64,000 nucleotides of DNA from Spirochaeta lutea. GTDB taxonomy: Bacteria > Spirochaetota > Spirochaetia > DSM-27196 > Salinispiraceae. A program made the position numbers and the translations under genes. The stretch covers positions 136,853-200,852 of the forward strand of contig NZ_JNUP01000071.1 of assembly GCF_000758165.1 (NCBI RefSeq), written 5' to 3'. Under the pieces are notes generated by a model. That model searched no databases. It saw only the letters and a list, made by a program, of their open reading frames with translations, and was not told the origin of the DNA. This document shows positions 1 to 64,000 of the stretch, one piece after another (positions within the stretch are counted from its first letter, which is position 1; each line of letters begins with the position of its first letter).

Positions 1-1930
1 TCTGGATGTGTGCCGGGATGCCCGGTGGGGCCGCACCGAGGAGACCTTCGGAGAGGATCCCTACCTGACGGCCATGCTGGCCTGCGGCTACGTCACCGGG
101 CTCCAGGATGAACGCCACCCCGTACTGGCCACCCTGAAGCACTACGTGGGTCACTCCTTCAGCGAGGGCGGGCGGAACCATGCTCCGGTGCGCATCGGAA
201 TGAGGGAGCTGAACGACCTGTTTCTCTTTCCCTTCGAGGCGGCTATTAAACTGGCGAAGGCCGGGGCGGTCATGCCCGCCTACCACGATATAGACGGCGA
301 GCCCCTGCACCAGTCCAGGGAGCTGATCCATGAGTTATTGCGGGAGCGCTGGGGATTTGAGGGCATTGTGGTTTCGGACTACGAGGGTCTGGACCAGCTG
401 GTGAACGACCACCGCACCCAGCCCGACCAGGCCCACGGGGCCGCCGCAGGTCTGTTAGCCGGGGTTGATGTTGAACTACCCAGCGATACCCTCTACGGCC
501 CGGGCATTCCCCAGGCCATAGAGCGCGGCCTTCTTGCCATGGAGGATGTCAATGAGGCGGTGACCCGTCACATCATGCAGAAAATCCGTCTCGGACTGTT
601 TACGAATCCCTTCGTGGATGAGGGCGGCGTACTGACAAACCTCCAGGACCACCACCAGATCGCCCGGGAAGCAGCGGAAAAGTCCCTGGTACTGTTGAAA
701 AACCAGGGGATTCTTCCCCTCTCCCCCGCCGCCAGCCAGGAGTCCCTCGCCCTGATCGGCCCCCTGGCCGACGATCCCATGGGCATGATGGGCGGGTACG
801 CCTTTCCGGTTCATTTAATTACCGCAGAGCGCAAGGACGGCACATCCGTCATCCCCACCCTCCGAAGCGTCCTGGAGCAGGCCTTTCCCGGCACCCTGAA
901 CTACGCCAAGGGCTGTTCGATCCTGACCGGACGCCCGGATAAACCTGCTGTCTTCCCCGGGGACATCACCGCAGACGGCCGGAGCCAGGAGGATTACCTG
1001 AGCTACGATACCGGGGGATTCGAAGAGGCACTGGAAGCCGCCCGGAACAGCGACCGGGTCGTAATCGCCCTGGGCGACCTGGCGGGACTCTTTCTCAGCG
1101 GCACCGTGGGGGAGGGCTCGGATGCCAGCACCCTGACCCTACCGGGGGTTCAGCAGGAACTTTTGGAGCAGGTTCTGGCCCTGGGCAAACCCACCATCGT
1201 CGTAGTGTTCAGCGGACGTCCCTACCACCTGGGAAGCGCCTTCCAGAACGCCGGTGCGATTCTCCAGGCCTGGCTTCCCGGTCAGACCGGCGCCCAGGCG
1301 GTTACCGACGCCCTCCTGGGCCGGATAAACCCCGGAGGGAAACTCCCCGTTTCCATTCCCCGGGACGCCGGGGCCATGCCCTACTACTACAACCATAAAC
1401 TCAAGAGCGCAGGCACCCCCATCCAGCGGGACTTCGGCGCCGAATTCCCCTTTGGCTACGGCCAGAGCTACACCAGCTTCAGCATCGAAGCCTGCACCTT
1501 CGAGCGGACCAGCTATCCCCTGGACGGAGAGATACGCCTTTCGGTTACCCTGAAAAACACCGGCAGTCTGCCCGGAGACGAGGTCGTCCAGGTATATGTC
1601 CGGGACCTGGTGGCCAAGCTCGTACGCCCGGCCCAGGAGCTGAAGGCCTTCCATCGGGTATCTCTGAACCCCGGGGAATGGGGCACCCTCGAAATAACCA
1701 TTCCCACCGACCTCCTGAGCTACACCATCCGGGACCACCAACGTCTCTTGGAACCCGGCGACTTCGAGCTTATGGTAGGTACCAGCTCCCGGGATATCCA
1801 CAGCCGGACGGTCATCACCCTGACCGGCCAACAGCGCCTTCTGCCCCCGGACTGGCGGATGACCAGCACCTGCCTCTGGCGGCCCGGCCCCGACTCGGGT
1901 CTCCGGGATGGATCGACAAAACGATACTAA
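1..1930 (+). CDS. Glycoside hydrolase family 3 (beta-glucosidase/xylosidase-like), 5' end cut by window
   Basis: Hydrolyses terminal beta-glycosides; the exact sugar cannot be read from the sequence. The frame is open from base 2 (LDVCRDARWGRTEETFGEDP), the conserved start of the GH3 barrel core, so the true start lies upstream. The likely catalytic nucleophile is Asp in GIVVSDYEGL (codon 377-379), and KHYVGH is a substrate-binding segment. The second GH3 domain carries GTVGEGSDAST, typical of the acid/base loop, before LPGVQ. The C-terminal 100 or so residues (GDEVVQVYVRD onward) match the fibronectin-III-like domain of this family. The GTG at base 8 is only an internal codon. Whether the protein is exported is unknown because the N-terminus is missing. 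A strong terminator follows, so it is probably the last gene of its transcript. Confidence 0.93.
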   Translation, partial: LDVCRDARWGRTEETFGEDPYLTAMLACGYVTGLQDERHPVLATLKHYVGHSFSEGGRNHAPVRIGMRELNDLFLFPFEAAIKLAKAGAVMPAYHDIDGEPLHQSRELIHELLRERWGFEGIVVSDYEGLDQLVNDHRTQPDQAHGAAAGLLAGVDVELPSDTLYGPGIPQAIERGLLAMEDVNEAVTRHIMQKIRLGLFTNPFVDEGGVLTNLQDHHQIAREAAEKSLVLLKNQGILPLSPAASQESLALIGPLADDPMGMMGGYAFPVHLITAERKDGTSVIPTLRSVLEQAFPGTLNYAKGCSILTGRPDKPAVFPGDITADGRSQEDYLSYDTGGFEEALEAARNSDRVVIALGDLAGLFLSGTVGEGSDASTLTLPGVQQELLEQVLALGKPTIVVVFSGRPYHLGSAFQNAGAILQAWLPGQTGAQAVTDALLGRINPGGKLPVSIPRDAGAMPYYYNHKLKSAGTPIQRDFGAEFPFGYGQSYTSFSIEACTFERTSYPLDGEIRLSVTLKNTGSLPGDEVVQVYVRDLVAKLVRPAQELKAFHRVSLNPGEWGTLEITIPTDLLSYTIRDHQRLLEPGDFELMVGTSSRDIHSRTVITLTGQQRLLPPDWRMTSTCLWRPGPDSGLRDGSTKRY

Positions 1931-1961
1931 CGGGTACTTCTTGTATCATACCTCCTCTCGG

Positions 1962-1997
1962 GGCTGCCTGGATGGTTCATTCGGGCAGCCTTTTTTT
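1962..1997 (+). terminator. Rho-independent terminator after the GH3 gene
   Basis: The arms GGCTGCC (1962-1968) and GGCAGCC (1984-1990) are exact complements and are followed directly by seven T residues. It separates the glycosidase gene from the ribonucleotide reductase control region. Confidence 0.9.
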
Positions 1998-2111
1998 AGG
2001 GTGATTCCCATGCCCCTGGCCCGTTGTCCGGGGTTCCAGGGCCGGAGCGGGCCGGGGTCTTCCCCCCATGGAGAATCTGAGGACCGGAGCCCAACCCTGT
2101 GGGCCAAAACC

Positions 2112-2127
2112 ACGCGATATATAGCGC
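2112..2127 (+). promoter_or_regulatory. NrdR box 1 (candidate)
   Basis: ACGCGATATATAGCGC resembles the NrdR consensus ACACnATATATnGTGT, differing at three outer positions. It lies 41 bp centre to centre (about four helical turns) from a second, better box. NrdR is the ATP/dATP-sensing repressor of bacterial nrd operons and binds paired boxes, so the pair upstream of nrdAB is credible. No nrdR gene is in the window. Confidence 0.6.
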
Positions 2128-2152
2128 ATTCGAATCACCTTTTACAAAAAAA

Positions 2153-2168
2153 ACACCATATATGGTTG
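2153..2168 (+). promoter_or_regulatory. NrdR box 2 (candidate)
   Basis: ACACCATATATGGTTG matches the NrdR consensus at all positions but the last two. It overlaps a TTGACA hexamer at 2166-2171 that could serve as the -35 element, so bound NrdR would block the polymerase. I could not find a convincing -10 hexamer at the right spacing. Confidence 0.65.
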
Positions 2169-2189
2169 ACAGTTCCCGTCTACTATTAC

Positions 2190-2358
2190 AGACTGGGTGA
2201 TGTCAGGCGCACTGCCGTAACCAGAAACGGCAGGGAAGTCCGGTGCAAGTCCGGCGCAGCCCCCGCTACTGTAAGGTTGACAAACCCCGATAATGCCACT
2301 GGGAAACTGGGAAGGCCGGGGTACGGTTGATGCCAAGCCAGGAGACCCGCCTGAACAC
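2190..2358 (+). promoter_or_regulatory. Cobalamin (B12) riboswitch
   Basis: The RNA carries class-defining conserved blocks in order. These are GGCAGGGAAGTCCGGTGCAA with GTCCGGCGCAGCCCCCGCTACTGTAAG, then GATAATGCCACTGGGAAACTGGGAAGG, and last the B12 box TGCCAAGCCAGGAGACC at 2331-2347. It is known to fold on adenosylcobalamin and to switch off downstream genes. Here it precedes nrdA, a B12-independent reductase, so B12 sufficiency should repress it. The stretch 2404-2600 up to the nrdA start has no gene. It contains GCCCGGGG and CCCTGGGC, able to pair as a hairpin without a T-run, so control may act on translation. Edges are approximate. Confidence 0.93.
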
Positions 2359-2376
2359 CTGAACGGGAGGTTCTCT

Positions 2377-2403
2377 ATGACCGCTTCAAGTTTCCATTTC
2401 TGA
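2377..2403 (+). CDS. Possible 8-residue leader peptide (MTASSFHF) after the riboswitch
   Basis: ATG at 2377 follows a clear Shine-Dalgarno GGGAGG (2365-2370) with a six-base gap. It reads eight codons to TGA at 2401. It sits immediately 3' of the B12 box, 198 bases before nrdA. It could be a translated leader used by the riboswitch expression platform, or the purine run may belong to the switching helix. There is no homology evidence. Confidence 0.3.
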   Translation: MTASSFHF

Positions 2404-2600
2404 CACCAATCTGTTCTCTCCCCCCGGACGCCCCTGGGTGTTTGGTACGGCCTCGGAACGCAGTCCATCAGGGCATTACGCCCAGGACCGCTGCAGCCCG
2501 GGGTATCTCAAACCCTGGGCAGGTCCGGCATACAGCCAAGACCGGGATCGCGTACCGGCCCCGGCGTCTTTACACCACCGCTTTGAGAAAAGGACAGACC

Positions 2601-5600
2601 ATGGTAGATACAAAAACCCATAGCCAGGAGGTGCAGGAGCACCTCAGCACGTATATAGCAATCCTAACCCGGGAGGATCGGACCCGGGGTTCCCGCTGCC
2701 CCGGGGAGGATATCGACCTGCCGGGGCTGGCCGCCCGGATCGTCAGCCTCTTGGGGGTTTCAGAGGGCACCGGGAAGAAGCCCACAGCCGATCCGGAAGG
2801 ACCGACGGCTTCCGGATACCCGGCACCCCCCGGAGCGGCCCAGACAACCCTGGATGCCTCCCAATCCTCCGAAGGCTCCCCGAACCCTCAGGGCACGGCG
2901 GAACAGACCCATTCCCGCCCGGTCTTCGGAGATTCCCGAGCACCCCGATCCTCCGAAGGCTCCCAGGCTGCCCCAAAACAGCCCCTTCCCCACTCGGCTT
3001 TCGGAGATTCCCGATACTCCGAGGACCCCGAAGGCACCCATGATCCCTCGGCTCTGGCATTTCTTACCGCCGCCGCCCAGGCCGCGGGGGAGGCTATTGA
3101 GGAGGATCCGGCGTACGATGAGCTGGGGGCCCTGTTCCTACGATGCCGGTACTACCGGGAGATGATGGGCTGTGACCCCGGGGATCCAGGGTACCGCCAG
3201 GCGTACGGGGATCAGTTCGTACGCACCCTGGACCGGGGTATCCGGGAGGGGGTTTTGGATGAGCGGCTGGCGGGGATGGATATCCGGGGACTGGCCGAAG
3301 AACTTGACCCCGAGTGGGACGGGTTGATCCGTTACATGGGGGTTTCTACCCTTATGGAGCGGTACAGCCTCCGTTTTGATGGCGGTCCTGAGGAGACCAT
3401 CCAGGGATTTTGGATGCGGGTTGCCATGGGACTGGCCCTGGAGGAGGATCGGCCCGAGCTCCGCGCCCGGGAGTTCTACCAGGTCATGAGCCGGCTGTTA
3501 TTCATCCCCTCCACCCCAACCCTCTTCCATGCAGGACTCACCCATGCCCAGCTTTCCAGCTGTTACCTGACCACCCTGGAGGATGATCTGCCTTCCATTT
3601 TCAAGGGCCTGGGGGACAACGCCCTGCTTGCCAAGTGGTCCGGGGGCATCGGAAACGACTGGACCAATATCCGCGGGACCGGTGCCTTGATCAAGAGCAC
3701 CCGGGTTTCCAGCCAGGGGGTAATCCCCTTCTTGAAGATTGCCAATGATGTAACCCTGGCCATCAACCGCTCGGGACGCCGCCGGGGAGCCACCTGTGCC
3801 TATCTGGAGACCTGGCACTACGATATCGAGGATTTTCTCGACCTGCGGCGGAACACCGGTGACGACCGCCGGCGGACCCACGATATGAACACCGCAAACT
3901 GGGTGCCGGATCTGTTCATGCAGCGGGTACTGGACGGAGATACCTGGACCCTCTTCTCCCCCGAGGAGGTACCGGATCTCCATGAGCTCTATGGACAAGC
4001 CTTCAAAGAACGGTATGAATACTACGAGACCCTGGCCGAACAGGGGAAAATACGCCTGGTCCGTCGGGTAGATGCCAAAAAACTCTGGCGCAAAATGCTG
4101 ACCCGGCTCTTTGAGACCGGCCATCCCTGGATTACCTTCAAGGACCCCTGCAACATCCGCAGTCCCCAGGACCATATCGGTGTAGTCCATAACTCGAACC
4201 TCTGCACGGAAATTACCCTGAATACCTCCCGGGAGGAAACCGCGGTATGCAACCTGGGCAGCGTTAACCTTGTCCGCCACCTGCGGCATCCCGACAAAAA
4301 CCAACACCCGGACCGCCCGGATTGGAGCAACCCGGGCCGGCACCCAGCCACCAACACCGCCCCTCACTCGGCCCCCGCCGCCACAATACACACCAACACC
4401 GCCCCTCACCCGGCCCCCGCCGCCACAATTCACACCAACACCGCCCCGGCCCAACACCCGGACCGCCGAGGGAAAGACACTCCTGAAAGCCAGCCTTCCC
4501 GGGCAGCGGAACCGGTCTTGGGGTCATCCGCCGATCCCCTCCCCCTGGACACCCGGCTCCTGGAATCCACCATTACAACCGCCATGCGTATCCTGGACAA
4601 CGTCATCGATCTGAACTACTACCCTACCCCTGAAGCCAGGACCGCGAATCTGCGCCACCGCCCCGTCGGCCTGGGCATCATGGGATTCCAGGATCTGCTC
4701 TTCTCCCTGGGACTGGCATTTGAGGATCCCAAAGCCTTGGACCTTTCGGACCGCAGCATGGAACTGGTCAGCTACCATGCCATCCTCGCAAGCTCCCGCC
4801 TTGCCCGGGAACGGGGAGCCTACCAGAGCTTCGCCGGTAGTAAATGGGACAGAAACCTCCTGCCCCAGGACACCCTTTCCCTCCTGGAAACCCATCGAGG
4901 AGCCCCCCTGGCACTGTCCACGTCCCGGGATGGGTATCTCGACTGGGAGCCCGTCCGGCACCATATCCGCCGATGGGGCATGCGCAATTCCAACTGCCTG
5001 GCCATCGCCCCCACCGCAACCATCTCCACCATCGCCGGAACCTATCCCTGCATTGAGCCGGCGTACAAAAACCTCTACGTCAAAAGCAATATGTCCGGGG
5101 AGTTCACCGTGGTGAACCGCTACCTGGCGGAGGACCTTAAGGCCCGGGGGCTGTGGACGGAGAAACTCCGCCGTGACCTGAAATACCGGGACGGCTCGGT
5201 ACAGCAGATTCCCCAGGTGCCCGACGATCTACGGCAGCGCTACAAGGAGGTCTTCGAAATTGATCCCCTGGTTTTAGTGGAACACACCGCCCGAAGGGGT
5301 AAATGGATCGACCAGAGTCAGAGCCACACGGTGTTCCTCCGGGGCAGCTCGGGCATGGCTTTGGAGCAGGTGTATCTCCAGGCCTGGCGGATGGGCCTGA
5401 AAACCACCTACTACCTGCGCACCCTGGCAGCCAGCCAGATAGAGAAATCCACCTTGGATGCCAAGGAATACGGATACACCCAGACCCGCAGCTCCCTCGA
5501 TCCGGCTGGACTACCCAAGACCGATTCTCATCGGGGAGATACACCGGCGACCCCCTACGCGGCTGGCCCAGCGAACCAGAATTCCGTCTCGGAAGAAAGC

Positions 5601-5708
5601 CCGGACAGCCCATCAACCCCGGACAGCCTGAGAACCCGGACTATTTTTGGCTCCCGGGCACCCCAGAGCTGCACCATCGACAATGAGGAGTGTGAAGTAT
5701 GTCAGTAA
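2601..5708 (+). CDS. nrdA: Class I ribonucleotide reductase large subunit NrdA
   Basis: Reduces ribonucleotides to deoxyribonucleotides together with NrdB. The 1035-residue protein has the catalytic cysteines in their expected motifs: C321 in LSSCYL, the thiyl-radical C535 in NSNLCTEI and C550 in AVCNLGSVNL. The C-terminal shuttle pair is in EECEVCQ (C1031, C1034). ATG 2601 is preferred to the upstream GTG-type start at 2442 because AAAGGA lies at the right distance and the upstream 53 residues are low-complexity. No typical N-terminal ATP-cone was recognised. Instead residues 55-155 are a Pro/Ser-rich stretch with duplicated FGDSR. A second low-complexity insert (about 560-635, with TNTAPHPAPAATIH repeats) interrupts the catalytic domain just after C550. 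The gene overlaps nrdB by 10 bases. Confidence 0.93.
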   Translation: MVDTKTHSQEVQEHLSTYIAILTREDRTRGSRCPGEDIDLPGLAARIVSLLGVSEGTGKKPTADPEGPTASGYPAPPGAAQTTLDASQSSEGSPNPQGTAEQTHSRPVFGDSRAPRSSEGSQAAPKQPLPHSAFGDSRYSEDPEGTHDPSALAFLTAAAQAAGEAIEEDPAYDELGALFLRCRYYREMMGCDPGDPGYRQAYGDQFVRTLDRGIREGVLDERLAGMDIRGLAEELDPEWDGLIRYMGVSTLMERYSLRFDGGPEETIQGFWMRVAMGLALEEDRPELRAREFYQVMSRLLFIPSTPTLFHAGLTHAQLSSCYLTTLEDDLPSIFKGLGDNALLAKWSGGIGNDWTNIRGTGALIKSTRVSSQGVIPFLKIANDVTLAINRSGRRRGATCAYLETWHYDIEDFLDLRRNTGDDRRRTHDMNTANWVPDLFMQRVLDGDTWTLFSPEEVPDLHELYGQAFKERYEYYETLAEQGKIRLVRRVDAKKLWRKMLTRLFETGHPWITFKDPCNIRSPQDHIGVVHNSNLCTEITLNTSREETAVCNLGSVNLVRHLRHPDKNQHPDRPDWSNPGRHPATNTAPHSAPAATIHTNTAPHPAPAATIHTNTAPAQHPDRRGKDTPESQPSRAAEPVLGSSADPLPLDTRLLESTITTAMRILDNVIDLNYYPTPEARTANLRHRPVGLGIMGFQDLLFSLGLAFEDPKALDLSDRSMELVSYHAILASSRLARERGAYQSFAGSKWDRNLLPQDTLSLLETHRGAPLALSTSRDGYLDWEPVRHHIRRWGMRNSNCLAIAPTATISTIAGTYPCIEPAYKNLYVKSNMSGEFTVVNRYLAEDLKARGLWTEKLRRDLKYRDGSVQQIPQVPDDLRQRYKEVFEIDPLVLVEHTARRGKWIDQSQSHTVFLRGSSGMALEQVYLQAWRMGLKTTYYLRTLAASQIEKSTLDAKEYGYTQTRSSLDPAGLPKTDSHRGDTPATPYAAGPANQNSVSEESPDSPSTPDSLRTRTIFGSRAPQSCTIDNEECEVCQ
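4350..4448 (+). repeat. 42-bp in-frame tandem repeat inside nrdA
   Basis: Two near-identical 42-bp units (4350-4391, 4392-4433) plus a 15-bp partial third unit encode TNTAPHSAPAATIH, TNTAPHPAPAATIH and TNTAP. The unit is a multiple of three, so copy number could change without a frameshift. It lies within the low-complexity insert after the second active-site cysteine of the barrel. Confidence 0.9.
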
Positions 5709-6691
5709 TCAACAATGAAAAAACCGACCCCAACAAGATCCTGCCCATGACCTACCCCTGGGCCCGGCAGCACTACAAGGCGGGGGTGGCCAACAACTGG
5801 GTTCCCGAGGAGATCCCCATGCAGGACGACATCGAGATGTGGAAATCCGGAACCCTCAGTGAAGACGAGCGCCGGCTGATCCTTTGGAATTTGGGATTTT
5901 TCAGCACCGCGGAGAGCCTGACGGCGAATAACATCGTCCTGAGCATCTACAGCCACATTACCAACCCGGAATGCCGGCAGTACCTCCTGCGCCAAGCCTA
6001 CGAGGAGGCAGTCCACACCGACACCTTCATCTACTGCTGCGATTCCCTGGGCCTGGACCCCGATGAGATCTACGGCATGTACGACCGAATCCCCTCCATC
6101 AGGGAAAAGGACCAGTTCGTCATCTCCCTTACTCGGGGGGTGTTGGACCCGTCATTCTCCACCCGGGATCCCGGGGGCCTGGAGACCTTCCTCCATGATC
6201 TCATCGGCTACTACGTGATTATGGAAGGCATCTTCTTTTACGCAGGCTTCGCCATGATGCTGGCCCTCAAGGGACAGCGGAAGATGGTAGGAATCGGGGA
6301 GCAGTTCGAGTACATCATGCGGGACGAAAGCCTGCATCTGGCCTTCGGCATGGACCTGATTTCCACCATCATCGCCGAACACCCCGGCCTCTGGACTCCC
6401 ACCTTCCAAGAAACCATCACATCCCTCATCCGAAGGGCGGTGGAGCTGGAGCAGATCTATGCCCGGGACGCCTGTCCCCGGGGCCTGCCGGGATTTTCAG
6501 CCTCCCAGTTCTGCACCTACGTCGAGCACATCGCCGACCGGCGCCTTGAACGCCTGGGACTCCCCGCCGTCTACGGAGCAGCGAACCCCTTCCCCTGGAT
6601 GAGTAAGTCCACCGACCTGGCCAAGGAGAAAAATTTCTTCGAGACCAGGGTCACGGAGTACCAGACCGCCAGCAATCTGGAGTGGGACTAG
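5699..6691 (+). CDS. nrdB: Class Ic ribonucleotide reductase small subunit NrdB (Phe replaces radical Tyr)
   Basis: Houses the dimetal centre that starts radical chemistry in NrdA. The metal ligands are readable: E72, E103, H106, E176, E210 and H213. The position that carries the radical Tyr in class Ia (E-x2-H-x3-Y) is F110 here (EEAVHTDTF). The first-metal Asp is replaced by Glu (STAES). All these residues sit at a constant offset of 17 from the Chlamydia trachomatis class Ic protein (E89, E120, H123, F127, E193, E227, H230, from memory). A Mn/Fe cofactor without tyrosyl radical is therefore expected. The length of 330 residues is normal. It overlaps nrdA by 10 bases, implying coupled translation. 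Confidence 0.95.
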   Translation: MSVINNEKTDPNKILPMTYPWARQHYKAGVANNWVPEEIPMQDDIEMWKSGTLSEDERRLILWNLGFFSTAESLTANNIVLSIYSHITNPECRQYLLRQAYEEAVHTDTFIYCCDSLGLDPDEIYGMYDRIPSIREKDQFVISLTRGVLDPSFSTRDPGGLETFLHDLIGYYVIMEGIFFYAGFAMMLALKGQRKMVGIGEQFEYIMRDESLHLAFGMDLISTIIAEHPGLWTPTFQETITSLIRRAVELEQIYARDACPRGLPGFSASQFCTYVEHIADRRLERLGLPAVYGAANPFPWMSKSTDLAKEKNFFETRVTEYQTASNLEWD

Positions 6692-6826
6692 GATCTCGGG
6701 TTCCAGGGTGATTTCCATGCCTGCCCCAGTCCCCGGAATGCCTAAACCCAAGCCTCGCCGGCCTGCCGAAAAACACCGATCCGCGATTACCACTAAACCC
6801 TAATTCACGTAACAAAGGAGCACTAC

Positions 6827-9403
6827 ATGACAACCCATGCAGAATCAACGGAAAACAGCCAACCTCCGAAGGCAGAACACCTGCCGGTCCTCCAGGTTCT
6901 GGGCCGGGACGGAACCGCCCAGGCCTTTGATCCCCGGCGCATTCAGGCTGCCGTCCAGAAATCCTTCCATGCCGCAGCAGACACCCTGGGCACCATCCCC
7001 GGCCAGCCCGCAGAAGAAGGAACCGGTATCTCCGAACCCGGGAACCGCCCCAACCCGAATAAACCCGACGGCCCCGGGGTCTCCCCGGAACAAATCGCCC
7101 AGGAGGTCACGGGTCTCGCCCTGGCCAAGGGAAGGCCGTCCATCACCATTGAGGAGATCCAGGACCTGGTGGAATCCCGGCTGGTCTACCATCGGCTCTA
7201 CGACCAGGCGAAGGCCTACATGCTGTACCGCTCCCGCCACCAGGAACTCCGGGAGCTCACCAGCGCCGCCCTGGACATAGAACAGACCATGGACGGCTAC
7301 CTGGGGCGATCGGACTGGCGGGTCAAAGAAAACGCCAATGTAAACTACAGCCTGGGGGGCCTGATCCTCCATAACTCCGGAGCCATTACCGCCAACTACT
7401 GGCTCAAGAAAATCTACAGCCCCCGGGTAGCCCAGGCCCATCAGAACGCCGCCCTGCACATCCACGACCTTTCCATGTTCTCGGGTTACTGCGCCGGCTG
7501 GTCTCTGCGCCAGCTCATCACCGAGGGTCTGGGAGGGGTCCAGGATAAGATCAGCTCCGCCCCTGCCCGGCATCTCCACACCCTGGTGCAACAGATGGTC
7601 AACTTCCTAGGGGTCATGCAAAACGAATGGGCAGGCGCCCAGGCCTTCTCCAGCTTCGACACCTACCTGGCACCCTTCATCCGTCTAGAAAACCTGGACT
7701 ACCGGGCGGTAAAACAGGCCGTCCAAAGCTTTGTGTACGGGGTAAATACCCCCAGCCGCTGGGGCAGCCAGGCACCCTTTACCAATATTACCCTGGACTG
7801 GACGGTGCCCTCGGATCTGGCCCCCCAGAAAGCGATTGTCGCCGGAACCGAACAGGACCTGACCTACGGGGAATGCCAGAGGGAAATGGATATGATCAAC
7901 CAGGCCTTTCTGGAGATTATGATCCAGGGAGATGCCGATGGCAGGGGATTCCAATACCCCATTCCCACCTACAACATCACCCGGGATTTCATCTGGGACA
8001 GTCCCAACGACGAGCTTCTCTTTACCATGACCGCAAAATACGGAACCCCCTACTTCCAGAACTTCATCAATTCCGACCTCAATCCCGGGGACGTGCGATC
8101 CATGTGCTGCCGGCTCCAGCTGGATAAGCGGGAACTGCGTAAACGTGGGGGCGGGCTCTTCGGAAGCGATGAGTTCACCGGTTCGATCGGAGTGGTGACC
8201 ATCAACCTTCCCCAAATCGCCTACCTCTCCGCCTCCTGGGAGGAGTTTGAAACCCGCCTGGAGACCCTCATGGACATTGCAAAAGAAAGTCTGGAAACAA
8301 AACGCCGGGTCATCTCCCGGCTTCTGGATCAGGGACTCTTCCCCTACACCAAACGCTACCTCCGCCACTTGGACAACCACTTCTCCACCATCGGCATTGT
8401 GGGGATGAACGAGGCCCTGGAAAACCTGGACAACACCTCCCTCCTGGACCCCCGGGGACGCCGGCGCGCCATGGACATCCTCCAGGGCATGCGAACCCGG
8501 CTTTCCCAGTACCAGGAGGAAACCGGCCACCTGTACAATCTTGAAGCCAGCCCCGCCGAGGGCACCAGCTACCGCCTGGCCCTGCACGACAGCAACAACT
8601 ATCCGGGTATAAAAACCGCCGGCACCCCCCAGGCCCCCTACTACACCAACTCCACCCACCTTCCGGTCAATACCACCCCCGACCCCTTCGAGGCCCTAGA
8701 GCTCCAGGACGACCTGCAAACCCTCTACACCGGCGGAACGGTCTTCCACACCTTTTTAGGAGAGGCCATCCCCACCTGGCAGTCCTGCCGGAGCCTGGTA
8801 CGAACCATCGCCTATAACTTCCGTCTACCCTACTACACCATCTCGCCCACCTACTCGGTCTGCCAGGATCACGGCTACTTCTCCGGGGAGGTAGCCCAAT
8901 GCCCGGTCTGCAGCCAAACCACGGAGATCTACAGCCGTATCGTGGGATACTACCGGTCACTGCGCAACTGGAACCGGGGCAAAACCCAGGAATTCGGCGA
9001 ACGGCTCACCTATGAGGCCCATCCTTCTTCCGGGGTGATTCCAACCGCCCAGGCCACACCAACCCCCGGAGACCACCCCGCCCTTCCCGGCCAATCCGAA
9101 CCAGGCCCGGGGAAAACCGGAGCCCCGCCCTCCGGCCCCAGGCTGCTGCTCTTCACCAGTCCCGGATGCCCGCGCTGCCCGGCAGCCACGGCCCTCCTGG
9201 AGGATGCAGGCCGTCCCTACACCCCCGTAGATGCTGCCAGCCCTGAGGGAAACCGGGAAGCCTCAGACCGGGGAATAACCGCTGTTCCCACCCTCATCGC
9301 CCTGGACCCCAGGAGCAGCCGGGAGATCTGGCGGACCAGCGATCCTGGGGAGATGCGCAGTCGTCTCCGGGAGAGGGAGAAACCCTTCCATGTCGGGACT
9401 TGA
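6827..9403 (+). CDS. nrdD: Anaerobic (class III) ribonucleotide reductase NrdD with C-terminal redoxin domain
   Basis: Glycyl-radical enzyme making deoxyribonucleotides without oxygen. It has an N-terminal ATP-cone (LQVLGRDGTAQAFDPRRIQ) broken by a Pro/Gly-rich insert, then the barrel with SMCCRLQLD and GSIGVVTINLP. A zinc site follows (SVCQDHG, QCPVCSQ), and the glycyl radical is at G707 in SRIVGYYR. Unusually, after a Pro-rich linker, residues about 765-850 form a glutaredoxin/thioredoxin-like domain (LLLFTSPGCPRCPAA, C781 and C784; cis-Pro in VPTLIAL). This suggests the reductant is built in rather than formate. RBS AAAGGAG precedes ATG 6827. No terminator separates it from nrdB, 135 bases upstream, so the riboswitch may control it too. 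Confidence 0.95.
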   Translation: MTTHAESTENSQPPKAEHLPVLQVLGRDGTAQAFDPRRIQAAVQKSFHAAADTLGTIPGQPAEEGTGISEPGNRPNPNKPDGPGVSPEQIAQEVTGLALAKGRPSITIEEIQDLVESRLVYHRLYDQAKAYMLYRSRHQELRELTSAALDIEQTMDGYLGRSDWRVKENANVNYSLGGLILHNSGAITANYWLKKIYSPRVAQAHQNAALHIHDLSMFSGYCAGWSLRQLITEGLGGVQDKISSAPARHLHTLVQQMVNFLGVMQNEWAGAQAFSSFDTYLAPFIRLENLDYRAVKQAVQSFVYGVNTPSRWGSQAPFTNITLDWTVPSDLAPQKAIVAGTEQDLTYGECQREMDMINQAFLEIMIQGDADGRGFQYPIPTYNITRDFIWDSPNDELLFTMTAKYGTPYFQNFINSDLNPGDVRSMCCRLQLDKRELRKRGGGLFGSDEFTGSIGVVTINLPQIAYLSASWEEFETRLETLMDIAKESLETKRRVISRLLDQGLFPYTKRYLRHLDNHFSTIGIVGMNEALENLDNTSLLDPRGRRRAMDILQGMRTRLSQYQEETGHLYNLEASPAEGTSYRLALHDSNNYPGIKTAGTPQAPYYTNSTHLPVNTTPDPFEALELQDDLQTLYTGGTVFHTFLGEAIPTWQSCRSLVRTIAYNFRLPYYTISPTYSVCQDHGYFSGEVAQCPVCSQTTEIYSRIVGYYRSLRNWNRGKTQEFGERLTYEAHPSSGVIPTAQATPTPGDHPALPGQSEPGPGKTGAPPSGPRLLLFTSPGCPRCPAATALLEDAGRPYTPVDAASPEGNREASDRGITAVPTLIALDPRSSREIWRTSDPGEMRSRLREREKPFHVGT

Positions 9404-10079
9404 TTTCCTGGGGCTCCTACCCCTCAGCCTCTCAGACTTCCCCGGCAGAACCGCGGCTACCATCTTTACCGCTGGCTGTCCCCTGGCCTGCCCCTACTGC
9501 CATAACCCGGAATTAACCAAGGCCCTGCACCCCGGAAGCTTCTTGCCCCGGGGCAGGGTCATGGACTTCCTGGCATCCCGGGCGGGATTACTGGAGGGAG
9601 TGGCTATAACCGGGGGTGAGCCGAGTCTGCATGCCGGGCTTGCAGGACTATGTTCCGATATTGCCGCCCTGGGATACCCCATAAAGCTGGACACCGCCGG
9701 AATCCTCCCCCAGTCCCTCCGGCGTCTGCTGAACCACCCCGGGCTGGCCTACGTCGCTCTGGATTTGAAAACCGCGCCGGCTCTCTACAGCCGGGTGGGC
9801 GGTACCCCTGCCTCGGGTGCCCGGGTGCTGGAGAGCCTGAAGCTCTTGCGGGCCTGGAAACAGGCGAATCCCCGGGTGGTCTACGAAATCCGCACCGTCT
9901 GTGCCCCGGGTGTGGTGGACGAGGGGGTCTTAACAGCCCTCCGGGATCTGCTCCTCCCCGAGGAACCCTGGACCCTTACCCGGTTTAAGCCCGGGGGCTG
10001 CCTGGATCCCGGCATCGAGACCCTGCCCCGGGTGGAGGAGGAGCTTATCAGGCGCTTCGAGGCGGAACGGGAATCCTGA
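9390..10079 (+). CDS. nrdG: Anaerobic ribonucleotide reductase activating enzyme (radical SAM)
   Basis: Generates the glycyl radical on NrdD from S-adenosylmethionine and a [4Fe-4S] cluster. The cluster motif is CPLACPYC near residue 30, followed by ITGGEPSL, the SAM-binding GGE motif. At 229 residues it is of the longer NrdG type found with NrdD2-like enzymes. The start overlaps the end of nrdD by 14 bases, and GAGAGGGAGAAACCC upstream offers a ribosome site. The gene is the last of the nrd cluster; no clear terminator was seen before the next promoter at 10150. Confidence 0.93.
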   Translation: MSGLDFLGLLPLSLSDFPGRTAATIFTAGCPLACPYCHNPELTKALHPGSFLPRGRVMDFLASRAGLLEGVAITGGEPSLHAGLAGLCSDIAALGYPIKLDTAGILPQSLRRLLNHPGLAYVALDLKTAPALYSRVGGTPASGARVLESLKLLRAWKQANPRVVYEIRTVCAPGVVDEGVLTALRDLLLPEEPWTLTRFKPGGCLDPGIETLPRVEEELIRRFEAERES

Positions 10080-10149
10080 GTACGGACTAAACTCCGGGTA
10101 GTCCCTGCCCCCGGACCGATGGAAGCAGGCCGGCAGCTACCACCCACCC

Positions 10150-10194
10150 TTGACATCCGACGTTACGTCGAATAAGATACCGACATGACGTCGG
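10150..10194 (+). promoter_or_regulatory. Promoter with two inverted-repeat operators for the TetR gene
   Basis: TTGACA (10150-10155) is followed after 17 bp by TAAGAT (10173-10178). A perfect dyad CGACGTTACGTCG lies at 10158-10170 between the hexamers. A second dyad with arms CCGAC/GTCGG spans 10180-10194, including the start codon. The predicted transcription start falls at or next to ATG 10185, so the mRNA would be leaderless. Both dyads share CGAC-GTCG half-sites, as expected for autorepression by the TetR protein. Confidence 0.75.
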
Positions 10195-10793
10195 AAAAAG
10201 ACATACAATCAACCCGGGCTCAAACCTCGCCGGTTACCCAAATCGCAGCCGCGGCGGAGCAGCTTTTCGCCGAACAGGGCTACCGCAAAACAACCATGGC
10301 TGCCATAGCCTCCCGGCTAGGCATTGGAAGGACCACTGTATACGATTATTTCCGGTCCAAAGAGGATATTCTGATCTACCTCATCGAACAGAAGATACCC
10401 CATCAGCCCCGGCCACAGTTGCAGGGCTCCCTGGAAGAACGGCTGCAAACCCTGGCAGCCGATAGCCTTTCAAGACTCCAGGACAATATCCACCTGTATC
10501 GGGTTCTCTTTACCGAACATCCGGTCTTGGGAACCAAGCCGGGAGATCACCTGGTACATTGGCAGCAGATCATCCTCAGCCAGGTACGCATGACCATCCA
10601 AGATGCGATCCGGGAGCATTCCTTCACTCCCCGATGTTCCCTCGACCAGATAGTGTTTGCCTACACGGCCCTGGTAAGCCAGAAAATGAACGGACTCATT
10701 TTGAGTGATTCTTCTCGGTACAGCCAACCCATTGAACAAGAGGCCCGAATGATAGTCGATTTGTTAATTCGGGGAACAGGAGTGATTGTATGA
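10185..10793 (+). CDS. TetR/AcrR-family transcriptional regulator
   Basis: A 202-residue DNA-binding repressor. The N-terminal helix-turn-helix is clear (AAAEQLFAEQGYRKTTMAAIASRLGIGRTTVYDYFRSKEDIL, about residues 22-64), and the C-terminal ligand domain is not assignable. No Shine-Dalgarno precedes ATG 10185, and the promoter's expected start coincides with it. The gene overlaps the next one by four bases (ATGA), forming a two-gene unit with an alpha/beta hydrolase. Its inducer may therefore be a substrate or product of that enzyme. Confidence 0.9.
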   Translation: MTSEKDIQSTRAQTSPVTQIAAAAEQLFAEQGYRKTTMAAIASRLGIGRTTVYDYFRSKEDILIYLIEQKIPHQPRPQLQGSLEERLQTLAADSLSRLQDNIHLYRVLFTEHPVLGTKPGDHLVHWQQIILSQVRMTIQDAIREHSFTPRCSLDQIVFAYTALVSQKMNGLILSDSSRYSQPIEQEARMIVDLLIRGTGVIV

Positions 10794-11599
10794 GTATTAT
10801 CCGTGTTAACGGTCTCGGATTTGATGTCCACGTTTCCGGCGAAAAAGACAATCCCGGTCTTGTCTGTATCCACGGAGCCGGAGCCAATCTTGATCAGTTC
10901 GAAGAACAACATGCCTATTTCTCGGATGCCTTTTATGTGGTCTCCCTGTCTCTTCGGGGTCACGGCAACTCGGAACACCCCCCGGGCCCCATCCAAGAAA
11001 CCTACGCGATCCGGGTGTTGGCCCAGGATGTCATTCAAATCCTCGAAACCCTGAATATACGGAAAACCCATCTGCTGGGGAACTCAGCGGGAGGGGTGGT
11101 AGGGTACGAGATAGTCAACCAGAGACCGGATCTGGTGCGGAGCCTGATAACCTTTGGAACCACCGGAAAGATGGCAGTCCCCGGGTTCCTCAGGCAGGTA
11201 ACCCTCAGGGTTGATACCCGGAATGTAACCCATGAGCCGGAAACCCGACTCAAAAAACTGGCAGCCTACACCTCCAAGAATCCCGAGGTTGTATCGCAGG
11301 TATACAGGATGTTTATGGCCGCACGGGCCGGCATCCCAGGTCTCCGCTATGCCCTGGGGTCGTACAACTACCTGCCCCTCATCCGGTCCATGGAGGTGCC
11401 CTATTACATCCTAAAGGGTACCCAGGATCGTGATATAAACCTATTCCTGGGCTCGACCCTGGGGGCCCTGAAGGACCAGGCAACCCGTACAAACCTGGAC
11501 TCCAGGATCATTACCATTCCCCAAGCTGGCCATATGACCAATCTGGATAACCCCCGGGAATTCAACAAACGCCTCCTGGAGTTGGTAAAACCCAACTAG
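10790..11599 (+). CDS. Alpha/beta hydrolase
   Basis: A 269-residue cytoplasmic hydrolase or esterase with no signal peptide. The oxyanion motif is HGAGANL near residue 25. The nucleophile elbow is GNSAGG (serine near residue 98). Asp lies in GTQDRDIN and the catalytic His in AGHMTNLDNP. The substrate cannot be deduced. It is translationally coupled to the upstream TetR gene through an ATGA overlap and probably shares its leaderless transcript. Confidence 0.9.
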   Translation: MSIIRVNGLGFDVHVSGEKDNPGLVCIHGAGANLDQFEEQHAYFSDAFYVVSLSLRGHGNSEHPPGPIQETYAIRVLAQDVIQILETLNIRKTHLLGNSAGGVVGYEIVNQRPDLVRSLITFGTTGKMAVPGFLRQVTLRVDTRNVTHEPETRLKKLAAYTSKNPEVVSQVYRMFMAARAGIPGLRYALGSYNYLPLIRSMEVPYYILKGTQDRDINLFLGSTLGALKDQATRTNLDSRIITIPQAGHMTNLDNPREFNKRLLELVKPN

Positions 11600-11618
11600 A
11601 GTACCCTACACTTACACC

Positions 11619-12659
11619 ATGAACACGGCAGAAATACCGAATAGGAAGAGACCGAGCCTCCGGGTCCCGGCGGTGATCTTGATGGTGCTGGTGCTCCCCG
11701 TCTGGGGTTTTTCCTTTGAGACAGGTGATGAGGTGGAGATCGAGTACTACGGATCCTGGTTTGCCGGGGAGATTATTCAGTCCAAGGAAGAGCGCTACCT
11801 GGTCCGCTACCACGGATGGGATTCCTCCTACGACGAATGGGTGTCCCGGAATCGGCTCCGCTACCCGAAGGCGGCCGAACCCGAACCGGAACCCGTACAG
11901 CCCCCTCGGGCGAGCATCCCGGAGCCGCCGGCAATCCGCCCCAGGGACCATTACCCGGTTTCCGCGGGCGACCGGGTGGAGCTGCGGCGAAATTTCTACT
12001 GGTACGAGGTCGAGGTTGTGAAGATAGAGGGTGACAGAATCCTCATCCACTACCCCATGTACGATGATCAGAGTAACGAATGGGTTTCAGCCTCAGATAT
12101 TAGGACCCTGGCTCAGGGGAGGGATTGGGAGGATCTGATGCACCGGTTTTGGTACGATCTGTCCCCGGAAGCTATTTCGTCCTACCTGGGACTGGATGCT
12201 GCTCGGGCAGAGACCCCGGCTCGGGCCGGGGAGCAGGTGTTTCCCTCACCTCTAGTCATCTACAAGCGGGAACAACCCTACGCAGAGATCTCACCCCAGG
12301 GATCTATACGAATCGGATCGGAGCTTGTTGGTTCAATCCGGAGGGATTTCCCGGGATTCCGGGTCTACCGCGGCACCGAATCTCCAGGAAGGGTGGATTC
12401 AGCCGGGTCGATATTCCAGGGGGAAAGGCTCCTGGGCAGTGTGTCCGAGACCGGGACCATCGCCGATTCCCAGGGCAGGGAAATCGGCAGCATCTCCCCG
12501 GACACCGGCGTCATCTACTTTGACGGGTGGTCCGAATGGGGGTGGGTATCCACCGAGGACCATGGTGTACAGGCCTGGGGGATTCAGGCCATCGGCGGGT
12601 TTTTATTCTTCTTCACCGAATTACCCCACGCCATGACCCAGTTCAGTCAGTACGAGTAA
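11619..12659 (+). CDS. Exported protein with two Tudor-knot (chromo-like) domains
   Basis: Function unknown. A signal peptide (hydrophobic VPAVILMVLVLPVWGFS) precedes two copies of a Tudor-knot/chromo-barrel-like fold. The first is GDEVEIEYYGSWFAGEI to DSSYDEWVSRNRLRY (about residues 34-83). The second is GDRVELRRNFYWYEVEV to DDQSNEWVSASDIR (about 113-162). A Pro-rich linker separates them. The last third is built of short Gly-Ser-Ile repeats (GSIRIGSELVGSI, GSIFQGERLLGSV, GREIGSI), suggesting a beta-flower-like repeat domain. No Shine-Dalgarno is seen at ATG 11619. The gene lies just after the hydrolase gene and converges on the Crp/Fnr gene. Confidence 0.75.
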   Translation: MNTAEIPNRKRPSLRVPAVILMVLVLPVWGFSFETGDEVEIEYYGSWFAGEIIQSKEERYLVRYHGWDSSYDEWVSRNRLRYPKAAEPEPEPVQPPRASIPEPPAIRPRDHYPVSAGDRVELRRNFYWYEVEVVKIEGDRILIHYPMYDDQSNEWVSASDIRTLAQGRDWEDLMHRFWYDLSPEAISSYLGLDAARAETPARAGEQVFPSPLVIYKREQPYAEISPQGSIRIGSELVGSIRRDFPGFRVYRGTESPGRVDSAGSIFQGERLLGSVSETGTIADSQGREIGSISPDTGVIYFDGWSEWGWVSTEDHGVQAWGIQAIGGFLFFFTELPHAMTQFSQYE

Positions 12660-12667
12660 TCCGCCGG

Positions 12668-13417
12668 TTATCCCACTCCCCGGGCGATTCCCCGGAGGGC
12701 CGGCAGATTGAGAATTTCCAGGGTCCGGTGACGGCAGGTCAGCAGGCCCTGGTGCTCCATCTCCGAGAGCACCCGGCTCAGGGACTGCCGGGCTACTCCG
12801 AAGGTGTCCGCCAGGGCTTGGCGGGTGACCGGAATGGTCACCGTGATGGAGCCCGAGCGGGGGGTTCGGGTTGGAGAGGCTGTTTCAGAGACTGGGGCAT
12901 TGGAATCACCCTGATCGGAGAGAAGATCGAGAATGTACAGGGAGAGCTGTTGGCGGATGGAGCCGAACTGGCTCATACGCAGGCGCTGGGCTAAAAATTG
13001 CAGGCGGTCGCCCATGTCGCGAAGCAGGCCGTGGAGCAGGGGGGGATATTCCTGGAGCAGCTGGAAGACCTGGGCCCGGGTAATCCGCATGATCCGCACA
13101 TCCGTTTGGGCCACCAGGTCCACGGGAAAGCGGCTGCGGCTGGAAAAGAACACCGCTGAAGCGAGTACCTGGGGGGCGGCCAGGGTTTCTACGATGAAGC
13201 TATGCCCCTCGATATCGTTGAGTTCCGCCCGGAGGGTGCCCGAGAGGATGACCGCCAACTCCTCGTAGGGATCGCTGCGCAGGGCAACTCGTTTCTGTTT
13301 TTCATACCGGGATATGGGAAAAAAGTTCTTCGTAACCAGGCTTGTTAGTTCCTGGATCGACAGCTCGTTGAAGGCAGGCACAAGACCGAGTATTCGGATC
13401 AGCTCCTGGGGACTCAT
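12668..13417 (-). CDS. Crp/Fnr-family transcriptional regulator
   Basis: A 249-residue regulator with an N-terminal cyclic-nucleotide-binding-like beta-roll (about residues 15-125) and a C-terminal winged helix (TRQALADTFGVARQSLSRVLSEM). The sensing domain lacks the N-terminal cysteine cluster of FNR, so it does not look like a [4Fe-4S] oxygen sensor. The dimerisation helix and wing are interrupted by a Ser/Thr/Pro-rich insert (SNAPVSETASPTRTPRSG). It is divergent from the nitrate/molybdenum cofactor operon, with a dyad at 13540-13555 between them, so it probably controls that operon. Given hcp in the window, an HcpR- or DNR-like nitrosative role is possible but unproven. Confidence 0.88.
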   Translation of the reverse strand: MSPQELIRILGLVPAFNELSIQELTSLVTKNFFPISRYEKQKRVALRSDPYEELAVILSGTLRAELNDIEGHSFIVETLAAPQVLASAVFFSSRSRFPVDLVAQTDVRIMRITRAQVFQLLQEYPPLLHGLLRDMGDRLQFLAQRLRMSQFGSIRQQLSLYILDLLSDQGDSNAPVSETASPTRTPRSGSITVTIPVTRQALADTFGVARQSLSRVLSEMEHQGLLTCRHRTLEILNLPALRGIARGVG

Positions 13418-13467
13418 GGGTGCTCCTGGTTTCGATATTCAGCCACGAGGACGCTCGGTGACGTTCC

Positions 13468-13519
13468 GCCCCCAGGGGTAGCGCCGCCCATGGGCAATGG
13501 TACAACCTTTTGCGCACGA
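13468..13519 (+). mobile_element. Right half of the 105-bp MITE-like element (truncated copy)
   Basis: CCCAGGGGTAGCGCCGC, then TACAACCTTTTGCGCAC, matches the right half of the complete copy at 31170-31275. The left half is absent. It lies between the Crp/Fnr gene and its candidate target promoter. Confidence 0.7.
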
Positions 13520-13539
13520 GGCATCTTTTTCCTGGAAAG

Positions 13540-13582
13540 TGTAACATAGGTGACAGATACGGTAAAGATTAGCCCCTATGCT
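13540..13582 (+). promoter_or_regulatory. Crp/Fnr-type operator and class II promoter for the nitrate operon
   Basis: TGTAACATAGGTGACA (13540-13555) has arms TGTAA and TGACA around six bases, the Crp/HcpR-like geometry. A TATGCT hexamer at 13577-13582 would place the start near 13589 and the operator centre at about -41.5, the classic class II activator position. No -35 hexamer is needed in that arrangement. The regulator is presumably the divergent Crp/Fnr protein. Confidence 0.55.
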
Positions 13583-13643
13583 GGTACCATATCGGGGTTC
13601 AGCCCAGAGGTTGTTTCCCTGTTACACAGTAAGGAGGTATCCA

Positions 13644-14918
13644 GTGTCGGAGGTTCAGGTTAAGGGCAACCCGAATTCGGGATTGTTAGGGGCAACCCTG
13701 GGATTTTTTGTGGGATTTGCAGCAGTGAGTCTCTTCGGGCCCACCGTGGTGTTTCTTCAGGAAGTAGTGGGGCTTAGTGCGGCCCTGGCAGGGTTGCTCA
13801 TCAGTATTCCGAATCTTTCGGGAAGTTTGTTGCGGATTCCCTTCGCGGCTATGGTGGAGAAGGACGGGGGGCGCAGACCCTTTTTAGTGCTGCTCATCCT
13901 TTCCCTCCTAGGGGTGGTGGGTATCTGGCTGGTGATGATTCAACCGGCAGCGACCATCGCAGACCTCTTTCCCCTGCTCCTCGGCCTGGGGGTATTGGGC
14001 GGCTGCGGAATCGCCACCTTCTCCGTGGGAATCGGTCAGACCAGCTACTGGTTTCCCCAGAACCGCCAGGGAACCGCCCTGGGCATCTATGCCGGTATCG
14101 GCAACCTGGCGCCGGGAATCTTCGCCCTGGTACTCACGGGTCTTACCATTCCCCGGCTTGGACTGCCGGGAAGCTACCTCATCTGGTCAATCTTTTTAGC
14201 CCTGGGCATTCTTGCATACCTGGTTACGGGTAGAAACGCCTGGTTCTTTCAGTACCGCCGGGCCGGGTTGCCCGACGAGCAGGCCCGGGTACGGGCGGAA
14301 CAGGACGGTCAGCAGCTCTTTCCAAACGGCAAGGCCCTGGAGAGTCTCAAGGCATCTGCCAAGATTCCCCAGACCTGGATGCTGGTACTGGTGTACTTCA
14401 CCACCTTCGGGGGATTTTTAGCCTTGACGGCCTGGCTTCCTAAGTTCGGCATAGGCTACATGGGATTCGATTTGGGGGTGGCCGGCATGCTCACCGCGGC
14501 CTATTCCATCGGGGCGAGCCTGCTCCGGGTTGCCGGGGGTAAACTGAGCGATATCTTCGGGGGCCGACAGACTGCCCTGCTGTCCCTGGGCGCGGGACTT
14601 GTGGGTAGTCTGATGGTAGCCCTCATGCCCCGGGGTGCCGGGACCATTGCCGGTCTGTTGGTCATGGCCCTGGGAATGGGAGTGGGGAACGCTGCGGTGT
14701 TTAAGCTCGTGCCCCAGTTTGTACCCCGGGCTGTGGGTGGTGCCGCAGGCTGGATTGGGGGGCTGGGTGCCTTCGGCGGCTTTGTCATCCCCCTGGGTTT
14801 GGCCGCGGTTCTGGAGAGTTCCGGGTACGCCCAGGGATTCTGGATCTTTGCCGGGCTCTTTGTATTGGCCCTGATGATGATCATAGCCCTGGACGGGCAG
14901 AAGACGAAGGAGGAGTAG
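13644..14918 (+). CDS. narK: Nitrate/nitrite transporter, NarK family (MFS)
   Basis: Imports nitrate or exchanges nitrate for nitrite across the inner membrane. The 424-residue protein has about 12 hydrophobic helices and the nitrate-porter signature late in the sequence (GVGNAAVFKLVPQFVPRAVG, then GWIGGLGAFGGFVIP). GTG 13644 is chosen because AAGGAGGT lies five bases upstream; the longer ATG 13578 frame has no ribosome site and adds a non-conserved tail. It is the first gene of the ten-gene operon, two bases before the reductase gene. Confidence 0.92.
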   Translation: MSEVQVKGNPNSGLLGATLGFFVGFAAVSLFGPTVVFLQEVVGLSAALAGLLISIPNLSGSLLRIPFAAMVEKDGGRRPFLVLLILSLLGVVGIWLVMIQPAATIADLFPLLLGLGVLGGCGIATFSVGIGQTSYWFPQNRQGTALGIYAGIGNLAPGIFALVLTGLTIPRLGLPGSYLIWSIFLALGILAYLVTGRNAWFFQYRRAGLPDEQARVRAEQDGQQLFPNGKALESLKASAKIPQTWMLVLVYFTTFGGFLALTAWLPKFGIGYMGFDLGVAGMLTAAYSIGASLLRVAGGKLSDIFGGRQTALLSLGAGLVGSLMVALMPRGAGTIAGLLVMALGMGVGNAAVFKLVPQFVPRAVGGAAGWIGGLGAFGGFVIPLGLAAVLESSGYAQGFWIFAGLFVLALMMIIALDGQKTKEE

Positions 14919-14920
14919 GA

Positions 14921-17086
14921 ATGTCGGATTTTACGGTACGAACAACCTGCAGCTACTGTTCGGTGGGCTGCAATTTGGATATCAGTGTGAAGGACGGAAA
15001 GGCCAGCCTGAAGCCCAATAAAGAGTATCCGGTAAACCAGGGATTTTGTTGTCCCAAGGGCTTCCATCTGCTGCCTCCCATGCAATCCGATCAGCGGGGA
15101 ACCGATCCCCTGATCCGGGATGCCCAAGGGATTATGCAGCCCGTAAGCTGGCAGCAGGCAAACCAGGAGTTTGTCCGCCGCTTCAAGGCGGTTATGGAAA
15201 AACACGGTCCCGAGTCGGTGGCATTTTTATCCACCGGGCAGATTCCCATGGAGGAGATGGCCCTCCTGGGAAGCGTTACCAAGTTCGGTATGGGCTGGAT
15301 CCACGGAGACGGTAATACCCGGCAATGCATGGCCACGGCGGCGGTGGCATACAAACAGGCCTTCGGGTTCGATGCTCCGCCCTTCACCTATGAGGATTTT
15401 GAGGAGAGTGATTTGCTGGTCTTCGTGGGCAGTAATCCCGTGATAAATCACCCCATCATGTGGAACAGGGTCAAGAAGAACGAGAAGAATCCCACCATCG
15501 TGGTTATCGATCCCCGGAAAACCGAGACTACCCAGGAGGCGGATATCCATCTCCAGATAACGCCGAAATCCGACCTCCACCTGCTCTACGGGGTTACACG
15601 GATTCTCATCGAACAGGACTGGATCGATCACGATTATATCCGAGAGAGCACCGAGGATTTCCAGGGACTGAAGGACTTTGTGATGGCCATGGACCTGGAT
15701 GAGGCAAGCCGGCACTGCGGTATCAGCACCGAGACTATGTTCGATCTGGCTCGGCGGATTCATGAGGCAACGGCGGCCAGCTTCTGGTGGACTATGGGGG
15801 TAAACCAGAGCCACCAGGCCACTCGGACCGCCCAGGCGCTGATCAACATTGCCCTGATTACCCATAATATCGGGCGGCCGGGAACCGGCGCCAACTCCAT
15901 TACCGGTCAGGCCAATGCCATGGGCAGCCGGTTGTACAGTAATACCACCAGCCTGCTGGGGGGGTACGCCTTTACCAATCCCGAGCATCGGGAGCATGTA
16001 GCCTCCCAGCTCTCCATACCCGTGGACCGGATTCCGGATAAAAACAGCCTGCCCTACCATAAGATCTTGGAGGCCGTGCGGAATGGCTCTATCAAGGGGC
16101 TGTGGATCATCGCCACCAACCCCGGTCACAGCTGGATTAATAAGACCGAATTTTTCCAGGCCCTGGAAAACCTGGATGTCCTGGCGGTTCAGGATCTCTA
16201 TCCTACCACCGAGACCGCCCGGTACGCCGACATCTATCTGCCCGCAGCGGGAAGTCCAGAAAAATCCGGCACCTTCATAAACTCCGAGCGGCGGATCGGT
16301 ATCGTTCAAAAGGCCCTGGATCCCCCGGGTAACGCCAAAAGCGACTTCGAAATCTTCAAGGGCCTCGCCCAGGCATGGGGCTGCGGGGATCTGTTTACCG
16401 GCTGGACCAACCCAGAGGCGGTGTTCCGAATTCTGCAGCGGATAAGCAAGGGTCAGCCCTGCGATATATCCGGTATTGAAGGCTACCAGATGATCATCGA
16501 CCGCCGGGGGGTTCAGTGGCCCTATCCCCAGGATGCGGATGCAAACCAGGAATTCTATTCCCGGGATCACCGCCGGCTCTTCGAGGACGGCAGGTACTTC
16601 ACCCCCAGCGGTAAGGCTCAGCTGTTGTACGATCCCATCGCCGAGCTCCCCGAGGTTCCCGATGAGCAATACCCGGTAATCCTGATTACCGGTCGGGGCA
16701 CCATGATGCAATTCCACACCCAAACCAGAACCGGAAAGGTGCCCTTCATCCAGAAGAAGACCCGGTCCCACGCCTACGCCCAGATTAACCCCCAGGACGC
16801 TCAGGACCTGGGCATTGAACACGAGGGTAAGGTCCGGGTAACCAGCCGGCGCGGCACCGTGGTGGTCGACGCCCTGGTGGAGGATGCAGTAGCCCCGGGG
16901 CAAATCTTCATGCCCATGCACTACCCGCCCACCAACTGGCTGACCTACCCCAGCTTTGATCCCCACAGCTTCGAGCCCAGCTACAAGTTCGCCGCAGTCC
17001 GCCTGAGCGCCGTGGGTCCCCAGGAGGATTACCAGGAGCCCCAGCCCTCCCTGCAGGCGGCCGCTCCGGCCCAGGGAGCGCCATGA
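14921..17086 (+). CDS. nasA: Molybdopterin nitrate reductase catalytic subunit (Nas/Nap type)
   Basis: Predicted to reduce nitrate to nitrite at a bis-MGD molybdenum site. The N-terminal [4Fe-4S] motif is C10-x2-C13-x3-C17-x26-C44. The likely Mo ligand is C136 in NTRQCMATAA, which fits Nas/Nap nitrate reductases rather than Ser- or Asp-ligated enzymes. The C-terminal cofactor domain has TGRGTMMQFHTQTRTGK. It has no Tat signal, so it should be cytoplasmic, favouring assimilatory NasA over NapA. At 721 residues it is of normal length. No electron-transfer subunit or nitrite reductase is in the window. A formate-dehydrogenase-like relative cannot be fully excluded, but linkage to narK supports nitrate. 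Confidence 0.88.
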   Translation: MSDFTVRTTCSYCSVGCNLDISVKDGKASLKPNKEYPVNQGFCCPKGFHLLPPMQSDQRGTDPLIRDAQGIMQPVSWQQANQEFVRRFKAVMEKHGPESVAFLSTGQIPMEEMALLGSVTKFGMGWIHGDGNTRQCMATAAVAYKQAFGFDAPPFTYEDFEESDLLVFVGSNPVINHPIMWNRVKKNEKNPTIVVIDPRKTETTQEADIHLQITPKSDLHLLYGVTRILIEQDWIDHDYIRESTEDFQGLKDFVMAMDLDEASRHCGISTETMFDLARRIHEATAASFWWTMGVNQSHQATRTAQALINIALITHNIGRPGTGANSITGQANAMGSRLYSNTTSLLGGYAFTNPEHREHVASQLSIPVDRIPDKNSLPYHKILEAVRNGSIKGLWIIATNPGHSWINKTEFFQALENLDVLAVQDLYPTTETARYADIYLPAAGSPEKSGTFINSERRIGIVQKALDPPGNAKSDFEIFKGLAQAWGCGDLFTGWTNPEAVFRILQRISKGQPCDISGIEGYQMIIDRRGVQWPYPQDADANQEFYSRDHRRLFEDGRYFTPSGKAQLLYDPIAELPEVPDEQYPVILITGRGTMMQFHTQTRTGKVPFIQKKTRSHAYAQINPQDAQDLGIEHEGKVRVTSRRGTVVVDALVEDAVAPGQIFMPMHYPPTNWLTYPSFDPHSFEPSYKFAAVRLSAVGPQEDYQEPQPSLQAAAPAQGAP

Positions 17087-18318
17087 GTAACCAATCCATC
17101 AGCCCAGGGAGCGCCATACACGGCGGCACGAGCAGCAACTCTGCCGGCAAGAGCACTACAGCCGGGATCGGAAAAGCATCGGCCAGCAACAGCCCTGATG
17201 GTTTCAGAAAGCCGGCCGGCCCCGGGGCGGGGGAATCGGCACTACCGGTAACCGACCGGATGGGCCGGCCCCTCCGGGACCTGCGGATATCGGTAACCGA
17301 TGAATGCAATTTCCGCTGCACCTACTGTATGCCCAAGGAGCTTTTCGGAGAGGGTCATCCCTTCATGCCCCCTAGCCGGTACCTCTCCTTTCCGGAGATA
17401 CGCGACCTGGTGGCCATGATGGTACCCCTGGGAGTCCGCAAACTGAAGATCACCGGGGGCGAACCCCTGCTGCGCCCGGGACTGCACCAGCTCATCGCCA
17501 GGCTCACCCGGATCCCGGGGATTGAGGATGTGGGGCTGATAACCAACGGCTTCCACCTGAAAACCCTGGGACCCCGGCTCCGGGATGCGGGGCTCACCCG
17601 GGTTACCGTAAGCCTGGACAGCCTGGATGGCCAAACCTTCGCCGCTATTACCGGCCGGGGAGGAAGCCTTGGCCAGGTATTAGAGGGGATTCGAACGTCT
17701 CTGGATCTGGGATTTTCCCCGGTAAAGGTCAACATGGTGGTTCAGCGGGGCGTCAACGACCATGAGGCGCTGTCCATGGCGGAGTACTTCCGGGAGAGCG
17801 GGGTGGAGCTGCGATTCATTGAATATATGGACGTAGGACGCCGGCTGGACTTCCGGTCGGGGCTTCTGGTTCCCAACCGGGAGATCCGGGATAGCATTCA
17901 CCGGCACTGGCCCCTGGAACCCCTGGAGGATGCCTACTACGGCGAGGTGGCGGAAAGCTACCGGTATGCCGATGGCGGGGGCCGGGTCGGGTTCATTTCC
18001 AGTATGACCCAGCCATTCTGCGGCAGCTGCACCCGGCTGCGGCTTTCGGCGGACGGAAAGCTCTACCGCTGTCTGTTCTCGGGTATCGGCCTGGATATTA
18101 AGTCCCTCATCCGGGGTGAATCCGGAGACGGCGATGGTGCCCGGAATAAGGCTGCCGGATCGGGAGGCTGGGATCAGGCGGAGGCAGCCCTACGGCGGTT
18201 CTGGGGTATCCGGGAGGACCGGTATTCGGAGTTGCGGGGCAGTCAGGCTTTGGCCGGGCATTCGAATCACCCTGAACCGAAAGAAAAGCGGATTGAAATG
18301 TACCGCATGGGAGGATAG
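17083..18318 (+). CDS. moaA: GTP 3',8-cyclase MoaA
   Basis: Radical SAM enzyme that, with MoaC, converts GTP to cyclic pyranopterin in molybdenum cofactor synthesis. The first cluster is in CNFRCTYC (C75, C79, C82). The second cluster binds at FCGSCTRLRLSADGKLYRC. The protein ends in the required Gly-Gly (MYRMGG). It carries an unusual low-complexity Ser/Gly/Ala extension of about 60 residues before the core. ATG 17083 overlaps the reductase stop (ATGA). A second start within the extension cannot be excluded. Confidence 0.95.
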   Translation: MSNQSISPGSAIHGGTSSNSAGKSTTAGIGKASASNSPDGFRKPAGPGAGESALPVTDRMGRPLRDLRISVTDECNFRCTYCMPKELFGEGHPFMPPSRYLSFPEIRDLVAMMVPLGVRKLKITGGEPLLRPGLHQLIARLTRIPGIEDVGLITNGFHLKTLGPRLRDAGLTRVTVSLDSLDGQTFAAITGRGGSLGQVLEGIRTSLDLGFSPVKVNMVVQRGVNDHEALSMAEYFRESGVELRFIEYMDVGRRLDFRSGLLVPNREIRDSIHRHWPLEPLEDAYYGEVAESYRYADGGGRVGFISSMTQPFCGSCTRLRLSADGKLYRCLFSGIGLDIKSLIRGESGDGDGARNKAAGSGGWDQAEAALRRFWGIREDRYSELRGSQALAGHSNHPEPKEKRIEMYRMGG

Positions 18319-18320
18319 CT

Positions 18321-18875
18321 ATGAGCAGTCATCTTGATGCCTCGGGAACCCCCCGAATGGTAGATGTAGGGCAGAAGCCGCCCACCCAGCGGAGGGCTGT
18401 GGCCCGGGGCTATGTTCTGATTCCCCGGAGTCTTGAGGGTCTGGAGGGGGGAGAGTGGTGGAGCCCCAAGGGCCCGGTGTTTCAGACCGCGGTTATCGCG
18501 GGTATTCAGGGGGCAAAACAGACCAGTACGGCTATTCCCCTCTGCCACCCCATTCCCCTGACCTCCTGTCAGGTGCGCCTGGAGCCCCTGGACTGGCAGA
18601 CCTACCTGGCCGAGAGCCGGCACACCGGGTTCCCCCTAACCACCACCGATCCCGATGAACACCAAGTCCCGACGGTTATCCGGGTGACCTGCACCGCCGC
18701 CACTACGGCTCCTACGGGAGTGGAGATGGAGGCCCTCAGCGGGGTGAGCGCCGCCTGTCTGACGGTGTACGATATGGGAAAGTCCGTTACCAAGGGGATT
18801 GTGATTTCTGCTCTGAGCCTTCTGGAAAAAACCGGGGGCAAGGAGGATTGGAGGGCCCGGGGTTATGAAGGCTGA
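18321..18875 (+). CDS. moaC: Cyclic pyranopterin monophosphate synthase MoaC
   Basis: Second enzyme of molybdopterin synthesis, acting on the MoaA product. Conserved blocks are MVDV near the start, LCHPIPLT, and TGVEMEALSGVSAACLTVYDM. The 184-residue length is slightly long, with a short insert (TTTDPDEHQVP). It begins two bases after moaA, with GGGAGG upstream, and overlaps the next gene by 11 bases. Confidence 0.95.
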   Translation: MSSHLDASGTPRMVDVGQKPPTQRRAVARGYVLIPRSLEGLEGGEWWSPKGPVFQTAVIAGIQGAKQTSTAIPLCHPIPLTSCQVRLEPLDWQTYLAESRHTGFPLTTTDPDEHQVPTVIRVTCTAATTAPTGVEMEALSGVSAACLTVYDMGKSVTKGIVISALSLLEKTGGKEDWRARGYEG

Positions 18876-20277
18876 ACCGCGTTTTAAGATCAAACCCACC
18901 CCGGGGGGCTGGTACTACCATCCCTACGAGATCAGCCTGAGCGGCTACTCCGGTTCGGGAAAAACCACCCTGGCCCGGCAGCTCATCGCCGCCCTGGCTG
19001 AGCGCCGGCTGACCTGCGGGTTTATCAAACACGATGCCCACCGCTTCGAGATGGATAAACCGGGCAAGGACACCCACCAGGCCAGCCAGGCCGGCGCCCG
19101 GGGGGTCTACATCCAAGACCCCCGGCATGCCGCCTTGATTCTGGATCACGGGCCCCAGGGTCCCAGCCAGGGCTTGGCGGAGCAGGCCCTGGCTCCCCTG
19201 GACTGCCTCATAATTGAGGGGAACAAACATTCCGACCTGCCCAAGCTGATTCTCCTGGATCCCCGGGGGGAGATAGACCAGGAGATACTCCAGGGTGATT
19301 TCACTGCCCCCCTGGCCCTGATCCATGCCCGGGGGGACGAAGCCCGGGCCCTGGCCCTGGCGGACTCCGATTTCAACGCCGAAACCGGGGCCCCACCATC
19401 CCCCGGCATTCCCGTCTTCTGCCGGGATGATATTCAGGGTATCACAACCTGTATCCTGGAATACTGGGCCGGCCGGGTTCCCCCGGTCCATGCTCTCATT
19501 CTCGGCGGCGGCCAAAGCTCCCGGATGGGGCAGGATAAATCCCTGCTTTCCTACCACGGCACCACCAGCCAGCTCGCCCACACCGCCGATATGGCAGCCC
19601 GGGCGCTGGAGGAGATGTTCCCGAGCCGCCAAGCCGCCCCCGGACCGGAATCCCCCATTCCCGACGCCGGACCGCTCCCGGACCGGTCTTCCGACCCATC
19701 CGAAACCGAGTCCTTGGACCGGACTGAGATCAACTCTCCTGACCGGGCCGGGCGCAGGTCGAAGGAAAGGGCGGAAGGCGGGCCGGAATCCGCGGAAGGC
19801 CGGCCCAGGGTCTACCTATCCCTGCGCCCCGGGCAAGAGGTCCCCGAGGATGCCCGGGACCTTCCGGTTATCCGGGACTGTTTTCCCGGCCGGGGTCCGG
19901 TGGCGGGTATCCTGAGTGCCCTGGAACACCAACCCGGAAGTGCATGGCTGGTACTCAGCTGTGATCTCCCCCTTCTCGACCCCCGGGATCTGGCGCGTCT
20001 TCTAAAATCCCGGAACCCCTTCGCCCTGGCTACCAGCCTGAAGGGATTCCAGGATCAACCCGAGCCCCTCTGCGCTATCTACGAGCCCAAGGCCCGACCC
20101 AGGCTGCTCTCCTTCATCGCCCAGGGATCCTGGTGCCCCCGGTGGGCTTTACGCTCAGGAGGGACCACCCTAATCACCCCGGAAAATCCCCAATCGGTCT
20201 TCAACGCCAATACCCCCGAGGACCGTCGCCGGGCGGCGGAGCTGCTCCAGCTGTCCGAGTCAGGAGATACCCCATGA
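18865..20277 (+). CDS. MobB-MobA fusion (molybdenum cofactor guanylylation)
   Basis: The N-terminal MobB-like domain (about residues 1-190) is a P-loop GTPase with Walker A GYSGSGKTT and the IKHDAHRF segment. The C-terminal MobA-like domain (about 205-470) has the nucleotidyltransferase signature ILGGGQSSRMGQDKSLL and the metal-binding CDLPLLDP. MobA links GMP to molybdopterin to make the bis-MGD needed by the adjacent reductase. About 70 residues of low complexity (Pro/Ser/Glu-rich) interrupt MobA after its first helix. The gene overlaps moaC by 11 bases and moeA by four. Fusions of these two functions are known, so this is not an assembly join. Confidence 0.92.
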   Translation: MKAEPRFKIKPTPGGWYYHPYEISLSGYSGSGKTTLARQLIAALAERRLTCGFIKHDAHRFEMDKPGKDTHQASQAGARGVYIQDPRHAALILDHGPQGPSQGLAEQALAPLDCLIIEGNKHSDLPKLILLDPRGEIDQEILQGDFTAPLALIHARGDEARALALADSDFNAETGAPPSPGIPVFCRDDIQGITTCILEYWAGRVPPVHALILGGGQSSRMGQDKSLLSYHGTTSQLAHTADMAARALEEMFPSRQAAPGPESPIPDAGPLPDRSSDPSETESLDRTEINSPDRAGRRSKERAEGGPESAEGRPRVYLSLRPGQEVPEDARDLPVIRDCFPGRGPVAGILSALEHQPGSAWLVLSCDLPLLDPRDLARLLKSRNPFALATSLKGFQDQPEPLCAIYEPKARPRLLSFIAQGSWCPRWALRSGGTTLITPENPQSVFNANTPEDRRRAAELLQLSESGDTP

Positions 20278-21782
20278 AGCTAGCAGACACCACCACGGTT
20301 CAGACCGTTATCGCCCAGATTCTCGCCGCCCAGGAATCATCCCGGGACGACGGGGGGGTAGAAACCATTCCGCTCGAAAGGGCTCTGGGCCGCTGCCTGG
20401 CCCGGGATCTCACCGCCGACCGCCACCAGCCCCCCTTCAACCGCTCTGCCATGGACGGCATTGCCATAGCCCGGGCCGATCTGCCGGCTGCGGGGCCTCA
20501 AAATACCCTTGACTGCCCCGAGGAGGCCTGGTGCTTCCAGAGCCTGGGCATTCTTGCCGCCGGCCAGGATCCGGGTCCCCTTGCCCATCCCGGTTTTTCT
20601 GGCAATACCAGCCAGGCAGGGAGAACCCCTTCGGAATCCGAGGCCCGGCCAAGCCCCGGCGCAGTCCCCCTGAAGCGGGCCGCCGGGACACGGGATAACA
20701 AGCAGGCACCCCCCCTGCCTCCCTGTGTGGAGATTATGACCGGAGCAGCGGTGCCCCCGGGTTTCGATACCGTTATCCGCTACGAGGATCTCCAGCGCAG
20801 CCCGGATTCTCAGGCGGCGGGAAAGAATCCCCCTTCGCCGGAACCAGGGCCTGAAGCCGGGCCCGTCCGGTGGATCTGCCGGGGCTCCATTCCGGCCCGG
20901 GGGGCCAACATCCATCCCCGGGGGGCTGATTACCAGAAGGGTGCCGTCATCCTGGAGGGCGGCCAAATCATCACCAGCAGCCACATCGCCGTGCTGGCAA
21001 GCTGCGGCTACACCCAGGTTCCACTCCGGACGCTGCCCTCCATTACCATTGTAGCCACCGGGGATGAGCTGGTATCCCCGGATACCACCCCCCTGGACCA
21101 CCAGATCCGGGCCTCCAACCACCTGAGCATCGCCGGAGAACTTACCAGCTGGGGATTCCCCCCCGGGGAGGTACGCCTCTGTCCCGATGATCCCCAGGCC
21201 CTTACCGAAACAATTCGCCGCGGCCTGAAGGAATCCCGGGTCCTAATCCTTACCGGGGCCGTATCCAAGGGCGCCTATGATCATATTCCCGGTATTCTGG
21301 AAGGCCTGGGGGTGGAGATTCGGATCCACGGGGTAAGTCAGCGACCCGGCAAACCCCTGCTGGTGGGCCGGGCACGGAAGGCCGGGAGAGCGGATTCCCT
21401 GGTCCTGGGGCTTCCGGGCAACCCGGTTTCCGCCCTTATTAACCTGCGGCGCTACCTGATCCCAGCCCTGGCCCTACAATCCATCCCCGGATCTTCGGGT
21501 CGTATTTGGGCCCCCGGTCCCGCCAGCCCCATGTCATCCTGGGCGGCCCTGGGCTTCCCCCTGCGTCTGGCCAGGGAAATCACCTTCGAACCCCCGCTGA
21601 CCTACTATCCCGGGGTGTCTCTGGAGATGTACCAGGGCGAGCTTACCCTCGTACCCGTCCGGGGCAACGGTTCGGGGGATTTTTTCCATCTCAGCAAAAC
21701 CGCAGGCTTTATCGTCATGCCCAAAGACCGGACCCGGCTGGAGGCCGGCAGTCTGGTACAATTTTATCCCTGGGGAGTGTAA
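20274..21782 (+). CDS. moeA: Molybdopterin molybdenumtransferase MoeA
   Basis: Inserts molybdenum into adenylylated molybdopterin. ATG 20274 overlaps the previous stop (ATGA) with CAGGAGAT upstream; the longer upstream frame is not conserved. Family motifs are RSAMDGIAIA, IMTGAAVPPGFDTVIRYED, VATGDELV, LTGAVSKGAYD and LGLPGNPVSALI. Low-complexity Pro-rich inserts are placed before IMTGAA and after RYEDLQ, lengthening the protein to 502 residues against a usual 400 or so. No mogA/moaB partner gene is present in this operon. Confidence 0.95.
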   Translation: MKLADTTTVQTVIAQILAAQESSRDDGGVETIPLERALGRCLARDLTADRHQPPFNRSAMDGIAIARADLPAAGPQNTLDCPEEAWCFQSLGILAAGQDPGPLAHPGFSGNTSQAGRTPSESEARPSPGAVPLKRAAGTRDNKQAPPLPPCVEIMTGAAVPPGFDTVIRYEDLQRSPDSQAAGKNPPSPEPGPEAGPVRWICRGSIPARGANIHPRGADYQKGAVILEGGQIITSSHIAVLASCGYTQVPLRTLPSITIVATGDELVSPDTTPLDHQIRASNHLSIAGELTSWGFPPGEVRLCPDDPQALTETIRRGLKESRVLILTGAVSKGAYDHIPGILEGLGVEIRIHGVSQRPGKPLLVGRARKAGRADSLVLGLPGNPVSALINLRRYLIPALALQSIPGSSGRIWAPGPASPMSSWAALGFPLRLAREITFEPPLTYYPGVSLEMYQGELTLVPVRGNGSGDFFHLSKTAGFIVMPKDRTRLEAGSLVQFYPWGV

Positions 21783-21784
21783 CC

Positions 21785-22033
21785 ATGAACAACACCGTAA
21801 CCCTTCGATACTTCGCCCAGCTGGCTGAACAGCGGGGATGCCACACCGAGCAGGTGGAGCTTCATCCCGGCCAGCGGGCCGAGGAGCTCTACCGTCAATT
21901 GCAGCAGCGCTACCGCTTCTCCCTGGATCAGGAGATTCTGCGACCCGCGGTTAACGGAGTCTACACTACCTGGGACCAGGAACTTCAGGCCGGGGACGAA
22001 ATCGCCTTTATTCCCCCCGTGGCTGGGGGGTGA
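21785..22033 (+). CDS. moaD: Molybdopterin synthase small subunit MoaD
   Basis: An 82-residue ubiquitin-fold sulfur carrier ending in Gly-Gly (PPVAGG), the tail that is adenylylated by MoeB and then thiocarboxylated. The start at 21785 lies two bases after moeA. The ribosome site is weak (GGAGTG), so translation is likely coupled. Confidence 0.92.
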   Translation: MNNTVTLRYFAQLAEQRGCHTEQVELHPGQRAEELYRQLQQRYRFSLDQEILRPAVNGVYTTWDQELQAGDEIAFIPPVAGG

Positions 22034-22494
22034 GTATGCAGGACAACCAACTCCCGGATACGGGATTCCGCCTTACGGAAGAGCCCATTGAGATTCTTAG
22101 TAGCGATCTTTCCCCAGGGTTGATTCGGAGCCATCCCCAAACCGGCGGGATCGTGACCTTCGAGGGGCGGGTCCGCAATCATCACCAGGGCCGGGCTGTC
22201 CTCCGCCTCTCCTACTCCGCCTACGAGCTCCTGGCCGGAAACGAAGGCCAGGATATTGCCCGGGAGGCCAAGGAGCGGTTCGGACTGGACTGGGCGTGGA
22301 TTATCCACCGCACCGGGGATCTCTCGGTGGGAGAGATGGCGGTCTGGATCAGCGCAGCCAGCCCCCACCGCCAGGAGGCCTTCGCGGCCTGCCGGTTCAT
22401 GATTGACGAGGTAAAACACCGCCTGCCGGTGTGGAAACATGAATACTACGAGGACGGAAGCCATGAATGGGTCTACTGTGCACACCATACCTGA
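22030..22494 (+). CDS. moaE: Molybdopterin synthase catalytic subunit MoaE
   Basis: Uses the MoaD thiocarboxylate to make the dithiolene of molybdopterin. The conserved block is GIVTFEGRVRNHHQGR. The catalytic lysines are in MIDEVKHRLPVWKHEYYEDG. GTG 22030 overlaps the moaD stop. ATG 22036 is an alternative start that changes only two residues. Confidence 0.94.
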   Translation: MSMQDNQLPDTGFRLTEEPIEILSSDLSPGLIRSHPQTGGIVTFEGRVRNHHQGRAVLRLSYSAYELLAGNEGQDIAREAKERFGLDWAWIIHRTGDLSVGEMAVWISAASPHRQEAFAACRFMIDEVKHRLPVWKHEYYEDGSHEWVYCAHHT

Positions 22495-23794
22495 ATACTA
22501 CTGCCGGCAGGTGAGTCTGCCCCAGGTCGGCACCCTGGGGCAGGAACGCCTGTCCCGGGCCAGGGTCCTCATCATCGGTCTTGGAGCCCTGGGAAGCCCG
22601 GCGGCGGAGTATCTGGCCCGGGCCGGGGTTGGGAATCTCCACATCATGGACGGTGATGGGGTGGAACTCAGCAACCTTCATCGCCAGCCCCTGTACACCC
22701 CCCTGGACCGGGGCAGTCCCAAGGCCCGGTCCGCTGCCGCCAGGCTTGAGACGGTGAATCCCCACCTCCGCATTACCTGGGAGGAGCGTTTTTTTGCTCC
22801 CGGGCAGTCTCTGGCGGTCTTCCCCGAGGGATTGCCTGACCTGGTCCTGGATTGCACCGACCGGTTCTCCAGCCGTTTTACCATCCACGATGCCTGTCAA
22901 GCCGCGGGCATCCCCTTGATTAGTACAGCCGTTTCGGGTACTACCGGCCAGCTGCAGATGTTCCATTTCCATCGCGGCCCCGGGCCCTGCCTACGCTGCC
23001 TCTACCCCCGGGGTTTAGAAGACGGATGTACCGGGAGCTGTGCCCAGGACGGCATTTTGGGTGCATCAGCGGGGATTATGGGCAGCATTCAGGCACTCAC
23101 CGCCCTGAGCTTCCTCCTTAACCAAGAGGTACCCCCGGGGGGCCAAACCATCACCCTGAACCTAACCACCCTGGAGCAGTACACCGTCCGCTGGCCCCAG
23201 GCCCGGAGTTGCCCGGGCTGTTCATCCCCGGCCACGCCCCAGGAGCTTCCCCCCGCCCCCGTGCCAGCCTCCCCCTCTCGTCTTGGTGATGGAACACCGG
23301 CCGAACCTTCCTCGACCGGGGGCGGTACAGACCATCATGACCCGGAAGCGCCTCAATCCGGGTATACCGGCCGGCCGCCCCGCAGCCCCGGCGTCCTGCC
23401 CTCTGCCTCGTCCCAGAACCGTTCCTCGGCCGGTTCTTCGGGTGCTCTTTCGGCCAGTTCCCAGGACCATTCCCCGGACCCTTTCCCGGACCCTTTCCCT
23501 GAGGACGGGGAGCCGGTCTGCATTCTCGATGTCCGCCAGGCCTGGGAAGCCCACCCCGAGGATACCTTGCTGTTCCCCCAACGTGTACATCTCCCTGCCC
23601 AAGACATTCAACAGATCCTCAAGGAACGGCCCGAAACCCTGGACCCTCAGACCCATTACCTGATCATCTGCGAACAGGGTATCCGCAGCGCCGGGGTAGC
23701 CCGGTACCTGGAAGGTCTGGGGTTTAGGTCGGTCCGCCACCTGGAGGGCGGTATTGCACCCCTGCGGTCCCTGGTGAAGGGCGGAAGACCATGA
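22463..23794 (+). CDS. moeB: MoeB/ThiF-type E1 enzyme fused to a rhodanese domain
   Basis: Activates MoaD by adenylylation, and the fused rhodanese can deliver the sulfur. The ATP-binding loop is GLGALGSPAAEYLARAGVG. Adenylylation residues lie in DGDGVELSNLHRQ. Zinc cysteines are CLRC and CPGC. After a long Pro/Ser-rich linker (about residues 255-345 from the upstream start), the C-terminal rhodanese domain has active-site Cys in IICEQGIRSAGVA. ATG 22463 is chosen for GAGGACGG upstream. ATG 22439 is possible and adds eight residues. The domain order matches eukaryotic MOCS3-type proteins. Confidence 0.92.
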   Translation: MNGSTVHTIPEYYCRQVSLPQVGTLGQERLSRARVLIIGLGALGSPAAEYLARAGVGNLHIMDGDGVELSNLHRQPLYTPLDRGSPKARSAAARLETVNPHLRITWEERFFAPGQSLAVFPEGLPDLVLDCTDRFSSRFTIHDACQAAGIPLISTAVSGTTGQLQMFHFHRGPGPCLRCLYPRGLEDGCTGSCAQDGILGASAGIMGSIQALTALSFLLNQEVPPGGQTITLNLTTLEQYTVRWPQARSCPGCSSPATPQELPPAPVPASPSRLGDGTPAEPSSTGGGTDHHDPEAPQSGYTGRPPRSPGVLPSASSQNRSSAGSSGALSASSQDHSPDPFPDPFPEDGEPVCILDVRQAWEAHPEDTLLFPQRVHLPAQDIQQILKERPETLDPQTHYLIICEQGIRSAGVARYLEGLGFRSVRHLEGGIAPLRSLVKGGRP

Positions 23795-24657
23795 GCATGC
23801 AGCTTCTCCTGCCAGGGGTCTTTTTTGTCACCGCCCTGCTCTACAGTACCGCCGGGTTCGGGGGAGGCTCCACCTATTCGGCGGTGCTGAGCCAAACCAG
23901 CCTGCCCCGGTTCATGATTCCCCTGGTCAGTCTGCCCTGCAATATTGTGGTTTCCGGTACGGGCTTTTTCCGCCTGTTGCGGTCAGGAGAGGTTCCGGTC
24001 CGCCAGCTTCTGAGAATCACCCTGGTTTCGGTCCCCGCGGCCTTCTTGGGCGGCCTGGTTCCGGTATCCCGCCGGCTCTTTGTCCTTCTTCTGGGGATTC
24101 TGCTGCTTTACGCCGGGGTCCAGGCCCTTATTACTCATCTGATTCCAACATCCCGCCCCACCCCCAGCCCTGGGGCCGATACCGCCCCGGTTACCCCCCG
24201 GAGGCCCTTGTCCTTGGGAATCCGCCCAGATCCGCCTGCCCGATTTTCAGCCCAGGAATCCCGGGAGCAGTCCCTGTTACCCCAGAACTTCCCCGGTCCA
24301 TTTCTCTACGCCGCCGGTACGGCCATCGGTTTTGTCAGCGGTATCACCGGCATCGGAGGGGGAATAGTACTATCACCCCTGCTCTGGCGGTATACCAGTC
24401 TGGCACCCCGGGCCATCGCCGGAATGTCCTCGGGGTTCATCCTCCTGAACTCCCTGGCGGGGCTGTCGGGTCAGATCATTAAGTCGGGGCTTCCCGATTC
24501 CTCCATCCTGAACCTCACCGCCGGGCTGGTCATCGCCGTTGCCCTGGGCGGACAGATTGGATCCAGGATTCTCACCCGGTCAATTTCCGTCAGGGTATTG
24601 GGCATCGGCACGGGTTCTCTGCTGGTCGCGGCTGCAATTCGCCTCATTGGGATGTAG
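23791..24657 (+). CDS. TauE/SafE-family anion permease
   Basis: A 288-residue inner-membrane protein with about eight hydrophobic segments. It has the family's two internally related halves, each beginning with a Gly-rich motif (AGFGGGSTYSAVL and SGITGIGGGIVLSPLL). Members export sulfite, sulfonates or related anions, and the substrate here is unknown. A Pro-rich loop of about 50 residues joins the halves. It overlaps the previous gene by four bases and is the last of the operon. A role in handling oxyanions such as sulfite or molybdate fits the context but is inference. Confidence 0.88.
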   Translation: MSMQLLLPGVFFVTALLYSTAGFGGGSTYSAVLSQTSLPRFMIPLVSLPCNIVVSGTGFFRLLRSGEVPVRQLLRITLVSVPAAFLGGLVPVSRRLFVLLLGILLLYAGVQALITHLIPTSRPTPSPGADTAPVTPRRPLSLGIRPDPPARFSAQESREQSLLPQNFPGPFLYAAGTAIGFVSGITGIGGGIVLSPLLWRYTSLAPRAIAGMSSGFILLNSLAGLSGQIIKSGLPDSSILNLTAGLVIAVALGGQIGSRILTRSISVRVLGIGTGSLLVAAAIRLIGM

Positions 24658-24690
24658 ATTTTTCTCCATTGTTCCTGTATTCTTTATTTC

Positions 24691-27579
24691 ATGACCACAC
24701 GATCCATAGTCCACCGACTCATTCTTGTCCTGGTTCTGGGTACCATCGCTCTCCTGCCCGGTACTGCCGATGTATTTTCGTCCCCCAAGGCCCTGTACCA
24801 GATTAAAACCGACCATTTCACCTTCATTTTTTCTGAAGAAACCCGGCAAAGCGCAGAGTACCTGGCGCATCGGGCTGAGGCTATGTATGCACGGATAGCC
24901 GGCCTGTTGGATCAGCCCATGAACCTCCATATACCCGTGGTTATTACCCCGGATACGGATCAACTCAACGGCTACTTTACCGCCATGCCCTCCAACCGCA
25001 TCGTGCTGTACCAGGCTCCCCTGCTGCCCAATGCAGGGTTTGCCACCTACAACCATACCCTGGAAAAGCTCTTTCTCCACGAACTTACCCATGCCGTGAG
25101 TATGAACATTCGGGCTCCCATCTACCGATTTCTTTCATGGATCGTGGGAGACATAATTCTCCCCGCAGGCCTAACGGCTTCCCAAAACTTCATCGAGGGG
25201 GTAACGGTCTCCTTCGAGAGTTTGGACGGGTACGGCCGCGCCAACGGCACCGCATACGCCCAGGTTATCCAGCAGGATATCCTCGAAGACCGGTTCATGA
25301 CCTTCAACGAGACCTCGGGTATACGCCGTAACTACCCCGGGGGCTCCTGGTACATCTACGGCGGATGGTTTAGCCGCTATCTTCAGGAAACCTATGGCAT
25401 GGAATCCTACGCCGAGCTTTGGAAGGAGTTCGGGGCCCTCAGGGGCATATGGGACTCCCTGCTCTTTCCCGGTGCATTCCGCAGGGTGTACCGCCAGCCC
25501 CTCACCGATGTTTGGGAGGATTTCCGCCGGTGGATGAGCCTCAAAATCCCGGTGGTAACCCAGACCCTGCCCGTTACTCAGGACTGGGACAGCATCCAGG
25601 CTATAACCGCCCGGGGAGACCAGGTGTATTATGCCGGAAGCGAGGGGATTTACCTCCTCCAGCTCAGTACGGGCAAGCGAACCCGCCTGGCCTCGGCAGA
25701 CCAATCGGTCAACCGGTTATCCCTTTCCCCGGACGGTCAGCGCCTGCTGATCAGTTCGTTTCGTCCCTCCGAACCGGGGCTTGCCCGGGCCCAGCTGCGG
25801 ATCTATAACCTGGCGGCCCGCCGTTTTGAATCCACCGAACTGCCCCGGGGTCTCACCGAGGCCGCCTTCACCCCCGAGGGAATTCTTGCCCTGCGTATCC
25901 AGGGGTATAGCACCGATCTGGTGCACCTAGATCACCAGGGAAGAGAAACCACCCTCTACCGCGGCAGTCTAACCAGTATCCCCTCCCATCCCGGGATCTA
26001 TCAGTCCGGGTACATCCACTTTCTTTTACAGCAGGGGGGAGTCAAGGCCATCGCCCGACTTCATCGGGAATCCGGGGAGATTGAAATCCTCCAAAGCTCC
26101 ATACCCTTGGGAGAGATCCGCACCCTGTCCATCACCGACCAGGGCATAACCTTCGCCTGGGATAACAACCTCACCATGTTCAAGGCCGGCCGTCTGGGCC
26201 CCCGGGGGCTGGAACTGCAGACCACCCCCATCTCCGGAGCCGTCGCCTACCCGGTCCTGACCGAGGATTCCCTGGTGTACGTCGGGAGCTTCTCCATGGG
26301 GGAACGGATCATGGAATACCCCCTGGACAACCCCGCCATGACGCCGACCCCGGCTGACCACACCTGGATCCCCCTGGATTCCTGGTCCGCCCCCCATCGG
26401 ACTACCAGTTCCCTGGGCCGTCCGGCGGATACCTTCCAGCCCCTGGACTTTTCCCCCGAGCAAGGAACCGATCAACTACCGGCCCTGGAATCAAAACCCT
26501 ACTACCCCATTACCCGGGTGCTTCTACCCCAGCAACGGATTCCGACCCTGGTTCTGGATCCCATGGCCGAGGAACTGAAAGATCTGGTGCAGGGTGCGGG
26601 GATCATAACCATGTCCAGTGATCCTACCGAGAGGCTCTACCTAGATTGGTATGCAACCTACCTGTGGAATTGGCGATTCGTAGATGGGGGGATTGCTCTT
26701 CGGGAAACAAGCCTGCCGGTAGATCTCCTTCTTTCTGTGACGGACGGCTTTACCTTTCCCAGCCCCCTGCTCAGCCGGGCTTACCGCACCCTCCGGGCGA
26801 GCCTGGGGGTGGGAGATCAGATTTCCTTTTCCCCTTCCCAGCGCAGGTTGTCCTGGCAGGTTGATTCTGGGGTGATTTTCCAGAGTTCAGGCCCCCAGAG
26901 CGACATTGGGGTCACCAGTCCCTACCAGTGGGATCTGGGCGGGCCGGTTATTCCCATCAGCGCCCAGGTTGGGTACAGCGAACTCTACGGGGGAATCTTC
27001 CCGCCCTATGAGCAGCGGGGAATATACTCCCAACTCTCCTGGCACGGCCTGATCCGCGGTGTGGATACCAGCCCCGAACTCCCCAATTTCGCAGCCCTCA
27101 AGGCCGGTTTCACCCTTCCCTTCCTGAGCCTAGCCCTGGACGCAGCCGGATTTCTCAGCCTCCAGGAGGATGTCGGATTCCTCCCCTATGGGGCGATCCT
27201 GAATAACCAACTCTTTCCCGGGAGCATCCATCAGCCCCAGTACTTTGCCTACGGAAGCTACCAGGAAACACCCAGCCCCTACTACGTCAGCGCCCAGGCC
27301 TCCAGCACCATCCGCTTTGACATCGGCAAGAGCCTGCCTGGTCAATTCTATCTGCAAAAGGGCTCCCTGGGAGGGGGATACCGTATGGCCTTCCTCAACG
27401 GCGACTACCTGGATTCCCTCTACCTGCAAGCCGCCCTAACCTTTCACTGGAGCCAGGGAACCATTGAAGTGCTTCCCCTGCGCCTGGGCATTGAGGCGGA
27501 ATACACCCTTCGGGAGCCCGCCGGGCAGGGCTGGCAGATCCGGCTGCTGAGTGTCCTGGATATAGCAGGGCTTCTCTGA
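24691..27579 (+). CDS. Exported metallopeptidase-like protein with beta-propeller and C-terminal beta-rich domain
   Basis: A 962-residue protein with a signal peptide (LILVLVLGTIALLPGTADVFS). The N-terminal domain is a gluzincin-type zinc peptidase: H130-E-L-T-H134 with E169 in NFIEGV as the probable third ligand. From about residue 290 there are TolB/WD40-like repeats (LSLSPDGQRLLISSF and similar). The last 300 residues are rich in alternating aromatic beta-strands, as in outer-membrane barrels. The substrate is unknown. It may act on the cell surface or in the periplasm. There is no Shine-Dalgarno; TATTCT at 24678-24683 could give a leaderless start at ATG 24691. Its upstream neighbour is the molybdenum cofactor operon, 33 bases away. 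Confidence 0.75.
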   Translation: MTTRSIVHRLILVLVLGTIALLPGTADVFSSPKALYQIKTDHFTFIFSEETRQSAEYLAHRAEAMYARIAGLLDQPMNLHIPVVITPDTDQLNGYFTAMPSNRIVLYQAPLLPNAGFATYNHTLEKLFLHELTHAVSMNIRAPIYRFLSWIVGDIILPAGLTASQNFIEGVTVSFESLDGYGRANGTAYAQVIQQDILEDRFMTFNETSGIRRNYPGGSWYIYGGWFSRYLQETYGMESYAELWKEFGALRGIWDSLLFPGAFRRVYRQPLTDVWEDFRRWMSLKIPVVTQTLPVTQDWDSIQAITARGDQVYYAGSEGIYLLQLSTGKRTRLASADQSVNRLSLSPDGQRLLISSFRPSEPGLARAQLRIYNLAARRFESTELPRGLTEAAFTPEGILALRIQGYSTDLVHLDHQGRETTLYRGSLTSIPSHPGIYQSGYIHFLLQQGGVKAIARLHRESGEIEILQSSIPLGEIRTLSITDQGITFAWDNNLTMFKAGRLGPRGLELQTTPISGAVAYPVLTEDSLVYVGSFSMGERIMEYPLDNPAMTPTPADHTWIPLDSWSAPHRTTSSLGRPADTFQPLDFSPEQGTDQLPALESKPYYPITRVLLPQQRIPTLVLDPMAEELKDLVQGAGIITMSSDPTERLYLDWYATYLWNWRFVDGGIALRETSLPVDLLLSVTDGFTFPSPLLSRAYRTLRASLGVGDQISFSPSQRRLSWQVDSGVIFQSSGPQSDIGVTSPYQWDLGGPVIPISAQVGYSELYGGIFPPYEQRGIYSQLSWHGLIRGVDTSPELPNFAALKAGFTLPFLSLALDAAGFLSLQEDVGFLPYGAILNNQLFPGSIHQPQYFAYGSYQETPSPYYVSAQASSTIRFDIGKSLPGQFYLQKGSLGGGYRMAFLNGDYLDSLYLQAALTFHWSQGTIEVLPLRLGIEAEYTLREPAGQGWQIRLLSVLDIAGLL

Positions 27580-27580
27580 G

Positions 27581-27634
27581 TTCATTGTTCATCGTTCATC
27601 GTTCATTGTTCGTGCATTGACGAGGGGGGGGGGG
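27581..27634 (+). repeat. Heptamer repeat followed by an 11-G homopolymer
   Basis: Four copies of TTCATYG (27581-27608) are followed by an uninterrupted run of 11 G at 27624-27634. Both are prone to slippage. They lie between two genes that converge (24691-27579 and 27766-28677), so a length change would affect 3' ends only. The rest of this 186-bp gap shows nothing recognisable. Confidence 0.9.
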
Positions 27635-27765
27635 AAACGGGTCCCCTCTTAAACCGCCCGGCTTTCCGGTGCTCAAGGAAGTAACCCGACACAGCACTCT
27701 CCATGGGTACACAATTTGGATAGTGCGTACAATGTACGACCGCACCTGCCAGCCGAGAACACCCC

Positions 27766-28677
27766 CTACACATCACTCTCCACCGGGGTATGGGGATCGT
27801 TGCCCCACTCCAGCCAGGAACCGGCGTAGTTACGCACCCGGGTGTACCCCAGCATCCGCAAGGTCAAATAGCTGTGGCTCGACCGCGCCCCGGACCGGCA
27901 GTACACGATCACCTGGTTCTCCGGACTCAGCCCCAGGCCGCGGTAACGCTCCCGAAGCTCCTCCAGGGGCCGAAAGGTGGGATCGAAGAGATCGCGGATA
28001 TGCTCCTCCCAATTACAGTGTACCGCACCGGGAATATGGCCGTTCCTCTTCGCCGTGGGCAATACCCCCCGGTACTCGGCCTCGCTCCGGGCATCCACGA
28101 TCACCGTATTCGGATCTTCCAGAGCCTCTTCTATGTGTGATTTTAACGCCAGGGCATGGGGAACCGCCACCGGTACGGCCAGGGGGGGTACGGCTGTCCC
28201 CGGATTTTCCCGGCTTTCCAGCTCAAACCCAGCGGACTGCCACCCCGGAATGCCGCCGTCCAGGAGCTGAACCTGCCCCCGGCCGAAACACTCCAAGATC
28301 CAGAACAACCGGGCCGAGGGCACCAACCCGCTGTCATCATAGAGCACCACCGGTCCCTCGGCGCCGATCCCCACCCGGGCCAGACGCTGGGCCAGCTCCG
28401 GCCAGGGAAGCAAGGCTCCCCGCTCGCTCAGGGGGTCCTGTAACCGGCCAGCGGGTAAATTCACCGCCCCGGGAACATGTCCCTTGGCATAGTCAGACTC
28501 GCCCCGGCAATCGATTACCAAGGGCTTGGAAGAACCCTTCTCACCCTGGTGGGTATGCCCTGCTCCCTCGGAGGAGCCGGCTCCGGGACCGGAATCCCTA
28601 CCCAGCCCGGAGGGGGAACTCCCCTGCACGCCGAGCCAGGAAGCCAAATCCTGTACATCGATCCGTAGACTGCTCAT
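27766..28677 (-). CDS. Cytoplasmic two-domain rhodanese (thiosulfate/3-mercaptopyruvate sulfurtransferase-like)
   Basis: Transfers sulfane sulfur from thiosulfate or mercaptopyruvate to an acceptor. Two rhodanese domains are visible. The first is non-catalytic, with Asp in place of Cys (VVLYDDSG). The second has the active Cys in VIVYCRSGARSSHSY. A short Gly/Ser-rich stretch interrupts the first domain near its start. No signal peptide is present. The ATG at 28677 is preferred over 28713 because AGGAG is seven bases upstream. It is the last gene of the minus-strand sulfur operon, eight bases after the TusA-like gene. Confidence 0.9.
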   Translation of the reverse strand: MSSLRIDVQDLASWLGVQGSSPSGLGRDSGPGAGSSEGAGHTHQGEKGSSKPLVIDCRGESDYAKGHVPGAVNLPAGRLQDPLSERGALLPWPELAQRLARVGIGAEGPVVLYDDSGLVPSARLFWILECFGRGQVQLLDGGIPGWQSAGFELESRENPGTAVPPLAVPVAVPHALALKSHIEEALEDPNTVIVDARSEAEYRGVLPTAKRNGHIPGAVHCNWEEHIRDLFDPTFRPLEELRERYRGLGLSPENQVIVYCRSGARSSHSYLTLRMLGYTRVRNYAGSWLEWGNDPHTPVESDV

Positions 28678-28685
28678 GGTAACTC

Positions 28686-28913
28686 CTAGGCCCGCTTTAC
28701 CCGGACCACCCAATGTCCTGCACCGGGCTTCTCAATCTCCAGCACCTCGTGCCCTTCCAAATCAAGGGACCGGGGTACATTGGATGCGGATTCACTGTTT
28801 CCTAGGTGAATCTCCAGTATCTGGCCCGAAGCTAACTGCTCCACGGCCTTTTTCGACTTTACGAAGGTGTAGGGACAAACATCCCCCTGAATATCCAAAA
28901 CCTGATCTGCCAT
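28686..28913 (-). CDS. TusA-family sulfur carrier (TsuB/YeeD-like)
   Basis: A 75-residue single-domain protein with the TusA signature DIQGDVCPYTFVKSKKAVEQL. The Cys near residue 13 carries persulfide. TusA proteins relay sulfur between sulfurtransferases. In other bacteria a TusA-like protein (YeeD/TsuB) partners the thiosulfate channel YeeE/TsuA, and a YeeE gene lies two genes upstream in this operon. The start at 28913 follows AAGGAG; the longer frame upstream is not conserved. Confidence 0.9.
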   Translation of the reverse strand: MADQVLDIQGDVCPYTFVKSKKAVEQLASGQILEIHLGNSESASNVPRSLDLEGHEVLEIEKPGAGHWVVRVKRA

Positions 28914-29103
28914 AACCACTCCTTGGTTGATACGATGCTGCAAATAACAAGGGCCCTCCGGCCTTCCGCCGACCTTCCCCTGTGGGAATCTGCTGGTCCC
29001 TGCTGCATAAACGGGCCTGGAACAAACCGGGCCCATGGTGAATTTCTGCCTTTCAGGGACGATCGGATCCGGGTAGCCCGGACCCGATGCAACCCGCCAG
29101 GTC

Positions 29104-30126
29104 TTAGAGCTGTTCTACCGGAAGATCTTCCCGGTTTCCCCATTCAGCCCAGGATCCGTCGTATACCCGGACCTTCTGGTATCCCAGGAGGCGCAGAGCT
29201 ACGTAACTATGGGCACCCCGTACGCCGGTCTGGCAGAGGGCCACAGCCTCGTCGCTTTGATCCACCACCTGGTCGTACAGTTGGGCCAGCTCGCCTGCGG
29301 GCTTGAAACTGCGCCCCTGACCCACATTCTGGGTCCACTCGATGTTAACCGAGCCGGGAATATGGCCGCCCCGGGCCGCCCTGACATCCTCTCCGGTATA
29401 CTCTCCGGCACTCCGGGTATCCAAGACCGTAACGCTCTGGTTATCCAGGTTCGCAAGAATGTAGTCCGCGTCGGCGATGAGTTCGGGCTGGGGATTAGCA
29501 GTGAAATCACCCCGGGCAGGCACCTCAGCCTCGGCACTGAGCTCTAACCCAGCGGCCGTCCAAGCAGCAAGTCCGCCGTCCAGAATATGCACCCGGGAAT
29601 GCCCCAGGTACTCCAGGGCCCAGAACACCCGGGATGCCCACAGGCCGTTACCGCCGTCGTACACCACCACCGGACGGTCCTGAAATACCCCGGCGTCAGC
29701 GATATCCAGGGCGGCTATTTCCGGATCCGGAAGCATCCCCGAAACCCCGCTCACCGTATCCCAGACCGATTCCCTGGGCAGAAGCGCCGCTCCGGGAATA
29801 TGTCCCTCCAGAAAGTCATCCAGGTTCCCCGATGCATCAATGATCGTCACCGAGTCCTGATTTTCTGCCAACCACTGGGGATCCACCAAGATTTCATCTC
29901 CTGGTGTCCGGGATACTCCCTGAGCCGGTTGTTCCTGGCTGCTCCCGTCTGCGTCCTGTGCCTCTTGGCCCTGTGCCTCCTGGCCTCGAGCCGCGGATTC
30001 CTGGGGCTCAGAGCTGCCCCCGGCGAAACCCTGGAATCCCAAAACAAGAACTCCCAAAACCGCCAGAGCGGCTATCCTAAAGCCCCGGGAAACGCCGCGG
30101 CCCTCTTCACTAGTAAACCTCGTCAT
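29104..30126 (-). CDS. Exported two-domain rhodanese
   Basis: A 340-residue periplasmic sulfurtransferase. A signal peptide (IAALAVLGVLVLGFQGFAG) is followed by a spirochaete-like GGSSEP start and a Gln/Ala-rich linker (QEAQGQEAQ). Two rhodanese domains follow. The first lacks the catalytic Cys (VVVYDGGNG), and the second has it in ALCQTGVRGAHSY. It probably processes thiosulfate or sulfane sulfur outside the inner membrane before uptake. AGGAGG lies eight bases upstream of the start. It follows the YeeE gene by 17 bases. Confidence 0.9.
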   Translation of the reverse strand: MTRFTSEEGRGVSRGFRIAALAVLGVLVLGFQGFAGGSSEPQESAARGQEAQGQEAQDADGSSQEQPAQGVSRTPGDEILVDPQWLAENQDSVTIIDASGNLDDFLEGHIPGAALLPRESVWDTVSGVSGMLPDPEIAALDIADAGVFQDRPVVVYDGGNGLWASRVFWALEYLGHSRVHILDGGLAAWTAAGLELSAEAEVPARGDFTANPQPELIADADYILANLDNQSVTVLDTRSAGEYTGEDVRAARGGHIPGSVNIEWTQNVGQGRSFKPAGELAQLYDQVVDQSDEAVALCQTGVRGAHSYVALRLLGYQKVRVYDGSWAEWGNREDLPVEQL

Positions 30127-30143
30127 AGTCCTATCCTCCTTAT

Positions 30144-31154
30144 TTATGGACGTATTGTTTCATTCTTATGACCCTGAATAACCAGCCAGGTCATGATCCA
30201 ACACCCTGCCATGATGCTGAACACCCCCAGGATGGAACCGATGCCCAGGGTTGCAATACCGGTAATGCCGTGGCCGATGTTACACCCCCCGGCAATGGCC
30301 GCCCCGGCCCCCATGACCAATCCGCCCCCGGTCTGCCGGGCAAAGGTCCGGGCATCGGGAAGCCGCCACTGGGCCTCCCCCTGGATCCAGGCTGATCCGT
30401 AGGCTCCCAGGGGAACCCCGATGAGGATGTACAGCGGCAATCCCACCCCTGAACCGTCCCCGGATACCATCAGCCGAATCAGGGCTGCACTGGGTTGGGT
30501 GAAGGAAAGCCCGAAATCCCGCCCCACCAGGGCGGATAGCAGCCAGGCCGCCAGGGCGATGATTCCCACCGTCAACCCCGTTCTCTTCCAGCCCCAGCCG
30601 ATCACAAACTTCTGCTTCGGGGCCCGCACCAGATACACAGTCAAAGCCGCTACAATCAACCCGACGATAATCCATCGTCCGGCAATACTCTCCAGCCCCG
30701 TCACATTAAACAGGGTCGCTTCCCGTCCCTGGACATCCAGAACCGGTCCCCGGAGAACGCGCTGTACCGGGGCCAGTGCTCCCCCGTCCAGGGCCGCGGT
30801 TCCGATCAAAAATCCCACCAGGGCACCCCAGGAACCCAGCATGCCCCGGCCGGCCCGGTAGTAGGTTCCGCTAGCGCAGCCCCCTGCCAGTACCATGCCG
30901 ACCCCAAACATCAGTCCGCCTACAATAAGGGCGGGCCAGAACAGGGGTGCGGTCTGGGGGTACAACACCCCCAGATCCTGGAGCAGGGTTACCCCGGGAA
31001 TATTAATCACCAACACCAGAAACCATGCCCGTAACAGGCTCTTATCCTTCTCGAATACAATGCTCCGGAATGCGCTGTTCATGCAGAATCCGCCGCGCTG
31101 CAAGGCCCATCCCAGAACAACTCCCAGCAGGAGACCTCCTCCTATTTCAATCAT
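30144..31154 (-). CDS. tsuA: YeeE/YedE-family thiosulfate transporter (TsuA-like)
   Basis: A 336-residue inner-membrane protein made of two pseudo-symmetric halves. The three conserved cysteines that line the known thiosulfate path are present in GGFCMNSA, AGGCASGTYYRAG and AGGCNIGHG. The family structure was solved for a Spirochaeta thermophila protein. The start at 31154 has AAAGGAG upstream, only a few bases from the end of a MITE-like element. Clustering with a TusA-like protein and two rhodaneses strongly supports thiosulfate or sulfane-sulfur import. Confidence 0.93.
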   Translation of the reverse strand: MIEIGGGLLLGVVLGWALQRGGFCMNSAFRSIVFEKDKSLLRAWFLVLVINIPGVTLLQDLGVLYPQTAPLFWPALIVGGLMFGVGMVLAGGCASGTYYRAGRGMLGSWGALVGFLIGTAALDGGALAPVQRVLRGPVLDVQGREATLFNVTGLESIAGRWIIVGLIVAALTVYLVRAPKQKFVIGWGWKRTGLTVGIIALAAWLLSALVGRDFGLSFTQPSAALIRLMVSGDGSGVGLPLYILIGVPLGAYGSAWIQGEAQWRLPDARTFARQTGGGLVMGAGAAIAGGCNIGHGITGIATLGIGSILGVFSIMAGCWIMTWLVIQGHKNETIRP

Positions 31155-31169
31155 CCCTTTCTCCTTTGA

Positions 31170-31275
31170 TAGTGCACAAAAGGTTGTAAACTACACCGGA
31201 TATAGCGGGGTTGCCCGGGGTAAGGCCCCAGGGGTAGCGCCGCAAATGGGGAATGTTACAAGCTTTTGCGCACTA
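31170..31275 (+). mobile_element. MITE-like inverted-repeat element, complete copy
   Basis: This 106-bp element starts TAGTGCACAAAAGGTTGTAA and ends TTACAAGCTTTTGCGCACTA, so 18 of 20 terminal bases are complementary. The interior holds ACACCGGATATAGCGG and GGCCCCAGGGGTAGCGC, both shared with the copy at 57729-57834. TA at each edge could be a target duplication, as in IS630/Tc1-type MITEs. It fills nearly the whole gap between the propeller gene and tsuA, so it is transcribed within that operon. Confidence 0.85.
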
Positions 31276-31287
31276 GGTACTCCGTTT

Positions 31288-32457
31288 TTAAAAACAGGCA
31301 AACGAACCGTTTTTCTGAACCAATGAAGCAACACCCCAGACATCATCACCCAGGACATCCTCTCCCCCGGGCCAGGCCCAATCCCCGGATCCACCCTCCT
31401 CGGCAGCTACCTTCCAGCGCCGGACAACCCGTCCCATGGCGATCTGGGCCGCTTCGCCGCCGGCTCCCAGGGCCAACACCGTCTCTCCCGGACCCCGGGT
31501 CAGAGCCTGAACCCGGAAGTCCAGGCCAATCCTCGCCGTTACCTCACGGCTCCGGGGCGCAAACTGAACCAGCCCCCGGCCGGAAGCCTCCACAAAACTC
31601 ACCACATCCGTCACCACCGGGGGCCGAAGCTGCAGATCAGCATCGAAGGTGGCAACCTCCCCGCCGGTCCGTTCATCCACAACGGTAACCTGCCCCTGGC
31701 CGTTCAATCCCCACAGTTCTGTGTATCCCCCATCGAAGGCCGCCAGCTCCAGGGACGTCGGCAGGGTCTCGATAACCTCCAGGTTCTGGCTAAAGATGAT
31801 TCCAATGCCCTCCGCACCGGGACGGTAGAGCCGGGTCCCCCTGCGGTTTGGCAGAACCGGTCCGAAACCCCGGGGGATCCTGGCAGAACGCGGATCCGAT
31901 AGCTCCAATAGCCGGTGGGAAAACTCCGTTACAACCTCGGTCTCACCCTCCTCTTCCCCGGGAGCTGGAGAAATCACCCATACCCGGTCGCCGTTGGGCG
32001 AAAAGCTCAAGGCCCGGAGGGCTCCCAGCCCCGTGGCAATCTCATTTTGCAATTCAAAGGTCTGGGCGCTGTACACCCGGATTACATCACTATCCTCAAA
32101 CAGGACAAATACGGAGACTCCCCCGGGGGTGGGCACTACTGCCAGGGGAACCTGGGGCAACCCTACCCGGGCAACGACCTCCTGGCCGGCAGTATCCAGG
32201 GCCACCAGTTCGCGAGCCTGGGGCAGAACCAAAAACAGTGCCCCCTCGGCCGGCTCAGCAGTCTCGGGTAGCTCGGCCCCGGGTAGATCTCCTACTGCGG
32301 CCTGTGATTCCAGCCCCGGCGCCCCCGCACCCAGAACCTGCAAACCCGCCGGGCCGGGGTTCTGATGCAACCCCGCCAGGGCAGTGATGGCTGCTGCCGT
32401 TCCTAAGGCTGCCACGGGCCCCCGAAACCGTTTCCATGACTCCGGTATTCCTGCCAT
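31288..32457 (-). CDS. Membrane-anchored or exported beta-propeller protein of the thiosulfate operon
   Basis: A 389-residue protein with an N-terminal hydrophobic segment (GPVAALGTAAAITALAGL). It then has repeats of YVTN/Lp-type propeller blades, for example LFLVLPQARELVALDTAGQEVVARV and VTVVDERTGGEVATFDADL. No enzyme motif is visible. It is the first gene of the sulfur operon, ahead of tsuA, but the family is not a known thiosulfate component. It may bind a substrate or scaffold the exported rhodanese. The upstream promoter at 32533-32561 drives it. Confidence 0.75.
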   Translation of the reverse strand: MAGIPESWKRFRGPVAALGTAAAITALAGLHQNPGPAGLQVLGAGAPGLESQAAVGDLPGAELPETAEPAEGALFLVLPQARELVALDTAGQEVVARVGLPQVPLAVVPTPGGVSVFVLFEDSDVIRVYSAQTFELQNEIATGLGALRALSFSPNGDRVWVISPAPGEEEGETEVVTEFSHRLLELSDPRSARIPRGFGPVLPNRRGTRLYRPGAEGIGIIFSQNLEVIETLPTSLELAAFDGGYTELWGLNGQGQVTVVDERTGGEVATFDADLQLRPPVVTDVVSFVEASGRGLVQFAPRSREVTARIGLDFRVQALTRGPGETVLALGAGGEAAQIAMGRVVRRWKVAAEEGGSGDWAWPGGEDVLGDDVWGVASLVQKNGSFACF

Positions 32458-32532
32458 TATGTATCTCCTTGTCTCACTATGACGCCCGGTTCCCCGGTAC
32501 CCCTACTCCAGCTCATTGTCAACTTTGTTGCT

Positions 32533-32561
32533 ATAGTATGTTTACTTTAAAGTCATGTCAA
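32533..32561 (-). promoter_or_regulatory. Promoter of the thiosulfate operon with GTCAAC repeats
   Basis: On the minus strand, TTGACA (32556-32561) and TACTAT (32533-32538) are 17 bp apart. GTCAAC occurs three times nearby (near 32518, 32557 and 32591), two of them inside the 11-mer TTGTCAACTTT (32516-32526 and 32589-32599). These direct repeats could bind an activator or repressor. The surrounding gap 32458-32752 is AT-rich and has no gene. A short stem CCCCGC/GCGGGG lies at 32644-32665. Confidence 0.65.
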
Positions 32562-32695
32562 CCGAGGCCATCAATTTTTTGATATTTTTTGTCAACTTTT
32601 CGGAGCGCCACAGGTACTCCAGGGCATACCCTGGACATGCATACCCCGCGGCAGGCTTTGCGGGGCTTTACTCAGTATTTTTACCGAATTTAAAG

Positions 32696-32722
32696 TTGAT
32701 TTAAGGTTCGCGGTTCTACAAT
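32696..32722 (+). promoter_or_regulatory. Likely promoter for the outer-membrane protein gene
   Basis: TACAAT (32717-32722) is a good -10 element. TTGATT (32696-32701) lies only 15 bp upstream, so the -35 assignment is weak. The start would fall near 32729, giving a short leader ending in the strong ribosome site AAAAGGAG. Confidence 0.45.
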
Positions 32723-32752
32723 GCCCCTAGATCATTACAAAAGGAGCTACAT

Positions 32753-33367
32753 ATGACCAACGTGAAAAGAACAATCATTCTTTTATTCCTGGCAGTTTTC
32801 ATCCTGACCCCCATGCTCGGGTTCTCCCAGGAGGACAAGGAGCAGGAAGAGCAGAAATTCGGGTTCTTCGACCGGTTCATGGTTGAACTGGGTGCCGGAT
32901 ACGGCCTGATGCCCGGCTATGAAGAGAGCACCGGAATTGTCATCCCCATTACCGCCAGCTACATTCCCCTGGATCTGAAACTCGGCGCCATGGACGGATT
33001 TGTGAGTGCGGGTTTCCGATACGAGCCCGGCTTAGTGCTCGGGGCAAGCTCAACCGGCGAATTCGGTATCCAATTCATGCAATCCTTCACCGCCACTGGC
33101 GACTTCTACCTGCGGTTCCTGAAGGAACTGGATCTGGTACCCTTCGCGGGAATCGGATTGGGCCTGTACCAGGTTGCCGGCGCATCCACGGATGGCGAGA
33201 GCATCGGAAACTTCTTCGGTTTCGCACCCCGGATCGGCGTACGCATGGGCGGAATCAACGGGTACATCAGCTACCACATCATCGCCCCGGGTAAGGCTAC
33301 CACCAATCCCAGCTACTTCTCCATCGTAGCGGGTTACACCTTCGGCGGCAGCCGTCTTTCCAAGTAA
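32753..33367 (+). CDS. Small outer-membrane beta-barrel-like protein
   Basis: A 204-residue exported protein with signal peptide (TIILLFLAVFILTPMLGFSQ), then a short charged stretch (EDKEQEEQK). Alternating strands follow (FMVELGAGYGLMPGYEE, GFVSAGFRYEPGLVLG, IGVRMGGINGYISYHI) ending in SIVAGYTFGGS. The pattern fits an eight-stranded barrel, but the C-terminal residue is Lys rather than the usual Phe. Function unknown. It is monocistronic, with AAAAGGAG upstream and a terminator right after. Confidence 0.75.
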   Translation: MTNVKRTIILLFLAVFILTPMLGFSQEDKEQEEQKFGFFDRFMVELGAGYGLMPGYEESTGIVIPITASYIPLDLKLGAMDGFVSAGFRYEPGLVLGASSTGEFGIQFMQSFTATGDFYLRFLKELDLVPFAGIGLGLYQVAGASTDGESIGNFFGFAPRIGVRMGGINGYISYHIIAPGKATTNPSYFSIVAGYTFGGSRLSK

Positions 33368-33386
33368 TTCCCTTTCGTTTCGCCTA

Positions 33387-33425
33387 AGGTCCCCGGCCCG
33401 GAAGGGGTTTCCGGGGGCCTTTCTT
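33387..33425 (+). terminator. Rho-independent terminator after the outer-membrane protein gene
   Basis: AGGTCCCCGG (33387-33396) pairs with CCGGGGGCCT (33411-33420) with one G-T wobble, followed by TTCTT. It lies just before a MITE-like element. Confidence 0.75.
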
Positions 33426-33431
33426 ATTGTG

Positions 33432-33536
33432 TAGTGCGCAAAAGGTTGTAAACCACACCAGATATAGCGGATCATTCCATAATTCCGTACAGGGATGGTG
33501 TCGCCGAGGTGCACTGTTACAACCTTTTGCACACTA
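33432..33536 (+). mobile_element. MITE-like inverted-repeat element, complete copy
   Basis: A 105-bp copy bounded by TAGTGCGCAAAAGGTTGTAA and TTACAACCTTTTGCACACTA (one mismatch between ends), with ACACCAGATATAGCGG near the left end. The middle 50 bp differ from the 31170 copy. It sits between a terminator and the PAP2 gene promoter. Confidence 0.85.
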
Positions 33537-33582
33537 TATTATTATTGCCCCAAGCCGCCGGGGCTGATATAGTCCTTTCATT

Positions 33583-34566
33583 ATGACAAAGCCAGTATTC
33601 AAACCCAACGCCCTGGACCTTACCACGGGGCTTTTTGTAATCATAAACCTCGTGGCAATTATCGCCAGTTGGCAGACCATGGACAATCCTTGGCTTGTCT
33701 TCGGGGTTTACGCCTCATGTTTGATCACGGGCCTGGTGGCCATGAGGATCAACCGCTTGGAAGCCTGGGAACAGAGTCCCTCCTTCCTTAAAAAGATCGC
33801 GGCTACCCTGTTCCTCATCCTGCGCCTGGGCTATCCCCTCATTTACATGCTCTTTTTCTTTGTGGGTGTAACGGAGTTTCAGCACCTCTTCTTCCCCGAG
33901 GTACTGGATCCACAGTTTATTGCCTTCGACCAAGCCCTCTTCGGCTACCTGCCGGTAAAACAGTGGATGGTTTGGTACGACGGATATCTGATCTCCGAGG
34001 TGCTCCACGGAGCATACTTTATCTACTATCTTCTCCTGGGCATCCTGCCCCTGGGGTTATTCTTCAAGGACCCGAAGATCCTGGAACGGTACCTCTTTGC
34101 GGTCATGCTGGTATTCTACGCCTCAGCCCTTACCTACCTGGTGTTCCCCGTAGCCGGGGGACGGTATCTCCCTGAACTCAAGGAGCTCACCGAGACCCTG
34201 CGCCACGGCCCCTTTACCAAACTCATGGCCCTGGCATACCAGACAAGCTCCCACTTCGGGGCAGCCTTCCCCAGCACCCACGTGGCCATGAGCCTGGTCA
34301 TGGTGGCCGGCTCCTGGAGTTATGCCCGGAAAACGGCTCCGCTGTTTATCCTGAATGCGATCTTGGTTATGATTGCCACCGTCTTCTGCGGCTATCACTA
34401 CGTGGCTGATGTGTTGGGTGCGATAGTCTACGTAGGGGTTCTCTATCCCCTGGGGTTACGGCTTCACCAGCGGATCAGCTCTGGTCTTCTGGTCCCTGGT
34501 TCACCCCGGAAATCTGATCCATCATTGCATCCACAGATTTCTTCCGAAGGCGATACAGGTCTCTAA
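33583..34566 (+). CDS. PAP2-family membrane phosphatase (inositol-phosphotransferase-like)
   Basis: A 327-residue protein with about six to seven membrane segments. The PAP2 motifs are GAAFPSTHVAMSL (catalytic Ser-x-His region) and CGYHYVADVLGA. The first motif is replaced by FPVAGGRY, as in the PAP2_3 branch. It probably dephosphorylates or transfers a lipid-linked phosphate. No Shine-Dalgarno precedes ATG 33583. TTGCCC (33545-33550) and TATAGT (33568-33573), 17 bp apart, predict a start near 33580, almost leaderless. The last 92 bases overlap the convergent permease gene. Confidence 0.85.
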   Translation: MTKPVFKPNALDLTTGLFVIINLVAIIASWQTMDNPWLVFGVYASCLITGLVAMRINRLEAWEQSPSFLKKIAATLFLILRLGYPLIYMLFFFVGVTEFQHLFFPEVLDPQFIAFDQALFGYLPVKQWMVWYDGYLISEVLHGAYFIYYLLLGILPLGLFFKDPKILERYLFAVMLVFYASALTYLVFPVAGGRYLPELKELTETLRHGPFTKLMALAYQTSSHFGAAFPSTHVAMSLVMVAGSWSYARKTAPLFILNAILVMIATVFCGYHYVADVLGAIVYVGVLYPLGLRLHQRISSGLLVPGSPRKSDPSLHPQISSEGDTGL

Positions 34567-36070
34567 GGTACTCGTAGGCTGTTCTTGCCACAGCAAAGGC
34601 GGGAACAGCCAGGAGTAATCCCACAAACCCCGCCATACTCCCCGCAGTCAACAACAGGAAAATAATGATTACCGGGTGGATTTTGAGCTGACGCCCCATT
34701 ACCAGGGGCGATATCAGCTGGCTTTCCACCTGCTGTACAATCACCACTAATAAAAGAACCTTAAGCATCTGGGAAGGACTATCCAGCAGGGCTACAATCA
34801 GCCCCGGTACCGTCCCGATAACCGGTCCGATGTAGGGAATGAGGTTGGTAACCAGGGCGATGACGGCCAACAACAGGGCATAGCGCACCCCGATGATGCT
34901 GTAACCCAGCAGGAGCATGACCCCCACAAAACCGCTGACGATCATCTGCCCCTTGATGTACACCCCCAGGGTCTTGCTCATGTTCCCCATGATGGCTTGC
35001 GCCTCATCCCGGAACTGCAGGGGAAAAATCCGGGACACATACCCTGGGAACTTTTCTCCGTCTTTGAGCATGAAGAAAAGTACGAAGGGAACCGTGGACA
35101 CTACCACTACAATGTTGGACACCAGCCCCAGCATGGCACTCAGGTTCGCCCCTATATTCTCATACAATCCCGAAAGAAACTCGTTCAAGCGTTGGGGCAG
35201 TTCCTCGTAGATGCTTGCCACATCCAAACCCACGGGCAGCCACTCTATGGTCTCCACCTGCTGCAGAATCCCCTGGAGCTGTCCGATGAACCGAGGGGTA
35301 TTGGCGATGAGGGAGTTTATCTGGTCCCGAAGCTCGGGTATGGCCAGGAGGATCCCGATGCCGAAGAGTCCCCCCAACACCAGGTACACCAGGACGATCG
35401 CCAGGGTTCGCGGTACCCGGATCCGGGTTAGAAGGTTAACCACCGGGACCAGAAGGTAGAAGAGTATCCCTGCCAAAAACACCGGTAAAAAGAGGGTACT
35501 CACTAATACAGCTATAGGCCGGAACAGAAAACTGACCTGAGCCCCGATAAACACAATCAGGAGGCTCAGCAGGACATACATGAGCCATCGGAAGAGGGGA
35601 GTCCGGGTAAGGGGTGTCATGTTCCGCCAATGTTTCCGTTTTGAAGGGGGAAGCCCCGTGGCGCTGCCGGTACCCGAGCCGCCGCCCAGGTCGGAGCCGG
35701 CTGTCGGTTCCTTGCCAGGATCCGAACCGGGGCTCTGTCCCGTCACAGGTTCCTGGCCTGCATCGGAACTTTGCGCAGCCTCGGAGCCTCGCCCAGCCTC
35801 GGCGCTTCGTCCTGTCTCGGAGCCTCGCCCTGGCTCTGCATCCCGACCCGTCCCGGGACGCTGAGAAGCCTCGGCAGCCCGGCCTATTCCGCGCTCCTCG
35901 GAACCGGCTCTCCGGGGATCTGGCCCGGGCCTGGCGGAACCGGCGTTATCCTGGGAATGGGATCCCGAGGAGGCCGGGTGATCCGGTTGGGTCACGGGGT
36001 GGTTAGGATCGGCAGCAGCCGGGGTTTCAGGGGTGGAGGGGTTTTTGGATCCCCGGTGATGGTTAGCCAT
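34475..36070 (-). CDS. AI-2E/PerM-family permease with long low-complexity N-terminus
   Basis: A 531-residue membrane protein. Residues 1-150 are hydrophilic and repetitive (GSETGRSAEAGRGSEAAQSSDAGQ-like). The core from about residue 160 has the eight-helix AI-2E transporter pattern, including NLIPYIGPVIGTVPGL and the GxxLxSPLVMGRQLxxHP-like block LISPLVMGRQLKIHP. The family exports autoinducer-2 or sodium in some bacteria; the substrate here is unknown. The start at 36070 is three bases after the flavoprotein stop, so the two form a unit. The 3' end overlaps the PAP2 gene by 92 bases on the other strand. Confidence 0.88.
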   Translation of the reverse strand: MANHHRGSKNPSTPETPAAADPNHPVTQPDHPASSGSHSQDNAGSARPGPDPRRAGSEERGIGRAAEASQRPGTGRDAEPGRGSETGRSAEAGRGSEAAQSSDAGQEPVTGQSPGSDPGKEPTAGSDLGGGSGTGSATGLPPSKRKHWRNMTPLTRTPLFRWLMYVLLSLLIVFIGAQVSFLFRPIAVLVSTLFLPVFLAGILFYLLVPVVNLLTRIRVPRTLAIVLVYLVLGGLFGIGILLAIPELRDQINSLIANTPRFIGQLQGILQQVETIEWLPVGLDVASIYEELPQRLNEFLSGLYENIGANLSAMLGLVSNIVVVVSTVPFVLFFMLKDGEKFPGYVSRIFPLQFRDEAQAIMGNMSKTLGVYIKGQMIVSGFVGVMLLLGYSIIGVRYALLLAVIALVTNLIPYIGPVIGTVPGLIVALLDSPSQMLKVLLLVVIVQQVESQLISPLVMGRQLKIHPVIIIFLLLTAGSMAGFVGLLLAVPAFAVARTAYEYLRDLYRLRKKSVDAMMDQISGVNQGPEDQS

Positions 36071-36073
36071 GGC

Positions 36074-37000
36074 TTAGTAGCTCCGGAGGCATTGGTAAAT
36101 GGTCAGGGCGGCGCCGGCCCCCTGGCCGAGGGCGGTGAGCACCTGTTCCCTGCCCATATCGCAGACATCCCCGGCGGCGTAGATCCCCGGCATGCTGGAT
36201 TCCATGTGTTTATCGGTGACCACCCGGCCCTGGGTATCCAAGTCTACCCCGTTGGGCAGGTAGGCGGTAACCGGCGAGGGTTGGAACTCCATAAAAAATC
36301 CCGCGGCATGCACGGTAACCGGGCTTCCCTGGGACGGTTGAATCACCACAGACCTGCAGAAATCATTCCCTAAAAATTCCAGAGGCCGGGCATCCTCATA
36401 CAGATGTACCCGGTCATGGTTTCGGAGTTTTTCCAGAAGCTCAGGACTCACGGTCGCGCCGGGATTCAGGGTCACATACACCGCCTTAGCAATGGCTGCG
36501 GTATCCAGGGCGGCCCCGGCAGCCCGATCGCTATCCCCGTGGATGTATACCTCCCGCTCCCAGAAGGCATGGCTGTAGCTCAGAATATTGCTGCCCAATC
36601 CCCGGCCCCAAAACTGCTTAATTCCCGGAATCTGGAGCCGCGGCCCCGAGGTTCCCGAGGCGGCCAGAACCATGCGGCACCAGTATTCCTGTTCGGTGGC
36701 ATCCTGACGCCGGGATCGTACCGAGAATCCCTGCTGCTCAGGGGCGTCCAGGGGTTCCACTGCCAGAACCTCTTCGCTGCGGTAGAGCTCGGACCGGTAA
36801 TGCAGCCGGCTTCGGTACACCGCCACCTGTTCCCGGGCCTTGATAATGGTATAGTCCTCCACATCGGGCAGGGCGACGGTATGATTAGTCTTTCCCCCCA
36901 AATCCTTGGACAGCACCAGAAAATCCAGCCGTTTGCGCATGGCATACACCGCTGCCGCAAGACCCGCCGGGCCGGCGCCAACAATAATCAGATCGTACAT
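36074..37000 (-). CDS. Thioredoxin-reductase-like flavoprotein lacking the redox CxxC
   Basis: A 308-residue FAD/NAD(P)H oxidoreductase. The FAD loop is GAGPAGLAAAVYA and the C-terminal FAD motif is GIYAAGDVCD. The second dinucleotide site is unusual (YIHGDSDRAAGAA). The position of the thioredoxin reductase dithiol (CATC) reads SYSHAF, with no cysteine. It is therefore not a thioredoxin reductase. It may be a ferredoxin/flavodoxin-NADP reductase-like or YpdA-like enzyme. Start 37000 follows AAGGAGG. It is cotranscribed with the AI-2E permease. Confidence 0.85.
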   Translation of the reverse strand: MYDLIIVGAGPAGLAAAVYAMRKRLDFLVLSKDLGGKTNHTVALPDVEDYTIIKAREQVAVYRSRLHYRSELYRSEEVLAVEPLDAPEQQGFSVRSRRQDATEQEYWCRMVLAASGTSGPRLQIPGIKQFWGRGLGSNILSYSHAFWEREVYIHGDSDRAAGAALDTAAIAKAVYVTLNPGATVSPELLEKLRNHDRVHLYEDARPLEFLGNDFCRSVVIQPSQGSPVTVHAAGFFMEFQPSPVTAYLPNGVDLDTQGRVVTDKHMESSMPGIYAAGDVCDMGREQVLTALGQGAGAALTIYQCLRSY

Positions 37001-37058
37001 AAGGCCCTCCTTTGTGTTTGGGGGGATTCTAATGCCCCTGGCTCCGAAACCCCGGGGT

Positions 37059-38405
37059 TTACTCCAACACCGGTGGTTCTTCGATGAGCCCCTCTTCCAT
37101 CATAACCTGAGTTACCCGTCTGGAGCGAGAAATTATCTTTTCTGCCATGGAATACAGCTCCTGACGGCTCCGGGTTACCCGGGCGACACCCTGCTCCTGA
37201 GCCTTCAACCCCACGGCTGCAGCGATTTCGGGGAACACCTTCCAATCTTCCATGGTCGGCAACAGGTTCTCCGGTCCCAGGGTATCCCCCATATGGGCGA
37301 CCAGGGCATCGGCAGCGGCGAAACACATCTCATCGGTAATAGTCTTAGCCCTGACATCCAGGGCCCCCCGGAAAATCCCCGGAAAACAGAGGGAATTGTT
37401 AACCTGGTTCGGGAAATCGCTGCGTCCAGTTGCGACGATAGCAGCCCCGGCCTCTTTGGCCTCCCAGGGCCAGATTTCCGGTACGGGGTTTGCGCAGGTA
37501 AATACAATGGGATCGGGGGCCATGCCGGCGATCCACTCGGGCTTGATGGTGCCCGGTCCGGGCTGGGCCAGGGAAATGACGACATCGGCGCCCTTCAGGG
37601 CCTCGGCGATGCCGCCCTGACGACCTTCGGCGTTAGTATTCTCGCAGAGCTGCCATTTTTCCCGGAATTCCACCCGGCGCTTATAAATATCTTCCCGGAA
37701 GGTTCCCAGAATCCCCCTGCTGTCCACCATGAAGCACTGTTCAGCCCGGGCACCCCGGGCGAAAATGAGGCGAGCGCAGGCTACATTGGCTGCCCCGGTA
37801 CCGATGAAGGCAATTCGTACATCCTCAATGGCCCTCCTCTGGACCCGCAGGGCACTGAGCAATCCCGCCAGGGTCACGGTGGCGGTTCCCTGCTGATCAT
37901 CATGCCATACCGGGATTTCCGCCTCCCGGCGCAGGGTATCGAGAATGCGGAAACACTTGGGTTGGCTGAGATCCTCCAGGTTGATGCCTCCGAAGCTGGG
38001 CTGCAGCCGGAGGACGGTCTGGATGATCTCATCGGGGTCTTTGGTATCCAGCATGATTGCCACGGAGTCTACTCCGCCTAAATACTTGTAGAGCATCGCC
38101 TTGCCTTCCATGACCGGCAGCCCGGCCTTGGGACCGATGTCTCCCAGCCCCAGTACCCGGGAACCGTCGCTGATGACCGCTACGGTATTCCACTTGCTGG
38201 TATACTCATACACCTTATCAGGATCCTCCTGTATAGCCAGGCAGGGCTGGGCTACCCCGGGGCTGTACCATACGGAAAAATCATCCATATCACGCACCAC
38301 ACACTTGGGGACGGTTTCCATCTTTCCGCCGTAAAAACGGTGCATATCTTCGGCGATCTCCCCGTAACGGTTCGCTTTCTTCAGCTCGTCATCCTTCTGG
38401 TTCAT
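37059..38405 (-). CDS. NAD(P)-dependent malic enzyme
   Basis: Oxidatively decarboxylates malate to pyruvate. The 448 residues include SVWYSPGVAQPC (catalytic Tyr region), VISDGSRVLGLGDIGPKAGLPVMEGK (catalytic Lys) and VWHDDQQGTATVTLAGL (metal ligands). The Rossmann loop is FIGTGAAN. It ends at about normal single-domain length, with no phosphotransacetylase domain. AAGGAG precedes the start. The cofactor preference cannot be decided. The gene may be cotranscribed with the flavoprotein, 58 bases downstream. Confidence 0.93.
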   Translation of the reverse strand: MNQKDDELKKANRYGEIAEDMHRFYGGKMETVPKCVVRDMDDFSVWYSPGVAQPCLAIQEDPDKVYEYTSKWNTVAVISDGSRVLGLGDIGPKAGLPVMEGKAMLYKYLGGVDSVAIMLDTKDPDEIIQTVLRLQPSFGGINLEDLSQPKCFRILDTLRREAEIPVWHDDQQGTATVTLAGLLSALRVQRRAIEDVRIAFIGTGAANVACARLIFARGARAEQCFMVDSRGILGTFREDIYKRRVEFREKWQLCENTNAEGRQGGIAEALKGADVVISLAQPGPGTIKPEWIAGMAPDPIVFTCANPVPEIWPWEAKEAGAAIVATGRSDFPNQVNNSLCFPGIFRGALDVRAKTITDEMCFAAADALVAHMGDTLGPENLLPTMEDWKVFPEIAAAVGLKAQEQGVARVTRSRQELYSMAEKIISRSRRVTQVMMEEGLIEEPPVLE

Positions 38406-38485
38406 CGAGGCTCCTTACGCAGTATCTGGGATTGCTCCATCATGCCAGGAAGCCGGGGCACTTTCAAGAACCCGGAAGCCCAATA

Positions 38486-38513
38486 TTGACCTTCCGCCTG
38501 GCTGTGGTATAAT
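38486..38513 (+). promoter_or_regulatory. Sigma-70-type promoter of the GGDEF-EAL gene
   Basis: TTGACC (38486-38491) and a perfect TATAAT (38508-38513) are separated by 16 bp. The expected start is near 38520, leaving a leader of about 29 bases. Confidence 0.8.
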
Positions 38514-38548
38514 GTCCCCACAAATCTATGTAAAAAAAAGAGTTACGC

Positions 38549-40228
38549 GTGTTTTCCATATTCAAAAAAAAGAAAGTTGATTCAAATAACCAATTAGACA
38601 TTGTAAAAAAATACCGCCATCAGCTAACAGCCATCCTCTCCCAGACCTGGGAAACCTTCTGGATAATCGAAGGCGGGGTTACAAAATATATCAGTCCGGG
38701 GATCAAGGAGCTTACCGGGTACGCCGAGCAGGAAGTCTGCATCAAACCAGGCGGGCTCTCTGAACTGCTGGGATTAGATGACCCCGGCCTTCCCCCGGAC
38801 GGGGTTTACCCCCTCACCCACCGGGACGGATCCCGGCGCTGGATCAGGACAAGGCAGATCCGCCTGGAAAAGCGGTCCCCCCTGACCATTTTCATTCTCC
38901 AGGACATTACCGCCGAGCAGAGCAGCATGGAGCAGATCCATTACCTGGCGTCCTTCGACCCCCTCACAAAACTCCCCAACCGGCACCACTTTGAGAAGAC
39001 CCTGAACCAGCGCATTGCCCAAGGCGTGCCGATGCTCATCATGTTCATGGATATGGACCGATTTAAGGAGGTGAACGATGTCTACGGCCATGCCCTGGGG
39101 GATCTGCTGCTGCAACATATGGCGGAGCGGGTATCGGCCCTGGTACCTCCCGAGGGATTTTTAGCCCGCTTCGGGGGCGATGAGTTCGCCCTCCTGGTAC
39201 CCCACCCCGGGAACCCCGATGAAGAGCTTGATCTGGCCCAAGGGATTGTCCAGGAAGCCAGCGAACCGGTGGTTATCCAGGGAACTAATCTGCTCACCGG
39301 GATGAGCGTCGGGGTCTGCAGCTTTCCCCGGGACGGTTCGGATACCCAGACCCTGCTCACCCATGCAGACCTGGCCATGTACGAGGCGAAAACCATGGGG
39401 AAGGATCAAGCGGCCCTCTACGAGCCCCGGATGACCCGGGCTCTGGAGCGAACCATGCGCCTGAGCCAGGGCTTACGTCGGGCTATCGAACAGGATGAAC
39501 TATTTCTGGAGTATCAACCCCAGTTCGACCTGGTCAGCGGAGAGCTCTCGGCCTTCGAAGCCCTGGTGCGGTGGAATCACCCTGAATTAGGATTGGTTCC
39601 CCCCAGCGAATTCATCCCCGTAGCCGAGGGAAGCCACAGCATCCACCTCCTGGGAGAATGGGTACTCTGGCGGGCCTGCGCCCAGATGAAGGAATGGTCT
39701 GACGTCTTCGGATGGGAGAAGAAAATCGCGGTGAATGTATCCCCCTACCAACTGCTGAACCCGAATTTCGTGTCCGTGGTTGCCCACGTACTCATTGATA
39801 CCGAGCTTCAACCCTCCCAGCTGGAACTGGAGGTTACCGAAACGGCATTGATCCAGGATATTCCCCGTACCCTGGGTGTGCTGTCCCAGCTCCAGGATAT
39901 GGGCATTGAGCTGTCCCTGGACGATTTCGGCACCGAATATGCCAGCTTTAACTATCTCCAGCAGTTCAGGCTGAACAAGCTCAAGATTGATAAACTCTTC
40001 GTACAGAAGTTTTTAGAGAATCCAAGCACCTCCAGTATTGTGCAAACCATCATCCAGCTCGGCCGGTCATTGAATATGCGGGTCCTCGCCGAGGGGGTTG
40101 AGACCCAGGACCAAGCCAGGGGACTAATATCCCTGGGCTGCCAAGAGGTTCAGGGATTCTTCTTCGGCAAACCCCATCCCCCGGAGCATTGGCAGACCCT
40201 CCTGTCATCCCAAACCCAGCAGGTCTGA
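38549..40228 (+). CDS. PAS-GGDEF-EAL protein (cyclic di-GMP synthesis/degradation)
   Basis: A 559-residue cytoplasmic signalling protein. An N-terminal PAS-like domain (about residues 20-125) precedes an intact GGDEF domain (ARFGGDEFALL). The EAL domain also looks complete: FEALVRW, VTETALIQD, LDDFGTEYASFNYL, LKIDK and LAEGVET. Both cyclase and phosphodiesterase residues are therefore present. Which activity dominates is not decidable. The start is GTG 38549; the N-terminus is strikingly Lys-rich (FKKKKVD). It is monocistronic with its own promoter. Confidence 0.92.
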   Translation: MFSIFKKKKVDSNNQLDIVKKYRHQLTAILSQTWETFWIIEGGVTKYISPGIKELTGYAEQEVCIKPGGLSELLGLDDPGLPPDGVYPLTHRDGSRRWIRTRQIRLEKRSPLTIFILQDITAEQSSMEQIHYLASFDPLTKLPNRHHFEKTLNQRIAQGVPMLIMFMDMDRFKEVNDVYGHALGDLLLQHMAERVSALVPPEGFLARFGGDEFALLVPHPGNPDEELDLAQGIVQEASEPVVIQGTNLLTGMSVGVCSFPRDGSDTQTLLTHADLAMYEAKTMGKDQAALYEPRMTRALERTMRLSQGLRRAIEQDELFLEYQPQFDLVSGELSAFEALVRWNHPELGLVPPSEFIPVAEGSHSIHLLGEWVLWRACAQMKEWSDVFGWEKKIAVNVSPYQLLNPNFVSVVAHVLIDTELQPSQLELEVTETALIQDIPRTLGVLSQLQDMGIELSLDDFGTEYASFNYLQQFRLNKLKIDKLFVQKFLENPSTSSIVQTIIQLGRSLNMRVLAEGVETQDQARGLISLGCQEVQGFFFGKPHPPEHWQTLLSSQTQQV

Positions 40229-40269
40229 GGCGGCCCCGGAGATACGTACCTCCTACGACAAGGCGTTCA

Positions 40270-40373
40270 TAATGCGCAAAAGCCTGTACCATTTTACCCT
40301 GATGACACCACCCCTGGGACGCATTTGGTTAGGTCCGCTACATCTGAGGTAGTTTACAACCTTTTGCGCACTA
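40270..40373 (-). mobile_element. MITE-like inverted-repeat element, reverse orientation
   Basis: A 104-bp copy in reverse orientation. The right end (TTTACAACCTTTTGCGCACTA) and the CCGCTACATCTGAGGTAG block correspond to the left end of the 31170 copy. The left end is TAATGCGCAAAAGCCTGTACC. It is more diverged than the other copies. It lies 41 bases after the GGDEF-EAL gene. Confidence 0.8.
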
Positions 40374-40471
40374 TGAAAGGCGTTGTACCGATTCCTGCCG
40401 ACGGCCCCAGCCCTGGTTTTTTTTCGCTTGTCCCGCTATATCTGCTGTTGTTTACAACCTTCTGAGGACTG
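40371..40471 (-). mobile_element. Degenerate MITE-like copy abutting the previous one
   Basis: CCCGCTATATCTGCTGTTGTTTACAACCTTCTGAGGACT at the right matches the element's left end in reverse. The left part (TATGAAAGGCGTTGTACC) is a decayed terminus. It directly follows the 40270 copy, so the two look like a tandem insertion. An eight-T run lies inside. Confidence 0.55.
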
Positions 40472-40494
40472 GATTCGTTATAGATAATTATTTA

Positions 40495-40526
40495 TTGACT
40501 TATACCTACATTTGATCATATGATCA
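40495..40526 (+). promoter_or_regulatory. Promoter with a 14-bp palindrome over the -10
   Basis: TTGACT (40495-40500) and TATGAT (40519-40524) are 18 bp apart. The perfect palindrome TGATCATATGATCA (40513-40526) covers the -10, a typical place for a repressor. It drives the lipoprotein gene at 40547. Confidence 0.65.
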
Positions 40527-40546
40527 GCCTATAGGAGAACCATACC

Positions 40547-41320
40547 ATGAAAAAAACCACGATACCTGCACTATTTGTGCTGGTACTCTCAGTCTCCCTG
40601 GCTCTGGTAGCCTGCGGAGGAAATACCCAACCGGCTGCACCGGTTTCCGACGGTAGCGAGGATCTGAAGATTGATTTCCAGCTGAACACTGCTGCTGCTG
40701 ATCCTGCGAACAACTACTTCAGCTTTGCCGGAAACATCCGGTACATGGCTGCGGACAAGGACCAGGTAGATGTAACCACCGGAGCATCGAAACTGCGCTC
40801 CACCGAGGTGTTCCAGGCATACCTGTACGATGTAGAAGGCAAACCCACCCTCCCATCTGGTTTGCGGGGTCTGTTCCTCTTTGCTGTGAATCCCTTCGAC
40901 CAGATCCAGATCGACAACCTCCAGGCATCCAAGGCTGCTGACGGAACCATCACCGTTCAGTACACCCACCGGGGGACAGCCTACCGGATCACCACGGATA
41001 AAGCCGGCAAGCTGAGCTTCCCCAACGGATCCTTTGAAGCCCGGACCATCGGGTACATCCAAGGCGCGGGTCCCCAGGTTATCAGCACCGACTTTGCCAG
41101 CGATGCCACCGCCGCCACAGTGGATTACGCCAAGGTGTGGGACAGCAGCATTGCCGGAGGCAAAAACGTTGCGGAGGGTGTGGACCGGAAGACCGGAACC
41201 ATCGGTAGAAATCTGGCCGCCGCCGATTCCATGTACTACTTCGACGGAACCCTGGACGTGAGCCTCAACGGATCCATTCTGAAGATTGCCGGGGCCCTTA
41301 CCGCCGTACCCCGGAGGTAA
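40547..41320 (+). CDS. Predicted lipoprotein of unknown function
   Basis: A 257-residue protein with a type II signal peptide. The lipobox is LVAC, with Cys followed by GGNTQPAAP. The mature part is beta-rich with no recognised motif; it contains FNG-like repeats such as YFSFAGNIRYMAADKDQ and MYYFDGTLDVSLNGSILK. GGAGAA precedes the start. It is monocistronic, with two stem-loops after it and a palindromic operator at the promoter. Confidence 0.75.
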   Translation: MKKTTIPALFVLVLSVSLALVACGGNTQPAAPVSDGSEDLKIDFQLNTAAADPANNYFSFAGNIRYMAADKDQVDVTTGASKLRSTEVFQAYLYDVEGKPTLPSGLRGLFLFAVNPFDQIQIDNLQASKAADGTITVQYTHRGTAYRITTDKAGKLSFPNGSFEARTIGYIQGAGPQVISTDFASDATAATVDYAKVWDSSIAGGKNVAEGVDRKTGTIGRNLAAADSMYYFDGTLDVSLNGSILKIAGALTAVPRR

Positions 41321-41330
41321 CAAGACCTCA

Positions 41331-41375
41331 TGTATCCCGAGGTAGGATGACCCTTCATACCCCCTCGGGGATACA
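41331..41375 (+). terminator. Stem-loop after the lipoprotein gene
   Basis: TGTATCCCGAGG and CCTCGGGGATACA can pair with one bulge around a 19-base loop. No T-run follows, so it may stabilise the 3' end, with the true terminator at 41391-41428. Confidence 0.55.
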
Positions 41376-41390
41376 AGCCTTTAGAAACCC

Positions 41391-41428
41391 AAGCCCGGTT
41401 CGGAGCAAGCCTCCGGCCGGGCTTTTTT
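41391..41428 (+). terminator. Rho-independent terminator
   Basis: AGCCCGG (41392-41398) pairs with CCGGGCT (41417-41423), followed by a run of six T. From here to 41655 no gene was seen, and the base composition turns AT-rich. Confidence 0.85.
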
Positions 41429-41655
41429 GGTGCATGGCGTAATGCAGAAAAAACGGGAAAAATAGAATTATTTAATAATCAAATATGCTATCAGTAACGA
41501 GTAACCATCCCCCAAAATTTCTTGGCGCCTTGTTGGCACCGAGTTTAAATATGATTGTATTTCTCGGAATTTGATCTGCTCGAAACGGTCACTTCGCCAC
41601 TACTTTTCAAGTATAGTGGGGAGTGTCTCGCCAGAAATATTGATAATGAACACGG

Positions 41656-42057
41656 TTATGGAATGGTAAGTGGAACGCTATTGGGTTCATCAAGCAAGGG
41701 CTTCGAGTTAAAATCAATATCCGGTAACGGCTTATTGCGATCTATGTTCTGTTTTATCGCTAATGATGCAACCATTTCACCATCAATATCAAAGATCCTG
41801 TACAGAAAAATTGCCGTTTCAGGATTTATATTTTCCTGCACATAGTGAGGGGAATACCCTTCTTCGAGAGCGATATGGAGTAAAACTTTCAGTGGAAATA
41901 ATGCTTGGATCTGTTCAAGAGCTTCAGGATGTATATGCTTAAACACAAATTCATTTTTAGAATTCTTTTCGATTTCATACACTGCTTCATTGGGATCTGC
42001 GGAAACCGAAGTTGCCAACAACCCTATCCACAAGCAAACAATAAATAATTTTTTCAT
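41656..42057 (-). CDS. Small exported protein of unknown function
   Basis: A 133-residue protein with a clear signal peptide (KKLFIVCLWIGLLATSVSA) and an acidic mature part with no recognised motif. GGGAGGAAA lies upstream of the start. It lies in the AT-rich island and has no operon partner. A transposase remnant is encoded behind its 5' side on the other strand. Confidence 0.7.
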   Translation of the reverse strand: MKKLFIVCLWIGLLATSVSADPNEAVYEIEKNSKNEFVFKHIHPEALEQIQALFPLKVLLHIALEEGYSPHYVQENINPETAIFLYRIFDIDGEMVASLAIKQNIDRNKPLPDIDFNSKPLLDEPNSVPLTIP

Positions 42058-42192
42058 TGAAATTTCCTCCCTTAATGCTAACTTATCGGGTATGTATGAT
42101 AATAGACATATTTCCGATGTAGCAACAACAACTTAAAAGTTCCGCTTTTCAGCGGTTTCAGATATCCGCTATCCTATTGCCCCATACTAGCG

Positions 42193-42419
42193 TTGAAAAT
42201 GGTCGTAGAACAGGGAATAAGTCACCGGGAAGTGAAAGAACTTCTAAATATTCCCAAGGGAACCATCGGGAGCTGGAATTTTAAAAATAATCATCTATCC
42301 GAACATTAACCCCAGGAGCTCTCTCTATCAGCGATCTTACTGCCGAAAATCGACGGCTAAGGAAAGAATCGGCGTTTAAAGCCGCGTATTCGCGAAGCCC
42401 ACGAGAGGGGGCAAATTAG
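42193..42419 (+). pseudogene. IS3-family transposase OrfA remnant
   Basis: One frame reads LKMVVEQGISHREVKELLNIPKGTIGSW before a stop, the helix-turn-helix of IS3-type OrfA. A frame-shifted continuation reads PGALSISDLTAENRRLRKES and then breaks down. No OrfB or terminal repeats were found. Stops and shifts show that it is dead. The rest of the 42058-42505 gap holds nothing else recognisable. It marks the edge of the efflux-operon island. Confidence 0.75.
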
Positions 42420-42505
42420 AAATCAATGTCATCATCGTCGCCGTGTTCGAAATCCACTAGATCCGGCTGTCAGATCGATGCTATAAGGGGCCGTCTACTG
42501 TTTAT

Positions 42506-45500
42506 TCAGGCTGGTCTGATACTCCGGGCTGGAGGGCAAGATGCCCGACCTGCACGCTCTCCAAGCACAATTAAAATTGCCGGAAGAACAAAGAGGGAAA
42601 ACAAGGTTGACACTACCATTCCGATTATTAGGGTTGCCCCTAACTGAATCCAGAAAAAGCTGATAGGTGTCAAACTCTGGGCGATAAGTCCGGGGATGAT
42701 ACTTAAAATTGTGGTGATGCTAGTAGATATCATTTGTGGTGCCCTGCGCCGGGCGCTTAGGAGTACCGCCGGGGGGCTGTACCATCCACGGAGGAGTTTT
42801 GCTGGATAATCTCTGAGTTGAGAGATGAACAGGATTGCATCATTTACTACGAGTCCAGTCAAAATGAGCATGCCCATTCCCGAACCAACAGACAAGCCGA
42901 GGGTTATGATAATAATTGAAAGAGAAACTCCAAGAGATAGTGGTATGGTTAAAAAACAGAGTACACCGAAGCGGATGGACTCAAAGTGGCCGATGAGGAT
43001 ACAGAGAATCACCAGCGCACTGAAACCAAGAATCCAAAGGGGAAATGCCTGGTCGCCTCTATCCACTTCTATATCATCGTACAGTAATTGGATCCCCGGT
43101 GCTGGGTTGATGCTGTCGAACAGGTTTTCGGTGACACCCAGTGCGGCCCGTATGCTAAGAATCTGCGGGTTGAGGGTAAAGGAAAGATCGACAATATACT
43201 GCTGATTACGGCGAGTAATGGGGGTATTGAAGAAGGTTTCGGCGGGTATAAGGTGCATTGTTTTGCTTAGGGGGAATCCCTGCTCCGGGGTTTTAACCGA
43301 GTCCATAGCTTGAGAAAAATCTGAGGATAATACCACCGGAGACTCGGCGATGGTATAGATCGGCTCAATGGTATTTTCTGGGATGATAGGAAGGCTTCTC
43401 GCCGACACATGTGAAAGTGCCTGGGAAATCTGCATGGGTTCAATGTGGTTATTCCAGAGGTACTCATGATCCAACCAGAAACTGAGGGTATTGGAGTCAG
43501 AAATGGTGCCGGAGTTTGATCTAGAGAACCCCCCCGAACGAATACCTCGGTGGTTTTTCATCACAGTTAAAAAGCGCTGGGCTTCACTAATTAAGGTTTC
43601 CAGGGTTGGACCTCCAAGGGTCACCGTCAAAGGGGTGGTTCCAGAAGAACTCATATGCTGCCATATGGTTGACTTGCCTACCGATGACACCTCTAAAGAG
43701 GATTGAGAGCTGCCAAACTTAGAAAAATCAAGTGTTATCCCAAAGACTTCGGCTAGGGGAGCCAGCAAGCTACCAAGTTCTTGGTGCCATCCAGCAGTTT
43801 CAGAGGGGTCTATGCGTAATCCATAAAAGGTGATTGAGCCATTCGCCTCTCTCATCTCGGCAATCCGTTCAATACTCCGCCGGCTGAGAGGAGTCCGGCT
43901 CAATTGAGCATCTATTGATGACAGGAAGCTGGATGTATCATTGAATGTTAGTGGTTTTGATGCGAGAAACTGAATCCTCGGATGTATCTGACCAAGAGTG
44001 TGTTCCGAAGTACCTTGTGAAATATTCCCGGGTAGCAGTAATAACCCGAGCAAGGCTGTTACAAATAGGACCGTAAATCCGAATAGAATCCCTCGTGCAG
44101 CATGAAAGGGTTTCAAGCTAAAAGGAGTAAACCTCATTACCGGTGTTAAGGATCTCGGCTGAGAAATACTGAGTGCGAATGGCATGAACAAGAGGGCGGA
44201 AAATGCTCCGGCCAGGTTGGCAATAATAAAGGCCAGGCCAATTTCCTGTGACAAGTATTGACCCGAACCGATTACAAAGAAAAGGGGAAGAAAGACAACC
44301 GTATTTGTAAGTATCGAACTGAAAATATCCTCTGCGCTGCGTGAAATAGCCTTATTTTGGTGTGATTTAAGACTTTCCCCCAATCGTCCCTGATACACCA
44401 AGGTGGCATCAATCACAATTCCCAAAGAAAGCACCACCATACCTAATGATAACAGGGTAAATGGAATTCCTAGTACATAATAGATAACCACCACTGCCCC
44501 AAGTGCAATAAGAAGACTGGACCAAAACAAAAGCATAATTCGAAGAGAACGAAAATAGAACATTAAGAAGAGACTGAGTAGAGCTAACCCAATACCTAAT
44601 TGGACGAAATACACCGAAAAAAAGGAATTCTTCTGAACAATTGGATTCTGAAGAATCAATGCCTGGGTCTGTTTCGAAAAACCGAGAACCTCGGGTGTTC
44701 GCAGAAGCCCAAGTAATTCCTGCACCCTGGATAGGCTTCCGCTGTTTTGAAAAATACTACAGTCCACAAGAAGTGCTTCTCGTCCATTAACCAGGACGAT
44801 GCTGGCAGATTCCTTCGCCGTGGCTGGTGCAATTGAATATCCTTCAACTGCCTGGTTACCGAGCCAGGAGTGAATACTATCCAATAAGTTACCCGAGGAT
44901 CGTGTAAATACTGGAATGGGAACCCTGGCTTCACTCCGGCTAAACACTGAGAGAGGTTTCACTCCCCGGGAAATTGAATCAGTAATGGCTGCATACTGGT
45001 GCAGCTCTTGGAGGAGATCTCTATCACTTTGAAAACCAGGTTTCTTCAGCTCAACAAGGTATTCTTGCTGTGGTATGCCTGTTATCTGGTATTGGACCAC
45101 TCCGGGATTACCTTGGAGTGCGTATATGAGGCTGCGAATACCCGCAATTTCCTGATGTACTGATTCGGGAAAAGATAGGGCAAATCGAAGCTGCATTCCG
45201 TCTGATGCAATACCATTCAAAGCTGATTGAATGTTCTGAATCTCTCCACCCTGGTCAACTTTCCTGTTTGGTACTGAAAGGCTAACTCTAAGAGAATGCC
45301 GGTTAGCATAGAACTGCATCTGGTTCCAAAGGGTCAATATCTGCTCAATTTCAAACCCCTCGGATGGTCCAGTGAGCTCAACCTCGAGGGAACCTACCTC
45401 CGACTGTGCTTTTATTTCTTTAACTCGTTCCGACTCAAGGGCTATTCGTTCTATCTCGGGCAGATGAATGGTAGCGAGGCTGTAACTACTTATACCATCC

Positions 45501-45652
45501 TTGGTAAATATAAAGACAACACCCTGTAGTGGAGAAGGTTCAGCAGCCATCATGGTGAGGTTTTGGTATGCTAAGCCTGCAATACTGATGAAGGACAGCC
45601 AAAAGAGAACACCAAATTGCCGTTTTCGCCGATACCAAGAAATAAGACTCAT
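42506..45652 (-). CDS. RND efflux permease subunit (second of a pair)
   Basis: A 1048-residue inner-membrane pump subunit of the AcrB/MdtBC type. It has one N-terminal helix (FGVLFWLSFISIAGLAYQ), two large periplasmic loops and two clusters of membrane helices. The central-helix motif is LGIVIDATLVYQGR, where AcrB has two adjacent Asp. Only one Asp is present. The C-terminal tail (GERAGRASCPPARSIRPA) looks extended and is not conserved-looking. The gene overlaps the first permease by four bases. The pair suggests a heteromeric pump. Base composition is AT-richer than the flanking genome. Confidence 0.88.
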   Translation of the reverse strand: MSLISWYRRKRQFGVLFWLSFISIAGLAYQNLTMMAAEPSPLQGVVFIFTKDGISSYSLATIHLPEIERIALESERVKEIKAQSEVGSLEVELTGPSEGFEIEQILTLWNQMQFYANRHSLRVSLSVPNRKVDQGGEIQNIQSALNGIASDGMQLRFALSFPESVHQEIAGIRSLIYALQGNPGVVQYQITGIPQQEYLVELKKPGFQSDRDLLQELHQYAAITDSISRGVKPLSVFSRSEARVPIPVFTRSSGNLLDSIHSWLGNQAVEGYSIAPATAKESASIVLVNGREALLVDCSIFQNSGSLSRVQELLGLLRTPEVLGFSKQTQALILQNPIVQKNSFFSVYFVQLGIGLALLSLFLMFYFRSLRIMLLFWSSLLIALGAVVVIYYVLGIPFTLLSLGMVVLSLGIVIDATLVYQGRLGESLKSHQNKAISRSAEDIFSSILTNTVVFLPLFFVIGSGQYLSQEIGLAFIIANLAGAFSALLFMPFALSISQPRSLTPVMRFTPFSLKPFHAARGILFGFTVLFVTALLGLLLLPGNISQGTSEHTLGQIHPRIQFLASKPLTFNDTSSFLSSIDAQLSRTPLSRRSIERIAEMREANGSITFYGLRIDPSETAGWHQELGSLLAPLAEVFGITLDFSKFGSSQSSLEVSSVGKSTIWQHMSSSGTTPLTVTLGGPTLETLISEAQRFLTVMKNHRGIRSGGFSRSNSGTISDSNTLSFWLDHEYLWNNHIEPMQISQALSHVSARSLPIIPENTIEPIYTIAESPVVLSSDFSQAMDSVKTPEQGFPLSKTMHLIPAETFFNTPITRRNQQYIVDLSFTLNPQILSIRAALGVTENLFDSINPAPGIQLLYDDIEVDRGDQAFPLWILGFSALVILCILIGHFESIRFGVLCFLTIPLSLGVSLSIIIITLGLSVGSGMGMLILTGLVVNDAILFISQLRDYPAKLLRGWYSPPAVLLSARRRAPQMISTSITTILSIIPGLIAQSLTPISFFWIQLGATLIIGMVVSTLFSLFVLPAILIVLGERAGRASCPPARSIRPA

Positions 45653-48600
45653 GGAGAACTATCCCCTGCTGTCTTATTTTTATCCAGAAATCCACCCTGT
45701 GAAGAGAGTCCGAAGGGGAGAATCCAGATACTCATAATGGTCGCGGCAGCAAGGCCAAAAAGAAGGGTTAGACTCAAGGGCCGCCATAGCATGCCAAGGG
45801 ACCCTGATAAGAATACCATCGGGAGAATCCCACCCAGGGAGGTGAGAGTGGTCATCCATATGGGTCGGAACCGCCGACTAGCGCGCCTCGCAAAGGAGTG
45901 CATATCTTCCGGGTAGCTAGGTTGAGATGGATTAACAGACTGATCTAGAGAACTGCCGAGGAGTATAGAATCATTCACACAAATTCCAATAATGAAAACC
46001 AGCCCGATCATTACCATGACATCTGCTGTTACCCCTAACAATAGGACGGCCACTGCAGCTGCTCCCATGGAAAATGGAATAGAAAGAAGGATTGCCCCAA
46101 CCTTCCTGAGGTTCTCAAACTGGGCCAATAGGACGAGAGTAATTGTTAAAATGATGAATACACCTGCCAGAGATAGTTCCCGGGCGCTGGTAACAGAACG
46201 GGATAATCCTGAATGGTACTCCACCCAAACATCGGATTGTTCAAGGGTCTGCCGCTGCTGAACAGAAAAACTCTCGGCGATCTCCGCCATGGGAATGCCA
46301 GGGGTGCTGGCAATTCGGGTAACATATCGGCCCCGTTCACTGGTTAGCCGGACAGGGCCTTCCACTACACGCACCTTAAGATAGGGATCAAGACCCAACC
46401 GTGATACCGCCATTTGTATATCTTGAAAGAGATTCTGAGCAGACCGATATTGGTCCTTGTGAACAAGAGCAATGCTGCGGCCATCCAGGGTCTCAATGCT
46501 CCCTACATGCAGGTACTGCTCTACCTTTGGCAACAGCTGCTCAATGATGGCCTGGGTATCATATCCCGGCCCGGGAGTAATCTCTAATCCCGGAGACGGA
46601 ACGCTGCCCTGGTCACTTACTCGTGGAGTGACCCCCATCTGATTCAATTCATCCCGTAATAGGTTGGATACAAGAGAAATCTGTTCAAGATCGTATCCAC
46701 TGATCCGAATTTCGTTTTTCTGGGATTCTAAAGCCAGAAGATACTCTATGGGATTCTTTTTCTGGATGATGGGGTCCATTGCCATGAGGGGATCCGCCCT
46801 TCGAAGGGATAGCTCAAGCCTTGGGGTGAGAGTAGAGATCTCCGAGCCTGGACCCACAATCATGACATATCCCCAGCCCCTGCTTTGGGATGGAAGTCCC
46901 ACCGTCTCATCAAACCGGTTGTTTAAGCTGAGAAAATACTGAGCCTGATCACCAACAATTCCATGAAGCTCATTGCTAAGATCCTCAACCCAGACATCGG
47001 TAAAATCACCCTGATAAAATCTCGGACAGTAAAAATTAATAACCTGTACATCTGAGCCCGGCTGAGATAAAAACCCTTTGGGACTTACCAGAAGGGATAC
47101 TATACCCAAAAAAATCACCACGATGAGTATTAGGAATGGAAGCCATCGGCGTGCACCCAGCCAGCGGATGCTTTTCTGATACCAGCGTTCCAGAAAAAAC
47201 CAACTCCAATCTACCCTTTTCTGAAAGGTCTTCCGCTTCCGAGTCGCGTAGAGCATATTGGGTAAAATTACCAGAGAGCTGAAAAGGCTGCTCAGTAATG
47301 CTAAAATAATCGCCCCGGAAAGATCAGTAAAAAGAGATGATAATTGTTCAGAGAGAAAAAATAGTGGTATCAAGGCGGCTATAGTGGTAATTGTTGAGGT
47401 TATCATTGGTACGGTTACTTCATAGAGTCCCAGGCTCAATGCCTGCCTTCGTGGCCTTCCAAGGCGAAGCTGCCTATCAAAAGCCTCGATAACGACAATC
47501 CCATTGTCCACCACAAGACCAATCGCCAGAATCAGACCTGCGAGGGAGAGCAGGTTTAAAGATATGCCGAAGATCCGGAAGCCGAGAAGGCTAAATAGAA
47601 ATGCTGATGGTATGGTAACAGCAACCGGTAGGGCGTAGGACAAGCTTCCTAAGATAAAATAAAGTACAATACCAGTTAACAGAAGGCTAAACACCAGTGA
47701 TTGACCCACCAGCTGAATCGATTCATCTATGAACGCTGCACTATTTTCCACCTCCTCATAGGTAATATTCATTCCTTGAATCGATAGTTCGTCTTGGATC
47801 TTATTCAAAATTTCTTGGGAGGATTTCACCGCATCTACCACATCAGCACTATGCCGCTTAGAAATGCGTAATAAGATTCCCGGCTGAGACTTTCCAGAGA
47901 TGATTCTGCTCGGTTGGGTCATACTTCGGTGAATGCTTCCGAGGATCTCACCGGGAAGCTCAAAAACTTCTTGGTTTTCTAACCCTGCTGCATGGTAACC
48001 AGGTCCATACAATAGAGCCAGATTTGCTTGTTGCTGTTCAAACTGGAGGGTGGCAGGAGGAAGAATCTGGTCCTGTAGTTTATCTTCGAGCAGAGAGAGA
48101 TTGCTGTTCTGCCGGGTAAGCTCTAATCGATCCACCACCAGAGCCACATTTTCCTTGGCTAATCCTTCGGCAGTGACAAAGGCTATGAGTGCATGCTGTT
48201 CAAGCCTGGGAATGATTAAATCTTGCACAGCCTGACTGAGTTGATATATGTCAGCGGAGTTTGTAGAAATTGAATAGGTGAGAACGGGTCTTGAGTTTCC
48301 ATCTAACCTCAGTATCTTCTTCTCTAGCCCAAGGCCAAATGAACCGCCTCTTCCCTCCGTAGACTGAACACCCCCAGACACCGATCCGATCCCTGGCTCA
48401 AACAACGTTAACTGACGTTCGATTTCCGGCAAAGCTTGTTCGAGAAGTCTGCGACTTGCAAATCGCACCACACTGCGCCCGTATCCTGAATAGGTAACCG
48501 AATCCAAGGCCTCAACAGTCGAAAGTGTATTCAGGATTCGCTCAAAGGGTAGGACTACCTGGTCTGCCATAACTGCCGGGGATTCCCCCGGCGCTGAAAA

Positions 48601-48750
48601 CACAATGGCTATCTGGCTCGAACTATCAGCGGGAAATACTTGAACCGATAGCCCCCATGCAGCAAGCAAACTGATGAGGACTAATAGTAGGAACGCCATA
48701 ATAGAAGTCAGGGGTCGCTGAATTGTAGGAAACACATTAGGAAGATTCAT
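45649..48750 (-). CDS. RND efflux permease subunit (first of a pair)
   Basis: A 1033-residue AcrB-like permease. It begins MNLPNVFPTIQRPLTSIMAFLLL with the expected first helix. The proton-relay helix reads GLVVDNGIVVIEAFDRQLR, with one Asp of the usual pair. The second half has FIIGICVNDSILLGSSLD. It differs from its partner throughout, so the two are paralogues rather than a recent copy. Overlaps of four bases with both neighbours imply coupled translation and fixed stoichiometry. The substrate is unknown. Confidence 0.9.
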   Translation of the reverse strand: MNLPNVFPTIQRPLTSIMAFLLLVLISLLAAWGLSVQVFPADSSSQIAIVFSAPGESPAVMADQVVLPFERILNTLSTVEALDSVTYSGYGRSVVRFASRRLLEQALPEIERQLTLFEPGIGSVSGGVQSTEGRGGSFGLGLEKKILRLDGNSRPVLTYSISTNSADIYQLSQAVQDLIIPRLEQHALIAFVTAEGLAKENVALVVDRLELTRQNSNLSLLEDKLQDQILPPATLQFEQQQANLALLYGPGYHAAGLENQEVFELPGEILGSIHRSMTQPSRIISGKSQPGILLRISKRHSADVVDAVKSSQEILNKIQDELSIQGMNITYEEVENSAAFIDESIQLVGQSLVFSLLLTGIVLYFILGSLSYALPVAVTIPSAFLFSLLGFRIFGISLNLLSLAGLILAIGLVVDNGIVVIEAFDRQLRLGRPRRQALSLGLYEVTVPMITSTITTIAALIPLFFLSEQLSSLFTDLSGAIILALLSSLFSSLVILPNMLYATRKRKTFQKRVDWSWFFLERWYQKSIRWLGARRWLPFLILIVVIFLGIVSLLVSPKGFLSQPGSDVQVINFYCPRFYQGDFTDVWVEDLSNELHGIVGDQAQYFLSLNNRFDETVGLPSQSRGWGYVMIVGPGSEISTLTPRLELSLRRADPLMAMDPIIQKKNPIEYLLALESQKNEIRISGYDLEQISLVSNLLRDELNQMGVTPRVSDQGSVPSPGLEITPGPGYDTQAIIEQLLPKVEQYLHVGSIETLDGRSIALVHKDQYRSAQNLFQDIQMAVSRLGLDPYLKVRVVEGPVRLTSERGRYVTRIASTPGIPMAEIAESFSVQQRQTLEQSDVWVEYHSGLSRSVTSARELSLAGVFIILTITLVLLAQFENLRKVGAILLSIPFSMGAAAVAVLLLGVTADVMVMIGLVFIIGICVNDSILLGSSLDQSVNPSQPSYPEDMHSFARRASRRFRPIWMTTLTSLGGILPMVFLSGSLGMLWRPLSLTLLFGLAAATIMSIWILPFGLSSQGGFLDKNKTAGDSSP

Positions 48751-50000
48751 TGTGTCGGTAATTTCTCTTCTACACGCACCCGCATGCCCTTACGGAATGT
48801 GGTCCTGTATTCTGCAGCAATCCCTTGTCCCTCGGTAAACTCCGCCTCATCGCTGGGAAGAACATAGCCCTGCTCACTGTATTCAGGTGTTGCTATTTCC
48901 CTGGGCTCTAACACAGCATCCTCGATGGACCATATATAGTAGCGGCCATCCATTTCTTGAACCGCGGAGAAGGGGATGATGAACACCTGAGTACCCTCAT
49001 CAACCCGGATATTTGCCTGTACCGGCAAGCCGAAGGGTATCTGCTTTGGGATGCCGGATAACTCGATGGTCACCCCATAGGTGTCGGTGCCCGTACTCTT
49101 CACGGGGGCGACGCTTACCACTGTACCTACAGCACGAAATATCTCCGGCACTCCCACACTCACATCGGCTGATTGAGCCTTGGCGATCTGGAGTACCCCC
49201 CGTTCAGAAACTTGGACATCACCCACCCGGATTTTGGTGGGATATAACCGCCCGAGGATCTGACCCTGGGAATAGTACTCTCCCTCATATAAATCTAGGG
49301 GAACGAATTTACCATCCTGGGGCGCTAAAATTGCTGCCTCATCAATCTGTTCTCGGAGCTTGATCAGAGACTCAAATACACTCCGCAGTCCCGATTCAAG
49401 GGTCTGCAATGAGGCAATGAACTCCCGATTTTGGAGCCATGGAGCCGTTGCCGAGATGTGACGTTCTAAGAGGATCGATATCCCAATACCTTCTTCCAGC
49501 CCCTGAGAAATGAGATCCTCGCTCGCCTGAAAAAAATCAGACATAATCTGACCGCCATCTGTGCCTGGGGCCCCTCCCTTTGAAAAAAAGTCGATTTCTT
49601 TCAGCAGTAACTCCTGCTGGAGACTGACCATATCCTTTTCCAGATCCCGAGTATCCAGTTGAGCAAGTACCTCACCTGCCATGACGTTCCCAGGGGAATT
49701 GTGTATCTGGATGATTCGTCCGGCAAAGGGGGCACGGAGGGCGTACTCACGCATTGGCTCTAAGGTACCTTGAGCCGGAACGCTGGGATACAAGGTTGTG
49801 CTTTGTAAATAATGGGGAGAAACCACTATGGTGGGTACTACCTCCTGAGCCTCACTCTGATCCACCTTGGAAAAATCGATACTGAAGTCTTCCAGGGTAA
49901 ACCCTGAGTCCGTTGAAGCTCCGGAATTATCTTGCTCGACCGAGCAACCCCAAATAAACCATACCGTAAGGAGAATGGCCAAACCTCTGGAAGTTTTCAT
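48747..50000 (-). CDS. Periplasmic adaptor (HlyD/MFP) lipoprotein of the RND pump
   Basis: A 417-residue membrane-fusion protein with lipobox IWGC (LLTVWFIWGCSVEQD). The lipoyl-like half-motifs are EYALRAPFAGRIIQIHNSPGNVMAGEVLAQLD and AAILAPQDGKFVPLDLYEGEYYSQGQILG. A hairpin of helices lies between them. It links the two permeases to the outer-membrane factor encoded upstream. It overlaps both neighbours by four bases. Confidence 0.9.
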   Translation of the reverse strand: MKTSRGLAILLTVWFIWGCSVEQDNSGASTDSGFTLEDFSIDFSKVDQSEAQEVVPTIVVSPHYLQSTTLYPSVPAQGTLEPMREYALRAPFAGRIIQIHNSPGNVMAGEVLAQLDTRDLEKDMVSLQQELLLKEIDFFSKGGAPGTDGGQIMSDFFQASEDLISQGLEEGIGISILLERHISATAPWLQNREFIASLQTLESGLRSVFESLIKLREQIDEAAILAPQDGKFVPLDLYEGEYYSQGQILGRLYPTKIRVGDVQVSERGVLQIAKAQSADVSVGVPEIFRAVGTVVSVAPVKSTGTDTYGVTIELSGIPKQIPFGLPVQANIRVDEGTQVFIIPFSAVQEMDGRYYIWSIEDAVLEPREIATPEYSEQGYVLPSDEAEFTEGQGIAAEYRTTFRKGMRVRVEEKLPTQ

Positions 50001-51445
50001 TCCTTAGCTCCTATCACTTCAACAAGGTTCTGAAAAATATCAAAACCGAACCCGCCGGCTGTCTGCAACTGAAGTAGTCCGATTTCATACTGCAGTTCTG
50101 GGAGTCGTCCCTGAATCTCCTCAAGCCGGTCCTCATACTCCCTCCCTGGATTATATAATTCCTGATCATATAGGGAGAACTCCCGGGATGTTCCCTGACC
50201 TAGCTCCTCTATCAGAGTTTCCAGAAGCTTGACTTCCTGTCGAAGAAACTCACCTTCCTGGATAAGCCGTTCAACACTCCGTTGGTATTCAACCAGAGTC
50301 TGAGCCGCCTGAACCTGAGCCACCTCGCGCTCCCTAATCCATTGGGTATATTTTTCTTGGAACTCTCTGGTATTGATTTTCTCCTGGCGATGATCTTTCA
50401 TTAGGGGGATTGAAATGTCCAGGCTAACCCGCCAATTGCTGGGAACACCACCGGCAGATTCTATTGCCGTATTGAGGTTACGAGGGCGCGTAGCATCTGT
50501 AGTTGGTTCTATGTCGAACTGAAAATCCACCTTAGGTCCTTGGGGTGTAATTTCAGAAATCCTGGGTTCCAGCAGAAGGATGCTCTGGTACTCATTGAAC
50601 AGTACCCAGGGGGTACGGGTTTCTGAAATCTGTTTTAAATGAAACTCAGCTCGTTCTGCCAGACGTATAATTACCGGGAAAAATCGTCCCCAAGATATCT
50701 CCTGACCACCATTATCAAACCCGAAAACCTCCTCGAGTAGATCTTCATAATCTCCCTGGGTACGTCTAAACTCCTGCCTCTTTCGTAGAATAGCTAAACG
50801 ATAGTCGGGAGTACCAGCTCGTGTGAGCAGCCCAGTAGCTGATTGAGCAATCTGTTGTTGTTTTTCTTCGAGTTCTATCAGTTGGTTTTCAATGTGAATT
50901 AGCTTTTGATTATGCATGGCGACCTGAAGATACGATTTGATGCTCTCCAAGCTTTCAGCATTTAATATTTTGATCAGGGAAAGCTCCGCCAGTCTAATTT
51001 GCCCATCGCCGGGATCCTCAGGCCGGGGTATGGGAAACTCCTGACTGTATTGAAGGGTGAATTTTGGAGCCAAGGAAAAAAACACACCCTGATTATCCAA
51101 TCCCACCAGGTTATTCCATGCTACCTGCGACGAGACCTGTCCCTGCCAGGGCAAGGCGTAGGAAAAGTTTATTCCGGGGCTGAGGGTGTCTACCCCAGAT
51201 AAGAAATACCCACCCTGCCCGGGATCGCTCAGTCCTTGGTGGAGAGAATTCAAACTAATACCCAACTCTGGACCAGACATAATCTCCTGCTCCGGAGAAG
51301 TGACAGTCCGAAGATCGTCAATTGCCTTTAGAACCGTTGGAGTTGAATTTATAGAATTGATAAGTTTTACCCAGAATGAACTCTCCCCCTGAAGGGATAC
51401 CGGAACGACGATAAACAGAATAAGTAGAAATGAAAATCTACTCAT
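49997..51445 (-). CDS. TolC-like outer-membrane factor of the RND pump
   Basis: Contains a signal peptide (MSRFSFLLILFIVVPVSLQG) and long helical stretches (IENQLIELEEKQQQIAQ; QTLVEYQRSVERLIQEGEFLRQEVKLLETLIEEL), typical of TolC-type exit ducts. I prefer the ATG at 51445, which overlaps the previous stop and opens directly with the signal peptide. The 51472 start would add nine residues. It completes the tripartite system. Confidence 0.85.
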   Translation of the reverse strand: MSRFSFLLILFIVVPVSLQGESSFWVKLINSINSTPTVLKAIDDLRTVTSPEQEIMSGPELGISLNSLHQGLSDPGQGGYFLSGVDTLSPGINFSYALPWQGQVSSQVAWNNLVGLDNQGVFFSLAPKFTLQYSQEFPIPRPEDPGDGQIRLAELSLIKILNAESLESIKSYLQVAMHNQKLIHIENQLIELEEKQQQIAQSATGLLTRAGTPDYRLAILRKRQEFRRTQGDYEDLLEEVFGFDNGGQEISWGRFFPVIIRLAERAEFHLKQISETRTPWVLFNEYQSILLLEPRISEITPQGPKVDFQFDIEPTTDATRPRNLNTAIESAGGVPSNWRVSLDISIPLMKDHRQEKINTREFQEKYTQWIREREVAQVQAAQTLVEYQRSVERLIQEGEFLRQEVKLLETLIEELGQGTSREFSLYDQELYNPGREYEDRLEEIQGRLPELQYEIGLLQLQTAGGFGFDIFQNLVEVIGAKE

Positions 51446-51794
51446 ACCCAAGCCGGATGTCCGTAACATCACCCTTTCGGGTTTCTGTTAGGCTTGAGTA
51501 TTGAAATCTATCCGAAACATACCGTACATAACCCGCCGGAATTGCAGGAACAGATAGGGTCCGATAGTAGGTTCGGGCGTCGGTTGTATATGTATAGGAT
51601 AGATAAACCTGATTGGCTCCCACCGGACCACTATTGGTAACGGAAAAGGTTACCTCCACTTCCCGCGCTGTTCCTGTAATTTCGTGGTAACCAAGGGCTT
51701 CTGCCCCTAGCTCGGGGCCTGCCACGAATAAAGAACAGGAACTCACCACTAAGAGTAAAACCCAGGATACTACCGAAGCTAGGCGTGTTCTCAC
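51438..51794 (-). CDS. Small lipoprotein opening the RND efflux operon
   Basis: A 118-residue protein with lipobox VSSC (VVSWVLLLVVSSCSLF). The mature part resembles a small immunoglobulin-like beta domain (EVEVTFSVTNSGPVGANQVYLSYTY). The start is GTG 51794 with GGAGG upstream. It is the first gene of the five-gene operon; a conserved partner of this kind is unusual for RND pumps. The 195-bp divergent region to 51990 is AT-rich, with only weak promoter-like hexamers. Confidence 0.7.
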   Translation of the reverse strand: MRTRLASVVSWVLLLVVSSCSLFVAGPELGAEALGYHEITGTAREVEVTFSVTNSGPVGANQVYLSYTYTTDARTYYRTLSVPAIPAGYVRYVSDRFQYSSLTETRKGDVTDIRLGYE

Positions 51795-51989
51795 AGTAAT
51801 GCCTCCGCGATATTTTTTACCAGATAAACGATCTTTGGTATAGCTTTAAAAAACTCTAATCTAAGATCAAAGACATATTATCAACAAATGTATAGTACTA
51901 TCAAGAAATTTCTAAAAAGGTTTACCTGATTTGCATTCAAGAAAGTTTATCATGGGAAAAAACACTGCTACAATCCATTAAACAATTTT

Positions 51990-52394
51990 TTGGAGGTATC
52001 TTATGAAAAAAAAGTAATACTGGTTATGGCTTTATTACTTTTGGCTGGGGCATTGTATGCCGGGGGGTCTAGCGAAAGCAGTACAAGTGACAGCTCAACT
52101 ACAACGTATCATTGGTATGAGAGTGGCAGTTCACCACGAACAAAAACTTGGACCACGCCATCATCATCCGCCCATACTGTAAAGTTTCTTTGGTACACGA
52201 CAACAAAGTATTATACAACTCATACAGTTTCTTATCCTAGCTTTAGGATCGCTCTTTACAAAGATGGCAGCTTTCAATCTTCAAGAACAGGAAGTGGTCA
52301 CTATTCAAACAGTACATATGAATCAGGGAGTAAAATCAATAAGGTTGAATATGATACCTATACATATTCAAAATCTTGGACAACAACTTCATAA
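51990..52394 (+). CDS. Ser/Thr/Tyr-rich exported protein, start disrupted at an A8 tract
   Basis: The frame encodes a signal-peptide core (VILVMALLLLAGALYA) followed by a GGSSESS-type start and a Ser/Thr/Tyr-rich sequence of about 110 residues. The natural start is ATG 52003 with GGAGGT five bases upstream. However, ATG plus eight A reads Met-Lys-Lys-Lys and then stop. One extra A would join that start to the main frame as MKKKVILVMALLLL. As it stands only TTG 51990 or the internal ATG at 52026 opens the frame. This could be phase variation, slippage or a sequence error. TACAAT at 51969-51974 is a possible -10. Confidence 0.65.
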   Translation: MEVSYEKKVILVMALLLLAGALYAGGSSESSTSDSSTTTYHWYESGSSPRTKTWTTPSSSAHTVKFLWYTTTKYYTTHTVSYPSFRIALYKDGSFQSSRTGSGHYSNSTYESGSKINKVEYDTYTYSKSWTTTS

Positions 52395-52490
52395 TAAAAA
52401 TCAGGTGTAGTTTGGACCCCAAATCTAAGTGAATGTAGTTTGGGGTCTAGTAATTTGCAAAAGTTTTCGACTAATATGAAAGGCACATTA

Positions 52491-53729
52491 ATGAGAACAT
52501 TCTGGGCACTCATAGTTTTTATCTTCATAAACCAGGTGGCCATTTATGCCTCGGGTTCTAAAGAGGATTCTGCAGCTTCACCAGAAGAGATGAGATTTTC
52601 CTCAGTAGTTGCAGAGATAACTCCACCTATCGAAATACCTGCACTCGGTTTTACCCGAACTACAGGTAAACAAAATGAAGGACTTGATCATCTGCTATCA
52701 GAAGTTAAGGAACTCATTAGTGCCTCTCCGGGGAAAGACTATTTCTCCGAGAATTTAGTGGTTTTGTTTCCTCAAACACAATTCTTACTAGATATATCTA
52801 CCCCCGATGTAGCAAATGACTTTATCGAAGTGCAGGATTCCACTGTATTTTATCTACCCCGATATATTTATAGTCCAAATGAGCAAAGAAGACTCCACCG
52901 GATTGATCTCCGAACCGGAGAGACTAAAATCCTACCGTTCTCAAACCCAATCTTTTTAGAGCAATACCGTAGAGATGTTCATGTCTGGTATGACCATGGT
53001 AATCTTATTGAGAATCTTATAAACACTGATGGACAATACCCCCTAAGAGTATCACCACAAATAGAGAACCCTTCGGTACAGGTCTCATTGTTTGACTCTT
53101 TTCCAATGCAACCTGCGGTGGTTAATGAGGACTTGATAATAGTGAATCCAGTATACGGTAAGGATCCATTAGATATTCGAATTCACCGAACCAATATTCT
53201 TGATATAACAGAACCATACCAGAATTATTCGGTTATCAACCCAATCATGAAGATTGATGACCCTAATAGATTTCCACTGACCGGAATTTCATCTGATGGC
53301 AGTACAGTAGCCTGGGCTGATTTTCATTCAAATGTTTATATTTTTAATACTCAAAAACACAGCGTTTCTATACTGCCACTACGTGAGGAAGGGAAATCAG
53401 TAGAAGATGTCCCAAATAATCATGAGTATGAGAACATCCTGCTTCCTCCTCATTCCAGTATATCCGTTTCAGATACTAATACGTTATTCCTCCTTGCTCC
53501 CACCACACAAGGAATAACAGAGAACCTGGCCGTCAGTTTCCTTACCGAAATTGATTTACATGAGAAGAGGTTTGTGAGGCTCTTCATTTTGGTAGGTGAG
53601 GGTATTGGAAAAATCGCTCTTAACCGTGAGACAAATACACTGGTAACAATCGGAAATCTGATACCCTGGAGTCCCCAGGACTCAACTGACCGAACAGTGT
53701 TACAAACCTACCGCATGCCGGTTCGTTAA
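52491..53729 (+). CDS. Exported protein of unknown function with propeller-like repeats
   Basis: A 412-residue protein. The ATG at 52491 gives a good signal peptide (MRTFWALIVFIFINQVAIYA) with AAAGG upstream; starts at 52476 and 52440 are possible. The mature part begins SGSKEDSAASPEE. Segments such as RRLHRIDLRTGETKILPF and ISSDGSTVAWADFHSNVYIF look like beta-propeller blades. No enzyme motif was seen. It follows the A8-tract gene by about 97 bases within the AT-rich island and has no partner gene. Confidence 0.7.
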   Translation: MRTFWALIVFIFINQVAIYASGSKEDSAASPEEMRFSSVVAEITPPIEIPALGFTRTTGKQNEGLDHLLSEVKELISASPGKDYFSENLVVLFPQTQFLLDISTPDVANDFIEVQDSTVFYLPRYIYSPNEQRRLHRIDLRTGETKILPFSNPIFLEQYRRDVHVWYDHGNLIENLINTDGQYPLRVSPQIENPSVQVSLFDSFPMQPAVVNEDLIIVNPVYGKDPLDIRIHRTNILDITEPYQNYSVINPIMKIDDPNRFPLTGISSDGSTVAWADFHSNVYIFNTQKHSVSILPLREEGKSVEDVPNNHEYENILLPPHSSISVSDTNTLFLLAPTTQGITENLAVSFLTEIDLHEKRFVRLFILVGEGIGKIALNRETNTLVTIGNLIPWSPQDSTDRTVLQTYRMPVR

Positions 53730-53859
53730 CCTGTCCATGTCCCTGACAAATGGACTTTATCTTTCTTTATCGTCCCATTGGGCCCCCTTCTGCCAACATA
53801 GAAGTCACCCAAGAAGTAAGCCTTCCACCATCACCTGTGTCAAAAGTCGCACTAACCTT

Positions 53860-53899
53860 CGAAAGAATCGGGTCTCAAATTTAGGCGCCGATTCTTTCG
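53860..53899. repeat. 12-bp perfect inverted repeat
   Basis: CGAAAGAATCGG (53860-53871) and CCGATTCTTTCG (53888-53899) flank a 16-base loop. Only TAAATTTT follows, so it is a weak terminator at best. It is the only structure besides a decayed MITE end in the 53730-54073 gap, and lies at the AT-rich to GC-rich boundary. Confidence 0.8.
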
Positions 53900-53934
53900 T
53901 AAATTTTGGCGCTATTTGACAACCAGAACTATCC

Positions 53935-53951
53935 GTACAGCCTTTTGCGCC
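53935..53951 (+). mobile_element. Possible MITE terminus remnant
   Basis: GTACAGCCTTTTGCGCC resembles the element's right end (TACAACCTTTTGCGCAC). No other part of the element is recognisable nearby. Confidence 0.3.
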
Positions 53952-54073
53952 CGATCTCATGCCTGCATCCCCGGGCGGATGGCCGCCGGACTTGTCATGA
54001 TCCCCTCCTGAGGCTACCCTGGATGTATCGATCACCCGGGCTTGGACAGCCCCGGATAGAAGGAATCTTGCCC

Positions 54074-54496
54074 ATGACCATCCATCAGCGAACCATAACC
54101 CTGCCGCCCCATCCCCGGGGGTTCCATCTGATCACCAGGATCATTCAGAACCAGATGCCGGAATTATCCACCATCCAAGCCGGCCTGGCCCACATCCATA
54201 TTTTACACACCAGTGCCAGTCTCACCCTGAACGAAAACGCCGATCCGGATGTCCGGCAAGATATGGAAACCATCTTTAACCACCTGGTTCCCGAGAACAG
54301 CCGGGACTACATCCATACCATGGAAGGATCTGACGATATGCCCGCCCATGCTAAGGCAAGCATTCTGGGAAGCTCAGTCACCCTGCCCATTACCCAAGGA
54401 CGGTTTGCCCTGGGCACCTGGCAGGGAATATACCTCTGTGAACACCGCAACCGCGGGGGCTCCCGCAGCTTGGTTATTACCCTTTTCGGGAACTGA
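54074..54496 (+). CDS. yjbQ: YjbQ/UPF0047 family protein
   Basis: A 140-residue cytoplasmic protein of the YjbQ family, reported to have weak thiamine-phosphate synthase-like activity; the true role is unsettled. Conserved blocks are HTSASLTLNENADPDV, MPAHAKASILGSS and GTWQGIYLCEHR. ATG 54074 matches the family start and has AAGGA nine bases upstream. The longer upstream frame is not conserved. It is monocistronic between the AT-rich island and the MMPL gene, whose 3' end it faces. Confidence 0.92.
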   Translation: MTIHQRTITLPPHPRGFHLITRIIQNQMPELSTIQAGLAHIHILHTSASLTLNENADPDVRQDMETIFNHLVPENSRDYIHTMEGSDDMPAHAKASILGSSVTLPITQGRFALGTWQGIYLCEHRNRGGSRSLVITLFGN

Positions 54497-54603
54497 GATT
54501 GACGCTACCATCCGAGCATTCCCTGGTGCGCCTAGGGTGACTCGGTACGCACCAAGGAGCGGCACAGCCAGGCCTTCATCCAGCCCCCTACTGTCCCTCG
54601 GGA

Positions 54604-56781
54604 TTACCCAAGCGGCTGGTCCGCCGGGGGCTCCTTTCGGGCGCCCAGGAGGGTTGGAAGCAGGGATAGACTCAGAAAGGCGCTGAGAACCATGGTTAGC
54701 CACATGAGCTGGGAGAGGGTTACGTGAATCTGGAAGGGCGATAGAATCATCACCGAAAACCCCACCGCAAGCCCCAGGGCATTGGCTAACACCGGCGTGG
54801 CCACGTAGTCCAGGGCCTCACCAGCGGGACGGTTGCTTCCGGACTTCTTGAGGTAGCGGTACATGGAGATGTAGTGAATCGCATAATCAATGCCCACCCC
54901 CAGGGTGAGCCCGGTCATAATACTGGTAACAACACTCAAGGCGGTTCCGGTCCATCCGAGAAAGCCGAAGAGGGCTGCCAGGGTAACCAGGATGGGCAGG
55001 ACGCTCACCAGGCCAAGTTTAAGGCTCCGCTGGGTTAGGATGGTCAGGAGCCCGACCAGGACAGCGGCAAGAGCCAGGGATGAGAGTTGTTGGGGGATGA
55101 TTTTATCGTTTAACTCCTTCATAGCGAAGGCCGTACCAACGGTGCTCATCCGGAGACCGTGGTCTTCTGCAACCTCGGTCGTAACCCCTATGAACCGGGC
55201 GAGGGTTGCATCATCCAGGTTGGGTAGAAAGAAAATCCCCCTTCCCAGCCCCTCCGTGCCGATAAACTGACCCTCCAACCCGGGGTTCATATCTTTGAGC
55301 CGGCTATACAGCATTTCTGCGGCGAAGGCCTGCTGAGGATAGCCTTCGGTCCCCATAAAGACCTGGGATGCGCCGGATAAAACCCGGTAGAGTGAGAGCC
55401 CGGGAACCGGCGGATTCTGGGATTCCAAACGCTCATGCAGATCCAGAAGAGCTGCGGCCGCGGTTTGATCCAGGGGATTATCACCGGGCAGTTCAAACAG
55501 CACCGAGACCGGCATGGTACTGCCGGTAACATCGGAAATCAGTTCAATGCCCCGGCGCAGATCCGTGCCCGGTTTATACATATCCAACATGGAGAAATCC
55601 GAGTGCAGCCGCAGGGTGCCGGGCACAGCGATCCCTAGAATGACCAGGGTCAACACCACCGCAGGGATGCCCGTAAGCCGGGGAAACACACCCGACAAGC
55701 CCCTTCCCGCCCGGCGGGGAGACCGTTTTTTCAGGGGTTTCTGGTGGAGGAGCAGGATCGGCAGCACGATCCAGGTTGCCAGCCCGGCTATGACCATACC
55801 GGTCGCTGCAGCCACCGCCATCTGACGCACCGCGGCGGAATCAATCACCATGAGAGACAAAAACCCCGCCATTGTCGTGACCGTGGTGAGAATAACAGGA
55901 ACCCCTACAGCCCCCAGGGTGCGGTTAATAGCATCACGGTTGGTTTTACCCTCACCCAAGAGATCCATGACATGGCTGGTAATATGCAGACCGTCAGCGC
56001 TTCCTAGGACGATAATAAATATCGGCGCGAGGACCGTCATTACCGAAATCGTCCCCCACAACCAGCTCAACAGCCCGAGGGTAAGGACCCCGCCGAGGAC
56101 GGCGGGAATCATGGACAGGATGGTGGCCCGAAAACTGCCTATCCGAAACCGGAACACCCCAAGTAACAGGATGACCGCAGCCGGGGGAAGAATGAGCAGA
56201 ACCTGCCAAATGTAATCGAAAATCTTCGCCTGGAGGTACAACTCCCCGGAGATGGCATACTCCAGCTCCCGATCGGCCAGTTCCCCCTCCAGAACCCGAA
56301 CAAAGTCAGTTATTGCCGTTTCCGAGTTCGGCACTATCCGGAGCAGGGTCCAGACCTGGGAGGATTCCAGGTCGGCCCGGGGATAGGTCAGGGGGCGGCC
56401 TGAGGCGGTTTCCATCAGGGAAATAATGCGCCCTTGCATAACCGCCGGTTCCTCGCTGAAACCCCGGGGTACCGGCCCCAGGGCAGATTCAACCTCGGGT
56501 AATCGCTCAAGATCCGCAGCCAGATACTCCGCGGTGGTCAGCGGGGCCTCCGAGGATAGGGAAACCATGAGAATAAGCTCATCCGCGCTTCCAAATGCCT
56601 CCTCCAAGCGTTGGATGCCTTTCATATTGGGGGAATCCGGAGGCATAAAAACCGAGAAATCGCTGTCAATTCTAACCTGGCCGATTCCGACCAGGGCGGT
56701 AATCACCAGAAGCCCGGTTATCACCAAGAATACCCGTCCCCGGCGCTGCATAGTTTCGGTAAATCTGTCAATCCTCATCAT
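54604..56781 (-). CDS. MMPL/RND-superfamily permease
   Basis: A 725-residue inner-membrane transporter of the MMPL/HpnN-like branch. It has two repeats, each with a large extracytoplasmic loop and a helix cluster. The first block is RIDSDFSVFMPPDSPNMKG. Central helices contain VLGSADGLHITSHVMDLL and GLTLGVGIDYAIHYISMYR, with the conserved Asp of this superfamily. Such proteins carry lipids or hydrophobic compounds. It overlaps the upstream TetR gene by 14 bases, so expression is probably induced by its cargo. No adaptor or outer-membrane partner is adjacent. Confidence 0.9.
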   Translation of the reverse strand: MMRIDRFTETMQRRGRVFLVITGLLVITALVGIGQVRIDSDFSVFMPPDSPNMKGIQRLEEAFGSADELILMVSLSSEAPLTTAEYLAADLERLPEVESALGPVPRGFSEEPAVMQGRIISLMETASGRPLTYPRADLESSQVWTLLRIVPNSETAITDFVRVLEGELADRELEYAISGELYLQAKIFDYIWQVLLILPPAAVILLLGVFRFRIGSFRATILSMIPAVLGGVLTLGLLSWLWGTISVMTVLAPIFIIVLGSADGLHITSHVMDLLGEGKTNRDAINRTLGAVGVPVILTTVTTMAGFLSLMVIDSAAVRQMAVAAATGMVIAGLATWIVLPILLLHQKPLKKRSPRRAGRGLSGVFPRLTGIPAVVLTLVILGIAVPGTLRLHSDFSMLDMYKPGTDLRRGIELISDVTGSTMPVSVLFELPGDNPLDQTAAAALLDLHERLESQNPPVPGLSLYRVLSGASQVFMGTEGYPQQAFAAEMLYSRLKDMNPGLEGQFIGTEGLGRGIFFLPNLDDATLARFIGVTTEVAEDHGLRMSTVGTAFAMKELNDKIIPQQLSSLALAAVLVGLLTILTQRSLKLGLVSVLPILVTLAALFGFLGWTGTALSVVTSIMTGLTLGVGIDYAIHYISMYRYLKKSGSNRPAGEALDYVATPVLANALGLAVGFSVMILSPFQIHVTLSQLMWLTMVLSAFLSLSLLPTLLGARKEPPADQPLG

Positions 56782-57355
56782 CTGGGTCTCCCGTTAATCC
56801 CCGGACAATGATGTCCGCGGTGTATGTCAAAAACTGGTCCGTGTTTACTCCAAGAAGTATGATCGGTTCAGGTAAGACAAAGCTATTCAGAACCGAAACG
56901 ATAAATGAATATTGAAAATCCAGGGGAATGTCACGGCGGATCTGGTTTCGCTGGCGAGCCGGTTTCAGAATAGTGGTAAGTGTCTCATTCATAATTCGGG
57001 CCCGGATGGAAAAAATAAGTTCCCACAGCGCCGGGTCCCGATCCTTCAGTAGATTCAGAGCCGGCAGATTAATCCCCGATACATTCCGCTTAATAATCTC
57101 CAGGTATCCCCTAAGCCGCCGGGTAAAGCTCCAATCCTCGCTCTCACGAAGAAAGGGCTTGATCTGCGATTCGATTTGTTCAAAAAACCATACCACCACA
57201 GCCTTATTGAGCTGCTCACGAGAAGAAAACTCCTGGTAGAGGGTTTTCTTGCTGATTCCCAATGATCTGCACAGCTCATCCAGGCTTTGGGATGAAAATC
57301 CCATCCCGAGAAAGCGCTGGGCAGCAGCCCGCAGTATCTTCTCCCTAACATCCAT
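56768..57355 (-). CDS. TetR-family transcriptional regulator
   Basis: A 195-residue repressor with N-terminal helix-turn-helix (ILRAAAQRFLGMGFSSQSLDELCRSLGISKKTLYQEFSSRE). It is cotranscribed with the MMPL permease, whose start it overlaps, so it likely represses that transporter until a ligand binds. No Shine-Dalgarno precedes ATG 57355. An operator abuts the start codon, giving a leaderless arrangement like that of the TetR gene at 10185. Confidence 0.9.
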   Translation of the reverse strand: MDVREKILRAAAQRFLGMGFSSQSLDELCRSLGISKKTLYQEFSSREQLNKAVVVWFFEQIESQIKPFLRESEDWSFTRRLRGYLEIIKRNVSGINLPALNLLKDRDPALWELIFSIRARIMNETLTTILKPARQRNQIRRDIPLDFQYSFIVSVLNSFVLPEPIILLGVNTDQFLTYTADIIVRGLTGDPDDED

Positions 57356-57391
57356 GGAAACAATTTTCGTTCATTTCGTTTCCTCTGTCAA
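57356..57391 (-). promoter_or_regulatory. Promoter and operator of the TetR-MMPL unit
   Basis: On the minus strand TTGACA (57386-57391) and GAAAAT (57363-57368) are 17 bp apart. A 28-bp imperfect dyad with arms GGAAAC and GTTTCC (57356-57383) fills the spacer and -10. The transcript would start at about the ATG, so it would be leaderless and autorepressed. Confidence 0.7.
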
Positions 57392-57497
57392 CACTCTACA
57401 CCCAACTCACAACTTGTACCAGTCTGCAGTCCCCAGTCACCCACTAACTACCCCCCGTCGACCCGATCACGATAGTCCAGGAAACACAAAACACAAT

Positions 57498-57525
57498 AAA
57501 AAAGGCCGCCCCGGGTGGAGCGGCC
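57498..57525 (-). terminator. Rho-independent terminator on the minus strand
   Basis: On the minus strand GGCCGCTCC pairs with GGGGCGGCC across a four-base loop, followed by six T. It ends whatever is transcribed from the 57535-57998 side and shields the TetR promoter. Confidence 0.85.
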
Positions 57526-57534
57526 GTGAAATAA

Positions 57535-57567
57535 TTAGAGGCTCTCACCCCTTTGCCAAACAATCAT
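57535..57567 (-). CDS. Possible 10-residue peptide (MIVWQRGESL) before a terminator
   Basis: A strong Shine-Dalgarno (AAGGAGGTG, five-base gap) precedes ATG at 57567; ten codons follow to TAA, then the terminator ten bases later. Its ATG overlaps the stop of a 144-codon frame on the same strand (57564-57998). I do not trust that frame because it runs through a MITE-like element. The peptide may be a real small gene or a leader. No homology was recognised. Confidence 0.35.
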   Translation of the reverse strand: MIVWQRGESL

Positions 57568-57728
57568 AAAGCACCTCCTTCTCCCCGAATCCCTAAGGCC
57601 GGAGACAGTAACATCGCATCGATACGTTGCTTCACTATCGCATTAAACCATGGAGGAAAAAAGGGAAAGTTTGGTTGGAATTGCACGGACCCGGGGGGAC
57701 GGCAGTGCTTGGGGGTTTTTGCCTTCGG

Positions 57729-57834
57729 TAGTGCGCAAAAGACTGTAACGTTGCCTACCTCCTGCGCTACCCCTGGGGCCGACCCGCGGGTTGTTCCGCT
57801 ATATCCGGTGTTGTTTACAACCTTTTGCGCACTA
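57729..57834 (-). mobile_element. MITE-like inverted-repeat element, complete copy, reverse orientation
   Basis: A 106-bp copy. Read on the minus strand it begins TAGTGCGCAAAAGGTTGTAA and contains ACACCGGATATAGCGG and GGCCCCAGGGGTAGCGC, as in the 31170 copy. Its other end is GTTACAGTCTTTTGCGCACTA. The region 57568-58112 contains no convincing protein gene apart from this element. Confidence 0.85.
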
Positions 57835-58112
57835 AGTTTGCCTTCCAGAAATCCCGGGAAAATTCTGCAACCCGTGAGTTGTATACCTTCCTTCGTACCT
57901 AAAAGGTGGCAAGGCCGCCCCTGGGCGGCACTCATGCCGGGTTCGGCCCCAAGAAAGCACCGCCGTATCCTGCGCCGGTCACTACCCTTGGCGCGCAAAG
58001 AATAATCCCCGGTCTCAAGGCGAAAAAACGATTAGATTTAATCTCTCCGGTATACGCATCCCCTTCCTCCCGCTATACTAGCTTCATCATCCAAGCCGAA
58101 CAGGAGGTACAT

Positions 58113-58184
58113 ATGAGAATGTCTTACCATCCCATCACCACCATCACATGGTTCGTATCCTGCCTTGGAGCCGACGTATTGTAG
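58113..58184 (+). CDS. Possible 23-residue small protein
   Basis: ATG 58113 follows AGGAGGT at six bases. It reads 23 codons (MRMSYHPITTITWFVSCLGA and three more) to TAG. TATACT at 58073-58078 may be a -10; no good -35 is present. It lies ahead of the CD3324-like gene by 144 bases. No homologue was recognised. Confidence 0.4.
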   Translation: MRMSYHPITTITWFVSCLGADVL

Positions 58185-58328
58185 TTGATCGAAAACCTCG
58201 GTCATCGTAATGCGGGCAATGGCGTTGTAACGGCGCATCCCCAGACTACCTGAGATAGCCACGCTACCCTATCCAATCCAGTGCACTAGGATTACGGACC
58301 CTCGCTTATGCAGCCACGAGGAGAAATC

Positions 58329-58625
58329 GTGTCCTATAGAAACGCTAAAACCATACTGCCCAAAGATCTTTTACAGGAGATTCAGAAGTACATACAAGGT
58401 GAGCAGATTTACATTCCGCGACGATCCGGAGAAAAGCTCGGGTGGGGAATGAAAAACGGATCCCGCCCCATGATAGCAGAGAGAAACCGGGAAATTCGAA
58501 GGTTGAAATCTCAAGGGATGTCCCTAAGCGAGCTCGCCGATTCGTTCTCATTGTCCACCGACTCAATCCGCAAGATTGTCTATCCCGGGTTTTCAGATTC
58601 CTGTGACCCGCCATCTCCGGAGTAG
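58329..58625 (+). CDS. CD3324-family helix-turn-helix protein
   Basis: A 98-residue protein that opens VSYRNAKTILPKDLLQEIQKY, as in the CD3324 family best known from clostridia. The middle has IYIPRRSGEKLGWG. The C-terminus is a resolvase-like helix-turn-helix (EIRRLKSQGMSLSELADSFSLSTDSIRKI). I choose GTG 58329 (GAGGAG six bases upstream) over ATG 58308 because the family begins at SYRNAK. It probably binds DNA, but the role is unknown. The family is common in Firmicutes, so transfer is possible. Confidence 0.8.
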   Translation: MSYRNAKTILPKDLLQEIQKYIQGEQIYIPRRSGEKLGWGMKNGSRPMIAERNREIRRLKSQGMSLSELADSFSLSTDSIRKIVYPGFSDSCDPPSPE

Positions 58626-58701
58626 GATATGGAATAACCGGCACAGGTCAGCCCCGGAGCCTCCGGACAAGGGTTTCTCGGTAAGGATCCCCCTTTAATC
58701 C

Positions 58702-59277
58702 TCACCGGTCCCCTGTCCGCCTGGTGTACCGGTACAGACCAAAAACCACCAGAGCGAGCAGTCCAAGGCCGAGCAGGAGGAATTTTGCCAGGGTAAAACC
58801 GCCGGCTGCGCCCAGCCAGGCAAGCGATATCCGGGGGAATCCAAGCAGGCTCAGGTCGATAATCAGGTTTTCGATGATGTCGCATAGCCCGGCAGCCAGG
58901 GGCAACAGGGCGAGGAAGGAAACCGGGGTAGGCAGCCGACTTTCCCGGATCTGCCGGCGGATGAGAATCCCCAGGCTGGGGTAGAGGGCCAGGGCGAAGA
59001 GGTAATCCAAACAATGGAATACCAGGTACTCGATCCTCCCCCGGTCTCCCAGGTCTGTAAGCACCTGCCCTGCGGTCTGCCCGGTGTAGCCGAATCGTAC
59101 ATCCAGGGACTGGGCCGACTCAAACCCCAGAAGGCCGAAGAGCCCTACAGCCATGAGGATGTACAAAATCACCGCACCGGCGCCGAGAACCAGGAGAATT
59201 CTGAGTTCACGGTCGAAGCGCGGTTCTGTCCCGTCAGATGCGGATGGGTCTGGGCGGCGGTCGGTTTTATTGCGCAT
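58702..59277 (-). CDS. Four-helix membrane protein of unknown function
   Basis: A 191-residue protein with a hydrophilic N-terminus and four hydrophobic segments, starting ILLVLGAGAVILYILMAVGLFGLLG and ending FLLLGLGLLALVVFGLYRYTRR. Residues between helices include DYLFALALYPSLGILIRR and GLCDIIENLIIDLSLLG. No family was recognised. It lies 24 bases downstream of the methyltransferase stop on the same strand and may be cotranscribed. Confidence 0.75.
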   Translation of the reverse strand: MRNKTDRRPDPSASDGTEPRFDRELRILLVLGAGAVILYILMAVGLFGLLGFESAQSLDVRFGYTGQTAGQVLTDLGDRGRIEYLVFHCLDYLFALALYPSLGILIRRQIRESRLPTPVSFLALLPLAAGLCDIIENLIIDLSLLGFPRISLAWLGAAGGFTLAKFLLLGLGLLALVVFGLYRYTRRTGDR

Positions 59278-59301
59278 ACTAATCCCCTTACAACTCGGAA
59301 T

Positions 59302-60438
59302 TTAGCGGATCGTTTGGGTTCGCAGACTCGTAATTGGCGCCGGCTGGCGGTAGTACGTGGTAAACCGTCCCCGGTGTAGGTCCAGGACACCCCTATCGGC
59401 CTGGGCAAAGCGGAGATCCCGCTCCTGGGCGGTAATAACGGGGATGTCGTAAAACTCGTTGTGATGGGAGAAGGTCTTACCCTGATCAAGTCTGCGCCGG
59501 ACGAATTCGCTATGAGCGGCAAGACGGCCCCGGGGTATGTCGGATAACAGAGGAACCGCAGCCTCCAAGGTCCTCAGGCCGTAGTTGCCGATGGAGGATT
59601 CCAGTTCATATCCAACGCTGTTGCGCCCCAGGGCGAGGGCGGCCTGACTGGTGGTTCCGATGCCCCAGAAGGGATCCAGAACGGTATCTCCCTGTACGCT
59701 GAACATGGAAATGAGTCGAAAGGGGATTTCAAAGGGATAGGCAGCACTGCGGCTTCGGGCCAACAACCCTTCGGAAAAGTGGTTAGACGCGCCTGAGGCG
59801 TTAGAATCCCCGGAGGGTAGAGACCCCAGAATCTGCTTGGCCCCCCCGATCTCCCAGAGATCGCTGAACCACTTATTTCGCTCTTCCCAGAAATAAGCGC
59901 TGACCCTGCGGTTGTATTTTTCTTCGGGGCTTTTAAAAACCCGGTGCCCACCCTTGCGGAGGATGAGAATGTACTCGTGTTCCAGGGTAACGTAGGCGCC
60001 TCCGGGAAGCATGCCCGATCCCATGAACTTGTTGGGGGCGTTGGTGGGTTTCCGCCAGAGAACGGCGGGGAGGCTTTGGAAGCCCAGGGACAGGGCTGCG
60101 CTGAGAATCCTGGCGTGATTTGCATATAATTGGAAATGCCCCCCCAGTTTGCGTGTTGCATCTCCAATATTCACGCAGAGGATTCCGCCGGGAGACAGGA
60201 CTCGGAAGCATTCCTTCCACACCCTATCCAAGAGCCCGTGCATAGCCTCAAAGGCCTCAGGTCCCCGGGCCGCTCCAAGGGCCCGCTGAATCGCTGTATC
60301 TTCATGAGAAAGCTGGTCGTCCCACATGGCAATCATGGGATAGGGCGGACTGGTGACCACCAGGTGCACTGATTGGTCATCCAGATCGGTCATGGAGGTG
60401 GAGCTTCCGATGCATAATGTATGTTGCGTCTGCTCCAT
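59302..60438 (-). CDS. Site-specific DNA methyltransferase (SPPY type), orphan
   Basis: Methylates an exocyclic amino group on DNA. The catalytic motif is TSPPYPM near the start. The SAM-binding motif DPFWGIGTTSQAALALGRNSVGYEL is near residue 270, so the order is the beta class. SPPY is typical of N4-cytosine enzymes, but N6-adenine cannot be excluded. No restriction endonuclease or specificity subunit is adjacent. The ATG at 60438 is favoured. Another ATG at 60462 would add eight codons through a G8 tract, and neither has a normal Shine-Dalgarno. Confidence 0.88.
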   Translation of the reverse strand: MEQTQHTLCIGSSTSMTDLDDQSVHLVVTSPPYPMIAMWDDQLSHEDTAIQRALGAARGPEAFEAMHGLLDRVWKECFRVLSPGGILCVNIGDATRKLGGHFQLYANHARILSAALSLGFQSLPAVLWRKPTNAPNKFMGSGMLPGGAYVTLEHEYILILRKGGHRVFKSPEEKYNRRVSAYFWEERNKWFSDLWEIGGAKQILGSLPSGDSNASGASNHFSEGLLARSRSAAYPFEIPFRLISMFSVQGDTVLDPFWGIGTTSQAALALGRNSVGYELESSIGNYGLRTLEAAVPLLSDIPRGRLAAHSEFVRRRLDQGKTFSHHNEFYDIPVITAQERDLRFAQADRGVLDLHRGRFTTYYRQPAPITSLRTQTIR

Positions 60439-60690
60439 TGTCCCCCCCCAGTTGGTGCCCATATCCCGGCCATGGACTGCCGTCTTTCAGGGTGTAAGGC
60501 ATCCATGCTCGTTCATCAGAATCGAAACCCGGAACCGTTCTGCAGTGTTCCTGGTCAGATCCTAGAGCAGAGTATAAAAGGGGTTTCCAGAAATGTCTAG
60601 CGGTTTTTGGGGAGTGGAGAAAGAAGATGTCCGGTTCCGGAATGAGTATGCCGGGTACCGTCCCCGGTGAAAGCCCGGGGTCAGCCGCCG

Positions 60691-60760
60691 GGCTTCTGAA
60701 TCAAGGCTTCTGAATCAAGGCTTCTGAATCAAGGCTTCTGAATCAAGGCTTCTGGCTCAG
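60691..60760. repeat. 14-bp tandem repeat, five units
   Basis: GGCTTCTGAATCAA is repeated four times exactly and a fifth time with changes (GGCTTCTGGCTCAG). It lies just after the 3' end of the MutS-like gene. The rest of the 342-bp gap 60463-60804 shows no gene. The unit is not a multiple of three. It is a candidate variable-number marker. Confidence 0.92.
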
Positions 60761-60804
60761 GGGCTCTCCGTACCGCCGGGGGTGCGGAATCGGAAGGTCC
60801 GGGG

Positions 60805-62727
60805 TTACGAATCCGAATAGTCCGGGGGTGTGGAATCGGGGCCGAGCCGGGTCTGAAGAAGGGCCTCCAGGCTCTCCCGGTCGATTTTGTAATGCCGGGC
60901 CACATCCAGGGCGTAGCTCTTGCCCGTTGGAGGGGCGAGGATGATTTTATAGGTGCGCTGGCCCCTGGGGTTCTGGTCATCCTCCGCACCCATAGCTCCA
61001 TTAGGGACATCCGGCTGCGGCCCTGCTCTCCGGGGCGCCTCACCGGCGGCCTCAGCATTGGACCGGGCTGCTTCGGTTTTGCGCCCGGAAGCCGGGACAG
61101 ACTGGGCCCGGGGAGCCTGGGTTTCCCCCGACAGAGAGGCGGCTTCCTGGGCCGGCTCCGCCCGGTCGGCCGGGGCGTCGTCATGGGTTGATTGGGCCAC
61201 TACGGAAATCAGGCTGCCGATGGAGGGATGCTCCTGGGCGATATCCGCGGCCAGGCTATGCAGGTGGGTCGCGACAATACAGCGGATTCCCGAATCGGCC
61301 AGAACCTCCAGGATATCCCGGAGCAGCACCCCAGCCTCACCCGGACTGGTACTGGCGAAACTTTCGTTCATGAGCACCAGGCTTCGGGGGCCCAGGGAGG
61401 AAAAAAGCTCCCGAACGCGTAGACTTTCCTCTCCCAAACGACCGGCCTGGGCCTCGGGACGCTCCTCAATCTGGTAGTGGGTAAAGATACCGTCCACGGG
61501 GCTCAGGGAGCAGCTCTCTGCGGGAACCAGGGCTCCAACCTGAGCAAGGACAACCAGAATGCCGATGGACTGGAGGTACACGGTCTTTCCCCCCCGGTTG
61601 GGTCCGGTGAGCACAAACCCCCGGTAGGCACCGTCAAAATACAGATCGTTCGCCACCAGACGCCGTGCCAGGGATCCGCCCTCCCGGCTTCCGCCGTCAT
61701 GCCGGAAGAGCTCCGCCAGGCGCAGGTTCCAGCACCCCTGGGCCAGGAGCTTCATGGTGTCCCCGGGGGTAAAGACCGGGGTACAGAAGGGAAGCCCCAG
61801 GGTTTTAAATTCCCCGAGGTAGGATGCCAGCCGCAGATAGAAGATCAGCTCCCGGCCAAGATGTTCAAAAAACCCGCCCTGAAGATTCTGGAAGGGCTGG
61901 AGGTCCGCTACGAGGCTCCGGGCCGTTTTTTCCATTACCTGGTTCACATCCTGGAGTATGGGTACCAGCAGGGGGTTTTCCCGGTTGGATCCGGTGCTCT
62001 GCATCGGAGGGTGAAAGCTGCCCAGGGCGGCTGGACCGCTGGAATCGGCCCCCAACAACCGGCCGAACATCCCCGGCTTCGCCTCGGGAATCGGTTTATC
62101 GTGGATATCTGTCAGGACTGCGGAAATAGGACGCAGGTAGCTGTCCAAGTTTACCCCGATGGAGATGCTCTTTACCGACCGGAGCTTGTTGCTGATCTGG
62201 GGCAGCTGGGTTTCCAACCGGGTAAAGAGGGGATCCCGGCGCACATCCTCCAGCTGGGCAAGGATCTGCTGGAAGCCCGGAGCCGTGAGGGTATCCCGGG
62301 AATCCTGGAGAATGGATCCGAAGAGCTGTACCCCCGTAAGGTAGCTTTCCAGCTGGGTGATTTTCCGGGCGACGGCCATCAGGGGTGATTTATCGGTTTT
62401 GCCCGGGGTCGGTACCTGCCGGGAGTACAGGAGATGCTGGGCGGCCTCTTCCAACCGGGAATGCAGCTGGGGAGCGTGGAGGATGTTCTCAAAGATTCCC
62501 TGGCGGTAGGCCAAAACCCGGGGATCGTCTATCAGCCGGGTCAGGATGGGCTCCTGGGAGGCTCGCTCCCAGCGGTTCGGGAAGACCCGGGTCAGGAGTT
62601 TGTCGATGCCCAGGTCGGTGATGGTTTGGGGGTCCAGCTGCCGTCCGGTTTGTTCTTCGCCCATTTCCAGTCCCGGGGGCCAGAGAAGGCTTAAGGGGGT
62701 GCGGTTTGAATCCCGTTGGTCGTCCAT
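60805..62727 (-). CDS. MutS-family ATPase without mismatch-recognition domain
   Basis: A 640-residue protein. Its C-terminal half is a MutS-type ATPase: Walker A TGPNRGGKTVYLQSIG, Walker B region SLVLMNESFASTSPGEAG and ATHLHSLAADI. The N-terminal half is helical and resembles the clamp/lever region only. A low-complexity Ala/Pro/Ser insert of about 80 residues separates the ATPase core from the last 50 residues. It lacks the Smr domain of MutS2 and the mismatch-binding domain of MutS, so it belongs with MutS-like proteins of unclear role. It is monocistronic. Confidence 0.85.
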   Translation of the reverse strand: MDDQRDSNRTPLSLLWPPGLEMGEEQTGRQLDPQTITDLGIDKLLTRVFPNRWERASQEPILTRLIDDPRVLAYRQGIFENILHAPQLHSRLEEAAQHLLYSRQVPTPGKTDKSPLMAVARKITQLESYLTGVQLFGSILQDSRDTLTAPGFQQILAQLEDVRRDPLFTRLETQLPQISNKLRSVKSISIGVNLDSYLRPISAVLTDIHDKPIPEAKPGMFGRLLGADSSGPAALGSFHPPMQSTGSNRENPLLVPILQDVNQVMEKTARSLVADLQPFQNLQGGFFEHLGRELIFYLRLASYLGEFKTLGLPFCTPVFTPGDTMKLLAQGCWNLRLAELFRHDGGSREGGSLARRLVANDLYFDGAYRGFVLTGPNRGGKTVYLQSIGILVVLAQVGALVPAESCSLSPVDGIFTHYQIEERPEAQAGRLGEESLRVRELFSSLGPRSLVLMNESFASTSPGEAGVLLRDILEVLADSGIRCIVATHLHSLAADIAQEHPSIGSLISVVAQSTHDDAPADRAEPAQEAASLSGETQAPRAQSVPASGRKTEAARSNAEAAGEAPRRAGPQPDVPNGAMGAEDDQNPRGQRTYKIILAPPTGKSYALDVARHYKIDRESLEALLQTRLGPDSTPPDYSDS

Positions 62728-62850
62728 AGGCAGGTATCATACCCCGGATCGCGGCGGTTGGAAAGCGTAGAATGGGAGCGCCGGGCCGTCCCGAGTCAAG
62801 GGGCGGGATGCCCGAAGGCCGGGCATGGGAATCACCCTAAAACCGCTCCA

Positions 62851-62865
62851 CCATTTTGCGCACTA
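62851..62865 (+). mobile_element. MITE terminus remnant
   Basis: CCATTTTGCGCACTA matches the last bases of the element's right end (CCTTTTGCGCACTA). Nothing else of the element remains. It lies in the gap between the MutS-like and hcp genes. Confidence 0.4.
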
Positions 62866-62883
62866 TGCACCATTTGGACACGG

Positions 62884-62910
62884 AAAAAGGGCCCGGAACA
62901 CCCCGGACCC
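62884..62910 (-). terminator. Rho-independent terminator of the hcp gene
   Basis: On the minus strand GGGTCCGG pairs with CCGGGCCC (one mismatch) across a short loop, followed by five T. It lies 24 bases beyond the hcp stop. Confidence 0.75.
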
Positions 62911-62933
62911 CAGTAGACTAGATAATCCTCTGT

Positions 62934-64000
62934 TTAGGACGCTGTAATTGCTGCAAGATCCTCCTCCACGGTGCCGGTCCCCTGGATTCCGAAGGTATCC
63001 ACCAGAACCTTGGCTACCCCGGGACTCAGGAAGGCAGGCAGGGTCGGACCCAGCCGGACATTCTTGAACCCCAGATGCAGGAGGGCAAGCAGGACGGCCA
63101 CGGCCTTCTGCTCGTACCAGGCGATATCGAAGTCGATGGGCAGATCGTTGATGTCCGCCATGCCGAAGGCTTCCTTCAGGGTCAGGGCGGTGACCGCCAG
63201 GGAGTAGCTGTCATTGCATTGCCCGGCATCCAGAACCCGGGGAATACCCCCGATATCCCCGAGATCCAGCTTGTTGTACCGGTACTTGGCACAGCCCGCA
63301 GTCAGAATAACCGTGTCCCGGGGCAGGCCCTGAGCGACCTGGGTAAAGTGGTCACGGCTCTTATGGCGGCCGTCGCATCCGGCCATCACCACGAAGCGTT
63401 TGAGGGCCCCGGATTTTACCGCGTCGATGACCTTGTCGGCGAGCTGGCTGATCTGGTGATGGGCGAAACCACCGGTAATACTGCCCTGTTCGAGCTCGAT
63501 CGGGGGCTGGCAGGTCTTGGCCAGACTTACCAGCGCGGAGAAGTCCTTCCTACCCTGGGAATCCTCGGAGATGTGGGGAACCCCGGGAAAACCGGCCATC
63601 CCCGTGGTGAAGATCCGGGTTTTATAGCTCTCCTTGGGAGGCACAATACAGTTGGTGGTCATCAGGATTACCCCGTTGAAGCTCTCGAACTCCTTGTCCT
63701 GCTGCCACCAGGCATTGCCATAGTTACCCACAAAGTGATCGTATTTCTTGAAGGCCGGATAGTAGTTTGCCGGAAGCATCTCCGAGTGGGTGTACACATC
63801 CACCCCGGTACCGGCGGTCTGTTCCAGGAGCTCCTCCATATCCTTCAGGTCGTGGCCAGAAATCAGGATGGCGGGATTGGACCGGGTTCCGATATTTACC
63901 TGGGTAATCTCGGGGTTTCCGTAGGTCTCGGTGTTGGCCTTGTCCAAGAGGGCCATGGTGGTAACCGCGGTCTTGCCGGTTTCCAGAACCAGGGCCGTCA
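62934..64000 (-). CDS. hcp: Hydroxylamine reductase/hybrid cluster protein Hcp, C-terminal part
   Basis: Reduces hydroxylamine or nitric oxide using a 4Fe-2S-2O hybrid cluster. About 355 residues are visible. The frame stays open to the window end ([20 protein letters not shown]), so the N-terminal cluster domain lies outside. Hybrid-cluster ligands are readable: ISGHDL (His), [10 protein letters not shown] (Glu), MTTNCIVPP (Cys), [11 protein letters not shown] (Cys), [10 protein letters not shown] (Cys) and WYEQKAVAV (Glu region). It fits nitrosative stress from nitrate reduction elsewhere in the window. The promoter is beyond the window. Confidence 0.95.

Follow-up and report, generated by a model that had tools for sequence, protein, structure and literature searches.

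A single-cysteine beta-propeller linked to a TsuA-type thiosulfate channel in Spirochaeta lutea and its relatives

Introduction

The closest described systems are the TsuA-TsuB (YeeE-YeeD) uptake systems of Spirochaeta thermophila and E. coli, whose chemistry and structures (PDB 6LEO, 8J4C and 8K1R) have been reported, with TsuA importing thiosulfate (PMC11073785). SoxT, a YeeE-family transporter of sulfur oxidisers that occurs with SoxY, SoxS and DsbA, is a proposed recipient of sulfur delivered by a carrier in the periplasm (PMC11582611). Sulfur is carried by SoxY on a swinging arm with a mobile C-terminal Cys (PMC5336275), and by DsrC on the penultimate residue, Cys111, of a flexible C-terminus (PMC3397948). 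Finally, HcyS, HcyF, HcyD and MetY form a protein-thiocarboxylate methionine pathway (Krishnamoorthy and Begley 2011, cited in PMC5764234).

The locus described here lies in a 64-kb window, by which we mean the whole stretch of DNA analysed, of Spirochaeta lutea. As in the TsuA-TsuB systems, its channel has three relay Cys in corresponding places, and a TusA-family partner is encoded next to it. Unlike this locus, those of S. thermophila and E. coli contain neither a propeller nor an exported rhodanese, their downstream genes differ, and their partner has a CPxP motif where the TusA-like protein here has CPYT. As the S. thermophila and E. coli proteins work without a propeller (PMC11073785), the propeller is not needed for basic transport. 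The extracytoplasmic module of this operon is not described in the papers found: in the open-licence literature we found none that joins TsuA, a rhodanese and a propeller, and no propeller described with a C-terminal Cys as sulfur carrier. Our preferred reading, held at about even confidence, is an uptake operon in which a membrane-tethered propeller passes sulfur through its C-terminal Cys to TsuA and then to a TusA-like acceptor.

Layout of the locus

ORF and Pfam calls bear out the five-gene order given in the initial annotation, all on the minus strand and spanning 27766-32457. The features are as follows, in window coordinates:

32533..32561, minus strand: promoter-like site ahead of the propeller gene, TTGACA-17 nt-TACTAT (consensus scan, 10/12 matches)
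31288..32457, minus strand: membrane-anchored 7-bladed propeller, 389 aa, with a single, penultimate Cys, C388, and predicted to lie on the extracytoplasmic side (ORF, AlphaFold2, VIA-align, family alignment, Cys count)
32365..32439, minus strand: N-terminal membrane helix of the propeller, aa 7-31 (AlphaFold2, hydropathy, charge)
31291..31302, minus strand: codons of the invariant C-terminal Phe-Ala-Cys-Phe (FACF) of the propeller (25/25 tsuA-linked homologues)
31169..31275, unstranded: interspersed non-coding repeat of ~106 bp in the propeller/tsuA gap, present in ~40 copies genome-wide and not belonging to the system
30144..31154, minus strand: tsuA, TsuA/YeeE-type thiosulfate channel with C24, C93 and C291 (PF04143, 2.8e-74; 6LEO, 1.7e-37; alignment)
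29104..30126, minus strand: exported two-domain rhodanese, domain 1 without Cys, domain 2 with loop CQTGVR (PF00581, 5e-34; loop alignment)
28686..28913, minus strand: TusA-like carrier in the TsuB/YeeD position, with CPYT in place of CPxP (PF01206, 3.5e-19)
27766..28677, minus strand: cytoplasmic two-domain rhodanese with loop CRSGAR, accessory and not core (PF00581, 5e-39)

The upper limit of 32561 in the initial annotation coincides with the start of the promoter-like site, and the consensus scan counted such sites across the region at about chance expectation. The FACF C-terminus, the N-terminal membrane anchor and the repeat in the propeller-tsuA gap had not been mentioned. Truncation of the propeller by an insertion before tsuA was rejected, as the repeat lies outside the coding sequence and the tail agrees with that of all relatives. 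A TauE-type exporter gene is present nearby (23791-24657).

With regard to the channel, the match to PF04143 (Sulf_transp) reached 250.9 bits against a cut-off of 27 and covered positions 1-310 of 310. C24, C93 and C291 were invariant in 13 homologues (alignment A2) and align with C22, C91 and C293 of S. thermophila TsuA (PMC11582611). The curated NCBIfam TsuA models scored below their cut-offs (200.6 vs 400 and 165.3 vs 645 bits), and by these models the protein is classed as a relative and not an equivalog. We infer both a substrate for the operon (thiosulfate or sulfane sulfur) and a direction of flow (uptake).

Fold and anchor of the propeller

The propeller belongs to no Pfam family, a sub-threshold SUKH-4 match being the sole result of the Pfam search. 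In its AlphaFold2 model, a membrane helix at the N-terminus, with ~40 disordered residues after it, leads by a flexible leash to a 7-bladed propeller, and the chain ends in a disordered tail. VIA-align placed this model on 7-bladed propellers (Z of 26.9 on 1l0q and 26.4 on 1ri6), which confirms the earlier beta-propeller assignment. Every member of the family has at least one positive charge before the N-terminal helix, and on this predicted export topology the propeller would lie outside the cytoplasmic membrane.

The 7-bladed fold is shared with YncE/YVTN/6-phosphogluconolactonase-type propellers (3VGZ, 1L0Q, 1RI6), and YVTN, YncE, NirF and lactonase-type propellers, whose functions are unrelated, came closest in sequence and structure. 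The protein falls far under the curated cut-offs for YncE (13.4 vs 400 bits) and for a PQQ-associated propeller (12.4 vs 287.3). We know of no matched propeller that carries sulfur on a C-terminal Cys. Thiocyanate dehydrogenase and N2O reductase propellers were also among the VIA-align matches, a likeness of shared fold only.

Co-occurrence of the propeller with TsuA

All 25 genomes with a close TsuA, from all eight families of this Spirochaetota order, carry a homologous propeller directly upstream. Among the 21 genomes in which TsuA was not detected, only one has a propeller, its gene being cut off by the contig end. This association (Fisher, 3.7e-12; 46 genomes) clearly runs against the refuting outcome named in the initial annotation, namely that the propeller would not co-occur with tsuA outside this genome. 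The distance matrices of the two proteins are also correlated (r 0.89; Mantel, 0 of 2000), and the two genes stay linked throughout the eight families, with propeller identities of about 20-86%. Given that the assemblies are fragmented, several adjacencies were read from gene fragments.

Beyond the order, no relatives of the propeller were found in 393 Spirochaetota genomes except generic propeller matches, one of which, L095, was examined and is a generic YVTN-type propeller. A first contig scan with a single propeller protein gave no matches. A scan with the family alignment A1, which relies on a single peptide pattern and may overlook remote homologues, found none under titles outside Spirochaetota, and none were found in viral contigs.

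The cysteine tail

The strongest clue, which the initial annotation had missed, is the single-Cys C-terminal tail. FACF followed by a stop ends all 25 tsuA-linked propellers, and in all 19 full-length ones the tail Cys, the penultimate residue, is the sole Cys of the protein. Such conservation stands out in a family with a median identity of about 29% (33% mean column identity in alignment A1), where only two runs of at least four invariant columns occur, FACF and PTPGG. The full tail pattern is [SNDG]FACF, nearly always preceded by Gly, and the tail is disordered beyond the last closed strand in two predicted models. Among the propellers, each of the four tail residues is encoded by varying synonymous codons; conservation at the DNA level was therefore rejected, and selection acts on the protein.

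In our reading, the tail is an arm outside the cytoplasmic membrane that either carries sulfur or docks, working for TsuA alongside the exported rhodanese. It may carry sulfur itself; a lone conserved Cys can also serve in docking, redox sensing or metal binding. The tail is predicted to be mobile and holds the sole Cys, and would be comparable with the C-terminal arm of SoxY if it carried sulfur; the pairing of such an extracytoplasmic protein, here predicted, with a YeeE-family transporter recalls SoxT. SoxY differs in being small, of unrelated fold and partnered by SoxZ, with a GGCGG arm that the propeller tail lacks; unlike SoxT loci, no sox genes were seen beside this cassette, whose context looks assimilatory. 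The penultimate position of the Cys (25/25) is shared with DsrC/TusE. DsrC, however, is small, cytoplasmic and of another fold, whereas the propeller is membrane-tethered, predicted to lie outside and without a DsrC domain.

FACF might instead be a sorting or proteolysis tag on a lineage-specific propeller that merely accompanies the TsuA-TusA operon and whose own role does not involve thiosulfate. C-terminal tags occur in bacteria, and the propeller family is confined to one order. FACF with a real stop gave 35 matches in the 46 genomes, of which 24 were propellers; the other 11 ended frames of 6-84 codons or, once, an unsupported frame of 239 codons. It thus ends no other credible gene in the genomes of the order, and a role as a general sorting tag was rejected on this ground. 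As the linkage with tsuA also persists across all eight families despite the wide range of propeller identity, we regard this explanation as very improbable.

FSxxG and His181 are invariant as well. The propeller face, with PTPGG and His181, could bind a ligand and organise the rhodanese and TsuA, the tail Cys acting as a redox or sulfane-sulfur sensor or as an assembly contact. Propellers are commonly scaffolds, and the functions of the nearest matches leave room for such a role. Nevertheless, a sensor would not require that all other Cys be absent and the sole one fixed at position -2, and no regulator gene is consistently linked in the cassette neighbourhoods, so that we consider it unlikely.

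Rhodaneses on either side of the membrane

Both rhodaneses have two rhodanese domains with the active Cys in the second. The exported one follows tsuA in 21 of the 25 genomes, which makes sulfane-sulfur handling outside the membrane a reasonable reading. Four genomes, all of one subgroup (G016, G018, G042 and G044), showed no such gene beside tsuA, so that the exported rhodanese may not load the tail everywhere. The cytoplasmic rhodanese is not core: apart from the window, it was found beside the cassette in G003, G016 and G018 only. Of the two-sided relay that had been proposed, the outside part is thus plausible, whereas matched sulfurtransferases on both sides are not the rule.

The exported rhodanese also bears on the possibility that the propeller is an obligate docking or gating subunit, in which FACF plugs the outer vestibule of TsuA and its Cys gates by reversible mixed disulfide or thiosulfate binding, with no sulfur carried in turnover. 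Such a subunit would agree with the strict one-to-one pairing and co-divergence with TsuA, with the invariant hydrophobic Phe on both sides of Ala-Cys, and with the three relay Cys already present in TsuA. It would leave the frequent neighbouring rhodanese unexplained, and other TsuA proteins function without a comparable subunit (PMC11073785). We consider this role possible, although somewhat unlikely.

The TusA-like carrier and sulfur assimilation

The constant cytoplasmic partner of the cassette is the TusA-like protein, which is core. Its catalytic Cys is present in 20/20 sequences, the motif being CPYT in 19 and CPFT in G003, in place of CPxP. ThiF-, ThiS-, JAMM- and O-acetylhomoserine-sulfhydrylase-like genes occur in 13 of the 26 propeller genomes, either adjoining tsuA or grouped elsewhere with tusA. 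Exactly the four genomes without tusA beside tsuA (G021, G040, G041 and G043) have tusA in such an hcy-type cluster, as does G020.

We read this set as a thiocarboxylate homocysteine route. At four loci of relatives (L041, L042, L049 and L179), a ThiS-like carrier with residues after GG, an E1-like enzyme, a JAMM protease and an O-acetylhomoserine sulfhydrylase lie in one cluster, as in the Hcy-MetY pathway. Unlike in that pathway, the genes here are physically linked to those for a thiosulfate channel and a TusA-like carrier. This suggests that in several relatives the sulfur arm would lead straight into methionine synthesis. We found no paper in the open-licence literature that joins TusA with thiocarboxylate homocysteine synthesis.

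The route is absent from the window genome (G000), where no JAMM gene was matched. This genome also gave no PAPS reductase over the cut-off, no ATP sulfurylase and no NIR_SIR (sulfite reductase); judged by gene content, without sulfate or sulfite reduction genes, it needs a reduced sulfur source. Such a need speaks against export or detoxification, in which sulfane sulfur would move outwards for disposal by the rhodanese and the propeller. The direction cannot be told from sequence, and the nearby TauE-type gene would fit export. Since thiosulfate import is documented for a TsuA of this family (PMC11073785) and relatives link tusA to genes for homocysteine formation, we attach hardly any probability to outward flow.

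Proposed mechanism

In the uptake relay that we prefer, the single N-terminal helix and the flexible leash would hold the propeller at the outside of the inner membrane. The sole Cys in the mobile FACF tail would bind sulfane sulfur or thiosulfate, forming a persulfide or S-thiosulfonate. The exported rhodanese would probably do the loading, and the tail would deliver its load to the outer mouth of TsuA. TsuA would act as the channel, along whose three Cys the sulfur would pass to the TusA-like protein as its cytoplasmic acceptor, and from there to a further acceptor. About half of the relatives probably use the ThiF/ThiS/JAMM set for this step, which would supply O-acetylhomoserine sulfhydrylase with a protein thiocarboxylate to form homocysteine. 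The window genome, where no JAMM gene was matched, may rely instead on its cytoplasmic rhodanese or its MoeB-rhodanese/MoaD pair. Both the loader of the tail and the cytoplasmic acceptor are putative assignments.

More tentatively, the propeller could represent the first of a novel type of sulfane-sulfur carrier that acts outside the cytoplasm; its invariant FACF arm, loaded outside, would add an outer station to the Cys chain of TsuA. Sulfane sulfur would then move in a covalent relay, starting at the rhodanese and passing through the propeller, TsuA and the TusA-like protein to a protein thiocarboxylate and finally homocysteine.

Significance

The 2024 structural work on TsuA and TsuB left open which proteins receive sulfur from TsuB (PMC11073785). 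The operons described here name a candidate for such an acceptor, the ThiF/ThiS/JAMM/O-acetylhomoserine-sulfhydrylase set, and candidate outside partners, the single-Cys propeller and the exported rhodanese. If the tail carries sulfur, SoxY, DsrC and the propeller would be three unrelated folds that have each acquired a C-terminal arm for carrying sulfur, and the propeller would suggest a group translocation of sulfane sulfur that starts outside the membrane.

Organization of the operon

The initial annotation had read a thiosulfate/sulfane-sulfur operon with a propeller in this region, and its five genes and their order were borne out, all on the minus strand (27766-32457):

31288-32457, minus strand: propeller, no Pfam family
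30144-31154, minus strand: tsuA, full-length Sulf_transp protein
29104-30126, minus strand: exported two-domain rhodanese
28686-28913, minus strand: TusA-like carrier, ATG start
27766-28677, minus strand: second two-domain rhodanese, cytoplasmic

When TsuA is aligned with its Spirochaeta thermophila counterpart, whose structure is solved, C24, C93 and C291 fall on the relay cysteines. The exported rhodanese no longer has the domain 1 cysteine and in most members retains CQTGVR in domain 2, and the TusA-like protein carries CPYT (CPFT in relative G003) where its family has CPxP. The gap between propeller and tsuA (31169-31275) is filled by an interspersed repeat, about 106 bp long and nearly palindromic at its ends (AGTGCGCAAAAGC.. 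/ ..CCTTTTGTGCACT), of which about 40 similar copies occur elsewhere in the genome.

At lower coordinates, on the plus strand, 24691-27579 encodes an exported protein of 962 residues, which carries a metalloprotease-like HELTHA motif, matches the PD40 propeller only weakly and has a C-terminus resembling an outer-membrane barrel. It is preceded by a gene run convergent with the operon, with one gene between (13578-24657, plus strand): an MFS transporter, a nitrate-reductase-like molybdopterin oxidoreductase, moaA, moaC, a mobB-mobA fusion, moeA, moaD, moaE, a moeB-rhodanese fusion and a TauE/SafE-type exporter. Elsewhere in the genome, one long frame (locus L002 1300-3471, G000:C45), interrupted by one in-frame TAG and directly preceded by an exported rhodanese gene, joins a second YeeE-family protein to a C-terminal two-domain rhodanese. 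Two adjacent short YeeE/YedE half-proteins (L003/L004, G000:C61:251417-252358) resemble the split PmpA/PmpB type.

Linkage of the propeller to tsuA

The order was sampled with 46 genomes from 16 genera and 8 families, mostly fragmented MAGs. A close TsuA was found in 25 of them, and the propeller search also matched 25, a few weakly. When the region immediately upstream of each close tsuA was read, with fragmentary genes at contig ends included, the propeller, or at least its end, was present in 25/25 genomes, compared with 1/21 genomes without detected TsuA, namely G025, whose contig ends inside the propeller (Fisher's exact test, 3.7e-12). Co-occurrence with tsuA in other genomes, proposed as a check in the initial annotation, is thus confirmed, with the propeller always upstream. 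Propeller and TsuA distances are also correlated (r = 0.89; Mantel, 0 of 2000). The propeller is part of the tsuA system.

The usual cassette order is propeller, tsuA, exported rhodanese, tusA; the cytoplasmic rhodanese adjoins it only in the window, G003, G016 and G018. In a subgroup (G016, G018, G042 and G044), tusA directly follows tsuA with no exported rhodanese between, and the propeller with its C-terminal Phe-Ala-Cys-Phe (FACF) is retained. Outside the order, a search of 393 phylum genomes gave no propeller relatives apart from generic propeller matches, and none were found among 84,980 species genomes scanned with one peptide pattern, where 20/20 loci were titled Spirochaetales, Spirochaetaceae or Spirochaeta.

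A single-cysteine tail on a probably outward-facing propeller

The propeller is a member of no curated family tested. In its AlphaFold2 model, a membrane helix (7-31) is linked by a disordered leash (about 31-70) to a confidently predicted propeller, after which the end is disordered; the model aligns to seven-bladed propellers with Z of 26 to 27 (VIA-align). A second, better model (pLDDT 86.5) places the closing strand at 338-344 and leaves the last residues disordered. In all members, positive charges before the N-terminal helix equal or exceed negative ones, a balance which makes an outward-facing propeller and tail most likely.

All propellers have Phe-Ala-Cys-Phe-stop at the C-terminus (19 complete proteins, plus six more of which the end could be read), and the penultimate cysteine is the sole cysteine in 19/19 complete proteins once the start codon is set. 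Median pairwise identity in the family is 29%, the lowest about 19%; besides FACF, only PTPGG, FS..G, His181 and scattered columns are invariant. As the codons vary at all four residues and all three stop codons occur, conservation acts at the protein level. Searching the 46 genomes for FACF-stop gave 35 matches with a real stop, of which 24 are propellers; the other 11 terminate frames of 6-84 codons or, once, an unsupported 239-codon frame. Since no other credible gene in these genomes ends in this way, a general export or degradation tag is ruled out.

We favor a sulfur relay in which the tail cysteine would be an outer station, with chemistry and direction inferred. The cysteine would be charged on the outside, perhaps by the exported rhodanese, and would present sulfane sulfur or thiosulfate to TsuA; the TusA-like protein would take it up inside. 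A mobile C-terminal cysteine that bears sulfur has precedents in DsrC, where it is the penultimate residue (PMC3397948), and in the arm of SoxY (PMC5336275). SoxY has been proposed to deliver to SoxT, a YeeE relative (PMC11582611). The likeness is one of mechanism, not of family, as fold and arm sequence differ. In the main rival reading, the tail would instead be a peptide that docks on TsuA or gates it.

Possible sulfur source and destination

Seven genomes (G022, G026, G027, G028, G029, G031 and G033) have the cassette in a neighborhood that encodes a ThiF/MoeB-like E1, a ThiS-like carrier whose GG is followed by further residues and a desampylase-type JAMM protease, in several together with O-acetylhomoserine sulfhydrylase; G008 and G045 each have one gene of this set at a contig end. 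These are the genes of the protein-thiocarboxylate methionine route, reportedly described by Krishnamoorthy and Begley in 2011 (cited in PMC5764234). In G021, G040, G041 and G043, tusA is not beside tsuA and lies in a separate cluster with thiocarboxylate genes, a cluster also seen in G020; tusA thus follows these genes as well as tsuA. In G040, JAMM and TusA-like protein share one open frame with no stop between (L166 1453-2172, G040:C419), possibly a fusion. Thiocarboxylate genes occur in 13/26 propeller genomes versus 1/20 others (P = 0.001), an association that is significant and not universal. The window genome has no JAMM gene.

The literature searched yielded no paper that links TsuA to a propeller and rhodanese, and none that links a TusA-type carrier to homocysteine synthesis by thiocarboxylate; we classify the operon as a variant of TsuA/TsuB uptake that is new in that literature. 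Escherichia coli TsuA/TsuB functions without a propeller, and locus L129, putatively S. thermophila, has yeeD-yeeE followed by dsrE-like genes and no propeller. The propeller must therefore add something beyond basic transport, for instance affinity, a further donor or a way to protect sulfane sulfur. The window genome contains no ATP sulfurylase, no PAPS_reduct match over the cut-off (such genes are present in some relatives) and no sulfite reductase domain, and, judging from this gene content, should need reduced sulfur; in those relatives that have it, the thiocarboxylate gene set may be a destination of the sulfur.
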